Positions 1 through 64,000 of a stretch of 64,000 nucleotides of DNA are shown piece after piece. The notes under the pieces are model-generated. The model saw only the letters and a list, made by a program, of their open reading frames with translations. It was not told the DNA's origin and did not search any database. Numbering within the stretch: position 1 is the stretch's first letter; each line of letters opens with the position of its first letter. Position numbers and translations under genes: made by a program. This stretch comes from Pyropia yezoensis (taxonomy: Eukaryota; Rhodophyta; Bangiophyceae; Bangiales; Bangiaceae): the NCBI GenBank assembly GCA_009829735.1, contig CM020618.1, positions 7,903,119-7,967,118 of the forward strand, read 5' to 3'.

Positions 1-2351
1 ACGCATGGCCGACCGCGACACCAGGTTGAACGCCAAACTCGGCTGCCGCGGCCAGCTCTGCGGGGAACGCCGCCTCGACGCTGGCGGTCGTCGCCTTGGC
101 CGACGACGCCGACGGGTGGAGGGCGAGGGCCTTGGCCCAGATGGCCGCCGTCTGCGGCGCCAGCGGTGCGTTCTGCAGCGTGCGTAGCGCCGCGCTGAGG
201 CGGCCCTTGCGCACTTGTCGCAGCGCGCGACTCTGCGCCCGGGTCAGGCGCCGCGTGTCAGCCCGGTCGAGACGGGGAGGGGGGAGGGGGGGAGGGGGAG
301 CCGGTGCGGCGGCCGATGGAAATGGTGCAGGCGGTGGGGGAGCGCGTGCAGCCGGCCTCCAGATGCCCGCATTGCGGGCGTCGAGTGCGGCAGAGAAGGA
401 GCCGTCCAGCATGAGGGCGGCGCGCTCCGCGCGCGTAGGCTGTGGGGCGGGGGGGGCGCCCGGGTGGGGCGGGCAGGGCTCGTGCAGCAGCAGGCTAGGC
501 AAGAGCAGAAGCCAAAGCCAAGCCTGCGGCCGGGCCGGGTCCGTCCGGAACCACTCCAGAGCCTCGGCCCCCAGCAGGCGCCACGCGCGTAGCAGGACGG
601 CGGGCACGTGCTGCAGAGTCCGCGCCCCAGAAGCAACGAGGGAGGGCCACGATGCCTCGTCAGGGGCGACGCGGGAAAGGAAGGCCTCGCGGGCAGTCAG
701 CCACTCGGCGGGGGTAGTGAGGTAGCGCTCCGTGCCCTAGGTGGGGGCGGAAGCCAACGCCGCGCCCGCGGGCGCGGCCGCCCCGGCGGGGCGCGGTGCG
801 GGTGTCGGCAATAGACGCGCCGCTCGCGCACGGCGGCGCCGTGGGATCTGGCGGCACTGGGCCGCGTGGGCCACCAGGGCGGTCAGGCCACGGCGGCCGC
901 GCACATGGCGGTACCCCCGACCGCTGTGGGGTCACGGCACCAGATTCAGGTCGGCCACCACTGCGGCCGGCACCTTCGACAGGAGGTGCTTCGCCTGCAG
1001 GTCAGCCACTACCGTGGCGGGGCCCTCCTCAAAGCGGCGTACGCCCTCGCCGCACGAGGGGACGGGGCAGACGGCGTACGTCCGTGGGGCGCCTGCGGCA
1101 GGCGCCAGGGGTGGCGGCCGCGGGGGTAGGGGGGGAGCCGCAGCCGAGGACGGGGGGCCAGTGGTGGTTCTGTCACCAGCCAGGGCGCCATGAGTGTCGC
1201 TCATGGCGCCTTGCGTCGCTAACGGTGGGTGGCATGGGCTCGGCGTGCGCAGCCAGCGCCCCGCCGGTCCCCGCGCGGTGGTCGGTCCCTGCCGGCGGCG
1301 GGCCAGGCGCGGGGGCAGGCACCACCTCCATCGGCGTGGGGGCAGAGGCGGCCGCCAGAGCACCAGCAGGCGGCGGGGCGCCCGCCTTGCCAGCATCGCC
1401 CCGGCGCCGCGCCGGCGGCAGGGCCTGGGGGGGGGGGCTGTCCCGGCCGTCCACTGGCCGCAGCCGCTTGTGGCCCCGGGCAGCGGGCCGCAGCACCGCG
1501 CTGACACCACCCGTGTCGGAGTCCGGGGTGGGCGCCAGGTCGGCGGCGGCGGCCGCCCGCGCATGCGCACGGTCGGGGTCGCCCCCGCTCGGACTCGGGC
1601 CGGGCGTCCGCGGGGGCAGCCCGACGGAGAGAGCCTCACCGGCAGGCCATGCTGTCGTGGGCACGGTGACGGTCGGGCTCGGCGGGAGCGGTACCCGCTC
1701 CCCACCAGCGGTCTTCCCGGCTCCACCGGCCCGGCCGGCCACAACAGGCATCTGCCCATTGCGGGCGTTCCCGCTTGCCGCCCGCTCGACCGCAGCCTTG
1801 CTGCCCATGCTCGCCGCCGCCGCCGCAGTTTCTCCCGCTACTGCTGCGGCTGTCGGTGCCGCCGGTGAGGAGACGTTGCTGAGTTGCGCGCCGCGGTCGT
1901 CGCCGGGCACTGGCGGCGCCACGACGACGTCCACGGCAGCCCCCGCGCCGCCGCTCGCGAGCGGCGAGGACACCACGTCCCCCCCCACCGTGTCCTCCTC
2001 ATCGCTGAGGTACTTCTCGGGGGTGTCAGGCTCCGCGGGCGACGCGGCAGCCTCGGCGTGCCCCGCACCAGCCGCCCCCGCAAGCGAGGGCTGTGCCGCA
2101 GGTTGCACCGAGGCCGCCCCGTCGCCCACACTGCTCTCCCCATCGACAGCTGGCGGCACGGCCGCAGTAACCGCCCCCGTGTCGTTCGCGGGCAGGCCCA
2201 CGGGGGAGAAGACATCCGTGGCGTCTGCCGACGCAGGGGCCAGGGCGACAGCCGGCGACCCCCCCCCAATTTCGCTCGTCTCGCGCGGGGCGGCGGGCGA
2301 CGTCTTGGTCGGCAATGGCCGCGGCGCCGTTATGCCCGCCACAGCGGCCAA
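1..2351 (-). pseudogene. Probable non-LTR retrotransposon ORF2, N-terminal part, degraded and cut by window edge
   Basis: Read on the minus strand this interval has coding-like segments spread over several frames. From the 5' end: an Ala/Pro-rich 392-codon segment (2351-1173) with an acidic patch (EKYLSDEEDT); a zinc-finger-like segment near 1082-1045 (CPVPSC followed by a distant KH); a second finger-like stretch near 950-850 whose two expected cysteines read as a TGA stop (932-934) and a serine; then a segment at about 730-250 with a WLWLLLLPSLLL core; finally, to the window edge, a segment with the pattern RALRQVRKGRLSAALRTL. Small zinc fingers followed by this last kind of segment just before a reverse transcriptase are familiar from LINE ORF2 proteins. 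The transcriptase itself would lie left of position 1 and is not visible. Frame changes fall at C/G homopolymers and may be decay or sequencing error. The long plus-strand ORF over the same bases is Arg/Pro-rich and looks like a shadow. Confidence 0.4.
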
Positions 2352-2484
2352 ATCGGCACAAGTCGGCTGCCCCGAATTTTAGGGCGCCGTCGTTGTCGCG
2401 GTCGCCGTCGTCGTGCCCGTCCCGGCCCCGGCGACCGAATCGGCGTCCCCTTCCCCCCGCCGATTATCCTCTCCTAAGAGCAAT

Positions 2485-3470
2485 CCCAGCGGTGTCACCG
2501 CAACCGCACTTTTAGGGCAGCCGCAAAAACACGTACTGGACGATGAGTGGACCTCCCCCAAACTAAAGAGCGACCGCGAAGCCGACCCTCCCAGCGGTCC
2601 GTCACCCTATAGCATGCGGTGAGAGGAAGTTATAAACTACTTGTTCACTTCCAAACAATTCTGCTGAAGCCAACAGCAATCATGCCGTCGTCAGCCTCGT
2701 CGTCACCCTCCGTGATACCTGCCTCTGCCCCACTCGTCGCCCCCCCCCCCCGCCCCCCGCGCCCTTCCACCGTTACACCTCTCTTCGCTGCCATGGATAC
2801 TGTTGCGCCCGCTGCCGTCTCCGCCAACGCCTGCAGCTCCACTTGCGACCACCCCAGATTCTTGCCAGCTTTCTTGGGCGTGTCCTCCGATTCGGGCGAG
2901 GGGGCCGCGGTCCCAGCAGGCAACGCGGGAGACCCCGGGGGGGAACGGGCGGATGCCATTGAGTACACAAATACAAGAGAAATAAACACAAGAATAGGGG
3001 CGGGGGGGAGGAACAATCGAGGCAGGGGCTGGGGGGAGGAACAATCGAGGCAGGGGCGGGGGGGAGGAACAATCGAGGCAGGGGCGGGTCAACGGACCAA
3101 GATGCTGCGCACAGTGGACGAGAACACTCGCAGTCGTCGAACATCGCCCGTGGATTGGGTGCGTGCAGTGCGCAACACAGGCAGCCACGGGAATTTGTCG
3201 AGCTTGCTGGTTTGCATTGCAATTGAACTCCTCGATGGCTCTCTGGGGCTGGCAGCAGCTCTGGAGTGGGGCCTGGGAGGGGGTCCGTGTCCCCTATACG
3301 GGCGCCGCAAAGCTGACGGGCGTCCCCTATAATGACCGATTATAGCGCGAGCCGCCTACCCATCCCAGCTTTTAGCGTTGCCGCTCGCGGTAAAACCCCA
3401 CCGCTGGGAAGGTGCTTTTCCTAAATCTGCACTATAAGTGACGGCGCGACCTAAAAACGGCACCGCTGGG
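2485..3470. repeat. Inverted pairs of the motif CCCAGCGGTG
   Basis: CCCAGCGGT(G) occurs on the plus strand at 2485-2494 and 2590-2598 and on the minus strand at 3399-3408 and 3461-3470, framing about 0.8 kb. TATA-like or TTATA-like strings lie next to several copies (around 2610-2635, 3330-3345 and 3430). They could be termini of an element or regulatory motifs. No function can be assigned. Confidence 0.35.
2997..3088. repeat. 28-bp tandem repeat, about 3.3 copies
   Basis: Units begin at 2997, 3025, 3053 and 3081 (partial). Each is a G-rich run followed by AGGAACAATCGAGGCA; one unit has a C-to-T change. It lies in the non-coding interval 2352-3450 between the two retroelement-like ORFs, which otherwise holds short AT-richer stretches and no supported gene. 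Confidence 0.9.
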
Positions 3471-5187
3471 AAGGCTCTAAATCGGCGGGGGTCGTCGTCG
3501 TCGCGGGCGCGGTCGCCCCCCCCGCAGCAGCGGAGGAAATCGGCGATTCCGGCCGCGCCGAATTTTCGTCGTTGGGTGCCGGAGGGGGGGCGGGCAAAAC
3601 CGGCGCCGACACGGCGGCGCCTAAATCGGGTTCCCCCGCCCCCCCATCTGGAGTTTCCACCCCGTCCATCGGGGTGGCCGCGTCAGCCGACGAGGGCTCG
3701 GCGGCGGCCGTGGCGGCCGGCGCCCGTCCAGCCGGGGGCGTCTGGGCGTCTGCCGTGATATCGTCGCTGGCGGCGGCTGGCGGCGGCACCGCGGTGTCAG
3801 CCGCCGCGGGCGGCGCCTCGTCGGTGGCTGGCGCCTCGGTGGGGCGCGGCCGGGCGGCGGGGGCCGCGGCGGGCGTCGGGGCGGCCTTGGCCGCCGCCCG
3901 CAGGGACGGCGCGGCAGCCAACTGGGCGGCCACGTGGGTGCGCAGTGCGTCCCGCAGCGGCGGCGGCATCTGCGGGCGCGCCGCCAGCTGTGCGAGCTTG
4001 GCCCGCAGGCGACGCGCACACAGCTCCTCCGCCGCAGTACGCGCCGCCTCCGCGGTCAGCCCCCCGCGGCGCTTGGCTCCAAAGAGGGCGGGGCTCCACG
4101 GGTCAGCGTTGCGCACAACCCCCAGCACCCCAACCGCCGGACCCGTGCGCAGTGTGGATAAAAACGCGGGCACGGCGTCTGCCACCAACGTAACGGCCGC
4201 CACCGCGCCGAAACGGTTAACGTCCACCACGTTCGACCGCGGCAGGCCGGTGACATCCGCCACCAGCCCGCGGAGCGCGTGCGCCCGCGGCTCCCGCGAC
4301 ACCCCGGTCACGTGGACCGTCACAAGGGTGGGGGGGTCGGCGCCGCGGCGGCCGCCACGCGCGCCAGTCAGCGCCATTACCGCCGCAGCGGCGCGCACAG
4401 TCGCGGTCGAGGTGAGGGCGGTGGTGGCGGCCGCACCACCCGCGGAGGCACCACCGTCGGGGCCAGCAGGTCCATCCCGCGCGGCGCCTCCGTCACGGCG
4501 ACGGGCGTCGGCGCCGTCGCCCTCGCCGGCCACCTCCGCCGGATCCGCTGCTGGTGCGGCCGCACGGTCGTCTTGACGGTTGGCGCGGGCGCCAGCGGCA
4601 GCCTCGTCGGCCGCGCCCCCAGCACGAGGGCCACGGGGGGGGGTACCGGGGCCGCCAGCGGCGCCCACCACGGCCGCAGCGGCCTCAGCGGCCCGGCGGG
4701 CGCGGGCGTCCTTGGCGGCTTGACGGCGGCGACGACGGCGGGCTGCCGCGGCGCTCCAGGCGCCGCCGCCATCGTTGTCGCTCAGGTCCATAGGGTCATC
4801 GCCCCCGCCGGCGGGCGACGCGGGCAGCGGCGCCGCCGCCCCGGCAGCGGCGGGCGGCGGAGGGCGGCGGCCACCAGCATCGGCGGCCGCAGGGGGCGGA
4901 CTAGTCGCCCGGGCGGGCGAAAGGGGGGCAGAGGAGGGGGAAGGGGGGGGGGGGGGGGGGGAACCGGAGCGGGAACGAGGGCGAGACCGCGACCGAGAAC
5001 GCCCGCGGCGCTCCCCGAGAGAGCGCAGCAGCGGGCCAATGTCATTGGCCCGCACGGACGCATACACAGCGTCAAGGACGCGGCAACGGGCGGCCGCCGT
5101 CGACGACGACGGCGGCCCGGTCACCGCGTCCAAAAGCGCGATCAACCCTCGCGCAACGGCCGCCTCCCGCGGCCGTAGCGCGACCAT
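3451..5187 (-). CDS. Candidate retroelement ORF1-like protein with RS patch and RRM-like region
   Basis: An open frame of 578 codons from the ATG at 5187; the same frame is open to 5403, but the extra part is Pro/Cys-rich and the ATG at 5187 precedes the first globular-looking segment. In order: a helical N-terminal segment (residues about 1-65), a short Arg-Ser run (about 70-85), a Pro/Ala-rich acidic linker with a PMDLSDND patch, then a region at about residues 285-350 (LVTVHVTGVSREPRAH onward) with the alternating hydrophobic pattern of an RRM-like fold, a helical Arg/Ala segment, and an Ala/Pro-rich tail. RRM-like folds and RS patches occur in LINE ORF1 proteins, and the ORF2-like remains lie downstream on the same strand, but 1.1 kb of non-coding sequence with a minisatellite separates them. 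They could be two elements, or this could be a host RNA-binding protein. Confidence 0.4.
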   Translation of the reverse strand: MVALRPREAAVARGLIALLDAVTGPPSSSTAAARCRVLDAVYASVRANDIGPLLRSLGERRGRSRSRSRPRSRSGSPPPPPPSPSSAPLSPARATSPPPAAADAGGRRPPPPAAAGAAAPLPASPAGGGDDPMDLSDNDGGGAWSAAAARRRRRRQAAKDARARRAAEAAAAVVGAAGGPGTPPRGPRAGGAADEAAAGARANRQDDRAAAPAADPAEVAGEGDGADARRRDGGAARDGPAGPDGGASAGGAAATTALTSTATVRAAAAVMALTGARGGRRGADPPTLVTVHVTGVSREPRAHALRGLVADVTGLPRSNVVDVNRFGAVAAVTLVADAVPAFLSTLRTGPAVGVLGVVRNADPWSPALFGAKRRGGLTAEAARTAAEELCARRLRAKLAQLAARPQMPPPLRDALRTHVAAQLAAAPSLRAAAKAAPTPAAAPAARPRPTEAPATDEAPPAAADTAVPPPAAASDDITADAQTPPAGRAPAATAAAEPSSADAATPMDGVETPDGGAGEPDLGAAVSAPVLPAPPPAPNDENSARPESPISSAAAGGATAPATTTTPADLEPSQRCRF

Positions 5188-5403
5188 GGCGCCCCCCCCC
5201 GCCACAAAAAGTGGACAGGGGGAAGCCCCAACACCACCGACCCCACCAGTACCAGGACGGGGTACGTCGGGCGGAGACGGGGGCGACAGGCGCGCCCCGT
5301 GGTCTGGTGGACACTGCAAGACGCAAAGACAGCGCACATCTTGCCCGTGACCCTCACCTACCACGGGGTGCGTCACCCGCCCCCTTTTTCGCCGACGAGC
5401 CAA

Positions 5404-5910
5404 TTATGGGTAATTGTCGGCTTTTCACTAGCAGGTTAGACGCCGGCTTTTCCCGGGGACCTTTCCCAGGATGAGTTGGATGTGTCCCCGAGGGGTTTAA
5501 CCGATAGTTCAGCGGATATGTATCAATATTTTTGTGTGTGCTGAACAGAGCGTGACGTCACCCTGCGGACAGTGGTCTGGGGGCCAGCATGACCAGGGAC
5601 GCGAGAGACCAAGAAACCCGTGGAGAGATGGGGTGCCCGTCGGTGAGTCGCTAGCGCGGGCCCTCGTCGGCGCTCCGCGCTGCAGACGTCTCCCTGCGCC
5701 ACCAGACAAACCCCTGCCTCCCGCCTCCACCCTTGCCACTGCCCCTGCCGTCGTCGTCACTTCCCCCGCTGCCGTCCTTGTGCCCGTGCCGCTACCACCG
5801 GTGTTTCCCCGTGGGAGGGCGCCGCAAGCACCCCGTTCATCCTCCTCGCCCCTCACCTCATCCTTTTCCGCCACACCCTCCCTCCTTGCCGCCCCCTCAC
5901 TGGTTGAGGC
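5404..5910 (+). other. Intergenic interval and probable 5' leader of the EF-hand gene
   Basis: No supported gene. From about 5700 the plus strand becomes pyrimidine-rich (C/T runs), typical of a GC-rich 5' untranslated leader, up to the ATG at 5911. No convincing TATA box was seen. Confidence 0.4.
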
Positions 5911-7014
5911 ATGCAGGGGGACGCGTACCACCGCGGGTACGGCCCCCCGATGGTTCCCCGAAGCGGACCACCCCCGTACCACGTCCCCCCCCATGCGGGG
6001 CCGCCGCAGCACTGGCCGCCCCACGGTGGGGGGTCCCCGTATGGCCCGCCCCACGGTGGCCCGCCCTACCATGGCCCGCCCTACCCGCCGCATGGGGCGG
6101 CGTCGCACCTTGGCCAGCCGCCGCCAATGGGGCCGCCTCCTTCTCACCACCCGCCGCCGCCGCATGCGCCGCTGCACCACCCGTTGCCGCCGCCACGCGG
6201 GCCGCCGCCGCACCACCCGTCGCCGCATCACCCGCCGCCGCACCATGGCCCGCCGTCGCACCATGGTCCGCCGCCGCATGGGCCCCCGCACCACCTGGTG
6301 CCGCACCATCCGCCGCCGCCGTACGCGCCGCCGCACCACCCGCCGCCGCCTCACGGCCCGCACTACGCCTACTCGCCGCACCACGGCGCGGCGAATGGGC
6401 CGCCGCCGGTCTATGGCGGCATCCCACCACCGCCCCATATGGGCCATGGCCCTCGTCCTCCGCCGTCGCCGTGGGCGCCGGGCCCGTCGCCCGGCGGCAG
6501 TAATGGTGGCGGCGGCGGCGGTGGTGGTGGTAGTGGTGGTGGTGGCGGCGGCGGCGGCGGTGGCAGCTACTGGGGTGGTAGTGCGGGTGCCCCTTCTGGC
6601 TCCGCTCCCAACTCCACCTTCACTTGGACACAAGTGCATCTGACGGCGCCGCAGCCGTCGATTGCCTACCCGGCTTCCCCATACTCTGTTGGCGGTCGCG
6701 ACGCGGCGCAAGCGGCCCTGTTTGCGCGTGGGAGGGAGCTTTTTCAATTGCTGGACGTGAACAAGGATGGATATGTTGACAGGGCAGAGTTCCGCGCGGC
6801 GATTTATCATGGGCGCTTCGATCTCTCCCGGGTTGAGGTGGAAAGGCTGCACGCGGAAATGGACATCAACAAGGATGGTGTGGTGTCCGAGTCGGAATTT
6901 ATTTTGTACGTGACTGTACTGAGGGGGTTGGCTGAGGGTGGGGAGGGGAGGGGAGGAGCGTGTAGAGCAGAATCCCGGACCGGCGCGGGCGGGGGGTGGA
7001 GGGTGTATGTGTGA
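5911..7014 (+). CDS. EF-hand protein with His/Pro-rich N-terminus and Gly-rich linker
   Basis: A 367-codon frame. Residues 1-190 are an extended His/Pro/Gly/Tyr-rich region built from HHPPP- and GPP-type short repeats. Residues about 195-225 are a poly-Gly linker. The C-terminal part holds two EF-hands: loop 1 at about 282-293 (DVNKDGYVDRAE) and loop 2 at about 318-329 (DINKDGVVSESE). Both have Asp at 1, Asn at 3, Asp at 5, Gly at 6 and Glu at 12, so both should bind calcium. Penta-EF-hand proteins and some trafficking adaptors share a Pro/Gly-rich head, but only two EF-hands are visible here. The last 37 residues are Gly/Arg-rich and look untranslated or intronic: a GT just after the Tyr codon at about 6907 and a CAG at about 7192 could splice the true end elsewhere. 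Likely a cytosolic or membrane-associated calcium sensor; partner unknown. Confidence 0.75.
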   Translation: MQGDAYHRGYGPPMVPRSGPPPYHVPPHAGPPQHWPPHGGGSPYGPPHGGPPYHGPPYPPHGAASHLGQPPPMGPPPSHHPPPPHAPLHHPLPPPRGPPPHHPSPHHPPPHHGPPSHHGPPPHGPPHHLVPHHPPPPYAPPHHPPPPHGPHYAYSPHHGAANGPPPVYGGIPPPPHMGHGPRPPPSPWAPGPSPGGSNGGGGGGGGGSGGGGGGGGGGSYWGGSAGAPSGSAPNSTFTWTQVHLTAPQPSIAYPASPYSVGGRDAAQAALFARGRELFQLLDVNKDGYVDRAEFRAAIYHGRFDLSRVEVERLHAEMDINKDGVVSESEFILYVTVLRGLAEGGEGRGGACRAESRTGAGGGWRVYV

Positions 7015-8704
7015 CCTGGTGGTGGGAGGGAGGGTGGCAGTGGCAGTGACTGCCAGTACTGGTCGCGAGGTGAGCGCTCTTTTCGCCCAGTGGTGACCGT
7101 TTGGGGGGATGACTGACACGGTCGACGGGTTGGCTTGTCTTCTTTGGCTCTTGGTTGATTGGCCTGTGACCGCTTTCCCGTTTTCTACCGCAGCCACTGG
7201 TCTGCGATCGTGCAGGGGCGGCCGCACCAGCAGTACTGATCACCCTCGCCGTCGCGCCCGCCGCCGTCGAAGCCACGCGCGTCAGCAGCGCTGGCGTATA
7301 TGCGGTGGACGGTTGCGTCGGGGGGTCAGGCAGGGGTGGGAGGGTGGCCCGCTGCAGACGCCGGCACTCCCGCCGCCACCGCGGCGCCCCTTCGCGACCG
7401 CGGGGGGGCGGGACTGCCCGACGGCGGCTGCGGCAAAGGGGGCTGATGCCTGATCTTGGGCAGGCCCCGCGGTGTCTCGCGCTGCGGGTTATTACTGCTT
7501 GATGAAGTGAGTGAGAAGAAAAAAAAGAGTGTTGGAACGTTCATCCCGCTTCCTGACCAGGTTGCGCAAAGAAGAGGCCCGTACAGTACCACTACCGTAC
7601 CCGCTGCCGGTGCCCCCTACGACACTCGATGGTCATGCCGCGCTACTGTACATACTCCAGGCCGCAGGTTGAAATACATAGCTACCCCCAGCCCGTACAA
7701 CCCATCCGAAACATTGCTTCCCCACTACCATCGCCATCGACGTCCTCCCTCTTCCCCACCCCCCGCCTCTGCCATCGAGTGGGCGGCAAACAGAGGCACT
7801 CTGCTCCATCCTTCACCACCGTGGGACCAACGCCGCGAGCCGCAGTCGGGAAAAAAGTTGGCATCCCTGTGAGTAGTGTCCGAGCCACCTGGCGAGTCGG
7901 CGGCGATGCCACTCCGCGTGTCAGCGGGGGCTGCGTCAGCGTCGGACGAGGCTGGGGAGACAGCAGCCCGTCGCCGACGTCGACGCCGGCAACGAGGTGC
8001 GGCAGCCGGGGTGGCGTCGACGGCTGCATCATGCCATGATGTCCAGGCGTGTCCCATCTGGCTGCTGCAGAGGACTACGTACCGGCTCGGGCCTCAGAAA
8101 GAAGGCCCGCATGCAAAAGTTGTGGAAGGGTCGACGTCTGCAAGGTCGTGATGCAAGCTCCTATGTATCTTGCTCGGTGGTCCAATGGGCACGAGGCGTG
8201 CCACCGCTTGCCGTGATCCCGCTCTCCTATTTGCCTTCACGGCAGCGTCGGTTCGGGCCCACCAACCAGCACGCAGCTCAGGTGTATCCTGCTCGCCGCT
8301 TTACCCAATCAAGTCCTGCTCTCACACTTACAGATCTTGTGCCTGCCCGAGAAACACCCCTCCACCTGGACGACTGTTCCGATTGGTTCCTCGACCGCGG
8401 ATCGCGCCTGCGCGGTTTCTCTCGTGGGGGCCGCGCATGGCGCGTGTCACTTGCAGCGGCTCCCCAGAGCCGGCCAGACGGCCGCGCACTCGCACAAAGA
8501 CCAGCGGGCGCCTTGCCCAGTGCGATGGGGTTTCCTTGCCTGGTGTGTCCTCCTTCCTAAACGACAACCGAGACTGGTTGTTCCAAGCTCAGCCGCACCG
8601 TCAGCATCCCCCCCACCGCACCGTGGTTGCCTACCCTTCCCCCCCCCCTCTTCTTACCCCTTCCCCAACTTGCCTTTCGCCTCTCCACTCCCCCTACTGC
8701 CATC
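7015..8704. other. Intergenic region upstream of glutamate dehydrogenase
   Basis: No supported protein gene. ORFs here are short, in conflicting frames and lack domain motifs. The last 130 bases before the ATG at 8705 are C/T-rich and probably the 5' leader of the dehydrogenase mRNA. Confidence 0.5.
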
Positions 8705-10761
<2,057 letters not shown>

Positions 10762-10881
10762 GGCGCCAACGTGGCTGTGGACGTTGCTGGACTGCAGGGT
10801 GGTCTTTCTGGTGTAGCTGCGTAAGCCATCCTGGTCGTAGTGCATGGCATCTTTTTTTCCATGCATGGGTTTCATTGACAT

Positions 10882-10886
10882 TGTAA
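10882..10886 (+). terminator. Possible polyadenylation signal TGTAA
   Basis: TGTAA lies about 120 bases after the dehydrogenase stop codon, in a locally AT-rich patch. Green algae use TGTAA as a polyadenylation signal, so the position fits, but one pentamer is weak evidence and the lineage is not established. Confidence 0.3.
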
Positions 10887-10919
10887 AATTGATTGTTTTC
10901 TGTGCGCATGTGACCATCG

Positions 10920-12600
10920 TTTGCCCTGGCAGCTCTGTCTGTTGCTTGACGGTGCCGCCGAAAACCGCTTCCTTGTGCTCGTTTTACCCGCTATTCAAGG
11001 CTTACTGGGGGTCCGGTGGGCGGGGGGCCGGGGGGTTGAGAGCGGCAGTGCTGTGGCAGCGATGGAGGCGATTGTTGGAAGAAGTGGGGCGGGACAGGGT
11101 CGTCGGCCGCAAGGAGGGAGGCCCGACTCAAGGTTGCGGATCGCGAGGGGGCAGCAGCGGTACGGTACCGGCAGCGGTGGTAGTTGTGGGCAGAGGGGCG
11201 GCTCAATGGCCCCAGTGGCAGTGGCACCCGTGGCGAGGCGGGCCGGCTGCGGCAGACGGTGGCGGCAGGCATGGCCGATTGGGGCTGGTGGGAGGCCCCT
11301 CAGAGGTGAATGGAGGGGTGGGATCGCGGGCCGTGCGGGGGGCGGTTGTGGGCGCCGACTGTCCTGTCATCATCTTTGATGTATGCGTACCTCAGAATGT
11401 GGGGGTGGTCGCAGGGGCCGCGCGCTCATCCTTCTCGCGACATACGGCCGGGCTGGCACAACCGGTGGACGGACGGAGCTTGGCAACCATTTGTAGCTTC
11501 TCCGCACGTCTGCGGCTAACCACCCGCGCGTGGCAGAGAAAAGTGGGGTGTGGCCGCCGCCCTCGCCGCCGACGATCGGCGGCCATGGCATTTCCGATCG
11601 TGCCACCCCTGTACCCCGGCGGCCGGTGCTGGCGAGCTTCCCGCGTCGCTGGAGGTGGGGGGTCCGCCGCCGCTGCCGATGCTGCAGTAACCCCCGCCAC
11701 GTCGCCGGTGGCGGCGTTCGCCCCCGTCGACGAGTCGGCAGCAGTGGCAGCGGCGATGGCGGTGGCGGGACCACTGACGGCAAGCCCAGCGCGGTCATCT
11801 GCAGCGGCTGGACAGCTGCGACGGGGCCAACGTTCCCGACCTCTGCGAGGATGGCCGCAGTGTTGGTCACAAACGGGGCTGTGAACTCCATTTGGCTGTG
11901 CGTAAGTTGCTTTTCTCAGTGACATCGTGCCTCATGGCCCTGTACATTAGAACGATCGGGTACTGTGCTTCGCAAGCTCCACATCAAAAGGACTTCTCTC
12001 ACTTGACGACCATACCCACGTGGTCACCTCGCCGATGCTGGCAGTGCCGGGGGGTGCGTTCAGGCCGTGCCGGCGGCGGGGGCGGAGAGACCAGCGGGTA
12101 TGGGGACGGGGGGGTAGTGGCCGGCCAGTGGCGACGATAGTCGACGGAGGAGCAGCTGGGGGTGGGGACCGTAGCGGAAATCCGCGGATGCGGAGGCACG
12201 GGGCTGCTAGCCGGCCGCGGTGACGGGAGGGCGGCCGCTGGCTCACAGCTGTGGCACCGGGCGGTAGCAGATGGGGGTGGGGCGACAAGCTGGCAAACAG
12301 GCGATCACGGAAGCGGTAGTACAACGAAGTGGTGAGGGGGGAAAGTCAAATCCCGGGGAAGCTGCCGAGTGGGGGCGACGGCGAGAGTGGGGAGGCGCAG
12401 CGATGTGGGTGTCCCGTCGACCAACAGTGGGGGAACAAGGTCCCTCCGGTCGCAGCCGGCCGAGGGGGGGGGCACCAACGAGCTCGTCACAGCAGGAGGG
12501 TAGGCCTACGTCCCACGCGCACGCGTTCGTAGGCCCCCCTCTCGAAGGACCTGGTCATAAGCATAAGATACTGTCAGCCTGGCATGTCCTACAGTATTGA
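10920..12600. other. GC-rich intergenic interval
   Basis: Long overlapping ORFs exist on both strands but are Arg/Gly/Pro shadows without motifs or consistent composition. Nothing is supported. Confidence 0.5.
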
Positions 12601-12620
12601 TCCCCCGATATGGGTACCAG

Positions 12621-12678
12621 CAGCCTACATTCTCAATGCGCAGCCTACATTCCCAATCTCACTTGAGAATGTAGGCTG
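12621..12678. repeat. 16-bp perfect inverted repeat with an extra direct copy in the loop
   Basis: CAGCCTACATTCTCAA (12621-12636) is the exact reverse complement of 12663-12678. A near-identical direct copy (one base different) sits at 12641-12656 inside the loop. An RNA or single strand could form a hairpin with either left arm. It may be an end-to-end remnant of a small inverted-repeat transposon. No TSD was identified. Confidence 0.8.
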
Positions 12679-13684
12679 CCATTACCGCCACTCCAGATGT
12701 GGCAGCGTGGCACGACTGCCGCCGTGAACGGCGTCGCCACGGCTGGCGGCTGCTCGCGCCACCTTCCCTTCTCTTTGCCTCCTTTTGCAGGCCCCTGCTG
12801 TTATCGCTCGCGGCCGTGTCCGCACCCACCCCCCTTTCGCTGCACCTTCGCTCGCTGCTGGCAGCCGCCCCTGCATGCACTCCCCGCGCCGCCTCCCTCC
12901 GCCGTCCCCGTGGGCTGCGCCCGTTTCCACCCCCGCCGTTCACCCTCACTGCCTCTGCTGCTCTGACCGGTCGCCGCCTCACCGATTGCTGCCTCTGTTG
13001 GCCGTTGCCCCAGCTGCTGGTGGCACCCCACGCCGGCCTCCGCCCTTTCTTTGGCGACAGCATCAGTTGCGTCCGCACGACGGCGCGGAAGCCGCGACAG
13101 CGTCGGCAGCTGTTACGTCGGCGGTGACTGCCACGGGCGCGGTGCCCAAGAGGGCGAGGCGTCGTGGTGGGAGGGGCGTGTGCAGAGCTTGCTGCTCGTA
13201 TGGGGCTCGCCTGGACGTCGACGTCTGCAGCGGCCTGACTGTGGCTGCCCTGACGGCCAACGGCTCTTCAGGTGCTTCCCAGGCCGCGACGCTTCTGACC
13301 CAGTTGGAGACCCGAGCAGCTGAGGCGCTGCGCTGCGAAGATTGCAGTGGGGTGTCGGGCACCTCGGGGCTCCCGGCTCTCGGCACATCCCTCACCACTG
13401 CCTGTCTTGTCCTGGATCGCTGCTGCGCACAGCGCGAGGGGGCCTTGACCATGGCCTTCACCTCTTCTGTGGTCTACCAGCCATCGTGCAGCGGAGGGCC
13501 TGCACGTTTGCTATGCTGCCAGCCGAGATGTGGCGCGCACGCATCTGCATTTAAATGGCACCCTCTCGCGGTGAACGCTTCCGGCGCACGCAGCTTGCTC
13601 GCGTCGTCGCAGCCAAGCCGCCCAGCGGGGGCCTCTTTGTGGACTGCAAGGGGGAAGGGCCGAGCTGTGGTTGCTCGAGTGGTC

Positions 13685-16107
13685 ATGGCCGCACCCCACC
13701 AGCCTCCTGCTGCCGATGGCGAGAGCGGGGAGTCTCAGAAGCCAGACCTGATGGAGCTGAACCGCGACCAGTTGATGGCGTGCTCGTCATGCAGCTCCTT
13801 TGCAGAGCTCGTCGGTGCTGTCGGCCCTGTGCGTAGTGCGGGCACAGACCTGGAGTGGGCAAGCGCTCTGGCCGGCAACCCTGGCACACCACCACTGATC
13901 GTGGACACTACGGAGGAGGTGCGCAAGGTCATGGAGACGCTGATGGAGGTGGTGGGAGGGGACTACGACAACGAGACTGCCAAGGATGCGGCGTTGAAGG
14001 TCCAGAAAGCCTCAAGTTTTCTGCTGCCGAGGTACGCGGACACCAGGTACGGAGCTGTGGCAATCGTGGCCACGTCTGGTTGGGCAAGACGTTCCTCCTG
14101 GAGAAGATCGCGACGCGGGGGTCTGAAGCTTCCCTCTTCCATGATGATCCTGAAGTGGCAGGCTTTTGCCAACGGCTGCGCTTCCACGTCATCAACTTCA
14201 ACTTCCACTGGAAGCTGAGGATGGACGAGGCGAGCCTCGTCACTGACGACGAGGTCTGCTTCACCTTTGCTGGGCTCGTCCACCTGCGACTCGTCTTCAT
14301 GCACCACGCGGACCTGTCGGCCATCGGCGTTGCTTCACACTTCAAGCGGTTTGTCACCGCAGTCAAACTGGCGGTGCGGTCTGGCCGCCTGAGCAACGCC
14401 AGGCTCGAGCTTGACGCTGTGGCCATTCTACAGGCTGGCGCATACTCCAACTCGCCGGACCAGCTACCGATTATACTGATGGATGAGGTGGGGCGGACGA
14501 ACGACACGGCGCAGGATGCCTGCCGCTCCCTGATCAAGTACATCGAGGAGCGACCCACGCTGTACACCGTCGAAGGCGAGCTGCATGAGCCTACTACCCT
14601 GCTGCTGTCTGGTGCGTGCAACCTAGCTCAAGAAGCCGGCGGGAACGTCATCACTACCTACGTGTCATCCTCACTCGCTGCCTGGAGCTCCACCTTGTCG
14701 GGACGACGCGTCACCCCTGTCGAGGGCATCTCCAACCGAGACCCTCTGGCGTTCTGTGATCTTTTTTCGGACTGCCTTGTGACAATGGCGGTGAAGAGTG
14801 GGTTCTACGTGGTGCTGGACGGGGCTCAGTCGCCAACACGCGTGGTGCTGAAAGCCCTTGTGCATGGACGGACTGCTGTGCAGGAGGCCCGCACCGCTGA
14901 CAAGGTGTACGCTGCCGTGGACGAGATGATGCTTGCCGTCCGCCCGGTCGCCGAGGGCTTGTGCTTCTGTGCGGGGGTGCACACCAGGACGGTGGTCCAT
15001 TTTCGGACTGAGCTGCTCCGTTATGCCAGGCGGCGCAAGCCTGTTCCACTGCGGACGGTGCTTCAGGTGGTGTCAACCAAGCTGTTGTTGTCCGAGGCCT
15101 TGAACGTATGGACGTCAGCCTCTGCTTATGAACAAGACAACCTCCTCACAGTGCTCATCCTCGGGGAGCAAGTGTCCTGGCAGGACGTGTGCTTCCCCAA
15201 GCGGCTGGACCCCCAGACCCAGAAGACTGTGCAGAAGGCGATCCTGTTCGACCGTGCACGCCGATGCGGTCTGGTGGTCGGCGACGGGGACCGCTTCAAG
15301 CCACGCATCCCCGCGGTGACGCTGTACCTGATGATGCAACACGCCAAGAGCTCGGCTTTTTACGATGTCTTGGAGAAGGAGCTGGATGGGAGTGAGCCGA
15401 AACCTCTTGAGACGGCTCGAGACGTGCCGTGGATGCGGTGGGAGGACTGCTTCATGCGCATTCAAGTGGCGCAGTCCGTGGCGCGCTCGTTGCGTGCCAT
15501 CAAGTTCAGGTCCACCTCTTTGGCGGCGATCCTGGCGCGTGGTGGTGCCGTGCATTGTGGGGCGGGTCCCCTGCTCCATGCTGTGATGGTGGACGCCTCA
15601 ACACCGCGTACGCAGATTTTGCGGCGCGATCTGACGGCCATCCTGAGTTCGAGTGGTCCCGATGCTGACCAAGAACGGGCCACGACGATTTATCAGCTCC
15701 CGTTAGGCACACCCGGGGCCGACGCGGTGATGTTCTACCGCATTGCAGGCTCGGACGAATGGGTCATGGTCTTGCAGCAGTTCAAGTACTTCAGGTTGGA
15801 GGCAGCTACTGTGCTGGCTCCCGGCAACGTGGTCGGAGATTGGGAGAAGCTGCCGACGGACGCTCTCATGGGTCGGAAGCTGTTCAAGTTGTGGAAGGGC
15901 CGCATTGTGTACCTGAATGCCGCCTTCCGCGAGCACACAGGTTTCCCTGCTAAGCTCCGATCCGAGGACGGCGACGTTGACGACGTCTGCGACATCCACT
16001 CTGTGGTGCTGACGCGGTCCGGTATGAGGGCCACTGTGGGCTCCACCTTCAACGACTACATACAAGCTATGGACTGGATTCATTGCGCGTCGTTAGAGCC
16101 GTTCTAA
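13685..16107 (+). pseudogene. P-loop NTPase plus PD-(D/E)XK nuclease-like protein (Crinkler/RHS type), frameshifted
   Basis: Two overlapping frames make one protein of about 800 residues. The N-terminal part starts at the ATG at 13685 (the frame is open further upstream, with an ATG at 13451) and runs to a Walker A-like sequence around 14080. There it reads VAIVATSG and then loses frame; the following GKTFLLEK lies in the next frame, so one base is missing or the gene is truly broken at the nucleotide-binding loop. The downstream frame continues unbroken to TAA at 16107. It has a Walker B-like strand (IILMDEVG, about 14467-14492) and, near the C-terminus (about 15718-15795), GADAV then WVMVLQQFKY, matching the Asp...Gln-x-Lys signature of PD-(D/E)XK nucleases. 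NTPase plus REase-like nuclease is the published architecture of Crinkler-type effectors and kinetoplastid RHS proteins. No secretion signal is visible, so a role outside the cell is unsupported. The sharp position of the break fits either a single sequencing error or recent inactivation. Confidence 0.65.
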
Positions 16108-17495
16108 GCTGCTGCTGATCCTTGGCAGCGGACGAACGCGGGCTGCATAGCGCTGGCCGGCATTGCTGTTGGCGACGTGCTGTGCGGAGAGCCCCCCACG
16201 CTCTTATCCGCGTCTCCGGCTTCTACTGCGCGGCAGCCTGGCGGCGAGCGCGAGGCGGAAGTGAAGATATCCTATTGAAAGGCCGAGGCCCGATGGCAGG
16301 GCAGGGGCGGCCAGGTGTGGGGGAAAGACGGAGTGGAGCGCCAACCTCTCTCACTGGGCGGGCTTTCTGGGCGTCCGGGGGGAGTTTGTGGCGACCATGT
16401 GGGAGAGGGTGGTGTGGCAGGCCTGCCAAGAGGAGAGGAGAGGGCAGGAGGGATGACCATCGTGGGGAGGTGAAGGGAAGTTGCGCCCCCACCACGCCAG
16501 GCGGCGGCACCCCCCACCATTGCTACATTCGCCCCCGACAGGGAAGTCAAGTGCCAAGCATGAGCGGCAGCAGCGGTGGCTGTGGTGGCGGCGACGATGG
16601 CCGGCACGGCAGAAAACACCAGCGGGTACTAGGGGGTGGGCAACGGCGGCTGTGGTGGCAAGCGAGGGTGGGGCATGCAATCGGTGCGGTTGTGGTTGGG
16701 GGGGGTGTCGGAGGGGGGGGCGAGCGGCACCCTCCCGGGGCGCGCCAAACCCGGGCTGTGTCTCTGTGGCGGCCTGCCTCGCTCCCCTTGTACGATATGG
16801 GGGAGGGGGGGGTGGATGGGGGCGCGCTTGGCGGAGGAGCAGCCACACCGCCCCCGTCCCCCGTTCACCACCTCCCCGCGCCGCCCCCATCCCCCTGCGA
16901 CTGCCTGCCGACGCCCCGGCCGGCTGCTGCTCTTTTCCCTGGGACGGCGCGCCGTCTCGGCCTGCCGGGCAGCCACGGGCGGCAGGCAGTCAGCCCCCTC
17001 CCGATGGGCGTCTCCACGTCGCCGCCGCTGCGGCGGTTTGCCGGCGCCGCGGTCGTCGTCGTCGTCACCGTTTTGTTCTTGGATTTACGCACGGGCGTCG
17101 TCGGCACGGCCGGCGTCGCCACCCGTCCGTCGACGGCGGCGTCGCCCGCCTTTTCCGTCTCCCTCCCCGTGTCGACGGCGGCGCGGGTGGGGTGAAAAAA
17201 AATACTCGTATTCTTGTTGTCCTACTCCTCTTACTTCCCTAACGTCAGGCGCGCTGCGCGCGAAGCGAACGCGAGCCACGACGCGCCGAAGTTGCTGGTA
17301 GCGTAGGGTTGGGGGGGTATACTCTGCCCTCATTCGGCCTGGGGGGACCGCGACTCCCCCGGATTGCGTCTCTAGGGGGGGGCCCCCCGGTCCCCCCACG
17401 AATGGGGCGGTCCCCCCTGGATTTGGAATACGACTATTATTGCTCCATGATCAGCTAAGGGGCTATCTCAGTACAGTTGTGCATTCCGTGAAGTA
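16108..17495. other. GC-rich interval without a supported gene
   Basis: Low-complexity ORFs on both strands, changing frame at G/C runs. A short AT-richer patch at about 17195-17240 may be a 3' end region. No motif recognised. Confidence 0.5.
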
Positions 17496-18789
17496 CAGTG
17501 CCTAGACAGAAGTATTTCCACGATTTCCGAGTCCCACCCGATCGGTCGAAAGGGGCCAGATGAAATCGCCGTTTTTACTAGTATTTTGTGGGCCATCCGT
17601 TGACTTGGACAACAGCGGCGCACCGGTGCTTCATCGTGTCCGCGAGCTTCTCGAAGTAGGCGTCGGGGATGGCGCGCCACTCCTCCTGCAGCGCCCCAAA
17701 CAGCTCGGCCTTGTTCTTGGGGACGACTTTGCGCCGGCACAGGCGCCGTTCCAGCTCCGCCCAGGCGTTTTCTATCGGGTTCAAGTCGGGGCTCTGTCCG
17801 ACCCAGGGTAGCACCTTGAGACCCAGCTCTCGCTCGACCAAGCGGGTGCTACGGGCGTTGTGCGGGGGCGCCAGGTCCTCTTGAAGCACTACATCCTTGG
17901 TGGAGCCAAAGTCAGTCATGATGTAGTTGTAGGCGACCTCCAAAACCTGGTCCTGGTACGAGAGGGCGTTCAGGCTGCCGTCAACCCAGACCAAGTCGGT
18001 GCGCCCGCGGTAGGAAAAGCCGCCCCACACCATCACCGACTGACGCCCAGACTTGAAGGAAGGCAGAGAGGTAGAGGGATGCCACGGGGAGCCACGACGT
18101 GTCCAGTAAAGAGGGCGACGGCCAGACTTTACCAGAAAACTGCTCTCGTCCGTAAAAAACACGTTCCGCCACTCGTCCGTCCACTCGCGGTGCAGCTTGG
18201 CCCACGCGAGCCTCTTGGAGCGGTTTTTGGCCGACACAAACGGCTTAGAGCGGCGCCGTGCGGACATGACGCCGGCGTCATGAAGGACCCGCCGGACGGT
18301 CCGCACGCTCACCGCGCGGGGCATGCCCAGGTTGAAGAGCGCGACGATGCGGTGCAGCTCGAGGTCGTCGTGGGTCAGGACCATGCGGACGAGTCGTCGG
18401 CGGTCCCGGGCGTCCAGCAGGGGGGGGCGGCCCGTTGACTTGGGGGCCTCCAAGACGCCCGTGCGGCGGACACGGGCGGCGACCTTGGCCACCGTCGCCT
18501 GGTTGGCCCCGACAGCGGCCGCAATCTGCCGGTTGGTGTGCCCGTTAAGGCCCAGGAGTGCCGCGGCGTCTCGCTGGTAGTCGGTGAGGCGCTTATAGCG
18601 CTCCATGGTGGCGGACAGTGGGGGAGGGAGGGCGACAACGGGGGGGAAAGTGACTGCGATGGGGCGGTACCGGGTCGTGAAGGGTGCCTCAGATGGCGCG
18701 CAAACGCAATATTTGGGGACTTTGCACAAGTCGATTGCCACATTTTCTGGCCATCCGCGGGGGGTGGAAATACTTCTGTCTAGGCACCG
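17496..18789 (-). mobile_element. Complete Tc1/mariner-type transposon, 1294 bp
   Basis: Terminal inverted repeats are 17496-17521 and 18764-18789, 26 bp with one mismatch at the second base (CAGTGCCTAGAC... against CGGTGCCTAGAC...). Both ends are flanked by TA (17494-17495 and 18790-18791), the target-site duplication of this superfamily. The element carries one uninterrupted transposase on the minus strand. Size, TIR length and TSD all fit an autonomous Tc1-like element. Confidence 0.95.
17578..18606 (-). CDS. Tc1-like DD34E transposase, intact
   Basis: 342 residues from the ATG at 18606, the usual length of Tc1 transposases. The frame stays open upstream to 19446, but that part is outside the transposon and low-complexity, so MERYKRLTDY is taken as the start. 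The N-terminus has a paired-like helix-turn-helix (YQRDAAALLGLNGHTNRQIAAAV and following) with the GRPP linker at about residue 60. The catalytic core shows FFTDESSF (first Asp), LQEDLAPPHNA (second Asp) and SPDLNPIENAW (Glu), with 34 residues between the second Asp and the Glu. It ends in the family-typical TKY followed by TAG TAA. No stop or frameshift interrupts it, so recent activity is possible. It cuts and pastes the element via TA targets. Confidence 0.95.
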   Translation of the reverse strand: MERYKRLTDYQRDAAALLGLNGHTNRQIAAAVGANQATVAKVAARVRRTGVLEAPKSTGRPPLLDARDRRRLVRMVLTHDDLELHRIVALFNLGMPRAVSVRTVRRVLHDAGVMSARRRSKPFVSAKNRSKRLAWAKLHREWTDEWRNVFFTDESSFLVKSGRRPLYWTRRGSPWHPSTSLPSFKSGRQSVMVWGGFSYRGRTDLVWVDGSLNALSYQDQVLEVAYNYIMTDFGSTKDVVLQEDLAPPHNARSTRLVERELGLKVLPWVGQSPDLNPIENAWAELERRLCRRKVVPKNKAELFGALQEEWRAIPDAYFEKLADTMKHRCAAVVQVNGWPTKY

Positions 18790-19058
18790 TACGGAACCAA
18801 CGCCACTGGCCCTCCCCGGCCACCTCCCCGACCCCTCCGTGGCGCAGACCGCAACGTGTGCACTAAGGCGATCATCGATTCCACGCAAAGAGGAGGGGGG
18901 GTGGGGGAGGTGTACGCTTGTCGAGGGGTAGGACGGCAGCGCCCCCCCCCGCGGCCGCCACCACCGCCGCTGGTCCCCGGCCTCCGCTGACTTGCCGCCG
19001 CCTGCAGGCCACCACCGCTCCGCGCGGCCTCTCTCGTCACCGCCGCTGCTGGCTTGCC

Positions 19059-19140
19059 GCCGTCCCACCCCCGCCGCCGCCGTCCCACCCCCGCCGCCGC
19101 CGTCCCACCCCCGCCGCCGCCGTCCCACCCCCGCCGCCGC
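19059..19140. repeat. 20-bp tandem repeat, about 4 copies
   Basis: Unit CGTCCCACCCCCGCCGCCGC is repeated head to tail. It sits just right of the Tc1 element in a GC-rich interval without a supported gene. Confidence 0.85.
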
Positions 19141-19328
19141 CATTCCACGCCTGTCACCGCGGTCCCCGCCGCCAGCTGGACGCCGCCTCGCGGTGCTACC
19201 GCCGACGTCGCTGCATCCGCCACTGCCACCGCCCAGATCAGACGCCCGCCACTGCTTACCTGCCAGCGCAAGCCACGCTGGATGGCCACGGGCTGCTGGC
19301 CGTGAGCCCCCGCTGCCAATGTCGGTGG

Positions 19329-19460
19329 CTGCCCCACCATTGGCTTCCGCCGGCATCCCCCCCCCTTCGCACGAGCCCCACCATTGGCTGCCGCCGGCAC
19401 CCCCCCCCCCCTTCGCACGAGCCCCACCATTGGCTGCCGCCGGCACCCCCGCCCCTATGG
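19329..19460. repeat. About 43-bp tandem repeat, 3 imperfect copies
   Basis: Each unit contains CCCCACCATTGGCT(G/T)CCGCCGGCA followed by a C run of variable length and CTTCGCACGAG. Copies differ mainly in the C-run length. Confidence 0.8.
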
Positions 19461-19767
19461 CCGCCGGAATCCGTCTGACACCAGTTTTTCACAAGTGACA
19501 CCAGATTTTCACAACTTCCGCTTACATAGAAAACCCACAGTGTTCACATACGAGAACCCCTTCCGAACGGCCGGAGAAGTCGGCGACAGCCGCAAGGCAA
19601 CTCGTACTAAAATATGATCCAGTGCGAGGGGGTGTATGATGCTTTTCCCAAAAATGGCCACATCGGTGTGGAACGCAACCTTTGACGGGACCTCGACACC
19701 GCCCCTGGCTGGTCTTCCGGGCGAGTCACACGTCCGCGGGGACTTTCGTGTAGCTCCATTGTGTTGG

Positions 19768-19794
19768 TATTGTGCTTCCAGTAAAAAGTGGATG
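19768..19794 (-). repeat. 27-bp dispersed repeat shared with 39285-39311
   Basis: The minus strand reads CATCCACTTTTTACTGGAAG then CACAATA, identical to the plus strand at 39285-39311. Flanking bases are only loosely alike. Both lie in AT-richer intergenic DNA, so they may be conserved cores of two old copies of one repeat family. The rest of 18790-20418 holds no supported gene. Confidence 0.7.
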
Positions 19795-20418
19795 GTGTCG
19801 AGTCGTGAACATGTCATGAAGTACTTCACGATGTCCTCATGACTTTGAACGATTGCGGCACGAATGTCAATCAAGTGCTCTCGGTATGGAACGCTTTTGT
19901 ACATCTCTCCAACAATCAAACTTACAGCATAGTTTATATACACCAACCGAGTGTTCATCGCGACCGTACACCAACCTGGCAATTGTACCTTCGTCGGCCG
20001 CCTGATGTGGAACAATATTCAGATCAGCTGCCCAAATCTGATGGCGTCGACAGCGGGCGCGCGGTGCCCACAACCGTGGAGAGCACCATCTTCTTCCCGC
20101 GGTCCGTCCCTGTCGAGGACACCTTATCGAAGCGTGCACGACCCCAGGGCCCGCTCGCGACACTCACCGTGACATCACACCCGCACTCGCAGCTGATTCG
20201 TCAGCAGCGATGGCTGGCGGTGCAGCCCTGCCGCCGGGGACACCCGACATCCCCCCCGCAAGTATGCCTGATCCCTTCCAACAGCTTACATGTGACTTGT
20301 TTATGACATCTGCTGATCACACGGGGCTCCACACTAACTGATAGGATGCTCCTCGCCTTCTCTATGTTTTTTTTTTGAGTCACATGGTAATTTTTGCTAC
20401 TCAGACAATACACCCTAA

Positions 20419-22113
20419 ACCACGAACCCATCAGCTGCGCGACGTCAGCGCGCCATTCGCACCCCATCTCTTCCCACTTGCGGTGCCTGTGGACACCAGA
20501 AAGTTGGCCAACATGGCAAGACGCATTATTTTGGGAACTGTGTACTCGTGGACGGTAGGGTTCAGTGCCCCGCGTCGCTACCACCAAGCCATGCGTTTTA
20601 CACTGGTGCACCCTGCGGCAATCGGGACTGCCTCTGCAAGAAGGCGTACGTTACGGAGGATCTCTTTATTGATTGACTGTCTCTTTTATTTTTTGTCTCT
20701 CAGATGCTTGCTGTGCGTCATCATGCCGCTTACTTACTTTCCTGTGGATTTATTTCTGATCTCTGCTACGTTCTTTGGGGTGGTTGACTGTTTATCTTCG
20801 TAGCTGCCGCAAGTGCCGCCGTCTTGGGCATGATCAGCAGACGATCGCTCTGGACACTAGTTTGTTCAAACGGAACGTCACCGCCGCTGGGGTGTCATTT
20901 ACGAAGAAGCCCCACAAGTTTTTGTCGTTTAAGAACTACATCTGCCAGGCGTCCACGGCGGAGTTTTTCTCTCAGGAGGTCAGCCGTGCTCGGGCCGAGT
21001 ATGCTGCCGCAGACGAGGCACTGAATGCCGCAGCGGCACGTCGCACCGATCTCGTGGCCAACATTGCAGAAGCTGTGGCTCCTGTGTCGTCGACTGTGTC
21101 TGCTTTGGTGGCAGCCGAATCGTCTGCGGCGGCTCTGGCGCCACAGAATGTGGCGGCCACGCGAGAGCAGGCGGAATGTGCTGATCTGGGACTGTCGGCG
21201 GTGGCAAGCGCGTTGAGCGGCGCCATCACCGCATCAACGGGTCGGCCTAGCGGGATCACCTCCGACGATGCACCTGCGGCGGCATTAGCCACACTGAGTG
21301 GGCGACAGCAGGCTGCCGAACGAGTGGGTGCCAAGCGCCTCAGGGACGCGGCCATTGGCCTATCGGCTCCATCCGGATCGGATCGCCTGTACGTTATGAG
21401 TGGACGAATTCAATGGGCGTCTGCAACGCCGTCTTGTATGTTTCTTGACTTTGCCTGCAACGACCTTCGTCTAACTGTTCTCGTGGAGGTCTCGTTTGAT
21501 TGCTGCTTCTATTGCTTTCTGATTGTTGTCATGATCGTGTCTGTTGCGCGTTTTGAGGCGACAGGAACGAGCGACGGGCTCGTCATGCCGCGGGGCCTGA
21601 GCCTGTTTTGCCTCCCCGGCCGAAATCTCCACGGCGTCTGCGGCTGTCGCCGAGCGAGGCGGCCATGGATCTGGCAGAGTTCATCTTTCAAGATGAGACG
21701 GGTGAGCAGCGGGAGGCTTTTCTTGGGCTTGTCACGGACGCTGCCAACAAGTACGGCATTCGCGGATCCACGTTGGGTGGGTCTGCGGACGATAACACAG
21801 TTACAGAGCAGCTGTTATCGGGTATAGATGCAACCGATCTTGCGCGGTCCAGCTACATCGCAAGCTGCGGCGACTGGATTCGTATGTTGCGTGCGCCGTC
21901 GAGCTGACCTTTTTTTTTTTTTTTTCTGTCCGTGTTGTGTGACTTGAGATTAACGCTTTTCTTGTTCTTTACGCAGTGGCGGTGGCATCGCTGATGCGGG
22001 CAGGGGCGGCGCCGGTGGTGGTGGCGGCGGCGGCGCCGGGGCCGACGCTGGCAGCGGCGACCAAATGGACCGGCGGCAGCCGGCCGCCGCAATTATCGTC
22101 AAGGCCACGCTAG
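20419..22113 (+). CDS. Spliced Cys-rich protein of unknown family, 5' end unresolved
   Basis: Four exons join in one frame: about 20419-20645, 20804-21388, 21565-21881 and 21977-22113 (TAG). Introns are GT-AG and 158, 176 and 95 bp; three of the four donor or acceptor contexts are strong (GTACGT donors twice, a long T tract before CGCAG). The first exon, read after a TAA at 20416, is rich in Cys and His (CGACGHQKVGQHGKTHY, then CGNRDCLCKK). Splicing directly appends CRKCRRLGHDQQ, so the cysteines form one compact zinc-binding-like module. No ATG is present before this module in the visible exon, so a further 5' exon is needed. The second exon continues with an Ala-rich helical region (about 130 residues) and the third with an acidic segment (MDLAEFIFQDETGEQREAF). 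No family recognised. Exon 4 may be longer in another splice form. Confidence 0.55.
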
Positions 22114-25100
22114 TCGCGCCCGCCGCATACCGCGCGGCGGCGGCGGCGGCGGGGCTAGCCGCCGCCGCCGCCGCCGCGGCTGCTGCCCGCCGCGGCGGCA
22201 AAGCGCCGGCGCGGGGTAGCCGCGGCGGCTGCGGCGGCAGCGGCGGCGGCGGCGGCGGTGGGGGTGGCGGCGACAGCAGGGGCCGCGCGGCCGGCGCGGG
22301 CGGTGCCACGGCGGGCGCCGACCCCCCGCCGCCGCCGGCGGCCCGCCCCGCGGCGTGGCGTGTCGCGGCCGCGGCGCACCTGCCGTCTCTGCTCTACTTT
22401 GTTGCCCCCGCGCATGGCCCGGTCGCGCACAAGCTGCTGCCGCTGCCACGGCTGCCGTGGCTCGCGGCGGGGGGGGTGCCGGCGGCAGGGGAGGCGGCGG
22501 GGGAGAGGGGGGGGGGGGGGACGCTGCGCTGTTGGATGGCGCGCCGCCCCCGCGGCGGCCTGCCGCGGCGGCCGGGGAGCGGGGGCGCAAGGGCCCGGCC
22601 GTTGCCGCCGCGGCCGCGGCGGTCCGGGGCAGCAAGCGCGCCCGCACCGCGCCGCCATGGCAGTCCCGCTCGCCGCCCGCCAAGACGGCGGCGGCGGCGA
22701 CGCGGCCGCTGGGGGCGGGTGCGGCCACGCGGGTGGCAACGACGGCGGCGGCGACGACGAAGGTGGGGGCGGCGGCGGCGGTGGCCCCCCCCCCCCCCCA
22801 AAACCCCCCCTTCCTCGGTGGCCGTCACCCCCGTCGACGCCGACGCCGCCACCGAGGCCGCCACCGTCGCGGCGCTGCGTGGCGCCGCCATGGCGCCGCC
22901 GGCCCCGCCGGCCCCGCCGCCCTCTGGGCCTGGCTCCACGCCCGCCGCGGCCGGGACGCTTCGTGCGAGGCGGTCCTTGCGGGCGGCGGCGGCCTCGCCA
23001 CAATTGTCGCCCGCGTTGCGTGCTGGAGGGTGGGGGGGGGGGGGGGGGCGCACCGCCGCGAGGCGGGCGGGGGGGTGGGCTGAGGAAGGACGCGGCGGCG
23101 GGGGGGGGGGGGGGGGTGGGGGGGGGGGGGGGGGGGCGGTTTACGGGCGGGGGGGGGGGAGGGGGGCACGGTGACTCCGCCGGCCTTTCTCGCCGAGCCG
23201 CCGTCGCCGCCGCCGCCGGACGCCGCCGCCGCCCCCGAGACGGTCACCATCCTCACCCACCCCGACACGCAGCCGCAACTACAAGTGCGCTTCCGCCGCG
23301 CGCTCGACACGGCCGCCGCCGCGGTGACCGCCGCCGCCGCCGCCTTCCACACCACTTCCGCCGCCGCCGTCGCCGCCGCCGCCGCCGCCGCCGGACGCCG
23401 CCGCCGCCGCGGCCGCCGCCGCCTCCGAGACGGTCATCATCCTCACCCACCCCGACGCGCAGCCGCAACTACAAGTGCGCCTCCGCCGCGCGCTCGACAC
23501 GTCCGCCGCCGCGGTGACCGCCGCCGCCGCCGCCACCCCCGCCACTCCCACCGCCGCCGTCGCCGCCACCGCGCCCGGCGGTGGCTCCCTCCCACCCCCC
23601 CCCCGCGGGCGGCGCCCACCTGGGCGGGCTACACGCTCCTGCTCATCGCGTCGCACGCGCTGCGGCCGCCGCCGGCGGGGTCGGGGCCGGAAGGGCACGC
23701 CGCCGCCCGGCTGGCGCTCCAGGCCGCCGTCGGCGCCACGCCCCGGGGGTGGTGGGGGGGGGCGCCCGCGGCTGCCGCGCGGGCGTCGCGGCGACGGTGG
23801 AGGGGGGGTGGAGGGGTACCGCCGTGGCCGGCGGGGGGGGGGGGTGGGGGGGGGGGGGGGGGTGCTGGGGGCGCTGGGCGCCTCCGCGGATCAGGTGGTA
23901 GCGGCGGGGGGGGGGGAAGGGGGGGGAATGGGCTGCGTGGACCGTCTGGGCGACGGAAATTGTGGACGCGGTCGACCTGTGCCGCGCGATAGCGCTGCTG
24001 CGCGCCGGCCGCCGGTGGGGCGGCGCGGGGCCCGGCAGCGGCAGTAGCGACGGCGACAGCGACGACGGCCACGGGTGGGGGGCGGCGGCCGCCGTGGGCG
24101 CCGCAGTCCCCCCCCCCGCGGCGTTTGACGGCGGCTGGCCGCCCGCCGCGGCTGTGCTGCGGCAGCTGGTGGCGACGGCTCCCCCCTCTCTCACCCCTGA
24201 CGCGCCCTCCACCGCCGACAGAGGCGGCGGCGGCAGCGGCGGCGGCCGCCGCGGCGCTCGACCCCTTGCGCGTAGCGGCCACGGCGGCCGGCGGCGGCGT
24301 CGGCGGGGGTGGCTGCGGCGACGGCCGCAAGGCGCACCTCGCGACGGGGCTGGGCGTCTACGCCGCGGCGGCGGCGGCGGCGGCCGAGGCGATGGCGGCG
24401 GAGGCGGCGGCGGCGGCGGCGGCAGCGGATGCGGCCCCCGCGGCGGGCACGCGAGTGGCGGCGGCGGGGGGCCACCACCGGCCGGTCCATGGTGGCGGCG
24501 GGCAACGACGGGGCTGCCGCCGACGCGGAGGCGGCGGCGGCGGCGGCGGCGGCGGCGACGGGCGCGAGCGCCGAGTCCGCCGCCGCGGCGATGGTGTCGC
24601 GGGGGACGCATGGCAGGCGGGCGGGTGGCTCGGCAAAGACTGCCGCGCGCAGCGCCGCCGCGTCGGGCGGCGACCGGTGGGAGAGGCCACCGCCGCCGCC
24701 GCTACCACCGTCGCCACCGTCGGCGCCGTCGGCCGACGGCGCCGCCGCCGCCGCGGCCGCCGCCACCGCAGCGCCCGCGGCTGGCACGCGCCTCAACAGC
24801 CGCAGCGCGACGAGGCGCGCCGCGACCACCCGGTGCGGCCCCGTCGCAACGACCGCGACCACCGCGTCGGCATCCGTGGCGGCGGCGGCGACCGCCGCAA
24901 CGTCAGCGTTGTCGTCCCCCTTTTCGGCGTCGGCGAGGAGGAGCCAGGCCGCCGCCGCGGCGCCACCGGCGGCGGCGTCGTCGTCCCGTCCCGCGACGGC
25001 CGCCGACAGCGCGCGGGCGCGGAGGCGGAGGCCGCCCCGGGTCCCCGCCGGCGGCGCGCCGCCCGCCGTTGTGGGCGCGTCAAGCGCCGTGACGAGCCGG

Positions 25101-25379
25101 CCGAGCCACGCGCGACGCTGCTCCGCCGTCGGCGGCGGCTCCTCCCCCCCTCCAGCCCCGGCGGCACCTCCTCTCTATCTGCCGCGGCGGCGGCCACCGC
25201 CGCGGCGGCGGCGGCCGGCACAGCGGCGGTGGCGGCAGCGGCGGCCGAGGCGGTGGCGGCGGCGGCGGCTGCGGGGGCGGCGGCGGATGTGGCCGCCGCG
25301 GCGGGCACGCGGGTGGCGGCGGCGGGGGTGCTGGCCGCCGCGGCGGGCGGCGTTGGTGGCGGCGGCGGTTGAGAAAGGG
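22114..25379 (+). other. Ala/Gly-rich candidate coding region, plus strand, frames unresolved
   Basis: More than 3 kb of extreme GC with many poly-G tracts on the plus strand, which read as Gly runs. Coding-like pieces appear in shifting plus frames: AAWRVAAAAHLPSLLYFVAP near 22360, PETVTILTHPDTQPQLQVR near 23230, WAGYTLLLIASHALRPPP near 23620, VDAVDLCRAIALLRAGRRW near 23970, then Ala-rich helices with a recurring AAGTRVAAAG pattern (about 24440, 24775 and 25300). Frame changes coincide with homopolymers, so the true frame cannot be restored by eye. It may be the continuation of the Cys-rich gene or one or two separate genes ending near 25372. Minus-strand frames are also open, which is expected at this GC level. 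Confidence 0.3.
23237..23545 (+). repeat. Direct repeat, about 112 bp, copies 190 bp apart
   Basis: The block starting GAGACGGTCACCATCCTCAC at 23237 recurs at 23427 with a few substitutions. Both encode the same ETV-ILTHPD-QPQLQVR-RRALDT sequence, but 190 is not a multiple of three, so the copies read in different frames of the raw sequence. Either a base is missing in a homopolymer between them or the region is not translated as it stands. Confidence 0.75.
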
Positions 25380-25719
25380 CGCGTATGTCGCCCGTCGCGC
25401 GGGCCGCGCGGCAGGCGGTGGCGCTCGGGGTGAGGCTGCCGCCCTCCCCTGCTGTCGGTGCGTCGGCGGGGGCGGCTGGGGAGGGCGGGGGGGAAGAAGA
25501 GGGGGGAGGGGGGGGGGGGAAGTGGCAGGGTGAGCTGGGCGCGGGTGCCGTCGCCGCCGCGGCTGATTCGGCGGCGGCGGGGTACTGGCCGCGATGGATG
25601 GGGGGATGGGGGGGGTGGCCGGCTGGGCAGCGCGGCGGCCGGCGCTTGCCGCACCGGTGGTGGCCATGGTGAGGGGGGGGGACGGGGAGGTGAGGGGGGA
25701 GGGAGGGGGAGGGCGCGCG

Positions 25720-25845
25720 CGAGGCCATGGACGTACAACGGCAGTGGCAGTAAAAGTATGGATGAAATATAAAGAAATACGCACGCAAAACACCCACGCA
25801 AGACCAATACAACACGACGCGACACCAGCCATACGCCTAGCGGTG
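25720..25845. other. AT-richer island between convergent coding regions
   Basis: The only AT-rich stretch for several kilobases (contains ATGGATGAAATATAAAGAAA). To its left homopolymers are mainly G, to its right mainly C on the plus strand, meaning poly-Gly-coding sense switches from plus to minus here. It is probably the shared 3' end region of two convergent genes. Confidence 0.45.
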
Positions 25846-25878
25846 GCGCCCCCCCCCCCCCACCTCCCGAAGACTCGT

Positions 25879-26679
25879 TCAGCGGCCGCCCGCCGCGGCG
25901 GCGGCCCCCCCCCCACCTCGCCCACACGCGCCCACCGCCAGGGCGCGGCCCCCCCCCCCACCACGACGGGCGCCCCCCGCCGCAGGTCCCACCCCCACAC
26001 CGCCGCCCAGCGGCGCGCCTCCGCCGCCGCCGCCACCGCCGCCGCCGCCCACCCACCACCCACCCGCCCGCCCCGTTGGCCGACCCCACGCAGCCGCCGT
26101 GGCAAATGCGTCGGCGAGGCGCCGCGCGACGAGCCGCGGCGCCGCCGCCGCCGAGGCCGCTGCCGCTGGTGCCGCCGCCGCCGGGAAGGCGGCCGCCGCC
26201 GTAGCGTCGTCCGGGCCGAGCCCGCCCGCGGCGGGGGGGGCGGCGGGGCGGCGGGGGCGGCAGCCGGCCACCGCTGTCGCCGCCGCTACCCCCGCCTTGG
26301 TCACCGCCCCGCCGCAGGCGGCGGCAACACCCCCCCCAACGCCGCTGACGCCGCCGCGGGTGCGCCGCCGCTTGCGCGGCGGCGGCGGCGGCCGGCTAGT
26401 GGGCGTGGCGGCCGCCGCCGCCGCCGCGGGCGCCGGCGGGGTGGCCGGCGGGGCTCGCGTGGTGGCGGCGGCCGGCGACGGCGGCGTCCGTGGCGTCGCG
26501 TCCCCCCCGCCCGACGAGGCGGACTCGTCGAGGGCGATGGTCCTGGGCGTGGCGGGGATGGCGGGGTAGAAGGTCTTGAGGGGCTTGGCAGGGGTGGCGG
26601 CGGCGGCGGCGGGGGGGGGGATGGCCTTGGCGGTGGTGTGGGGGGGGGCTGTGGCGGGGGGGGCGCCGCGCGTGTCCAT
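25879..26679 (-). CDS. Ala/Pro-rich hypothetical protein, minus strand
   Basis: A 266-codon frame from ATG at 26679. Residues 1-75 look like real protein rather than GC noise, with a Lys/Thr/Tyr-containing stretch (PAKPLKTFYPAIPATPRT) followed by DESASS. Then come an Ala/Pro-rich linker, a basic patch (PPRKRRRTRGG), more Ala-rich helix with LVARRLADAFATAAAW, and a Gly-rich tail. Its N-terminal 91 codons recur at 31033-31306, but that is the contig overlap, not a second gene. The stop falls just right of the AT-rich island, consistent with a 3' end there. Unknown function; the basic patch could be a nuclear localisation signal. Confidence 0.4.
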   Translation of the reverse strand: MDTRGAPPATAPPHTTAKAIPPPAAAAATPAKPLKTFYPAIPATPRTIALDESASSGGGDATPRTPPSPAAATTRAPPATPPAPAAAAAAATPTSRPPPPPRKRRRTRGGVSGVGGGVAAACGGAVTKAGVAAATAVAGCRPRRPAAPPAAGGLGPDDATAAAAFPAAAAPAAAASAAAAPRLVARRLADAFATAAAWGRPTGRAGGWWVGGGGGGGGGGGAPLGGGVGVGPAAGGARRGGGGGRALAVGACGRGGGGAAAAAGGR

Positions 26680-27273
26680 GGCAGCAGCCGGGAGTGGGGG
26701 GTGGGTGCGGGTGTGGGGTGTCTTGACCGTCGGCTGGCATGGGCGGTGGTGGTACCGAGCGGTGACGGTGGTGGTGGTGGGCAGGGATCACTTTGCAGGT
26801 GCTTGGCCAACACCGACGACGACGGACGGCGAGCGGCAGCTCGGGTCTTGCGTGGTGGAGACGTCGAGGGCCGATGGTTCCCAGCTGCCCCCCGCCGCCC
26901 ACCCGCGGCCGCCTATACACACCCAGCGGCGGCGCCATCCCCCCCGTCCCAGCCCTCCCCACCCCCGCCCAGCCGGTATCCCCGCCCACCCCCTGCCGTT
27001 GCCCCTCCGCCGGCGCCCGCGGGCCCGGCACCCCCCCCCACCGCAGCCGGCCCGGCCCGCGGCCGCCCACCCCGCCGGCGCCAGCAGCGTGCGTGTGTGG
27101 TGGGCAGCGGCCGCCGGCGCGGCTTCTACCCCCGCCCCCCCCCCCGGAGCGGCGGCCGCGCGCCCGCAGCGGCGGGGGATGCGGGTCGGGCGGGGAAAAA
27201 TCTGCGGGCGGCCGCGCTCCCCCTCAACTGTGGGGCGATGGACCGGCGGGGGGGCCGGCGGCGACGGCGTTCA

Positions 27274-27304
<31 letters not shown>

Positions 27305-30300
27305 CCTCACGATACCGCTGCCGACGGGTGGCCACCGGCGAGGTGGGGGGTGTGACCCCCACCGGTAGGCCCGCGGCCGCAATCGCCCGCCGGATGAGCC
27401 GCCCGGCGGCGGCGTGGGGGTGGGCCGCAGCCGCCCGCGGCGGGCGGCGCGAGAAACGCACGCGGCGTCGGCGCCTCAAGCCGGGTGTCCCTCCCCCTCC
27501 CCCCCTGCCTCACGCCGCCGCAGGCGGCGGCCGCGGCGGCCATCACCACCAACCAAGCAGCTCGTCTGGGGCGGCAGCGGCCGCTGCAAGTGACGGCGCC
27601 GCCCACGCCCACGCCGCCGCCGGGGTGCCCGCCACGCGCCGCCAGCGGCGCGGCATTGGATAAGCAAATAGGCACACGGTGGCGGCAACAGATACGTGTA
27701 TGCCCACCGCAGGCGGTGTGGCGGCCTCGGGGGATAGAGGTGGAAGAGCGGGGGGGCGGAGGGGGTCAACAGCTCGCCGACGCCTTGTGTCTGTAAGCAA
27801 AGGGGCGGTGTGGGGGGGGGGGGGGGGCGGCGGCAGCGGCGCGGCCGCGGCCGTCGTCCCGCTCCCCCCGCCCAGCCCGCGCCGACCGGCGGCGCCACCT
27901 CTCAGCCTCTCGTCAGGCCAGCGGCGGCGGGCGGGCGTACGTCAGCGCACGCTGCCGGCGGCAGCGTGAGCGTGTCATGCGGCGGGAGGGGCTGGAAGCG
28001 GGGGGGGGGGGGTGGCCGCGACGCGACACGCTGGCTGCCTGCAGCTGGCGGCGGCAGGGGAGGGGGGGGAGGCCCGCGTCGTCGTCCCCCCCCAGCAGTC
28101 CCCCGCACCCAGCGCACACCCACACACCCACCCACACAAGCCCGGCGGCGCTCTTCCCCCCACAGCCCTCACCGCACTGTAGGCAAACGGTGTGGGGGCG
28201 GGCACAGCGGACGCGGCTGGCGGCAGCCAGAGGGGCGGCCCGGCCGGGTCCGCCGCGCCGCCGCCGCCGCCGGCGCCCCGCCACCCCCCCCACCCCACCA
28301 CGCGCGCGGCGAGGCGCATCAGAAACGCGGGAGGCAGCACGTTGCGGTAGAGGCGGAAGGCGGTGACCCCCCCTTCCCGAAGCAGCGCCGCGACGCCCGT
28401 GGCAACGCCGTCCACCGACGCGTCGCCGCCGCCGCCGGGGCCACCGTAGGACGCGGCCAGGACGCGGCGGCCGCCCAGGCCCGACGCCGCGGGGGGCGAC
28501 GCCGCCGCCGCCGCGAGGCGCCGGAAGCCACCCGCGCTCACGCCAGTGGCGGAGAAGTCGAGATCGGCGAGAGCGCTAAAGGGGCCGCACGCGCCCGCGG
28601 CGTCGCCCGCCGTGCCGCCGCCGCCGGTGCCGTCGTCGCCGAGGACGTCGCCGGTGCCGTCGCCGGCGCCGTCGCCGTCACCGTCGCCGTCACCGTCGCC
28701 GTCACCGTTGCCGTCGCCGGTGCCCTCGCCATCGCTACCAGCTGCACCAGCACCACCATTGCCACCACCACCAGCACCACCGCCCATGCCGGTACCGCCC
28801 ACGCCAAAGCCGCCACCCCGTTCACCCACCCCCCCCCCCCCCCCCCCCCCCCCCCCTGTCGCGCGGCGGCTGCGCTCGTGGCGGCGGCGGACACCAGCCG
28901 CGCCGCCGTCGCGTCCGTCAGGCGCACGTTGGCGGCCAGCCGCAGCACGCGCAGCGGCGTGGCCGCCCGCGCCGCCGCGTCGAGCAGCCGCCCAACGTCC
29001 CCGTCGGCCACGTTGGCGCCCGTCAGGTCCACCACCCCACACGGGCCCCCGCCGGGGGGGGCCGCCGCCGCGCTGCCGCCGCCGCCATCGCCGCCGCCGC
29101 CGCCGCCGCCGCCGCCGTCGCGGCCGCCGCCGCCGCGGCGGGCAGCCTTCTCCTGCGAGGCGGCCTCCTCCGGCCCGCCCGGCTCGGCGCACGCGGCGCC
29201 CCCCCCCCCCCCCATGCCAGCGGCGGGCGCGTCCGCGACCGAACACGCTGCCACGATGGCCGGCAGCCCCACCCCCCCCCATCCCCGCGGCACGCCACCG
29301 CGAACGCGGCGGCGAGCCCCGGCCGGCGCACCGCCCCCACCTCGGCGGCGAACACCCCCCCCGCGGACCCGTCGGGCGGCGGCGGCCCGACGCGCACCAC
29401 CCCCGGTGGTGCGACCGCCACCGCCGCCCTGTGCACTTCGGCGAGTGAGGCTGTGACGCGGGCGGTGAGCCACGCGGCGGTGCCGGGGGTGGCCGCTTCC
29501 GCCGCGGCGGCCGCGCCGGCGGGGGGGGACCCGGCGGGGATGGGGCTGACAACCCACTCGTCTGCCCGGCCGGGCCGCCGCAACACGACGCGGGCGGTGG
29601 TGGCGGCGGCGGTGGCCGCCGCCGCCGCCGCCACATAAGTCGCGGGCCACGGGTGATATGCGCCGTCGACGGTGCCGCCGCCGCTCCTCCCCCCCATACC
29701 TCCCCCCCCCCACCACCGCCACCTCCCCCCCACCACCACCACCACCACCACCACCACCACCGCCGCCGCCCCCACCGCCCAGCAGCGTCGCCGGCGCCAG
29801 CGGCATCAGCGCGAGCGACGGCGGCGGGCAGAGCGGCACAGCGTCTGCAGCCGCCGCGGCGGCAGCGTCGGCGTCCGACCCGCCCGAGCTACCCCACCCC
29901 CCCCCCCCCCCCCCTCCCACCCACCGACGCCCAGTCATCCTCGCTCCCCCCCCCGCCCCCGCCAGCATCGGCGTGCCAGCCGTGGCCAGGCGCACCCATC
30001 CCCCCTACCAGACGCCCCTGGCAATGACCGCTGGCGGCGGCGGCGGGCGCGCCCCCCCCCCCCCCCGCGGCCGCGGGCGGCGGGCCGCCCCCCCCCGCGG
30101 CGGCGGGCCAGCGGGCGCCATCGTCGACGAGGAAGCCGTCGAGCGGGTCGGCCGCGGCGCGCCCACACCGCCACCGCCGCAGCTTGGCCGACCGCCCGCC
30201 CGCCGCCGCGGGGGGGGGGGGGACGCGCCGCGGCCACCTGCCGACGGCCGCCGGGGCCGCCCGCCGGGGCGGCCGCGGCGGCCGCCTGCCGCGTGCCGCC

Positions 30301-30532
30301 GCGGCGGCGACGACGTGTACATCGAGACGACCCGCCGCCGCCATCACCGCCACCACCGCCGCCGCCGCCACCGCCGCCACCGCCGCCGCCGTCACGTCCC
30401 AGTCAGCCGCGTCCCCCCCCCCCTCCCCCCCCACCCCAGTCCCCCCTCCCTCCCCCAAGTCCTCCATCCCGTCGTTCACGATGCCATACACCGGCTCGTC
30501 GTCCGCCTCGCCTTGCGTCTCGTCCCACCCCC
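26404..30532. repeat. Left copy of a 4.1-kb sequence duplicated across the N gap
   Basis: Matches 31033-35169 from end to end. Differences seen are almost only lengths of C or G runs (for example the C tract near 27271 and that near 28823). The copy ends exactly at the first N. Confidence 0.9.
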
Positions 30533-31032
30533 NNNNNNNNNNNNNNNNNNNNNNNNNNNNNNNNNNNNNNNNNNNNNNNNNNNNNNNNNNNNNNNNNNNN
30601 NNNNNNNNNNNNNNNNNNNNNNNNNNNNNNNNNNNNNNNNNNNNNNNNNNNNNNNNNNNNNNNNNNNNNNNNNNNNNNNNNNNNNNNNNNNNNNNNNNNN
30701 NNNNNNNNNNNNNNNNNNNNNNNNNNNNNNNNNNNNNNNNNNNNNNNNNNNNNNNNNNNNNNNNNNNNNNNNNNNNNNNNNNNNNNNNNNNNNNNNNNNN
30801 NNNNNNNNNNNNNNNNNNNNNNNNNNNNNNNNNNNNNNNNNNNNNNNNNNNNNNNNNNNNNNNNNNNNNNNNNNNNNNNNNNNNNNNNNNNNNNNNNNNN
30901 NNNNNNNNNNNNNNNNNNNNNNNNNNNNNNNNNNNNNNNNNNNNNNNNNNNNNNNNNNNNNNNNNNNNNNNNNNNNNNNNNNNNNNNNNNNNNNNNNNNN
31001 NNNNNNNNNNNNNNNNNNNNNNNNNNNNNNNN
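30533..31032. other. Assembly gap, exactly 500 N
   Basis: Five hundred unknown bases. A round length is typical of a scaffolding placeholder, not a measured gap. Frames that appear to cross it are meaningless. Confidence 0.99.
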
Positions 31033-34000
31033 CGTGGCGGCCGCCGCCGCCGCCGCGGGCGCCGGCGGGGTGGCCGGCGGGGCTCGCGTGGTGGCGGCGG
31101 CCGGCGACGGCGGCGTCCGTGGCGTCGCGTCCCCCCGCCCGACGAGGCGGACTCGTCGAGGGCGATGGTCCTGGGCGTGGCGGGGATGGCGGGGTAGAAG
31201 GTCTTGAGGGGCTTGGCAGGGGTGGCGGCGGCGGCGGCGGGGGGGGGATGGCCTTGGCGGTGGTGGTGGGGGGGGCTGTGGCGGGGGGGGCGCCGCGCGT
31301 GTCCATGGCAGCAGCCGGGAGTGGGGGGTGGGTGCGGGTGTGGGGTGTCTTGACCGTCGGCTGGCATGGGCGGTGGTGGTACCGAGCGGTGACGGTGGTG
31401 GTGGTGGGCAGGGATCACTTTGCAGGTGCTTGGCCAACACCGACGACGACGGACGGCGAGCGGCAGCTCGGGTCTTGCGTGGTGGAGACGTCGAGGGCCG
31501 ATGGTTCCCAGCTGCCCCCCGCCGCCCACCCGCGGCCGCCTATACACACCCAGCGGCGGCGCCATCCCCCCCGTCCCAGCCCTCCCCACCCCCGCCCAGC
31601 CGGTATCCCCGCCCACCCCCTGCCGTTGCCCCTCCGCCGGCGCCCGCGGGCCCGGCACCCCCCCCACCGCAGCCGGCCCGGCCCGCGGCCGCCCACCCCG
31701 CCGGCGCCAGCAGCGTGCGTGTGTGGTGGGCAGCGGCCGCCGGCGCGGCTTCTACCCCCGCCCCCCCCCCGGAGCGGCGGCCGCGCGCCCGCAGCGGCGG
31801 GGGATGCGGGTCGGGCGGGGAAAAATCTGCGGGCGGCCGCGCTCCCCCTCAACTGTGGGGCGATGGACCGGCGGGGGGGCCGGCGGCGACGGCGTTCACC
31901 CCCCCCCCCCCCCCCCCACGCCTCCTCCCCTCACGATACCGCTGCCGACGGGTGGCCACCGGCGAGGTGGGGGTGTGACCCCCACCGGTAGGCCCGCGGC
32001 CGCAATCGCCCGCCGGATGAGCCGCCCGGCGGCGGCGTGGGGGTGGGCCGCAGCCGCCCGCGGCGGGCGGCGCGAGAAACGCACGCGGCGTCGGCGCCTC
32101 AAGCCGGGTGTCCCTCCCCTCCCCCCCTGCCTCACGCCGCCGCAGGCGGCGGCCGCGGCGGCCATCACCACCAACCAAGCAGCTCGTCTGGGGCGGCAGC
32201 GGCCGCTGCAAGTGACGGCGCCGCCCACGCCCACGCCGCCGCCGGGGTGCCCGCCACGCGCCGCCAGCGGCGCGGCATTGGATAAGCAAATAGGCACACG
32301 GTGGCGGCAACAGATACGTGTATGCCCACCGCAGGCGGTGTGGCGGCCTCGGGGGATAGAGGTGGAAGAGCGGGGGGGCGGAGGGGGTCAACAGCTCGCC
32401 GACGCCTTGTGTCTGTAAGCAAAGGGGCGGTGTGGGGGGGGGGGGGGGCGGCGGCAGCGGCGCGGCCGCGGCCGTCGTCCCGCTCCCCCCGCCCAGCCCG
32501 CGCCGACCGGCGGCGCCACCTCTCAGCCTCTCGTCAGGCCAGCGGCGGCGGGCGGGCGTACGTCAGCGCACGCTGCCGGCGGCAGCGTGAGCGTGTCATG
32601 CGGCGGGAGGGGCTGGAAGCGGGGGGGGGGGGGGTGGCCGCGACGCGACACGCTGGCTGCCTGCAGCTGGCGGCGGCAGGGGAGGGGGGGGAGGCCCGCG
32701 TCGTCGTCCCCCCCCAGCAGTCCCCCGCACCCAGCGCACACCCACACACCCACCCACACAAGCCCGGCGGCGCTCTTCCCCCCACAGCCCTCACCGCACT
32801 GTAGGCAAACGGTGTGGGGGCGGGCACAGCGGACGCGGCTGGCGGCAGCCAGAGGGGCGGCCCGGCCGGGTCCGCCGCGCCGCCGCCGCCGCCGGCGCCC
32901 CGCCACCCCCCCCACCCCACCACGCGCGCGGCGAGGCGCATCAGAAACGCGGGAGGCAGCACGTTGCGGTAGAGGCGGAAGGCGGTGACCCCCCCTTCCC
33001 GAAGCAGCGCCGCGACGCCCGTGGCAACGCCGTCCACCGACGCGTCGCCGCCGCCGCCGGGGCCACCGTAGGACGCGGCCAGGACGCGGCGGCCGCCCAG
33101 GCCCGACGCCGCGGGGGGCGACGCCGCCGCCGCCGCGAGGCGCCGGAAGCCACCCGCGCTCACGCCAGTGGCGGAGAAGTCGAGATCGGCGAGAGCGCTA
33201 AAGGGGCCGCACGCGCCCGCGGCGTCGCCCGCCGTGCCGCCGCCGCCGGTGCCGTCGTCGCCGAGGACGTCGCCGGTGCCGTCGCCGGCGCCGTCGCCGT
33301 CACCGTCGCCGTCACCGTCGCCGTCACCGTTGCCGTCGCCGGTGCCCTCGCCATCGCTACCAGCTGCACCAGCACCACCATTGCCACCACCACCAGCACC
33401 ACCGCCCATGCCGGTACCGCCCACGCCAAAGCCGCCACCCCGTTCACCAACGCCCTCCCCCCCCCCCCCCCCCCCCCCCCCCTGTCGCGCGGCGGCTGCG
33501 CTCGTGGCGGCGGCGGACACCAGCCGCGCCGCCGTCGCGTCCGTCAGGCGCACGTTGGCGGCCAGCCGCAGCACGCGCAGCGGCGTGGCCGCCCGCGCCG
33601 CCGCGTCGAGCAGCCGCCCAACGTCCCCGTCGGCCACGTTGGCGCCCGTCAGGTCCACCACCCCACACGGGCCCCCGCCGGGGGGGCCGCCGCCGCGCTG
33701 CCGCCGCCGCCATCGCCGCCGCCGCCGCCGCCGCCGCCGCCGTCGCGGCCGCCGCCGCCGCGGCGGGCAGCCTTCTCCTGCGAGGCGGCCTCCTCCGGCC
33801 CGCCCGGCTCGGCGCACGCGGCGCCCCCCCCCCCCCCCATGCCAGCGGCGGGCGCGTCCGCGACCGAACACGCTGCCACGATGGCCGGCAGCCCCACCCC
33901 CCCCCATCCCCGCGGCACGCCACCGCGAACGCGGCGGCGAGCCCCGGCCGGCGCACCGCCCCCACCTCGGCGGCGAACACCCCCCCCGCGGACCCGTCGG

Positions 34001-35169
34001 GCGGCGGCGGCCCGACGCGCACCACCCCCGGTGGTGCGACCGCCACCGCCGCCCTGTGCACTTCGGCGAGTGAGGCTGTGACGCGGGCGGTGAGCCACGC
34101 GGCGGTGCCGGGGGTGGCCGCTTCCGCCGCGGCGGCCGCGCCGGCGGGGGGGGACCCGGCGGGGATGGGGCTGACAACCCACTCGTCTGCCCGGCCGGGC
34201 CGCCGCAACACGACGCGGGCGGTGGTGGCGGCGGCGGTGGCCGCCGCCGCCGCCGCCACATAAGTCGCGGGCCACGGGTGATATGCGCCGTCGACGGTGC
34301 CGCCGCCGCTCCTCCCCCCCATACCTCCCCCCCCCCCACCACCGCCACCTCCCCCCCACCACCACCACCACCACCACCACCACCACCGCCGCCGCCCCCA
34401 CCGCCCAGCAGCGTCGCCGGCGCCAGCGGCATCAGCGCGAGCGACGGCGGCGGGCAGAGCGGCACAGCGTCTGCAGCCGCCGCGGCGGCAGCGTCGGCGT
34501 CCGACCCGCCCGAGCTACCCCACCCCCCCCCCCCCCCCCCCCCCCTCCCACCCACCGACGCCCAGTCATCCTCGCTCCCCCCCCCGCCCCCGCCAGCATC
34601 GGCGTGCCAGCCGTGGCCAGGCGCACCCATCCCCCCTACCAGACGCCCCTGGCAATGACCGCTGGCGGCGGCGGCGGGCGCGCCCCCCCCCCCCCCCGCG
34701 GCCGCGGGCGGCGGGCCGCCCCCCCCGCGGCGGCGGGCCAGCGGGCGCCATCGTCGACGAGGAAGCCGTCGAGCGGGTCGGCCGCGGCGCGCCCACACCG
34801 CCACCGCCGCAGCTTGGCCGACCGCCCGCCCGCCGCCGCGGGGGGGGGGGGGGACGCGCCGCGGCCACCTGCCGACGGCCGCCGGGGCCGCCCGCCGGGG
34901 CGGCCGCGGCGGCCGCCTGCCGCGTGCCGCCGCGGCGGCGACGACGTGTACATCGAGGACGACCCGCCGCCGCCATCACCGCCACCACCGCCGCCGCCGC
35001 CACCGCCGCCACCGCCGCCGCCGTCAACGTCCCAGTCAGCCGCGTCCCCCCCCCCCCTCCCCCCCCACCCCAGTCCCCCCTCCCTCCCCCCAAAGTCCTC
35101 CATCCCGTCGTTCACGATGCCATACACCGGCTCGTCGTCCGCCTCGCCTTGCGTCTCGTCCCACCCCCC
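31033..35169. repeat. Right copy of the 4.1-kb sequence duplicated across the N gap
   Basis: Begins exactly at the first base after the N run and repeats 26404-30532; the offset drifts from 4629 to about 4637 because of homopolymer differences. The sequence continues beyond 35169 as unique DNA, as expected for the right-hand contig. Confidence 0.9.
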
Positions 35170-36251
35170 ATCGTCCCCACAAGCCCCCCCCCGGCGGTCT
35201 CCTCCCCCTCCAACGACGCCTCCCGTCGCGGCCACCGCCGCCGGAACGTCCCCTCCCGCCCCCGCCGTGGCCCCGCCGGGTGCGCCCCGCGTCCCCCACG
35301 GCGGAGGCGGCGGCGGCGCCCCCCCCCCCCCCCCCCCCGCGTCGCTGTCCCCACCCCCCGCGGCGGCGGCGGCGGCGCAGCCAGCCCCCCCCCCCACCTG
35401 GCTGCCGCCGCCGCCCCGGGCGGACCCATCGTGCGCGTCCAGAGAGCCGACGGCGGCACCCTCCCCCCACCCCGCCCCCCCGCGGGGCCATCCCACAGGA
35501 GCGCCTCGAGCGCGCGCGCCGCCGCCGCGTCCGCCGCCGGGTCCACCGGCGCCGCCGCTCCGTCCGCAGCGTCGCCGCCGGCCGCGGCCGCCGCCGTCGT
35601 GGCCGCCGCCGTCGCTGCCTTGGCCGCCGTCCGCGCGCGCAGCTCGGCGCGGGCAACGTCCACCTCGGTGGCAAGTGCGGCCGCCGCGGCGAGCCCCAGC
35701 TCCCCCCCACCCCCACCCCCACCCCCACCCCCATCCGCGGCGCCGGCCTCGCGCTCCTGCCCGATCGCCGCCGCGGCGACAATCAAAAAGTTGGACAGCG
35801 CGCTCCGCCGGACGCCCGCGTCGCCCGCGGCGGCGGCGAGCGCCGCCGCCCGCCGGTACGCGGCGAGCGGCTCGGCGACGGGCACCGCGCCCGCACGTAC
35901 CGGGCCGATGGAGGCGGTGGCGGCGGCAGCGGCGGTGGCGGCGACAGGTCGGCCCAGCGGCCGCCGCCACCTCTGCCACCACCCCCCCCGCCGCAACCAC
36001 CCGCCCCCGTCGCCGGCGACGGCACCCACGGCACACCCCGACGCGGGGTCTCGCACGCGCCCGCCGGATACGCGGTCTGCGGTGGCGACGGCGGCGGCGG
36101 CCGCGTCGTGGGCGACCGCGCCACCGGCAGCAGCCCCCCCCCCCCCCCGGGCAACCTCCCCTCCGCTCACCACGCCCTCCCCCCCCACCGCGCCCACCGG
36201 CGGCGGTGGGCGCGGCGGCGCCGACGCGGCGGGCGCCGAGGCCGCCGCCAC
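32534..36251 (-). CDS. Large Ala/Gly-rich protein with helical-repeat and leucine-rich-repeat-like regions, frames disrupted
   Basis: Minus-strand coding is supported by protein-like stretches separated by poly-Gly. From the N-terminal side: helical Ala-rich segments (35112-36251, including PLAAYRRAAALAAAAGDAG and SALSNFLIVAAAAIGQERE), an acidic stretch at about 35165-35090 (WDETQGEADDEPVYGIVNDG), an SEDDWASVGG segment near 34570, a folded-looking region near 34290-33900 (ARVVLRRPGRADEWVVSPIP), and a leucine-rich-repeat-like region at about 33670-32950 (VVDLTGANVADGDVGRLLDA, LRVLRLAANVRLTDATAARL, FSALADLDFSATGVSAGGF). An (Asp-Gly)n run, GDGNGDGDGDGDG, lies between repeats. Helical repeats, acidic linker, then C-terminal LRRs recall Tonsoku/TONSL, but this resemblance is architectural only. 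Frames change at poly-C tracts whose lengths differ between the two assembly copies, so base-level errors are likely. The left-hand assembly copy of the LRR part is at 27975-29060. Confidence 0.4.
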
Positions 36252-36302
36252 GGACGTGGCGGGCGCCGCCCAGCCGCCGCCGCCGCCTGCCGCTCACCGC
36301 GG

Positions 36303-37370
36303 TTAGGGGGGCCGGAGCCGCCGCCGCCGCTGCTGGTCGCCCGAGCGCCGTCGCCGGCGGCCGCGGCAGGCCGCCAGTCCGGGGCGGCGGGCCAGCCCGC
36401 CGTGGCGGCGGCCGGCCGGCCAGGCCCGCCACCGCCACCACCGCAGCCGCCGCCGTTTCTCGCTGACCACCCGTGGCGGCCTTTTAGGCCCCTCAGTCCC
36501 CACCAACACCGCCGCCACCACGGCGGGCGTCGGCCGCCACGGGCGGCTCACCCCCCCCCCACCGCCCCCCCCGCCTAACGGCCCTAGCGGGAGGCTCCTC
36601 CCCCCAGCGGCCGCCGCCCGCCTCGTTCAGAGGGGCGTCGCCGCCCCAGCGGCCAGCCGCCTCGGCCGCCGCCGCGGCCGGCCGCCATTGCAGCGACGTG
36701 TCCGCGCTCGCATTTGCTAGTACCGCAACGCCGCCCCGGCCGGGACCGCCGTGCTTTACCGCAAGTGAAGCGGCTAGGGGCAGCCGCCCGAGCGGCGGCG
36801 GCGGCGGCGACGACGACACGCCGCCGCCGCTGACGGCCGCCGCCACGGCCGCCGCCGACGGCGGCGGGCGCGCGAGTGGCGGGATGTCCCCGCCGCCGCC
36901 ACCCTCACGGCCGCCCCGTCCGCCGCCGCCACCCCGCCAGCCGCCACCTCACCCACCGCTGCGGCCGCTGCCCTTCGAGTGGGCGCCCGCCGCGGGCGGC
37001 CGCCACACCGCCCACGCGGCCTCGTCCGCGGCGGCCGCTGCGGCCACGCCCACGTCTCCGCCGCCGATCATCGCCGAATGCCGCCGCGGCGGCGGCGTGC
37101 CGCCACAGCCGCCACCGCTAGGGCTGCTTGCACCGCGCAGGTGGCTGCCGCCGCCGCCGCCGCAGCCGCTGCCGTTGTCGCCGCCGCCACGGGGCTGACG
37201 GCCGCCATTGCCGACCGCCGCGGCCGCTGCGGGCGACGCCACCTGCGACGCGGCCGGCGCGTACACGTACGCCTCGGCGGGCGGTCGCGGCCGTCGGACG
37301 CCGCCGCGGCCGCCGCCGCTTCCCGGGGGCAGGAATGGCGAGGCGCAAGTCCATTCACCCGGAGGAGAAA
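36303..37370 (-). other. Minus-strand coding-like sequence upstream of the large Ala/Gly-rich protein
   Basis: Pieces such as PLAASLAVKHGGPGRGGVAV and LANASADTSLQWRPAAAAAE (near 36780-36650) and EAYVYAPAASQVASPAAAAA (near 37290) have non-shadow composition on the minus strand. They probably belong to the N-terminal part of the large gene or to a neighbour. The start could not be placed. Confidence 0.3.
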
Positions 37371-37382
37371 AACCGCTGAGCG

Positions 37383-38742
37383 TCAAGGCGCATTTAACGC
37401 AACAGGAAGACGGGCAAAAAAGCCCTGCAGCGGCCGGCCCGCTCCAGTCAGCTCCGGGAGGTTCCGCAAAACCTGCCGCCGGGCCTCGCGATAGTGACCC
37501 TGAACAGACGCCAAAGACAAAGAAGCAAAAGCAAGAACGTGCGCAATACGGTCCGGGAGGTCGGGGTGGTGATAAGAGATGGTGCGCGCGGCATGCTTGT
37601 AGTCATTAAAAACGGGCTCTATGGCAGAGAAGTCGGGGGAGTACGGTGACAGTCGCAGACGATGCACACCGTTAATGTCCAAAATCATGCCCACCAGCGC
37701 AGTGTGCACAGAGGCGTTGTCATACACAAGGACACAATCGTCAGGCTGCTCCGCCCACGGCACACCCGGCACAAAAGCATTCATCCTGCGCACCAGGCTG
37801 ACACAAAAAAGGATAAAATCGTCGCCGTTCTGCGCAGGAGGAACCTCGTTAAACAGCTAGCTCTAGGATGCCACTTGTATACGACACAGCCACAGTAGAC
37901 GAAAACCTGGGCCGCACGCGAGGATCTGGTGCAAGGGCCTCCAGAGCTCTGCCAACTGGCGCCCGTCCACGGCGTCGAACCATGGCTGGGCCAGCGATGT
38001 GAGTCTCGTCTACGACGACAATGCACCGATCTGGAATGTCGAGGTAGAGCCGTCCAAACGCGGCCCGTCGCGCCGGGCACCGCTCCAACGCCAACCGCTC
38101 CACGCATTTCAGGGAATATCCAATGCTTCGCAGCATCGCGCTCAAGGTCGAAGATGACACGGGCCACGCCTCCTCCCAACCTGGTAGTTCCCCAAGCTTA
38201 CGAAAAATCGCCCCAATCTCCCACAGGAACATCTCCGGGTGAGAACGCACGATGTGGTCGAGCGCCACCAAAAAACGTTCGTTAAAAACCGCGGCATCTG
38301 CGTGTCGATTGTGGATGGCGTCGTCGTTCCACGGAGATCCGTGGCGCTCATAATTAGCCCACCACTGTTGCGCCGCCGACAGACTGCAGCCCACATGATC
38401 GGTAATGGTCTCCCAAGAGAGTCCTTGCAGACGATTCCGAATCACCTGCCAGCGTATCGCAATAGGAAACATGGGAGCTGGGTCAGGGAAAAACACCAGC
38501 TCCAGGTGTATGGGAGAAAAGCGAGATGGGGGCGGCATGCAAGGTGGAGCACAAAGCTGCATGTTCCATGCATCAGAGTGCTCATCTGATGTTTGTGGGA
38601 CACAAAACGCCATGTACGCGTACAGCTGATGTTCCGAGCCGCTGTACACCAGAGTAGAGAATGTTTTTGTAAATTTTGGTTTAGGCCGGAGAGCGCGTCG
38701 GGCCGCAGACAGGCTGCAGTGATGGAGCTCTGATGCCTTCAA
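37383..38742 (-). pseudogene. IS630/Tc1-superfamily transposase, broken by frameshift
   Basis: Two minus-strand frames. The first (38742-37849, true ATG uncertain) has a helix-turn-helix region (RLQGLSWETITDHVGCSLSA) and a further helical segment, then the first catalytic motif CIVVVDETHIAG. The second (37793-37383) has VYDNASVHTALVG (second Asp) and SPYSPDFSAIEPVFNDYK (Glu), with about 33 residues between. The YSPD-x-(N/S)-x-IE block is typical of IS630-related elements. The frame is lost near 37850-37860, next to an AGCTAGCT duplication. Terminal inverted repeats were not found, so element borders are unknown. It is unrelated in sequence to the Tc1-like element at 17.5 kb. Confidence 0.8.
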
Positions 38743-40200
38743 TTTGTGCGGATCCCACGGAGCTGAAGTTCTGGGTCGAGCTCTGGGAGTTCCAAGGTCT
38801 CGAGAGCCGAGCCGGACTCGGACCCTCGTCCGTGCACGATGCTGGTCTCAGAACTGAGTCATGTCGGAAGCCACAGCGGCCCGGGGCTCGGATCAATTTT
38901 TTTGCATCTGATGGCTGCTGCCTGTGTTGAACCACTCACAGGCCAGCGTCGCCTCTGAGACCAACGATAGGTGCTGCCTCCTCACGTTTTGTCCCTCATC
39001 TCTTGCTCACGTCGGTCGTCCAATCGGTTGATAGGAAGAGAAAATCATGTTCATTGTTCCTGGTCTGGCGGGCTCTCTATGCGACAAAGCAGCAGAGCTG
39101 TGTCAGACACTGTGTTCCGAATTATTCCAGTTATGTTCATCAGGTGTGTACCTCGGCAGCGTATCAGACGCCAGTATTGTTCATGTCAGACGACCATTTG
39201 CGGAATCAATTTCACGTCCGCGTCTCGTTTGCATCAAGTCCCGCGTCCATTTGACACGATGTTCTCACGTTCACCATGGCGACACATCCACTTTTTACTG
39301 GAAGCACAATAAGTAGTGCTGGTTGTGGGGGTCACGTGCTCCGCGATGGCCAGATCGCGGGCTTCCGGGGACCACTGGGCAAACCGTTTCCCGGGTTGCA
39401 ATGGACCGGTGAATTGGGCGAGGTGGTTCCGGTCCCTGTTTGCTAATATGGCGGCCCACGACCTCTGTGCGAGCCATGGTTGCTCGCGATGTGAATCGGA
39501 CGTCCCGACCGCGGCCATTCCCTGAAATCGGAGCGGGTCCTCCAGTCCGGGTTGTTCTCGGCTGCCGCAAACAGGGACCACGTTCCGTCCTTGTCATTGG
39601 TCAGTGCCGCCTGGGGGGCTGGCAAGCGACGTGGATGGTTGTGATTGAACAACTTGTGGAGCGTGTGCAGTCACGGGCACAGTCACACGTCCGACAGTGA
39701 GATCTTCTCATGGGGGTTCCGCACGAAAGACGGCTCGCTGAGCACCTCTCTCTCCGCGCCTCAAAAAGCGCTGCACTCGCCTACCCCTTGCCATGCGTCC
39801 GAGCGGGATGCATTCCCACACGCACTCCGCACTGCTTTCGTGTTGGTGGGCAGGCACACGCTGTGGCAAGGGTGTATCCCCACAAACGTATCCCCACAAC
39901 CGGTGGGCACCACCAGCGCACAGGATCCCCACGAGTACGAATCACACAGTGTCACAACTGGTCGTTCTCTGCATTCTCACCAGCCGGGACCACTGCGCCT
40001 CGTGTTTGCGGGAAAGCGCCGTGGGGGCTGCGCAGCATCATTTATTTCTTCATCTCACAGGAAGCCCATAACGTTTGGCACGCCACGTTTCCCGCGTTTT
40101 TGGGCAAGCAGGAGGCATCCGCGGTGACCACCGTCAGAGTTTGCCGGTCGTCTTTGCGGCCCGACGGCCTCAGTCGGCATCCCTGGCCTCTGGCTGCAGC
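38743..40200. other. Intergenic, moderate GC, no supported gene
   Basis: Composition is more balanced than in neighbouring DNA. ORFs are short and unrelated to known families. It contains the second copy of the 27-bp dispersed repeat (39285-39311). The right part is upstream sequence of the first H3 copy. Confidence 0.5.
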
Positions 40201-40206
40201 TATAAA
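40201..40206 (+). promoter_or_regulatory. TATA box of the first H3-variant copy
   Basis: TATAAA, in the context CAGCTATAAAGGC, lies 186 bases upstream of the ATG at 40387, followed by a C/T-rich leader. This region is not part of the tandem unit, so copy 2 lacks it. Confidence 0.55.
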
Positions 40207-40386
40207 GGCCCAGGATGGCGACCGTCCTCCCCCAACCAACCTGGTGGTCGCATCTATCCCCCAGGAGCCCACCCATTCGTGCACACTGTCGCGCTATACG
40301 TGCACACCGCTGTCCGCACCACTCTTTTATACCCCCCTCCCTCCCCGCCCGTCTGTCCACCCGTCTCCCCCTTCCCACCCACCGAC

Positions 40387-40764
40387 ATGGGCCGCGTGAA
40401 GAATGTGACGCCGCAGCACTGCCCGCCTTTCGTCGCCAAGACCAGGCGCAAGCCCACCGCTGCCGCGCGGCGCCGCATTCATGCCAATGCAGGCATTCGC
40501 ATGCCTGTGCGTCATTATCGCCCTGGCACCGTGGCTTTGCGAGAGATTCGTCACTTTCAGAAGCACCCCGGCCTTCTCATCCCTCAGGCGCCCTTCAAGC
40601 GCCTTGCTCGTGAGATCGCTGATAATGTCGCCACACCTGGCATGCGCTTCCAGGAGGCCGCCTTCTCGGCGCTGCAGGAGGTGGGGGAGCAGCACGTTGT
40701 GCAGCTTTTTGAGGACGCTGTGCTGTGCGCGTCCCATGCCAAGCGTGTCACCGTCACCCTCTAG
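40387..40764 (+). CDS. Divergent histone H3, CENP-A-like, copy 1, early stop
   Basis: 125 residues. The tail (1-42) is unlike canonical H3: no ARTKQ start and no K9/K27 contexts. The histone fold is clear: [17 protein letters not shown] (43-59), [16 protein letters not shown] (63-78), [13 protein letters not shown] (87-99) and [16 protein letters not shown] (108-122). Loop 1 (about 79-86) is one residue longer than in canonical H3, a hallmark of centromeric H3 (CENP-A/CenH3), which marks centromeric nucleosomes. The frame ends at TAG (40762-40764) where canonical H3 has the Lys of PKDIQLARRIRG; the next codons still read DIMLARRIRGRRD. The stop thus removes the C-terminal helix. In this copy read-through would run 16 codons past RRD to a TGA. 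Either a pseudogene, a truncated variant, or read-through; CENP-A identity is inferred from tail divergence and loop length. Confidence 0.8.
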
Positions 40765-41027
40765 GACATCATGCTGGCGCGGCGCATTCGCGGTCGTCGC
40801 GACCGAACCTGTGGTGGCGTTGTGAGTGCTGGCTGTGGGTGAGCATCGGTCTTGCCCGTCGCGGTGAACGTAACATAACTTTTTCCCTTGTCACTCATAT
40901 TCAGATTGACTCCCTGCTCTCCCACATGCATCCTCCGCCACCGCTCCCATTGCCGGCATCGAAGCCGGCGTCGTACAGTTCCGCCATCACCCCCGGCTCG
41001 CAGACATCCCCATTCTGCAGCGCTCGA

Positions 41028-42728
41028 AGCTCTTATATCTAATGCGACACCCGCCGCAGCCGTGGATGCCGGTGGCGGCCGTGCCAAAAACCCCGCCGCA
41101 GCCGCCACCGCGGCGACCACCGCGTCGTACGCCGCCACCGCCATTGCGGCGACCACCGCCGACAACGCCGTCGTCGCGGTGGCCAGGATGACCACCGCAC
41201 ACAAAAGTCGTCGCCGCCGCCGCCACAGCGACCACTGCCGGCGCGGCGGCGGCGACAACTACGAACACCTCCGCCGTCAAGACCGCCGCGACAACCACCC
41301 CACACCGGGACGCCGCCGCCGCCGCCACAGCGACCACTGCGGGCGCCACCGCGGCAACCACAGTGAAAAACGCCGCGGCGACCACTGCCGCCGGCGCGGC
41401 GACCGCCGGCGACATTGTCGCCACAGCTGCCGCCGCGGGGATCACCGCCCGCAACGCCGCGGCCGCCGCCGCCGTGGCGACCACCGCCGACAACGCCGCG
41501 GCGTCCACTGGTGCTGGCGCGGCGACCGCCGGCGAAATTGTCGCCACAGCTGCCGCCTCGGGGATCACCGCCCGCAACCTCGCGGCCGCCGCCGCCGCGG
41601 CGACCACCGCTGACAACGCCGCGGCGATCACTGGCGCCGGCGCGGCGACCGCCGGCGACATTGTCGCCGCAGCTGCCGCCGCAGTCGGCGTCCACCGCCG
41701 ACAACGCCTCCGCGGCCGCCGCCGATGCGACCACCGCAAACGACGCCACGCTTGCCGCTGCTTGGGCGACCACGGCGAATAAAGCCGCCGTCGTGGTGGC
41801 CGCAAAGATCACGGCAAGCAACGACGCCGCAGCCGTGGCGGCGGCCATCTCTGCCGCCACCGCCGTGGCGACCGCCGGCCACATTGCCGCCGCACACGCC
41901 GTCGCGGCGACCACCACCGACATCGCCGCCGCTGCCGCAGTCCCGGCGGCCTCTACCGGCATCATCGTAGTGACCTCTGTCAACAACAACGCCGCCGCCG
42001 CCGTCGCCGCGGCGGCCATGTCTGCCGCCAACCCCGTGGCGACCGCCGGCCACAGTCGCGGCGACCACCACAGACATCGCCGCCGCTGCCGCTGTCCCGC
42101 CACGGCGACCACCGTCAACAACTTCGGCACAGCCGCCGCCGCGGCCAGCACTGCCGCTAACGACGCCTCCGGGCCTGCGACGGCGAACTCCGTCACCGAC
42201 GCCCCTGTGGCTACGGCGGACAACGCTGCTGCTGCTGCTGCGGCGGCGACCACCGCCACCGCCCCCTCTGCGACCGCACACAGCAGCGTGGCCCCCGTCG
42301 CCGCCGCGGCGACCAAGGCTGACAACGCGACGGTCCCCCCGGCTCCGTCGAGTGAGTGTGGGGGCAGCGGACGGGGGACGCAAGCCGCGACCGCTGCCGC
42401 GGCGTTTGCGGCAGTCGCACGGTCAGTCAAAAGCCGGTACAAGGCGGCGCCGCGAGCGTCCTCGTGTCTGCGCGCGGTTTGGCACATGTGCTGCAACATG
42501 TGCCTGAAGCACCTGCCCGCATTTTGCGGCCAAGTCGCCTGGGGGCAGCAATCCGACGCCCCTGGCTCTCGAGTGCAATTGAAAACGAACTCGGTAGGGA
42601 CGCCCGACGTCCATCGACGCGGATGGGTGCCGTGCCTTTTCTCCGCTGCATTTCCGATTCGTCACGTCAGTAGTCGAGCGCCGTGGTCAACCCCTGTTGA
42701 ATCGAAGAATCGCGTTTGGCACTTCTGA
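41028..42728 (+). other. Ala/Thr-rich candidate coding region in unit 1
   Basis: Directly downstream of H3 copy 1. An Ala/Thr-rich reading can be followed through three plus frames in turn (near 41030-41190, 41200-41700 and 41670-42728). The last part has a more ordinary C-terminus (RSVKSRYKAAPRASSCLRAV, then CCNMCLKHLPAFCGQVAW) ending at TGA 42726-42728. The minus strand is also open over 41039-42499, as expected for GCC/GGC repeats. The frame changes are shared by both tandem units, so they are not random sequencing errors. The gene is either already broken before the duplication or contains introns not recognised. Confidence 0.3.
41401..41769 (+). repeat. 123-bp (41-codon) tandem repeat, 3 copies, unit 1
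   Basis: Copies start at 41401, 41524 and 41647. Each begins GACCGCCGGCGA(C/A)ATTGTC and reads TAGDIVATAAAAGITARN-type sequence in one frame. The period is a multiple of three, which suggests selection on protein, although the wider frame is broken. The same array is at 44874-45242 in unit 2. Confidence 0.85.
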
Positions 42729-43169
42729 TTGGACAGTCAGGCAAAAACTACGGCAGATATGAAGAACAGGCACAGGGTCTACTTGTTCGTGTCTGCTGGT
42801 GGCGCGAGGCGAGGCCTCCACGTGGTTGGATGAGTGGTCACGACGGAGGGTCGTGGAGGGTCGCGACCCTCTTGCTGACGTCGTGTGCATGTATCGCCCT
42901 GTTCGGATTGTGCATCTTCGTTGTGCAGCTGGGGACGTTGGGACCGGAGCTGCGAAGACGCTTTGCCACACGCAGAAGTTGCGAATCAAGAACTAGCGGT
43001 ACGCGTGTCCGGTGTCCTCAGTGGCTCATTCACCGTCTCTTGTGTGTGGGCGCGATCTGGTGCGCGCGGTGCGTGTCCGCGGCGCTCTGTTGCGAAGCTG
43101 TGTCTGACGGATCATGTGTTCTGTATTTCCATGTCACGCTATTTCTCTTGTCGGTTCAGGAAAGCTGTC

Positions 43170-43859
43170 ATGACGTTTGGACACGCGGAGTCTCCGGGGC
43201 CGCCCAGTGCCGCCGGCCCCACCGGCGTCATCTATGATGCAGGTGATGCGAGTAACGCGCTGGGGGGTGCTGTCCTTCGTCATCGTCACGTCGGCGATAT
43301 GAACGACCCCGCGGATGCGACTAGTAGAGCTGCAGATTGTGATGATGTGCTCGTCAGCGGATATGACGCGGGCTCCAGTGTGATTGGGGGTGGCGCAGGG
43401 CGCCCTGAAGGCGGCCAGGACGCTCCGGAAGTTGCCGCTCACGGCGGCCTCCTCGCTCGTGGTGCCGACGGCGCAGGTGGTGCGAATGTCGGTGCCGCTG
43501 AGCGTCCCTGCGATGGCAACGGTCGCGCTGGCAGCCGTGGCCCTGCGGCATATGCTTGTAGTGACCGTGGCGCGGCCGGCGAGAATAGTGGCGACGCCGG
43601 CGGCGTTAGTGGCGGAAATGCTGGTCCTGCTGGCAATGGCGGCGGCGATTACGCCGGCGGTGTCGATGCTCGCGAAGCAGGCTGTGCCGACCGCGGAAGT
43701 GCTCGTGGCGGCGGCGGTGGAGGCGGCGGCTATCCGCGTGGCGGTCACGCTTGTGGCGGTGGCAACGGAGGCGACGGCAATTTCCGTGGCGGCGGTGATG
43801 GCGGCAGTGCATATGCTGGGCGTGTTGGAGGTGCAGGCGGCAGCTATTCGCGTGGCGAC
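43170..43859 (+). pseudogene. 5' fragment of the Gly-rich zinc-finger/RS gene, truncated by the tandem duplication
   Basis: 230 codons from ATG 43170, just after a CAG (TCGGTTCAG) that could be a 3' splice site. It encodes an acidic Asp/Ala segment and then a Gly-rich region with [21 protein letters not shown] repeats. The frame is cut at the duplication junction and runs into H3 copy 2. The full-length relative starts at 46643. Confidence 0.65.
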
Positions 43860-44237
43860 ATGGGCCGCGTGAAGAATGTGACGCCGCAGCACTGCCCGCC
43901 TTTCGTCGCCAAGACCAGGCGCAAGCCCACCGCTGCCGCGCGGCGCCGCATTCATGCCAATGCAGGCATTCGCATGCCTGTGCGTCATTATCGCCCTGGC
44001 ACCGTGGCTTTGCGAGAGATTCGTCACTTTCAGAAGCACCCCGGCCTTCTCATCCCTCAGGCGCCCTTCAAGCGCCTTGCTCGTGAGATCGCTGATAATG
44101 TCTCCACACCTGGCATGCGCTTCCAGGAGGCCGCCTTCTCGGCGCTGCAGGAGGTGGGGGAGCAGCACGTTGTGCAGCTTTTTGAGGACGCTGTGCTGTG
44201 CGCGTCCCATGCCAAGCGTGTCACCGTCACCCTCTAG
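43860..44237 (+). CDS. Divergent histone H3, CENP-A-like, copy 2, early stop, fused upstream to Gly-rich ORF
   Basis: Identical to copy 1 except Ala82 to Ser. It has the same in-frame TAG (44235-44237). Here the sequence after the TAG reads DIMLARRIRGRRD and then meets TGA at the position where canonical H3 ends, so only this copy would give a normal-length C-terminus on read-through. Upstream the TATA region is gone: the ATG is preceded directly by Gly-rich coding sequence in the same frame. Translation from the Gly-rich ATG at 43170 would give a 355-residue fusion. Whether it is expressed depends on the Gly-rich gene's promoter inside unit 1. Confidence 0.75.
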
Positions 44238-44500
44238 GACATCATGCTGGCGCGGCGCATTCGCGGTCGTCGCGACTGAGCCTGTGGTGGCGTTGTGAGT
44301 GCTGGCTGTGGGTGAGCATCGGTCATGCCCGTCGCGGTGAACGTAACATAACTTTTTCCCTTGTCACTCATATTCAGATTGACTCCCTGCTCTCCCACAT
44401 GCATCCTCCGCCACCGCTCCCATTGCCGGCATCGAAGCCGGCGTCGTACAGTTCCGCCATCACCCCCGGCTCGCAGACATCCCCATTCTGCAGCGCTCGA

Positions 44501-46201
44501 AGCTCTTATATCTAATGCGACACCCGCCGCAGCCGTGGATGCCGGTGGCGGCCGTGCCAAAAACCCCGCCGCAGCCGCCACCGCGGCGACCACCGCGTCG
44601 TACGCCGCCACCGCCATTGCGGCGACCACCGCCGACAACGCCGTCGTCGCGGTGGCCAGGATGACCACCGCACACAAAAGTCGTCGCCGCCGCCGCCACA
44701 GCGACCACTGCCGGCGCGGCGGCGGCGACAACTACGAACACCTCCGCCGTCAAGACCGCCGCGACAACCACCCCACACCGGGACGCCGCCGCCGCCGCCA
44801 CAGCGACCACTGCGGGCGCCACCGCGGCAACCACAGTGAAAAACGCCGCGGCGACCACTGCCGCCGGCGCGGCGACCGCCGGCGACATTGTCGCCACAGC
44901 TGCCGCCGCGGGGATCACCGCCCGCAACGCCGCGGCCGCCGCCGCCGTGGCGACCACCGCCGACAACGCCGCGGCGTCCACTGGTGCTGGCGCGGCGACC
45001 GCCGGCGAAATTGTCGCCACAGCTGCCGCCTCGGGGATCACCGCCCGCAACCTCGCGGCCGCCGCCGCCGCGGCGACCACCGCTGACAACGCCGCGGCGA
45101 TCACTGGCGCCGGCGCGGCGACCGCCGGCGACATTGTCGCCGCAGCTGCCGCCGCAGTCGGCGTCCACCGCCGACAACGCCTCCGCGGCCGCCGCCGATG
45201 CGACCACCGCAAACGACGCCACGCTTGCCGCTGCTTGGGCGACCACGGCGAATAAAGCCGCCGTCGTGGTGGCCGCAAAGATCACGGCAAGCAACGACGC
45301 CGCAGCCGTGGCGGCGGCCATCTCTGCCGCCACCGCCGTGGCGACCGCCGGCCACATTGCCGCCGCACACGCCGTCGCGGCGACCACCACCGACATCGCC
45401 GCCGCTGCCGCAGTCCCGGCGGCCTCTACCGGCATCATCGTAGTGACCTCTGTCAACAACAACGCCGCCGCCGCCGTCGCCGCGGCGGCCATGTCTGCCG
45501 CCAACCCCGTGGCGACCGCCGGCCACAGTCGCGGCGACCACCACAGACATCGCCGCCGCTGCCGCTGTCCCGCCACGGCGACCACCGTCAACAACTTCGG
45601 CACAGCCGCCGCCGCGGCCAGCACTGCCGCTAACGACGCCTCCGGGCCTGCGACGGCGAACTCCGTCACCGACGCCCCTGTGGCTACGGCGGACAACGCT
45701 GCTGCTGCTGCTGCGGCGGCGACCACCGCCACCGCCCCCTCTGCGACCGCACACAGCAGCGTGGCCCCCGTCGCCGCCGCGGCGACCAAGGCTGACAACG
45801 CGACGGTCCCCCCGGCTCCGTCGAGTGAGTGTGGGGGCAGCGGACGGGGGACGCAAGCCGCGACCGCTGCCGCGGCGTTTGCGGCAGTCGCACGGTCAGT
45901 CAAAAGCCGGTACAAGGCGGCGCCGCGAGCGTCCTCGTGTCTGCGCGCGGTTTGGCACATGTGCTGCAACATGTGCCTGAAGCACCTGCCCGCATTTTGC
46001 GGCCAAGTCGCCTGGGGGCACCAATCCGACGCCCCTGGCTCTCGAGTGCAATTGAAAACGAACTCGGTAGGGACGCCCGACGTCCATCGACGCGGATGGG
46101 TGCCGTGCCTTTTCTCCGCTGCATTTCCGATTCGTCACGTCAGTAGTCGAGCGCCGTGGTCAACCCCTGTTGAATCGAAGAATCGCGTTTGGCACTTCTG
46201 A
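44501..46201 (+). other. Ala/Thr-rich candidate coding region in unit 2
   Basis: Copy of 41028-42728, with one Gln-to-His change near 46022 from the G/C difference. The same frame changes and the same stop are present. Confidence 0.3.
44874..45242 (+). repeat. 123-bp tandem repeat, 3 copies, unit 2
   Basis: Duplicate of the array at 41401-41769, displaced by 3473 bp. Confidence 0.85.
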
Positions 46202-47342
46202 TTGGACAGTCAGGCAAAAACTACGGCAGATATGAAGAACAGGCACAGGGTCTACTTGTTCGTGTCTGCTGGTGGCGCGAGGCGAGGCCTCCACGTGGTT
46301 GGATGAGTGGTCACGACGGAGGGTCGTGGAGGGTCGCGACCCTCTTGCTGACGTCGTGTGCATGTATCGCCCTGTTCGGATTGTGCATCTTCGTTGTGCA
46401 GCTGGGGACGTTGGGACCGGAGCTGCGAAGACGCTTTGCCACACGCAGAAGTTGCGAATCAAGAACTAGCGGTACGCGTGTCCGGTGTCCTCAGTGGCTC
46501 ATTCACCGTCTCTTGTGTGTGGGCGCGATCTGGTGCGCGCGGTGCGTGTCCGCGGCGCTCTGTTGCGAAGCTGTGTCTGACGGATCATGTGTTCTGTATT
46601 TCCATGTCACGCTATTTCTCTTGTCGGTTCAGGAAAGCTGTCATGACGTTTGGACACGCGGAGTCTCCGGGGCCGCCCAGTGCCGCCGGCCCCACCGGCG
46701 TCATCTATGATGCAGGTGATGCGAGTAACGCGCCGGGGGGTGCTGTCCTTCGTCATCGTCACGTCGGCGATATGAACGACCCCGCGGATGCGACTAGTAG
46801 AGCTGCAAATTGTGATGATGTGCTCGTCAGCGGATATGACGCGGGCTCCAGTGTGATTGGGGGTGGCGCAGGGCGCCCTGAAGGCGGCCAGGACGCTCCG
46901 GAAGTTGCCGCTCACGGCGGCCTCCTCGCTCGTGGTGCCGACGGCGCAGGTGGTGCGAATGTCGGTGCCGCTGAGCGTCCCTGCGATGGCAACGGTCGCG
47001 CTGGCAGCCGTGGCCCTGCGGCATATGCTTGTAGTGACCGTGGCGCGGCCGGCGAGAATAGTGGCGACGCCGGCGGCGTTAGTGGCGGAAATGCTGGTCC
47101 TGCTGGCAATGGCGGCGGCGATTACGCCGGCGGTGTCGATGCTCGCGAAGCAGGCTGTGCCGACCGCGGAAGTGCTCGTGGCGGCAGCGGTGGAGGCGGC
47201 GGCTATCCGCGTGGCGGTCACGCTTGTGGCGGTGGCAACGGAGGCGACGGCAATTTCCGTGGCGGCGGTGATGGCGGCAGTGCATATGCTGGGCGTGTTG
47301 GAGGTGCAGGCGGCAGCTATTCGCGTGGCGGTCACGCTCGTG

Positions 47343-47996
47343 GCGGTTGTGGGGGTTTACCGCACCGCTCGGACTAGGGGCATCCCCCTTCAGGGGGGGG
47401 CGGGTCGTGGCGACCTCTGCCCCTGACCAATCGGGGGCAGGAGGGGGTCGCTCCTCCCTCGGGACGGGCAAGCCACGTCATCCTCGCTGGATCCCCCCAT
47501 GAATGGGGGGGGAGGAGATAAGATAATATCGGGTAGAGCGATTACGCCCGCCCGATTGGAATTGGCCTTCTGGCCAGTGAAGGGATGTTACCTAGGGCGG
47601 GCTAGTTCCGCCTCAATCTGGCCGAGATTTAGTGAGATTCCTCCACTGAGCGTGTTTTGCGTGGAGAGATGTGTTGGAGGGTTCTGCGTGTTTTGATTGG
47701 GTGTTTAGTGTAGGGAGTGTTGGCCCGCACTCCGGGGTCCCACAGCGGGCCCTGGACCGGCGGGCCAAAGAGGGATATCTGCGCGTGGGGCTGTGCCCGT
47801 TGCTTTCCCCTCACAAAAAATCAACCTTGCGTTACCCTCGTGTTCCCCGTCCCGGACGCTTCCACCTTCGCGTGGAGCTCTTCGTTCCGGCGGTTCTGAC
47901 TCTAGGGTTTATACCCCGGGTTCCCCACCATTCTCCTTCAGGAGGATAAGGTACCCCGTTGGTGTGGGCTTACGCCAAGATAACCACCAAAGCGGT
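47343..47996. mobile_element. 644-bp LTR-like insertion with 5-bp target-site duplication
   Basis: The insertion is 47348-47991, flanked by GCGGT at 47343-47347 and 47992-47996. Removing it restores both the frame and the 114-bp repeat spacing of the host gene. It starts TGTGGGGG and ends CCACCAAA, carries no long ORF, and has no detectable internal domain. Size and 5-bp duplication suit a solo LTR, but the end is not a clean CA, so another small non-autonomous element is possible. Confidence 0.7.
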
Positions 47997-48126
47997 GGCA
48001 ACGGAGGCGACGGCTATCGCCGAGGCGGCGGTGATGGCGGCGGTGCTCATGCTGTGCGCGATGGAGGTGCATGCAGCAGCTCTTCACGTGGCGGTCACGC
48101 TCGTGTCGGTGGCAACGGAGGCGACG

Positions 48127-48490
48127 TGTAGCACAATAAGGTATCCGCTACACGTCCACTCTCAGGGAACACTCACCACGGGAGATCGGCACCAACGTCA
48201 CCGGGAGGCCAAGGTTGCTGTCCTTTGAGCGCAAGCCACGGGACCAAGATGGGAGCCCAAATGGGAGGGGTTTGTTGTTCTGCCCTGGCCGGCGGTGGAT
48301 TCGCCGCCGGCCCCCTCGTTATAAGCCCTCGGAGACACTACTAACTACCCTCCACCCCAAGATGCAAGTCCCTCTGGTCATACGTAACTTATAGATACCG
48401 TGACCAGTACGGACTCTCAAATTGAAAGCCAAGGATTAGAAGTAGCCCCCCTAACATTAGGGTCACAATACGGCCGACCATATTGCTACA
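48127..48490 (-). repeat. 3' LTR of the Ty3/gypsy element
   Basis: 364 bp, from TGTAGCA to TGCTACA, a perfect 7-bp terminal inverted repeat. Equal in length to the other LTR. Confidence 0.97.
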
Positions 48491-48503
48491 TACCCCCCCT
48501 TAG
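48491..48503 (-). other. Polypurine tract of the Ty3/gypsy element
   Basis: The minus strand reads CTAAGGGGGGGTA immediately before the 3' LTR, where plus-strand DNA synthesis is primed in these elements. Confidence 0.65.
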
Positions 48504-49052
48504 ATTCGGCCCGTCCTCGGGTCGAGTTGCATTCGTGTTACCGAATGTAAGTGGGTCGCGTGACCGTTTACCAGTCGGGTGGGGCTTTGCGCCCTGTCGC
48601 GACAGACACCCCTTTTGGAGGTTGCCTGAGGGGGGTGCCCCCCTTTGTGTGGTACACACACGATCCGTTTTCCGGACCGTTAATTTCCCGATGCGGGCTT
48701 CTGTTCACGACCCCCCTTTCCGAGGGGTGGTGCAAGCGGATCCGCCACCAGGTGTCTGGTGGTAGGGGGGCCCCTCTCGTGTAGACGATTGAGTGGGGGG
48801 CGGTTGGGGGTGACCCCCCTTGATTGCCCCGTGTGGGGGGGGCGTGGCTCCGGTCCAGGTGCCTGGGTGGAGCGCCCTCGTAGCTCGGCTGGCGTGGGTC
48901 GTCCCGCGCTGCCGTATCGCTCGTCCTGAGCTGTGTCGTTATAAGCGCGGGTGCCCGCGCTTCCCTGGCTCGTCCGCGCGAGCGTTCCTCGTACCGGGTC
49001 GAGCCGGTTGCGGCTTTCTGGCACGGGACGCCCCTGCTACCCCGGTTTCACC

Positions 49053-51469
49053 ATGTCGGACCCCCAGGTACCCGGGGGCGAGGACGACCTCCTGCTTGAG
49101 GAGGAGGAGAAGGTGATGCAGGACGACGTTCCCGTCTCCGCCACCGCTGCCGAGTGCTTCTTGGCGAGCTCGTCGGAGGACGAGGACCACCGGGTGACCG
49201 TTCGTGTGGCCCCGGAAGGAGCGCCGGGCGGATTGTCGTCCGTGTGCAGCGGCACGACGGCTCCGTCGGGTGGCGGACCACCGCGTGCAGCGGTGGCCTC
49301 TACCGCTACTCCTCCGGCGGCCAGGATGGCTTCTGTCGCCGGTGCCGGCGCGACTCTACCTCAAGACGGCGTCGCCGGCGTGGCGGATGGTCGTGGCCGC
49401 TCCCCAGCCCAGCCGGCGGGTCAAGACGGCGCGGGTGCCCGCTCGGTGGGTGTGTCCGCGTCGGCGGGTCAAGACGGCGCGGGTGCCCGCCCGGTGGGTG
49501 TGTCCGCGTCGGCGGGTAACGGGTCTACCCCTGCCGCCCCCGTGGTGCCCACGTCGGGCCCGGGTGGCGGCGATGCTCTGCCCGCGGTGCTGCGGACGCT
49601 TGGTGGTCAAGAAATGTCTACCCCGATGGCAGTGGACTCCGGGAACTACTCCGGGCGGGCGCCCGCCCTTCTTCTTCCTCCTCGGCCCCGTGCCCCTCCG
49701 GCACCGGTTCATCTGCCAGTGGGGCATCCCCCGGCGCCCCCGATTCTTCCTGGTCCTGCCCGGGTTGCCCCGTTGGGTGGCGGCGTCGCCGTGGCGGCGG
49801 GTCAACCCGCCATGTCGATGTCCGATTTGGTGGCTCGGGTTCGAGGCATGACTGTGTAAGAGTCGATGGAGTCCGCTGGGCGGATGCGGGTGGACTTCCA
49901 CCAGCCGCGTTTCCCTGGAGAGACCTCCCGGCGCGTCAAGGTGGACCCGAGTTGGGAGCGGGAGTTGGTGCGGCTGGTCAACCAGCCGAGCGCGGTCCGA
50001 GTGGAGCATCATTGGATCCTGAGCCAGCCGGACGACCGGCATGCGCAGCTCTGGCGCACCCGGATTGGGCGGGGTGAGGTGTACCTCGACTCCGCCTTCG
50101 GGATATGCGACTTGATTGCCCCCGCGTTGCCGCGGGAGGTTGACTACCCGGCTAGTGCCCGGGGGATTGCGGCGGCGGCGGAGCCGGTTGCGTTTGGGGA
50201 GACGGTGGGTGATACCGGCCGGTATCCCGGGTTCGAGTGCTTCCCGGGGGTATCCCCGTACCTGACGTTGACGGCTCCGTACCCGCCTATGGCGGGGTTG
50301 AAGTCAGCGTCGAGCTGGCGACGCAACCATGGTGTCATGGCGGATGCGTTCCGCACCGATATAACGTGTGCGTTGCAGACCGGTAACGGTCGCGCGCCGG
50401 TGTACACTGCCGTGCGCCCGCCTCTGTGGCAGGAAGGGGGGAACCCGCCCCTGCTTTCCGGTTTGACACCGGCTCCTGCCTCCGATACTTCGGGAGTGTG
50501 TTAGCCTCCCGGCCGGTCCACCCGTTGCAGGGTACCTTCACCCTTGAGGTTACCCTCGGGCAGGCTTCCTCCTTCTTGCTGTCCGTCCGCCGGCAGGGGC
50601 GCCTGTTTCATCTTCCGACGGGTGTCCGTCGGCACATCGAGCAGTTGGGCGTGGACATGATAGCCGCCAAGACCGGGTTGGCCCGGGAGTTCGAGGCTCT
50701 GCTGGCTGTTCACGATGCCGTGAGCTGAGCTGGGGTGTTGGCCCTTCCCTCGTACCGGGACCCGCCGGCTGGGGCTTCCCCCTTGCCTCGTCACTCGTTG
50801 CGTATCCGGCGTACTCAGCCGGGTCAGCCCAATTGCCATGGGTGGGCGTCCACCGAGGCTGTTGCTGACCTGGGTATTCCCATGGTTATCCATGACCCTC
50901 TTCAGGCCCTTGCCCCGTGGTTCGGTAACCCGATACCGGCGGCGGTTGGCCGTCGTCCCCGAGAGTGGGGCTCTGCGGGTGGGGAGCGTGAGGTGTCCCG
51001 TCGTCGGGCCGAGCCCCGCCGGGTTTACGGTGAGGCCCCTTCAGTAGGGTCCTACCGGGCCTCGTATCAGGTGCCACCGGCTCCGGTGGTAGCCGTGTCG
51101 GCTCCTCTGGCTCCTCTGGCTGCGCCAGTGTCCCCTCCCGCCCCTGTCATACAAGACGGGAGTCCCCGTCTCTGGTATGAGGGCGTTGACGCCCTTGTTG
51201 CCCGCGCAATGCGGGAGAGTCTCTCTGTTAGCTGGGGGGATATCCCCCCAGGTGCTGCGCTGGTTGGGTCCGCGCGTTGCTTCGGTGGCGTGCTTGACCG
51301 CCTCCAGACAGCTCTGGAGGACGTGGAGGCTGGCCGCAGCACCCTCGTTCAGCTATGCACCGAGTTAACTCGGGTGATTGACCGTCGTGAGATTGCCGAC
51401 CGGTGGAGCATGGAGGTATACGCGCTTACGCGTGAGTGGCTTCCCTCGGGCAGTGGGTCTACCCACTGA
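49053..51469 (+). pseudogene. Antisense coding-like region inside the Ty3/gypsy element, unknown product
   Basis: On the strand opposite to pol, between pol and the 3' LTR. Frames: 49053-49859 (acidic N-terminus EDDLLLEEEEKVMQDD, then Pro/Ala/Ser-rich, with a near-perfect SVGVSASAGQDGAGAR repeat), continuing in the same frame after one TAA to 49866-50504 (protein-like VDPSWERELVRLVNQPSAV and VYLDSAFGICDLIAPALP), then a shift to 50426-50728 (TFTLEVTLGQASSFLLSVRR, IEQLGVDMIAAKTGL), then 50735-51469. Together they would make one protein of roughly 800 residues broken by two stops and a frameshift, decay comparable to the sense ORFs. No domain recognised: no zinc knuckle, protease or RT motifs. 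It could be an extra element gene or a captured host gene. Confidence 0.5.
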
Positions 51470-51919
51470 GGAGGGCTATTGTTTGTGAGGGAGAGGGCCC
51501 CGGTAAACCTTATGGTGGCCGGGTAGTAGTGAGTATAAACTCATCCCCCGCTGGGGTGTTCGCATGCTACCAATGCCTGCCATTGGGGAGTACCCCGTCT
51601 GACTTAGTCGTGGCTTCCCTTGGCTCTTTCCCGCCTCCCCCAACCCATCCTGGTTGGTTAATACTCATGAAGGTTAACCTTCTCGGTCCGTCACTTGCCT
51701 CCTGGCTGAAGGTTTACCTTGGTGTAAGCCTTAGGTTACTTTGAGATTATCGGAGTTAGTCATCTCCTTCAAGTAAACTTGTAAAAGTCAGTAGCTTACT
51801 TAGGTTGCCTAAGTCCGCTCCAACTTAGTGAACCTCAGTCTTGACGAGTCCATGTGACACCCTACTTAGTAGGTACAAGCCTCACCCCCCAACAGCCGAA
51901 GTCGGTGTCGGTTGGGTTG
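51470..51919. other. Non-coding spacer of the Ty3/gypsy element
   Basis: AT-richer sequence between the ends of the convergent antisense ORFs and pol. It probably carries 3' ends for one or both. No motif identified. Confidence 0.4.
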
Positions 51920-52664
51920 TTACAGTAGGCGTCGTCGCCTCATGTAAGGCATGAGGAGTTGGCGGGGTATATTCGCCGCCTGTTCCCAGGTGGGTGAGTC
52001 GTATCCGACCCACATCACCTTGACGTACCAGGGTCCTGGTAGGTCCGGGTTGGTGTGTCCGATCACGCTCTCTACTTGGTATGGAATCCCATCCGGCCCC
52101 ACCGGGTCGTCTGACCGGTGGGTAGTAAGAGCTTCATGTAGCAACCCAGCCGGTACCGGCTGAGGCTGTTCCGGCTTCGGAGCAGGTGTCACATCATTGA
52201 GATTGATGCGTTGTATCTCCGTATCGGAGTGCAGGATTACAGAGTGATCATCTCTGTGTAGGATCTGGTACGGTCCCTTGACCGGTTGCATAAGCTTGTT
52301 CCCTCGGAACTTCTGGTGTCTGATATAGACCCAGTCACCTGTTACCAGGGTTGCGTTGCGTACCCGTAACCGGGCGTCAAAGTTCTTCTTGTATCGAAGT
52401 TGTGTACGGTCAAGGGCACCCTTGAGCTTCGGTATCATCCACGATAGCTTGGCCAACCAAGCTAAGTGGATCCGTTCGGCCGGTCGGCCCTTCGTTATAT
52501 CTTACCGAGTGCATCTGCCAGGTGGCAGCGTCAGGTTACCGACGCCCATCGGCATGACCCATTCCAGGGGGGCAATGGTGGTACTTCGGTGGGGCCTGGC
52601 ATTGTATGCCAGGGTCAAGACGGACAGAAACCTGTCCCACGTCTTCGTGTGCTCCGCCACGTAG
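51920..52664 (-). pseudogene. Integrase C-terminus and chromodomain of the Ty3/gypsy element
   Basis: After the TAA, integrase-like sequence (TWDRFLSVLTLAYNAR) continues with another stop, then an open 178-codon frame (52456-51920): the SH3-like VTGDWVYIRHQKFRGNKL block and a C-terminal chromodomain pattern (YQVESVIGHT, YVKVMWVGYDSPTWEQAAN). A chromodomain on the integrase defines chromoviruses and directs insertion to particular chromatin. Confidence 0.85.
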
Positions 52665-52666
52665 CA

Positions 52667-54097
52667 TTAGAGCATCTTCACGATGGTGCGGTTGAACCGC
52701 TCCACTTGCCCGTTGGATTGCGGGTGGTAGTCGGATGCCCGACGGGGTTCGATGCCGAAAATGCCCAGGACCTTAGTGCAGAATGCTGACGTAAGGTTTG
52801 CTCCGTTATCGGAGAGGAGTTGCTTCATTACTCCGTAAGCACTGATCCAGTGGTCAACCACTGCGTTCATGATGGTATATGCCGTATCATTCGGGATGGC
52901 TGCCGCTCGGGACAGCTTAGTGAATCGGTCAGACATGACCAGGATGTACCTGTTCCCTTCTTCCGTTACCGGAAGCGGTCCGAGTATGTCGATAGCAACT
53001 TTCTCGTTGGGTCCATCCGGGGGGAACAGTTTCATAGCGGATGCCCGCCTATGAAGACTTATGCGATTCCGTGCGCACGGGTGGCATCCCCGCACGTGGT
53101 CGATTACGTAGACGGCCATTGCTGGCCAGTAGAAGAACCTTCGCATTGCTGCGAACATGCGCGAACTCCCCGGGTGTCCGGCTGTGGGGTTCTCGTGTTC
53201 TCGCTCCATGACGGCCTGCCGTAAGGACACGGGAACCACGACCAGATGTCGTCCATCGGCGGGTGCCCGCCGGTATATGAGTCCGTCTTCATTCTCGGAG
53301 AAGATGCCGGCCGTGCCGGCCAGGAGGTTAGCGCGATGACGTCTACAGTCATCGTCCTTGGCCTGTGCCTCGCGGAAGTCCGCGAGGGTCAACGGGCACG
53401 CAAGGTGTGCCATGGTATGGTCATCCATACCTTGGGTAGCATTACCCACCATGCACACCGGTACCACCGGGATGTCTTCGTCCACCTGTCGGGTATCCCC
53501 GCTCGGGGTATCGAGTCGCGACAGCGCGTCCCCCAGATGATGGGTGGAGCCGGCCTTATATATGGTCCGGTAGTCGTGCTCGCCCATCTTCAGCCTCCAC
53601 CGGGATAGCCGACCGTGGATGTCGGAATCCTTGTCACCAAGGTTGAGAAGCCATCGTAAAGGTTCGTGGTCGGACCTTACGATGAACCTGGAACCTTCCA
53701 GGTATGGCCGGAGCAGTTGCACTGCCCATATGACTCCGAGGCACTCGCGCTCGGTGGCACTATAGTTACGCTCAGCCGGGTTGAGTGTCCGGCTGAAGTA
53801 CCCTACCGGATGTAGGTCCGGGATAGCATTATTGGTATCGATGATGGTCTCTCCCTGTAGCAGGGTGCATCCCACTTGGGTGTCGCAGGCGTCGACGTCG
53901 ATGACGAAGGTCCCGCGTCCATGCGGCAACGCAAGCACGGGTGGGGCTAGCAGGGCTTTCTTGAGCAGCTCGAATGCCTCTCCCTCGCTGGGCGAGGGAG
54001 GTTGGAGTACCTTTGGCAAGGCACTGCTCGTCAGAACCGTTAACGGTTTGGCTACACGAGCGAAGTCCTTGACGAACCGTCGGTATACGTTGCACAT
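52667..54097 (-). CDS. RNase H and integrase part of the Ty3/gypsy pol
   Basis: A single 476-codon open frame. It starts in the RT connection (CNVYRRFVKDFARVAKPL), then the RNase H domain (FVIDVDACDTQVGCTLLQ, YSATERECLGVIWAVQLLRP, HHLGDALSRLD), then the integrase: an H-x-H...C-x2-C zinc module (REHENPTAGHPGS ... CHPCARNR) and the DDE core (VAIDILGPLPV, LLSDNGANL, HPQSNGQVERFNRT). It is cut by TAA at 52665-52667. In-frame integrase sequence resumes beyond it, so the open frame is a fragment of a larger polyprotein. Confidence 0.92.
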   Translation of the reverse strand: MCNVYRRFVKDFARVAKPLTVLTSSALPKVLQPPSPSEGEAFELLKKALLAPPVLALPHGRGTFVIDVDACDTQVGCTLLQGETIIDTNNAIPDLHPVGYFSRTLNPAERNYSATERECLGVIWAVQLLRPYLEGSRFIVRSDHEPLRWLLNLGDKDSDIHGRLSRWRLKMGEHDYRTIYKAGSTHHLGDALSRLDTPSGDTRQVDEDIPVVPVCMVGNATQGMDDHTMAHLACPLTLADFREAQAKDDDCRRHRANLLAGTAGIFSENEDGLIYRRAPADGRHLVVVPVSLRQAVMEREHENPTAGHPGSSRMFAAMRRFFYWPAMAVYVIDHVRGCHPCARNRISLHRRASAMKLFPPDGPNEKVAIDILGPLPVTEEGNRYILVMSDRFTKLSRAAAIPNDTAYTIMNAVVDHWISAYGVMKQLLSDNGANLTSAFCTKVLGIFGIEPRRASDYHPQSNGQVERFNRTIVKML

Positions 54098-54111
54098 CCC
54101 CAGGAAGCTTT

Positions 54112-55241
54112 TCAGCTGTGTCTGGGTGGTTGGGATTGCGCATCCCGGTGTGCCCGGGTATTAGCTTCGAGCACTCCCAGTTTACCTGGTGTGATCTGGT
54201 GACCCAGATACTCGACTGTCTGCTGGAAGAAGGCGCACTTCTTGAGGCGCAGGGTTACCCCGGCGTTCCGCAAGCGGGTGAGTACCTCGTCCACATGTTG
54301 CACATGGTCATCCATGTTACGCGAGAAGACGATGACGTCGTCCAAGTACACCAGGCAGTGACGCCAATTGACTCCCGAGAGTATGATGTCGATGGCCCGT
54401 TGGAATGTGGCGGGGGCGTTGGACAATCCGAAGGGCACCCTTAGGAACTCGTACACGCCACTGTGACAGACTAATGCCGTCTTGGGGATATCCTTTTCCG
54501 CCACTGGGACCTGCTAGTACCCGGCATTGCAGTCGACAATGGTAAACACTGTGGCTTCCCCAGCGAGTCGATACACTCGTCCATCCTTGGTAAAGGGTAT
54601 GAGTCTTTCCTGGTAACCAAGTTGAGGCGTCGATAATCGATGAAAAACCGAGGGGTTTGATCCTTCTTCGGTACGATCACGACTGGGGCACCCCACTCCG
54701 ACATCGAAGGTCGGATCACCTTAGCTTCACTCTTCCTCTACACTTCCCCATCAACGATCTCTCCTTGCATAGGTCCCGCACGATGCGGTTGCGACCGCGC
54801 TGGTCGAGCACCTGGTACCAGGTCTATACGGTGTTGGGTTGCCCCAATGGTACCCAGCGCCCCGCCGGTCCACATGACGTCGTGCTTTCTTAGCATCCGT
54901 CGTACCCCTTCAGCTACCGAAGGAGGAAGGTGGTCGAGGTCAGCCTCGGCCAGTGCCTTCAAGGCTTCTTGGTCCTTTGGCGGCATGTCCGCCGGAGCCG
55001 CCGATGGGTTAGGATTCCCGTCATCGGGTTGCTGCCGCTCGGTGGTCTCGGCGACCGCGAGCACCTCAAGTGGTTTCACTTGACCTTCCTTGTCAGGGGT
55101 AAGGATATCTCCTTCGTAGAGCTCGGCAATCCCGAGGATAGTTCCCTTCGGGAGGGTGACTGCCTTACGGCGAAAGTTCGCCATCACCAGCAGTGATGAC
55201 CCCCCTGCTGGGAGGTCTGCGATACCATTGGCCATGGTCAA
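54112..55241 (-). pseudogene. Reverse transcriptase of the Ty3/gypsy element, frameshifted
   Basis: RT blocks are visible in several frames: [12 protein letters not shown] and [10 protein letters not shown] at about 54700-54620, then a one-base loss in a short G run near 54560, then NAGY followed by a TAG where the family has Trp (near 54516), then FGLSNAPATFQRAID and the catalytic YLDDVIVF at about 54350-54330. Another shift occurs near 54130 before the RNase H segment. Confidence 0.9.
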
Positions 55242-56176
55242 CCCATGGCGCTTGTAGGTTCGTAGGTTAACTGGACTCTGCAGATGCCTGCGTGGTCACA
55301 GTTAACCGGGAGGACGGTCTCCGATAGCGGCTCAAAGCGAGTCCGCTTGGCCAGCCGGAGTGTCTTCGGTTCTACGTTGGCGTATACCTCGGCCACGTTA
55401 ACGTGGCTCCCTTGTAGCGTCAGGTCCCTGACGATAGCCGTATGTCCTCGCTTCGTCCCGTCGGCCTCTTGCAGCTCGACGGTCCTCCGGCCCGGCCGGA
55501 TTGCATCAACGTGAACGTTGATGAAGGTGCATCCCAATATGCAGGGCACAGATAGGGTCTCACACGCCAGGAAGTCGACTTAAGTGGTGAGTTCCCCGAT
55601 GGTCACCCGCAGCGACATCGCTGCGGTCGTACGAATGAGGCGACCATTCGCGTCCTTGATGGTGGGTCCCCGAGCAACTCTGACTCGCGGGAGCCACTTG
55701 TCCGGGAGGGTCTCCCTCCGGATCAAATTAGGTCCAGCCCCTGTATCCAGTACGGGGTAATACGACCGGGTCGACTGGGGGTCTACCCCCAGTGTAGCTG
55801 ATACCTTGAAGTTCTCCAAGGTGAACAGTACGTGGCCTACACCGATATCCGGTGTAGCTCGGGCATCCTGAACAGGGCCCTTGTCTGGTTCCATGTGACG
55901 GGGCTTCCCGTCCTCTCCTCCAAACCTTGGAGGTTGTTCATCAATCCCCTGACGCCGTGTCGTCGGGGCCGGAAGGTGTACCCGGGGGTTGATGCGGCGT
56001 CGGCTCAACCGCGCTCTCCGTGGGGCTTTCCCCGCGGCAGTCCGGGGTGGCTTGCTCGGGTTACCCCATCGACCCCGTGTCGTCCTTCCTCTTACTCGTT
56101 TCCCGTGCTCGGCCGGGTACTGTCCTCCGGGGCATCCGAGGGAGGGGGTGCCTCCTCGACTGCCAGTGCTCCTCAT
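55238..56176 (-). pseudogene. Retroviral-type aspartic protease region of the Ty3/gypsy element, with stop
   Basis: Contains the active-site motif VLDTGAGPNLI and, further on, the ILGCTFI segment of the second conserved block. A TAA at 55580-55582 separates the two in the same frame. Upstream linker is basic and low-complexity. Confidence 0.85.
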
Positions 56177-58269
56177 GGGGCTTGCTGCCTACCCGGTGCC
56201 GGGCCTCGGGCGAAATACCCACCCATGGATGCCTTGCGTTGCGCCGCTGCCCGTCGAGACTCCTCCGGGATGAGTGGGCATGCGGACACCCAGTGTTGGG
56301 GGTCTCCGCACAACATACATCCGGACGTGCCGGCCGTCCCGGGCGTCCGCGTCGGGTTGGCTCCATAGGACCGGTTGCCTGCCTCTGGCGCCCAAGTGCC
56401 CGCCCCTTGGTAAGCCTTGGGTCCCGGTCCCCGCCGGCACATGGACTCCCCCAACCAGTTGGCTCTACCAGCGATGTGCGGAGGTGCTTCCGTACGTACT
56501 GCCAATGTCGGCAGGGGCTGGTTGGGGTCACCCGTAACCGGGGCATACCCCGTAGTCCGCACATACGGGACGCGCCGACCCGCTCCCTCGTTGACCTGGA
56601 ACTGGGTCCCAGCCGGGGCGATGTACGCTACCGTACCATGCTCATCAATCACCGGCGTCTCCGGTAGCAACAGGTGGCCCTGTTGGTCGACTAGAGGTTC
56701 ATCCTCGCCCGTAGTGGTATGTTCGGTCGCCACCAGTACTGGTGCGGCCTTACGTTCCACCCTCTCATGCCTCGGTACCGGCGTAAGACTGGGCTTGCCT
56801 CCTTCACCCTTGGGCTTCGGGGCCAAGGCACATTCCGGGTGTAGCACCCGGTAGGCGTCCCCTAGGGACTTGCACATATGCATCAGTCGACTGAAGTTTG
56901 TCCGGGCCGTATTGGCTCCCCGTGCGGATATCCGCACGTAGTTGGGTACTCCTGCGAACAAGATGGCCCGTAGTTCCCCTTCACCGAGGAGCTTCCCCAG
57001 CTCGTAGTCGAGCTCTTGGATCCGGCGTCCAAACATCTCCTCATCCTCCAAGGACTGGGCGGTGGCAGTGCGAAGTGCCCGATAGTGGTCTTCGCATTTG
57101 TCCTCACTGAGGTAGCTGCTAAGCAACTCCTTCAATATACCACGGTAATCCATGAGGGTGGCTGCAGCCCTCATTCCCGGCATCGGGGATGCCTGGCGGA
57201 GGATGCCTCGAACCCGCTCGTGAACAAAGAACGGGAGGATCTCCAGCGCCAGCCCCTCGTTGACGAGTGCCTTGTCTGCGGCGGCCTTAAAGCTAGTCAA
57301 GAAGCCGATGACTGCCAACGGGCGTCCGTTGGAGCCCCCGAACATAGGGACTCCCTTTATAAGGGTCTGCATAGAGCGAATCGCTTGGTGCGAGGTCGTA
57401 CGCATCGATTGCGATACGGCAGTGGATCGGTCCTCCAAACAATAACGTTCGGGAGTCAGTACCGACCTGAAGACTTCGTTGACAATCTCCGTGTCCGCGT
57501 CCTGGATATCCAGTCGCTTCGCAAGTTGATGAGTGAACTCTTCGGACTCCAACCGCTTCAGTAAGCTCGCAGTAACCTGCGCTGTCATCGCTTAACCCAG
57601 TGACGCTGGAACGTCCGGCGTCGGCGCCTCGGGTACCCGAGTTGCCTGGTTTCTGTCTTCGAGGGGGTAATGGGAGACGGTACCGTCTCCCCCCATCGCC
57701 GACTCTGTTCCGGCGTAAGTGTCCGCCAGGCCATGTCCGCGGAGCCCGCTCTGGGTGCTCCGAGCATAGCGCTCCGTACGGCTACGTTCCAACTCACCCG
57801 ACGAGTCGGATCCATATCCCGCCGTGTCCGGGGGTTGTCCAGGAGAAGCAACACCGGGGTTGGCCCTGGTGGCCTCCGAAAGTAGTCCGGCCGGTTCGAA
57901 CCGTACCGGTGTGGGGGGGACCCGACGGGGTACCGTCGTACGGCGTGCTGACATCAGCACCGCCATTGCGTCCTCCGTACGCTCTTGACGGGCGTCGAGC
58001 CCGGTGAACCGGGCTTCGATGCGGGCCAGTGATGCCATCAGGGAGTCTCCTGGTGAAGGTGGCGGCGGCGTGAGTTCGGCAGGGGACAGTTGCGGCGGTC
58101 CGCCGCCCCCGGCCGTCCGTGCCGTACCAAACGTTGATCCGGCACCGGAGGGCATCGGCGTCTCAATGTTGTCGATCGGGTTACCGATCGCGGTTCCCGG
58201 GTTCAGCTCCGGGGTCGGCGTCGACGCCGATCCGTCCCCTTGAACGTTCCCCGTCTCTTGGGGAGACAT
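56173..58269 (-). pseudogene. Gag polyprotein of the Ty3/gypsy element, with in-frame stop
   Basis: Starts at ATG 58269. The first 225 codons are Pro/Ser/Thr-rich and end in TAA (57592-57594); the same frame then continues to 56173 with an ATG at 57588. The second part is helical and capsid-like and near its C-terminus has a CCHC zinc knuckle, CMLCGDPQHWVSAC (C-x2-C-x4-H-x4-C). The stop could be decay or mark two separate proteins. The end overlaps the protease frame by four bases, consistent with a frame change between gag and pol. Confidence 0.85.
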
Positions 58270-58475
58270 AGTCACAATCAGTCAACCGACGTAACAGTCA
58301 CCACGAATAAGAGAGCGAGGGGGTAGTTGGGGGAGAGTAACCGTACATCGCAGTCAAACGCAACCACTCAAAACAATGAACAGATCGCCGCACCACGAGT
58401 ACAAGAAAAGGACTGGATCCCTATCCGTGTGCCTGGGCCGAAGACGGCGTCACCACAAGGGTGACGAAGACCCGT

Positions 58476-58492
58476 CCGCTGCTGCTCCACCA
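58476..58492 (-). other. Primer-binding site of the Ty3/gypsy element
   Basis: Two bases inside the 5' LTR the minus strand reads TGGTGGAGCAGCAGCGG. It starts with TGG, the complement of a tRNA CCA end. The priming tRNA was not identified. Confidence 0.6.
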
Positions 58493-58493
58493 A

Positions 58494-58857
58494 TGTAGCA
58501 CAATAGGGTATCCGCTACGCGTCCACTCTCAGGGAACACTCACCACGATGGATCGGCACCAACGTCACCGGGAGGCCAAGGTTTCTGTCCTTGGAGCGCA
58601 AGCCACGGGACCAAGATGGGAGCCCAAATGGGAGGGGTTTGTTGTTCTGCCTTGGCCGGCGGTGGATTCGCCGCCGGCCCCCTCGTTACAAACCCTCGGA
58701 GACACTACAAACTACCCTCCACCCCAAGATGCAAGTCCCTCTGGTCATACGTAGCTTGTAGATACCGTGACCAGTACGGACTCTCAAATTGAAAGCCAAG
58801 GATTAGAAGTAGCCCCCCTAATATTAGGGTCACAATACGGCCGACCATATTGCTACA
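58494..58857 (-). repeat. 5' LTR of the Ty3/gypsy element
   Basis: 364 bp with the same TGTAGCA...TGCTACA ends. It should contain the element's promoter for minus-strand transcription. No unambiguous TATA box was picked out. Confidence 0.97.
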
Positions 58858-61215
58858 CGACGGCTATCCCCGTGGCGGCGGTGATGGCGGCGGTGCTCAT
58901 GCTTAGCGCGATGGAGGTGCAGGCGGCCGCTATCCGCGTGGCGGTCACGCTCGTGGCGGTGGCAAGGGAGGCGACGGCTATTTCTGTGGCGACGGTGATG
59001 GCGGCGGTGCTCATGATTGGCGTGATGGAGGTGCAGGTGGCGGCTACGGCGCAGGCGAGGGCGCAGCCGGCGGAGGCTCCCGTCCTGCCGCCGGCCGGGC
59101 CGGGGATGCGTTAAGCGGCCGTGCTGGCTGCGCCGGGGACGGCTACGGTGGAGGCCCCAGCGGTGCGGGCGGCGCTCACGGCGCTGGCACTGCCGGTGGT
59201 GCCTATGCGGGCGGTGGAGGCCGCGCTCACGGCGGATGTGCTCGTGGCGGCGGCGGTGCAGTCCGCGGCTATCCCCGTGGCGATTGTGGAGGCGGTGATT
59301 TCTATGCCGGTGACTCTACCCATGGTGTGGGTGACCATGCGCGTTGGGCCACCGGCGGTGTCTATGGTTGCGCTGATGTTGGCGCCAGGGCGACATATGA
59401 GGGTTGTGGCGTCGCTGCGGGTGGGGCGTACGGCGAAGGCGGCGGTGGCGGTGGTGCTGGCGGTGCACGTGAAGCCGCCCGCGGCGGTGCTGGTGCCGGC
59501 CACCCGAGTGGCGGCGCCGGCGCCGGTCGTGACGGCAGACGGCATCACGGTGTCGATGCTGCATATGCCCGCTGTCCCGGTGGTCCGATTGTTGGCGGTG
59601 GTCCGAGTCATGCCGGGGGTCCGAGTGGTTCCGGCTGTCCCGGCGGTGCTGACGGTGGTGACGGCACCCCCGGTGGGCAAGGTGGCGAACACCTCTGGAC
59701 AGGTCAGGTAGCCGGGGGCTTTGCTGGCGATGACGGTGACTATGGTGCGGACGGCGGCTACCACTATGATGTCGCCGGCGGTGCCGGACCGCGAGCTGAT
59801 CTTGAGCCTGCCATAGGTTTTCCGCCCTGCGTCAAGAGTGTGGCGAACTCTACCTTCCTCATTTGCACTGCCTGCCGCAAGTACCTTAGTTCTCGGGCGC
59901 CAATGGAGCAGCATCTGGCTGGGCAGCCGCACAAGAAGCCGATGGCGTTGAAGCGGTACCAGACGGCGGCACCCCCTGCGCATTTGCGCGAGATGAACTT
60001 CGAGCGGTGGTGGTGCTCTGCGTATAACAGCGCCGTCGACTCACCGGTGGCCATGCTTCGGCATTGCACTGGGTGCGCTCACGAACAATCCCTACTGCTG
60101 CTGCAGCGGATGAGCGACAAGGCGACGCTGATGAACCTAGCAGCGACTGTGAGGCGGGCGCAGGACGAGTTTACGCGGGACGGCGGCGACATGTTGGAGT
60201 TTATCGGTTTGCCAGACATGCACATGGTGCACTCTGCAGCGGCCGCTGCGCCGGCGGAGCCTGCGCCGCCTGTGCCTTCACCGGCCGCGCCGCCTGGGCC
60301 GCATGTGCCGGCTGTCCTGGCGGCGCCGCCAGTGGCGCGATCGACCGCAGCACCGGCGTGGCCACATGCTGCTCGCGCTCTAACCGGTGCTGAAGTTGTG
60401 CCTGGGGCACGTGCTGGTGGTCGCGTCGCGGGCACGTCGGGGGACCCCGACACTTGGCTCACTCCGACTACTGCGCGCGGCGAGGGGCGCGACCCCAACA
60501 ACCACCGCAGCCGCAAGCGCATCCGGAGCCGCAGCCGACGCGGTCGCGCGTCAAGCCGTTGCAGCCGCAGCACCTCTTCGCGCAGCTCCCGGTCGCGCAG
60601 TCGCAGTCCTCGGAGAAGTCGCCGCAGGTCGCCCAGTCGCAACGCACGTGACCACCGTCGTCGTGCTTGGAGCCTCTCTTCCAGCAGCAGCAGCACCAGC
60701 GGCAGAAGCAGCGGCCGTATCGACTTCACTGGGCGGGGGGAGCGGCGTCGCAGCAGCAGTTACAGCCGCAGCCCGCGGCGCCGGTCCAGTCTGGCGGGAG
60801 CCCGCGCTGGCGACGGGCATGGAGGTCGTCACGGCAGTGTTGGCAACGGCAGCGGCCGTCGTCAATACGAGGCTAAGGAGCCGGTGCGCAAGTCCACAAA
60901 GGGCAAGGGGCCCATGGTCGACCCCAATCGTCTTGCTATTCGTCTGCCTGGGGGTGCGCTTTTGCGTTTGACATGTCGTCATTGTCAACGAGTTTTCCGT
61001 TCAAACAGTACTTTTCAACGGCAGTACTGCGACGACTAGGAGGTGGAGGGTCTCGTGCGTGCTGTCCTTTCCTGCTGCTTGCGTTCATTTATGTTGCAAC
61101 CGTTTGCGTCGCATGTGCTTTCTATTTCTCCCTTTGCTCGTGCCATGACGATTTTCAATCGCTGTCCTGTGAGAAGGGTGCGTGCATGTTGGTAATGTGG
61201 AGTTTCGCGTATTTT

Positions 61216-62878
61216 TCAGAGGTGGCGTTGACACACGCAGACGGCCCACGAGGGGCGCTCGGACAAGCACCCGTCGGCCACCCGTGACGGCACGTCGGCC
61301 TGCGGGTGCAGTTGGTACCAGGTCACCAGCTTGGGGGGAAAGGGGGGGGTGGCGCCCGCCAGTGGGTGGCTGCTCAACAGCGTCGCCGCCCACCCGGCGG
61401 GCAGGTTAGAGGGGGACAGAAGAAGCCCGCGGGAGATGGCTGCGGCGGCTGCGGCGGCAGCAGCCACCGCCAGGACCCCGACTATCTGCGTCAGCACCGA
61501 CCAGGCGGCGATGCTGGCGTCGGCGCCGCAGCCACCGCCACCGCCGCCGCCGCCGCCGTCGCCACCAGTGGCAGCGTCGACCTCGGCAGTGTTCAGGGCG
61601 TCGGGGTGCCGGACACCACCACCACCGCCGCCACCGTCGACGCTGTCCGTGTCGTCTTTTTCCAGGTGCAGCAGGTCCCGGTCGGCGGCGGCTGCGGCGG
61701 CGTCGCCGGCCGCTGCCGCCGCCGCCGCCGCGGACTGACCGCCCCCCCCCCTCCCCCACCCTACGCGGCAACGCCCAGGCCGAGGTTCGTGTCGAACACC
61801 TTTCGCGCCTGCTCCGCCCGCGTGTCGGCCGACCAGCGGGCGACGACGCGAGAAGCCTCAGCGAGCACCGCCGACAGCTCCACCGCGGCGGCGGCGGCAG
61901 CGGGGCCCACCGCGACGTCAACTCCCTCTGGGGCGGGCACCCGCCGTCGTCGCGGTCACCGCGGCGGCCACGTCGGCTGGCGGCGGCGGCACCGCCGCCG
62001 TGCCGCCGCGCGCCTTGCCCTTGCCGCCGTCGCCGCCGCGGCTGCCATCGGGGAGGCGGGCGCCGAGGTCGGCCACCAGCCGCAGGGCGGCCCGTAGCGC
62101 GCGCGCACGGACGTTGCTGTCCTCCCCCGCTGCCAACAGCACCTTGGCGCCTGCCAGCCGGATGGCCGCCGCGCCCGTGTCGACGACAGGCGCAGCAGCC
62201 CCCCCGGGGCTCCTCCCCCACCCCCCCCTCCCTTTCCCCCCCCCCGGCCGCCGCCACTGCGCGCACCACCCGGCCGGCGTGCGCCCAGCCCGCGCCAGCA
62301 GGGGCGGTGGCCATCGGGTGCGCCGCCGCGTCGGCGCCCAGCCGGCGGTGTCGGTCGCCCAGCCGCAGCACTCCCGCCAGGCGGTTGCGCAGCGCCACCG
62401 CCGCAGCGGCAGTTGCGGTCAGCTCGGACCGCACGGCCCGGCCGGCGGGTTACAGCGTATGCGCATCGACGCGCCACCGCGCCGCAGCGGCCGCAAGCGC
62501 CGCCGCCGCCGCCGCCGCCGCCGCCGACGCCGACGCAGTGATGCGGTAGGCGCCGCGCCAGAGTGCTCCCCCCTCCCCACGCCACCCCGCCGCCACTGCC
62601 ACCGTTACCGTCGCCTACCTTAGCTGCAGCGCCCCCGCCGCGGCGTCCTCGACGTCGCTCAGCAGTCGCAGCCGCCCCGCCGCCGCGTACACGGCCGCGG
62701 CCGACCCACCCGGCCCGCCGCGGCCCACCGCCGCCAGCTCCTCTTCGCGGGCGGCGCCGAGCGCGGCGCACGCCGCAGCCGCGTCGCCAGCCGCCAGCGA
62801 CCGCAGGATGATGTGGAGGTGCCGGTGGAGGCGGCTACCTACGGTCGTGGCGGCGGTGGCGGCGGCACCAGCCGTCAC
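61216..62878 (-). CDS. Hypothetical Ala-rich protein with C-terminal hydrophobic segment, spliced or frame-disrupted
   Basis: Minus-strand coding-like segments in order: HLHIILRSLAAGDAAAACAA and AAAVYAAAGRLRLLSDVEDA (62850-62620), ending at a good donor (CTAAG/GTAGGC, GT at 62618-62617); an Ala-rich helix with AVALRNRLAGVLRLGDRHR near 62370; AGEDSNVRARALRAALRLVAD near 62100; AVELSAVLAEASRVVARWSA and ARKVFDTNLGLGV near 61870-61770; and the end DLLHLEKDDTDSVDG, Gly run, AAWSVLTQIVGVLAVAAAAA (likely membrane span), PKLVTWYQLHPQADVP, stop TGA at 61216. Pieces lie in different frames; one boundary looks like an intron, others fall at homopolymers. Probably a membrane-anchored helical protein. Family not recognised. 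Confidence 0.45.
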
Positions 62879-63576
62879 AACGGCGCGGTGGCGGAAGCAG
62901 CGCTACCGCCGCCGCCACCACCGCCGCTGCTGCCACCGTTGCCACTGCCCCCCCTCGATGTCCGCGTAAAGGCAGCGAGGCGTTCTGCCGCCGGTGATGG
63001 GGAACGCCCGGCCACCGGCACCCACCCCCCCCCCCCCACCTCCCCCGATTCCCTCGCTGGCGCCCAGCGCAACGCGCCGACGGACCGTGGAGCTGCCCTA
63101 ACCCCTGTCGGCGCGGCGATCACCCGCGGCGCGCGCACACCGCGGCATCTGATCAAGCGACATAGATGGCAACTGCACCAGGCGAGTGAATGTGGAGAAA
63201 GAGACAAGAGTGCACCCGGGTCAGTATCGGATTCAGCGTCTGCGACACGACCGGGAGCCTCAAGGGTCGTGAAAAAGACTCCCCCAACTACGTCTGACGC
63301 ATCAAGTCCGCCCCGCATGACAGCTGAGAGGACCTGGGTGACGACCGACGCACATCTACGAGAATACCAGTCACCCGACCATCCAAAGTACCGTTCTCGC
63401 GCCCACGTCGTCACCATGTGACATACTGCATCAGAAGCCAAGGTGCTCACAGCGTGCTGCGTCATGGGATGGGAATGCGACTGCATGCCGCGAGGGGACG
63501 TGGAAAGACGACGGTTGTGACGACGTCCATGATGCTGACGACGGTAGTCGAACGGCGGGCGACGACGGCCCCACAT
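62875..63576 (-). CDS. Hypothetical protein, possibly the N-terminal part of the downstream minus-strand gene
   Basis: An open frame of 233 codons. The middle is protein-like (CHMVTTWARERYFGWSGDWY, VTQVLSAVMRGGLDASDVVG, VADAESDTDPGALLSLS), with a Cys/His cluster (WCSCHLCRLIRC) and a Gly/Ser-rich tail. It overlaps the start of the next minus-strand segment by four bases in another frame. Start codon uncertain; no family recognised. Confidence 0.35.
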   Translation of the reverse strand: MWGRRRPPFDYRRQHHGRRHNRRLSTSPRGMQSHSHPMTQHAVSTLASDAVCHMVTTWARERYFGWSGDWYSRRCASVVTQVLSAVMRGGLDASDVVGGVFFTTLEAPGRVADAESDTDPGALLSLSPHSLAWCSCHLCRLIRCRGVRAPRVIAAPTGVRAAPRSVGALRWAPARESGEVGGGGWVPVAGRSPSPAAERLAAFTRTSRGGSGNGGSSGGGGGGGSAASATAPL

Positions 63577-64000
63577 CTCGCGGGGTCTGCCTCGGCTGTG
63601 ATCACGAATTTCGGGGCAGAAAATGGGAGCAGGTCGCTTACTGTAACGTCGGCTTGGTGCCGGCCAGTCGATTCATTGTCGACTGACGAATGCATGGATT
63701 CGACCACTTTTTGGAAAGAAGTCCGATGCGGCCGGCAATCCGGGAACGTCTGCAATGATTGGCGACCGCCGAGGGACAGACCGTCAGGAGGGAGATCCTT
63801 CCCTCACAACTTACTGCCATCGGACCGCACGACGAATGGCGCCCGTGCAGCAAAGGTCTCTACAGTGCGGTGCGTGTCGCATCACACACGGTTTCGGTAA
63901 GTGCCCTGGTGGATGCACTGCATCTGCATTGCTTTGCGCTCCGTCACGGCTGCTGCCATGTTCTCTGAGCAGGAGAGACTGCACGCACTCGGATCGTATT
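63577..64000. other. Right edge, no supported gene
   Basis: Moderate GC, short ORFs on both strands, no motif. It may be upstream sequence of the minus-strand gene to its left. Confidence 0.5.

Follow-up and report, generated by a model that had tools for sequence, protein, structure and literature searches.

In Pyropia (Neopyropia) yezoensis, the histone H3-like and Gly-rich open reading frames (ORFs) of the 64 000-nucleotide stretch analysed here (the window) were found to be cargo of a DNA transposon (family A), which measures 14.5–15 kb when uninterrupted. The tandem duplication in the window very probably lies in a giant element of the Tc1/mariner type (IS630 superfamily), decayed in this copy, that carries its own divergent H3 gene, kept as coding sequence while subfamilies of the element diverged. 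A family of large elements with its own unusual H3 is of more interest than a duplicated histone gene, which is here itself a broken copy of an element gene.

Structure of the H3-carrying element

The H3 region of the window was also located at ten other loci on three chromosomes, and three of these copies were followed end to end. The ten dispersed copies have a common left end, TA followed by TGGTGCTTTTCCC, which was exact over 21 bases in eight of them and carried one and four mismatches in the other two. In all three copies followed end to end, the right end was the inverse of the left end plus TA, and a TA target duplication was present at both ends; the inverted ends extend over about 45 bp by eye. 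A genome search with the terminal inverted repeat (TIR) pattern, allowing up to three mismatches, returned 51 + 54 matches, against 0 + 0 for the reversed control.

The fullest copies are ordered as inverted end, H3 variant (139 aa), Ala-rich low-complexity DNA, a Gly-rich, C2H2 zinc-finger and SR-rich gene (zf-C2H2_jaz and zf-met domains in copy c3_11.32), DDE transposase and inverted end, with the H3 gene lying between the TIRs. The transposase contains DDE_3 (1.6e-12) and HTH_23 (4e-11) domains, and residues D155, D253 and E287 were invariant in ten aligned sequences. The element resembles Tc1/mariner (IS630) transposons in its TA duplication, inverted ends and DDE_3 + HTH transposase; it differs in its size of about 15 kb, the usual size being 1–3 kb, and in its extra genes, and may differ in its spacing of 33 residues between D253 and E287, where the canonical DD34E/D spacing is 34. 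The element does not match the hAT group, having a DDE_3 transposase and TA duplication instead of a hAT transposase and an 8-bp target site duplication (TSD).

Retention of H3 by the element

Sequence comparison suggests that an H3 variant is retained by the element as its own, because the full 139-aa frame is intact in eight of 12 family A copies and a divergent subfamily, B (61–63% identity, related ends), carries H3 too, with dN/dS of about 0.33 between the A and B genes (dS 0.90, dN 0.30; Fisher p 4e-7 on rounded counts). Within family A, dN/dS against the reference copy was noisy and not clearly below 1 (0.22–2.04). Of the subfamily B H3 copies, L018 is close to a related right end and L020 to a related left end, and the special N-terminus was kept in P0002 (86%), P0012 (68%) and P0019 (60%). 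We infer one H3 capture, not two. A low A–B ratio would also result if H3 had been captured twice, independently, from a host H3 lineage not seen here.

A related transposase was located downstream, on the same strand and within 60 kb, for 11 of the 20 matches assigned to the H3 family (the 11 including the two of the window tandem pair), compared with 0.75% of random positions. The other nine were without such a transposase nearby, and none was found within the 10-kb stretches L018, L020 and L021.

H3 may alternatively be passive cargo, a captured host H3 variant that hitchhikes as in fungal hAT transduplications and has no role for the element; we regard this as quite possible, though falling somewhat short of probable. 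It would agree with the individual decay of copies (start lost, frameshift, premature stop), with the fungal precedents as far as given in the available parts of PMC6710886 and PMC3538342, with the 17 of 28 transposase matches used that had no assigned H3 match and with the many short TIR pairs in the genome, which are too small to hold H3. Against it stand the A–B ratio given above and the H3 fragments found upstream of the 67% and 70% transposases, one of the two being weak (28 aa, E 5.1e-5) and 20.5 kb from its transposase. Furthermore, no near-identical H3 donor was found outside the elements: matches of 94–100% were the window pair and element copies only, L021 and three short fragments being unplaced, and canonical host H3s matched family A H3 at 55–56%. 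Two other dispersed H3-like groups were observed at 38–49% identity. A viral origin was rejected: a scan of viral contigs with two peptide patterns derived from the alignment of the H3 family yielded 150 pattern matches, none of them a relative.

If the retained H3 does serve the element, the element would make an H3 variant able to enter nucleosomes and devoid of the motifs that surround K4, K9 and K27 in the canonical tail and carry silencing and other marks, and the element chromatin would thereby stay permissive for expression or transposition. A speculative and rather unlikely proposal is that the H3 variant encoded by a red-algal lineage of giant Tc1/mariner-type transposons is nucleosomal, lacks the canonical K4/K9/K27 tail motifs and serves to counter silencing, so that a selfish element would bring its own chromatin.

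Few host genes are as constrained as those for histones. That a transposon lineage should keep a divergent H3 while its subfamilies diverge suggests a possible profit for mobile elements in supplying nucleosome parts, and makes it testable whether such elements turn histones of their own against silencing. Counts of red-algal H3-like genes, and 'CENH3 candidates', may include transposon genes.

Comparison with known systems

H3-carrying hAT transposons are known already in fungi. According to the available part of PMC3538342, a hAT of Pyrenophora tritici-repentis carries an H3-like gene (H3L), described as neither H3 nor CenH3, in 26 near-identical copies, with 5.6-kb and 2.3-kb forms and a recent expansion. 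Both this and the Pyropia element are DNA transposons with the H3-like gene enclosed by the TIRs; the latter differs in its Tc1/mariner-type transposase, TA duplications, length of about 15 kb, several cargo genes and divergent subfamilies. Pseudocercospora fijiensis and its relatives also have a transposon-borne H3, captured by a hAT from an H3 transcript or retrocopy, with hundreds of copies in one genome, an 8-bp TSD and inactivation by RIP of every copy except the original (PMC6710886, available part). In contrast, the Pyropia H3 is 55–56% matched to canonical host H3 and has a whole frame in eight of 12 family A copies. The Pyropia case represents a different transposase class and an apparently long-retained variant; taken with the fungal hAT examples, it suggests that unrelated transposons have recruited H3 more than once.

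Oversized multi-gene DNA transposons are also described from the red alga Chondrus crispus, whose giant En/Spm (CACTA) elements of 16–20 kb contain 4–5 ORFs (Kojima 2013, in PMC6431247); these belong to another transposase superfamily, and no histone is mentioned in the part of that source available, the word 'histone' having 0 occurrences in PMC6431247. No report of histone-carrying transposons in red algae was found in the open-access literature searched, which does not prove their absence.

Layout of the window

The family A element of the window begins at 19635, extends past 64000 and is interrupted by a nested transposon and a retrotransposon as well as by the tandem duplication (Table 1). 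The inverted ends of the nested transposon are TTGTGCTTCCAGTAAAAAGTGGATG, and an intact family A copy shows the uninterrupted site; a transposase relative was located inside the nested transposon at 37500–38412 (minus strand) in two pieces, 33% and 37% identical. The 644-bp insertion may be a solo LTR, and minus-strand RNase H and integrase domains were found in the retrotransposon. The last family A stretch holds the remainder of the Gly-rich gene, whose zinc-finger and SR-rich regions lie at ~59.7–61.1 kb by offset. The transposase of this copy begins at ~63958 and continues past the window (pieces C1:7967076-7968105), is split over two frames and contains a TAA. In the window, Rfam gave no match at gathering scores and the tRNA search found none.

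Table 1. Coordinates of features in the window.
Feature	Position	Strand	Details
Family A left end: TA + TIR + first ~130 nt of element	19635..19767	+	TIR, 1 mismatch at 19637; element nt 1–130 96% to 19637–19767
Nested TIR transposon, other family, ~19.5 kb (19770–39309)	19768..39311		TA both sides; inserted 130 bp into family A
Family A resumes: promoter region, H3, Ala/Gly-rich region, 3473-bp tandem	39312..47347	+	Matched in pieces, at 94–96% identity, to the complete copy c3_11.32 (element nt 132–5244)
H3-like ORF copy 1, 125 codons to premature TAG	40387..40764	+	Pfam Histone 8.2e-23; frame open beyond lost TGA at 40804
Fusion ORF, 230 Gly-rich + 125 H3 codons	43170..44237	+	Open reading frame
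Junction of tandem units	43856..43859	+	2-bp microhomology CG, common to both units at 43856–43857
H3-like ORF copy 2, identical premature TAG	43860..44237	+	Pfam Histone; usual TGA at 44277 kept
Gly-rich ORF copy 2, from inner ATG	46643..47377	+	Shortened by insertion at 47348
644-bp insertion	47348..47991		GCGGT both sides
LTR retrotransposon	48127..58857	-	LTRs 48127–48490 and 58494–58857 (96.2%); 5-bp duplication CGACG
Family A resumes to window end	58858..64000	+	93.7% over 4638 bp, then 95.5% over 493 bp

The tandem duplication and the fused reading frame

Direct comparison of the two 3473-bp units (40383–43857 and 43856–47330) gave eight mismatches, at 40630, 40804, 40807, 40852, 42548, 43261, 43335 and 43713, in agreement with the seven or eight of the original prediction. 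The second H3 ATG was, as had been claimed, in the Gly-rich frame without an intervening stop: the ORF at 43131–44237 is open for 368 codons, or 355 when counted from the inner ATG at 43170. The predicted absence of the TATA region from copy 2 was also borne out; the single TATAAA-type 7-mer in 40001–40387 sits at 40201 and was not duplicated because the tandem unit begins 4 bp before the H3 ATG (40387). Unit divergence (0.23%) was below LTR divergence (3.8%), and the duplication therefore looks, on these figures, younger than the retrotransposon insertion.

The tandem could be an assembly artefact of a single unit, given the very high identity of the units and two further long 99%-identity tandem repeats in the same repeat-rich setting (26404–30532/31033–35168 in the window and a 7.5-kb repeat inside c2_10.57). 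Against this, the eight mismatches are spread over the unit, one of them giving a distinct TGA/CGA state, and the junction is clean with its microhomology; such an artefact is considered improbable.

Both H3 copies end at a premature TAG (40762–40764 and 44235–44237), beyond which the frame runs on as DIMLARRIRGRRD up to the TGA in copy 2, this TGA being lost in copy 1. The TAG is codon 126 and the last predicted histone-fold helix spans 125–134, so this helix is removed and the histone fold is incomplete. Reading of the TAG as a sense codon was ruled out, as other H3 copies have a sense codon at the same place, and a possible GT..AG intron of 18 nt with the TAG as its end was rejected by eye, as it would delete the conserved KRVTV strand. 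The Gly-rich gene of the window is likewise interrupted by insertions. The Gly-rich/H3 fusion is most likely a by-product within a dead element copy, because the common TAG removes the last predicted helix. The histone gene would have been truncated before the duplication joined its frame by chance to the broken Gly-rich frame, and no function would be expected of the fusion ORF.

Identity of the H3-like protein

The recent tandem duplication and the in-frame junction proposed earlier were upheld, while the label 'centromeric-type H3' was not. The window copy is unlikely to yield the 'unusual chromatin protein' suggested, with both H3 copies truncated, the Gly-rich gene cut and the transposase broken. 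The best 60 of 176 solved-structure sequence matches were all H3-named and none was CENP-A. The fold matches listed (50 out of 1199) were nucleosome or histone-octamer entries, a weak test as the rows give entry titles; the one title that names CENP-A (3wtp) was matched through chain E, which is H3.3 by sequence search. The canonical ARTKQTARKS...AARKSAP tail is replaced by a divergent one, and the T of LFEDT is replaced by A in the family H3, which we take to be a CENH3-like feature. A centromeric identity is not supported by the sequence and fold matches. The reading as a working centromeric H3 that has gained a Gly-rich extension at its N-terminus would fit the open fusion ORF, the tail and the LFEDT change, but is most improbable given the lost helix in both copies, the broken transposon copy at this site, the H3 identity of the best sequence and fold matches and the spread of family members over three chromosomes. 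P0063 and P0056, H3s whose tails are of the ordinary ARTKQ type, also have the extra loop-1 residue.

The H3 gene lies within a giant transposon

A protein search of the 107.5-Mb genome (three large contigs of 43.59, 34.33 and 29.39 Mb; coordinates on these carry the prefix C1, C2 or C3) returned 53 H3-like matches, 11 of which, spread over three chromosomes and including the window pair, had an identity of at least 94%. Together with a twelfth, frameshifted copy these (family A) represent ten loci outside the window, each of which was read and compared with it. Similarity extended beyond the H3 gene to a sharp left end, 1.1–1.25 kb 5' of the ATG and common to all ten loci; it reads TGGTGCTTTTCCCAAAAATGGCCACATCGGTGTGGAACGCAACC directly after TA, the first 21 bases being identical in eight loci, with one mismatch in one and four in another. 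Three of the ten loci were traced end to end and all three copies (about 15.0, 14.5 and 23.1 kb) terminated in the inverse of the left end plus TA. The repeated unit around H3 is a transposon. The 23.1-kb copy (C2:10574454-10597541) contains an internal tandem repeat of ∼7.5 kb, 99.7% identical, that doubles the transposase; long internal tandem repeats are recurrent in these giant elements. A genome-wide search with the 23-bp end pattern, allowing up to three mismatches, gave 51 and 54 matches, and none with the reversed control. Many of the matches listed were paired ∼0.7 kb apart, and short relatives with the inverted ends of the H3 element therefore exist in many places (for example C1:22765526-22766263); these are non-autonomous, MITE-like derivatives.

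The gene content of one complete copy is given in the table. Between family A copies, dN/dS was 0.16–0.36 for the transposase (which has 74 relatives among proteins, from 99% to 40% identity), 0.52–0.70 for the zinc-finger part, 0.70–1.32 for the Gly-rich part and 0.59–1.43 for the minus-strand ORF; given the last two ranges, the Gly-rich part and the minus-strand ORF may not be constrained coding sequence.

Earlier reports on fungi describe H3 between hAT ends in Pyrenophora tritici-repentis, with 26 copies and an H3L that is neither H3 nor CenH3 (PMC3538342), and hAT-borne H3 in Pseudocercospora fijiensis, with hundreds of copies inactivated by RIP (PMC6710886). Family A resembles both in carrying H3 inside the ends of a DNA transposon, but differs from what is described there in its transposase class, in being a multi-gene element of roughly 15 kb and in having a divergent H3 that appears to be retained across subfamilies. 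Giant multi-gene En/Spm elements have been described in Chondrus (PMC6431247) and noted for red algae (PMC12477816).

Features in and around the decayed H3 element of the window, and genes of one complete family A copy
Feature	Position	Description
Another Tc1-like transposase	17581-19488 (-)	636-codon frame, HTH_Tnp_Tc3_2 + DDE_3; directly left of H3 element
H3 element, left end	from 19635	inverted end + 130 nt
TIR transposon of another family	19770-39309	∼19.5 kb, nested in H3 element; ends TTGTGCTTCCAGTAAAAAGTGGATG, TA duplication both sides; own 4.1-kb tandem repeat, 99.2%
Decayed transposase relative	37500-38412 (-)	within nested transposon; 33% and 37% pieces
H3 element resumes	from 39312	holds the tandem
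Insert	3' of tandem	644 bp, in H3 element
LTR retrotransposon	48127-58857	5-bp CGACG duplication; RNase H domain followed by integrase domain, a Ty3-like arrangement
H3 element resumes	from 58858	runs beyond window to transposase
Transposase of window element	C1:7967076-7968105	two pieces in different frames, second with TAA
H3	complete copy	first gene; start codon lost in this copy
Ala/Gly low-complexity stretch	complete copy	
Gly-rich protein	complete copy	zf-C2H2_jaz (1.3e-11) and zf-met (1.8e-11) fingers, SR-rich tract
Transposase	complete copy	344 aa; DDE_3 (1.6e-12), HTH_23 (4e-11)
ORF without Pfam match	complete copy	minus strand

The tandem duplication and the fusion ORF

The two tandem units that had been predicted were present, with a period of 3473 bp, eight differences and a 2-bp microhomology at the junction, and the frame leading from the Gly-rich gene into the second H3 was open, as had been proposed. 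Because only 4 bp of sequence 5' of the H3 ATG belong to the duplicated unit, the duplication did not include the TATAAA-type site at 40201. Divergence was 0.23% between the units versus 3.8% between the LTRs of the retrotransposon, which suggests, on a clock assumption, that the Gly-rich gene was interrupted before the duplication took place.

A TAG at codon 126 is identical in both window H3 copies, and the stop is thus older than the duplication. The H3 frame was full (139 codons) in eight of the 12 copies read; one of the remainder had lost its start, one was frameshifted and two were the window copies. The protein P0001 contains the family A protein at 100%, and in its structure model (mean pLDDT 62.9, core mostly 70–85) the last helix spans residues 125–134 in H3 numbering; the TAG is therefore predicted to delete the last histone helix. 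The original prediction was that the fusion would be an unusual chromatin protein; as both H3 copies carry this stop, the fusion ORF most likely has no function.

Relationship of the family H3 to centromeric H3

The family H3 had been described as centromeric-type. In favour of this are LFEDA in place of LFEDT, a CENH3-like feature, and a divergent tail, private to the family, from which the ARTKQTARKS and AARKS motifs are absent. However, the family H3 grouped with ordinary H3 both in the sequence search (best 60 of 176 matches) and in the fold search (50 listed of 1199 matches, rows named by entry title), and its loop-1 insertion is present in ARTKQ-tailed H3s too. It is thus a divergent H3 variant, and a centromeric identity is not supported. 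A canonical H3 query matched four host genes at 88–89% and family A at 58–60%; family A was 55–56% identical to those four. The four form two pairs in opposite orientation (C1:39752845/39861090, 108 kb apart; C1:2075055/2082500, 7 kb apart).

Association of H3 with the element

A second subfamily (B) comprises the H3 copies of two other stretches, L018 and L020, with 61–63% identity to whole family A copies. A related right end lies 2.3 kb beyond the L018 H3; the L020 H3, its frame interrupted by a stop, lies 2.9 kb past a related left end (three mismatches). The protein P0223 matched the L018 protein on comparison by eye; with the family A match of P0001, this indicates that both proteins are probably from the species of the window. 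Among proteins from outside the genome examined, the related H3s P0002, P0012 and P0019 have the family tail. H3 was constrained between A and B (dN/dS 0.30/0.90; Fisher p 4e-7 from rounded counts). In the interval C3:24711906-24718017, an N-terminal H3 fragment (44 aa, E 9e-14) is followed by a 67% transposase after 1.1 kb and by a right end after 6 kb. At C2:25140146 to 25116628, a weaker fragment (28 aa, E 5.1e-5) has a left end on one side and, 20.5 kb away on the other, a 70% transposase. H3 and transposase were associated: of the 20 H3-like matches assigned to the family, 11 were followed by a related transposase in the same orientation and at most 60 kb downstream, versus 0.75% of random positions. 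Here 28 of 118 transposase matches were used (identity at least 50%, second pieces of the same place dropped): ten were nearest partners of an H3 match, one more lay in the same element and 17 had none.

These data favour retention of H3 by the element, but two captures from a donor since lost are a possible alternative. Nine of the 20 H3 matches had no such transposase within 60 kb, none was present in the 10-kb stretches L018, L020 and L021, and H3 dN/dS within family A was noisy (0.22–2.04); no constraint was visible between the two B copies (0.11/0.12). For an H3 retained by the element, we infer that the protein may be made and may enter nucleosomes, where it would reduce silencing.

Two additional dispersed groups, 47–49% identical to the canonical H3 query, comprise six H3-like ORFs with near-equal scores (C1:20995977, C1:20992071, C3:9791194, C3:21774542, C3:26418854 and C2:8386721) and a second such set (C1:31509045, C3:2803394 and C3:15586843); these may represent further mobile H3 families.
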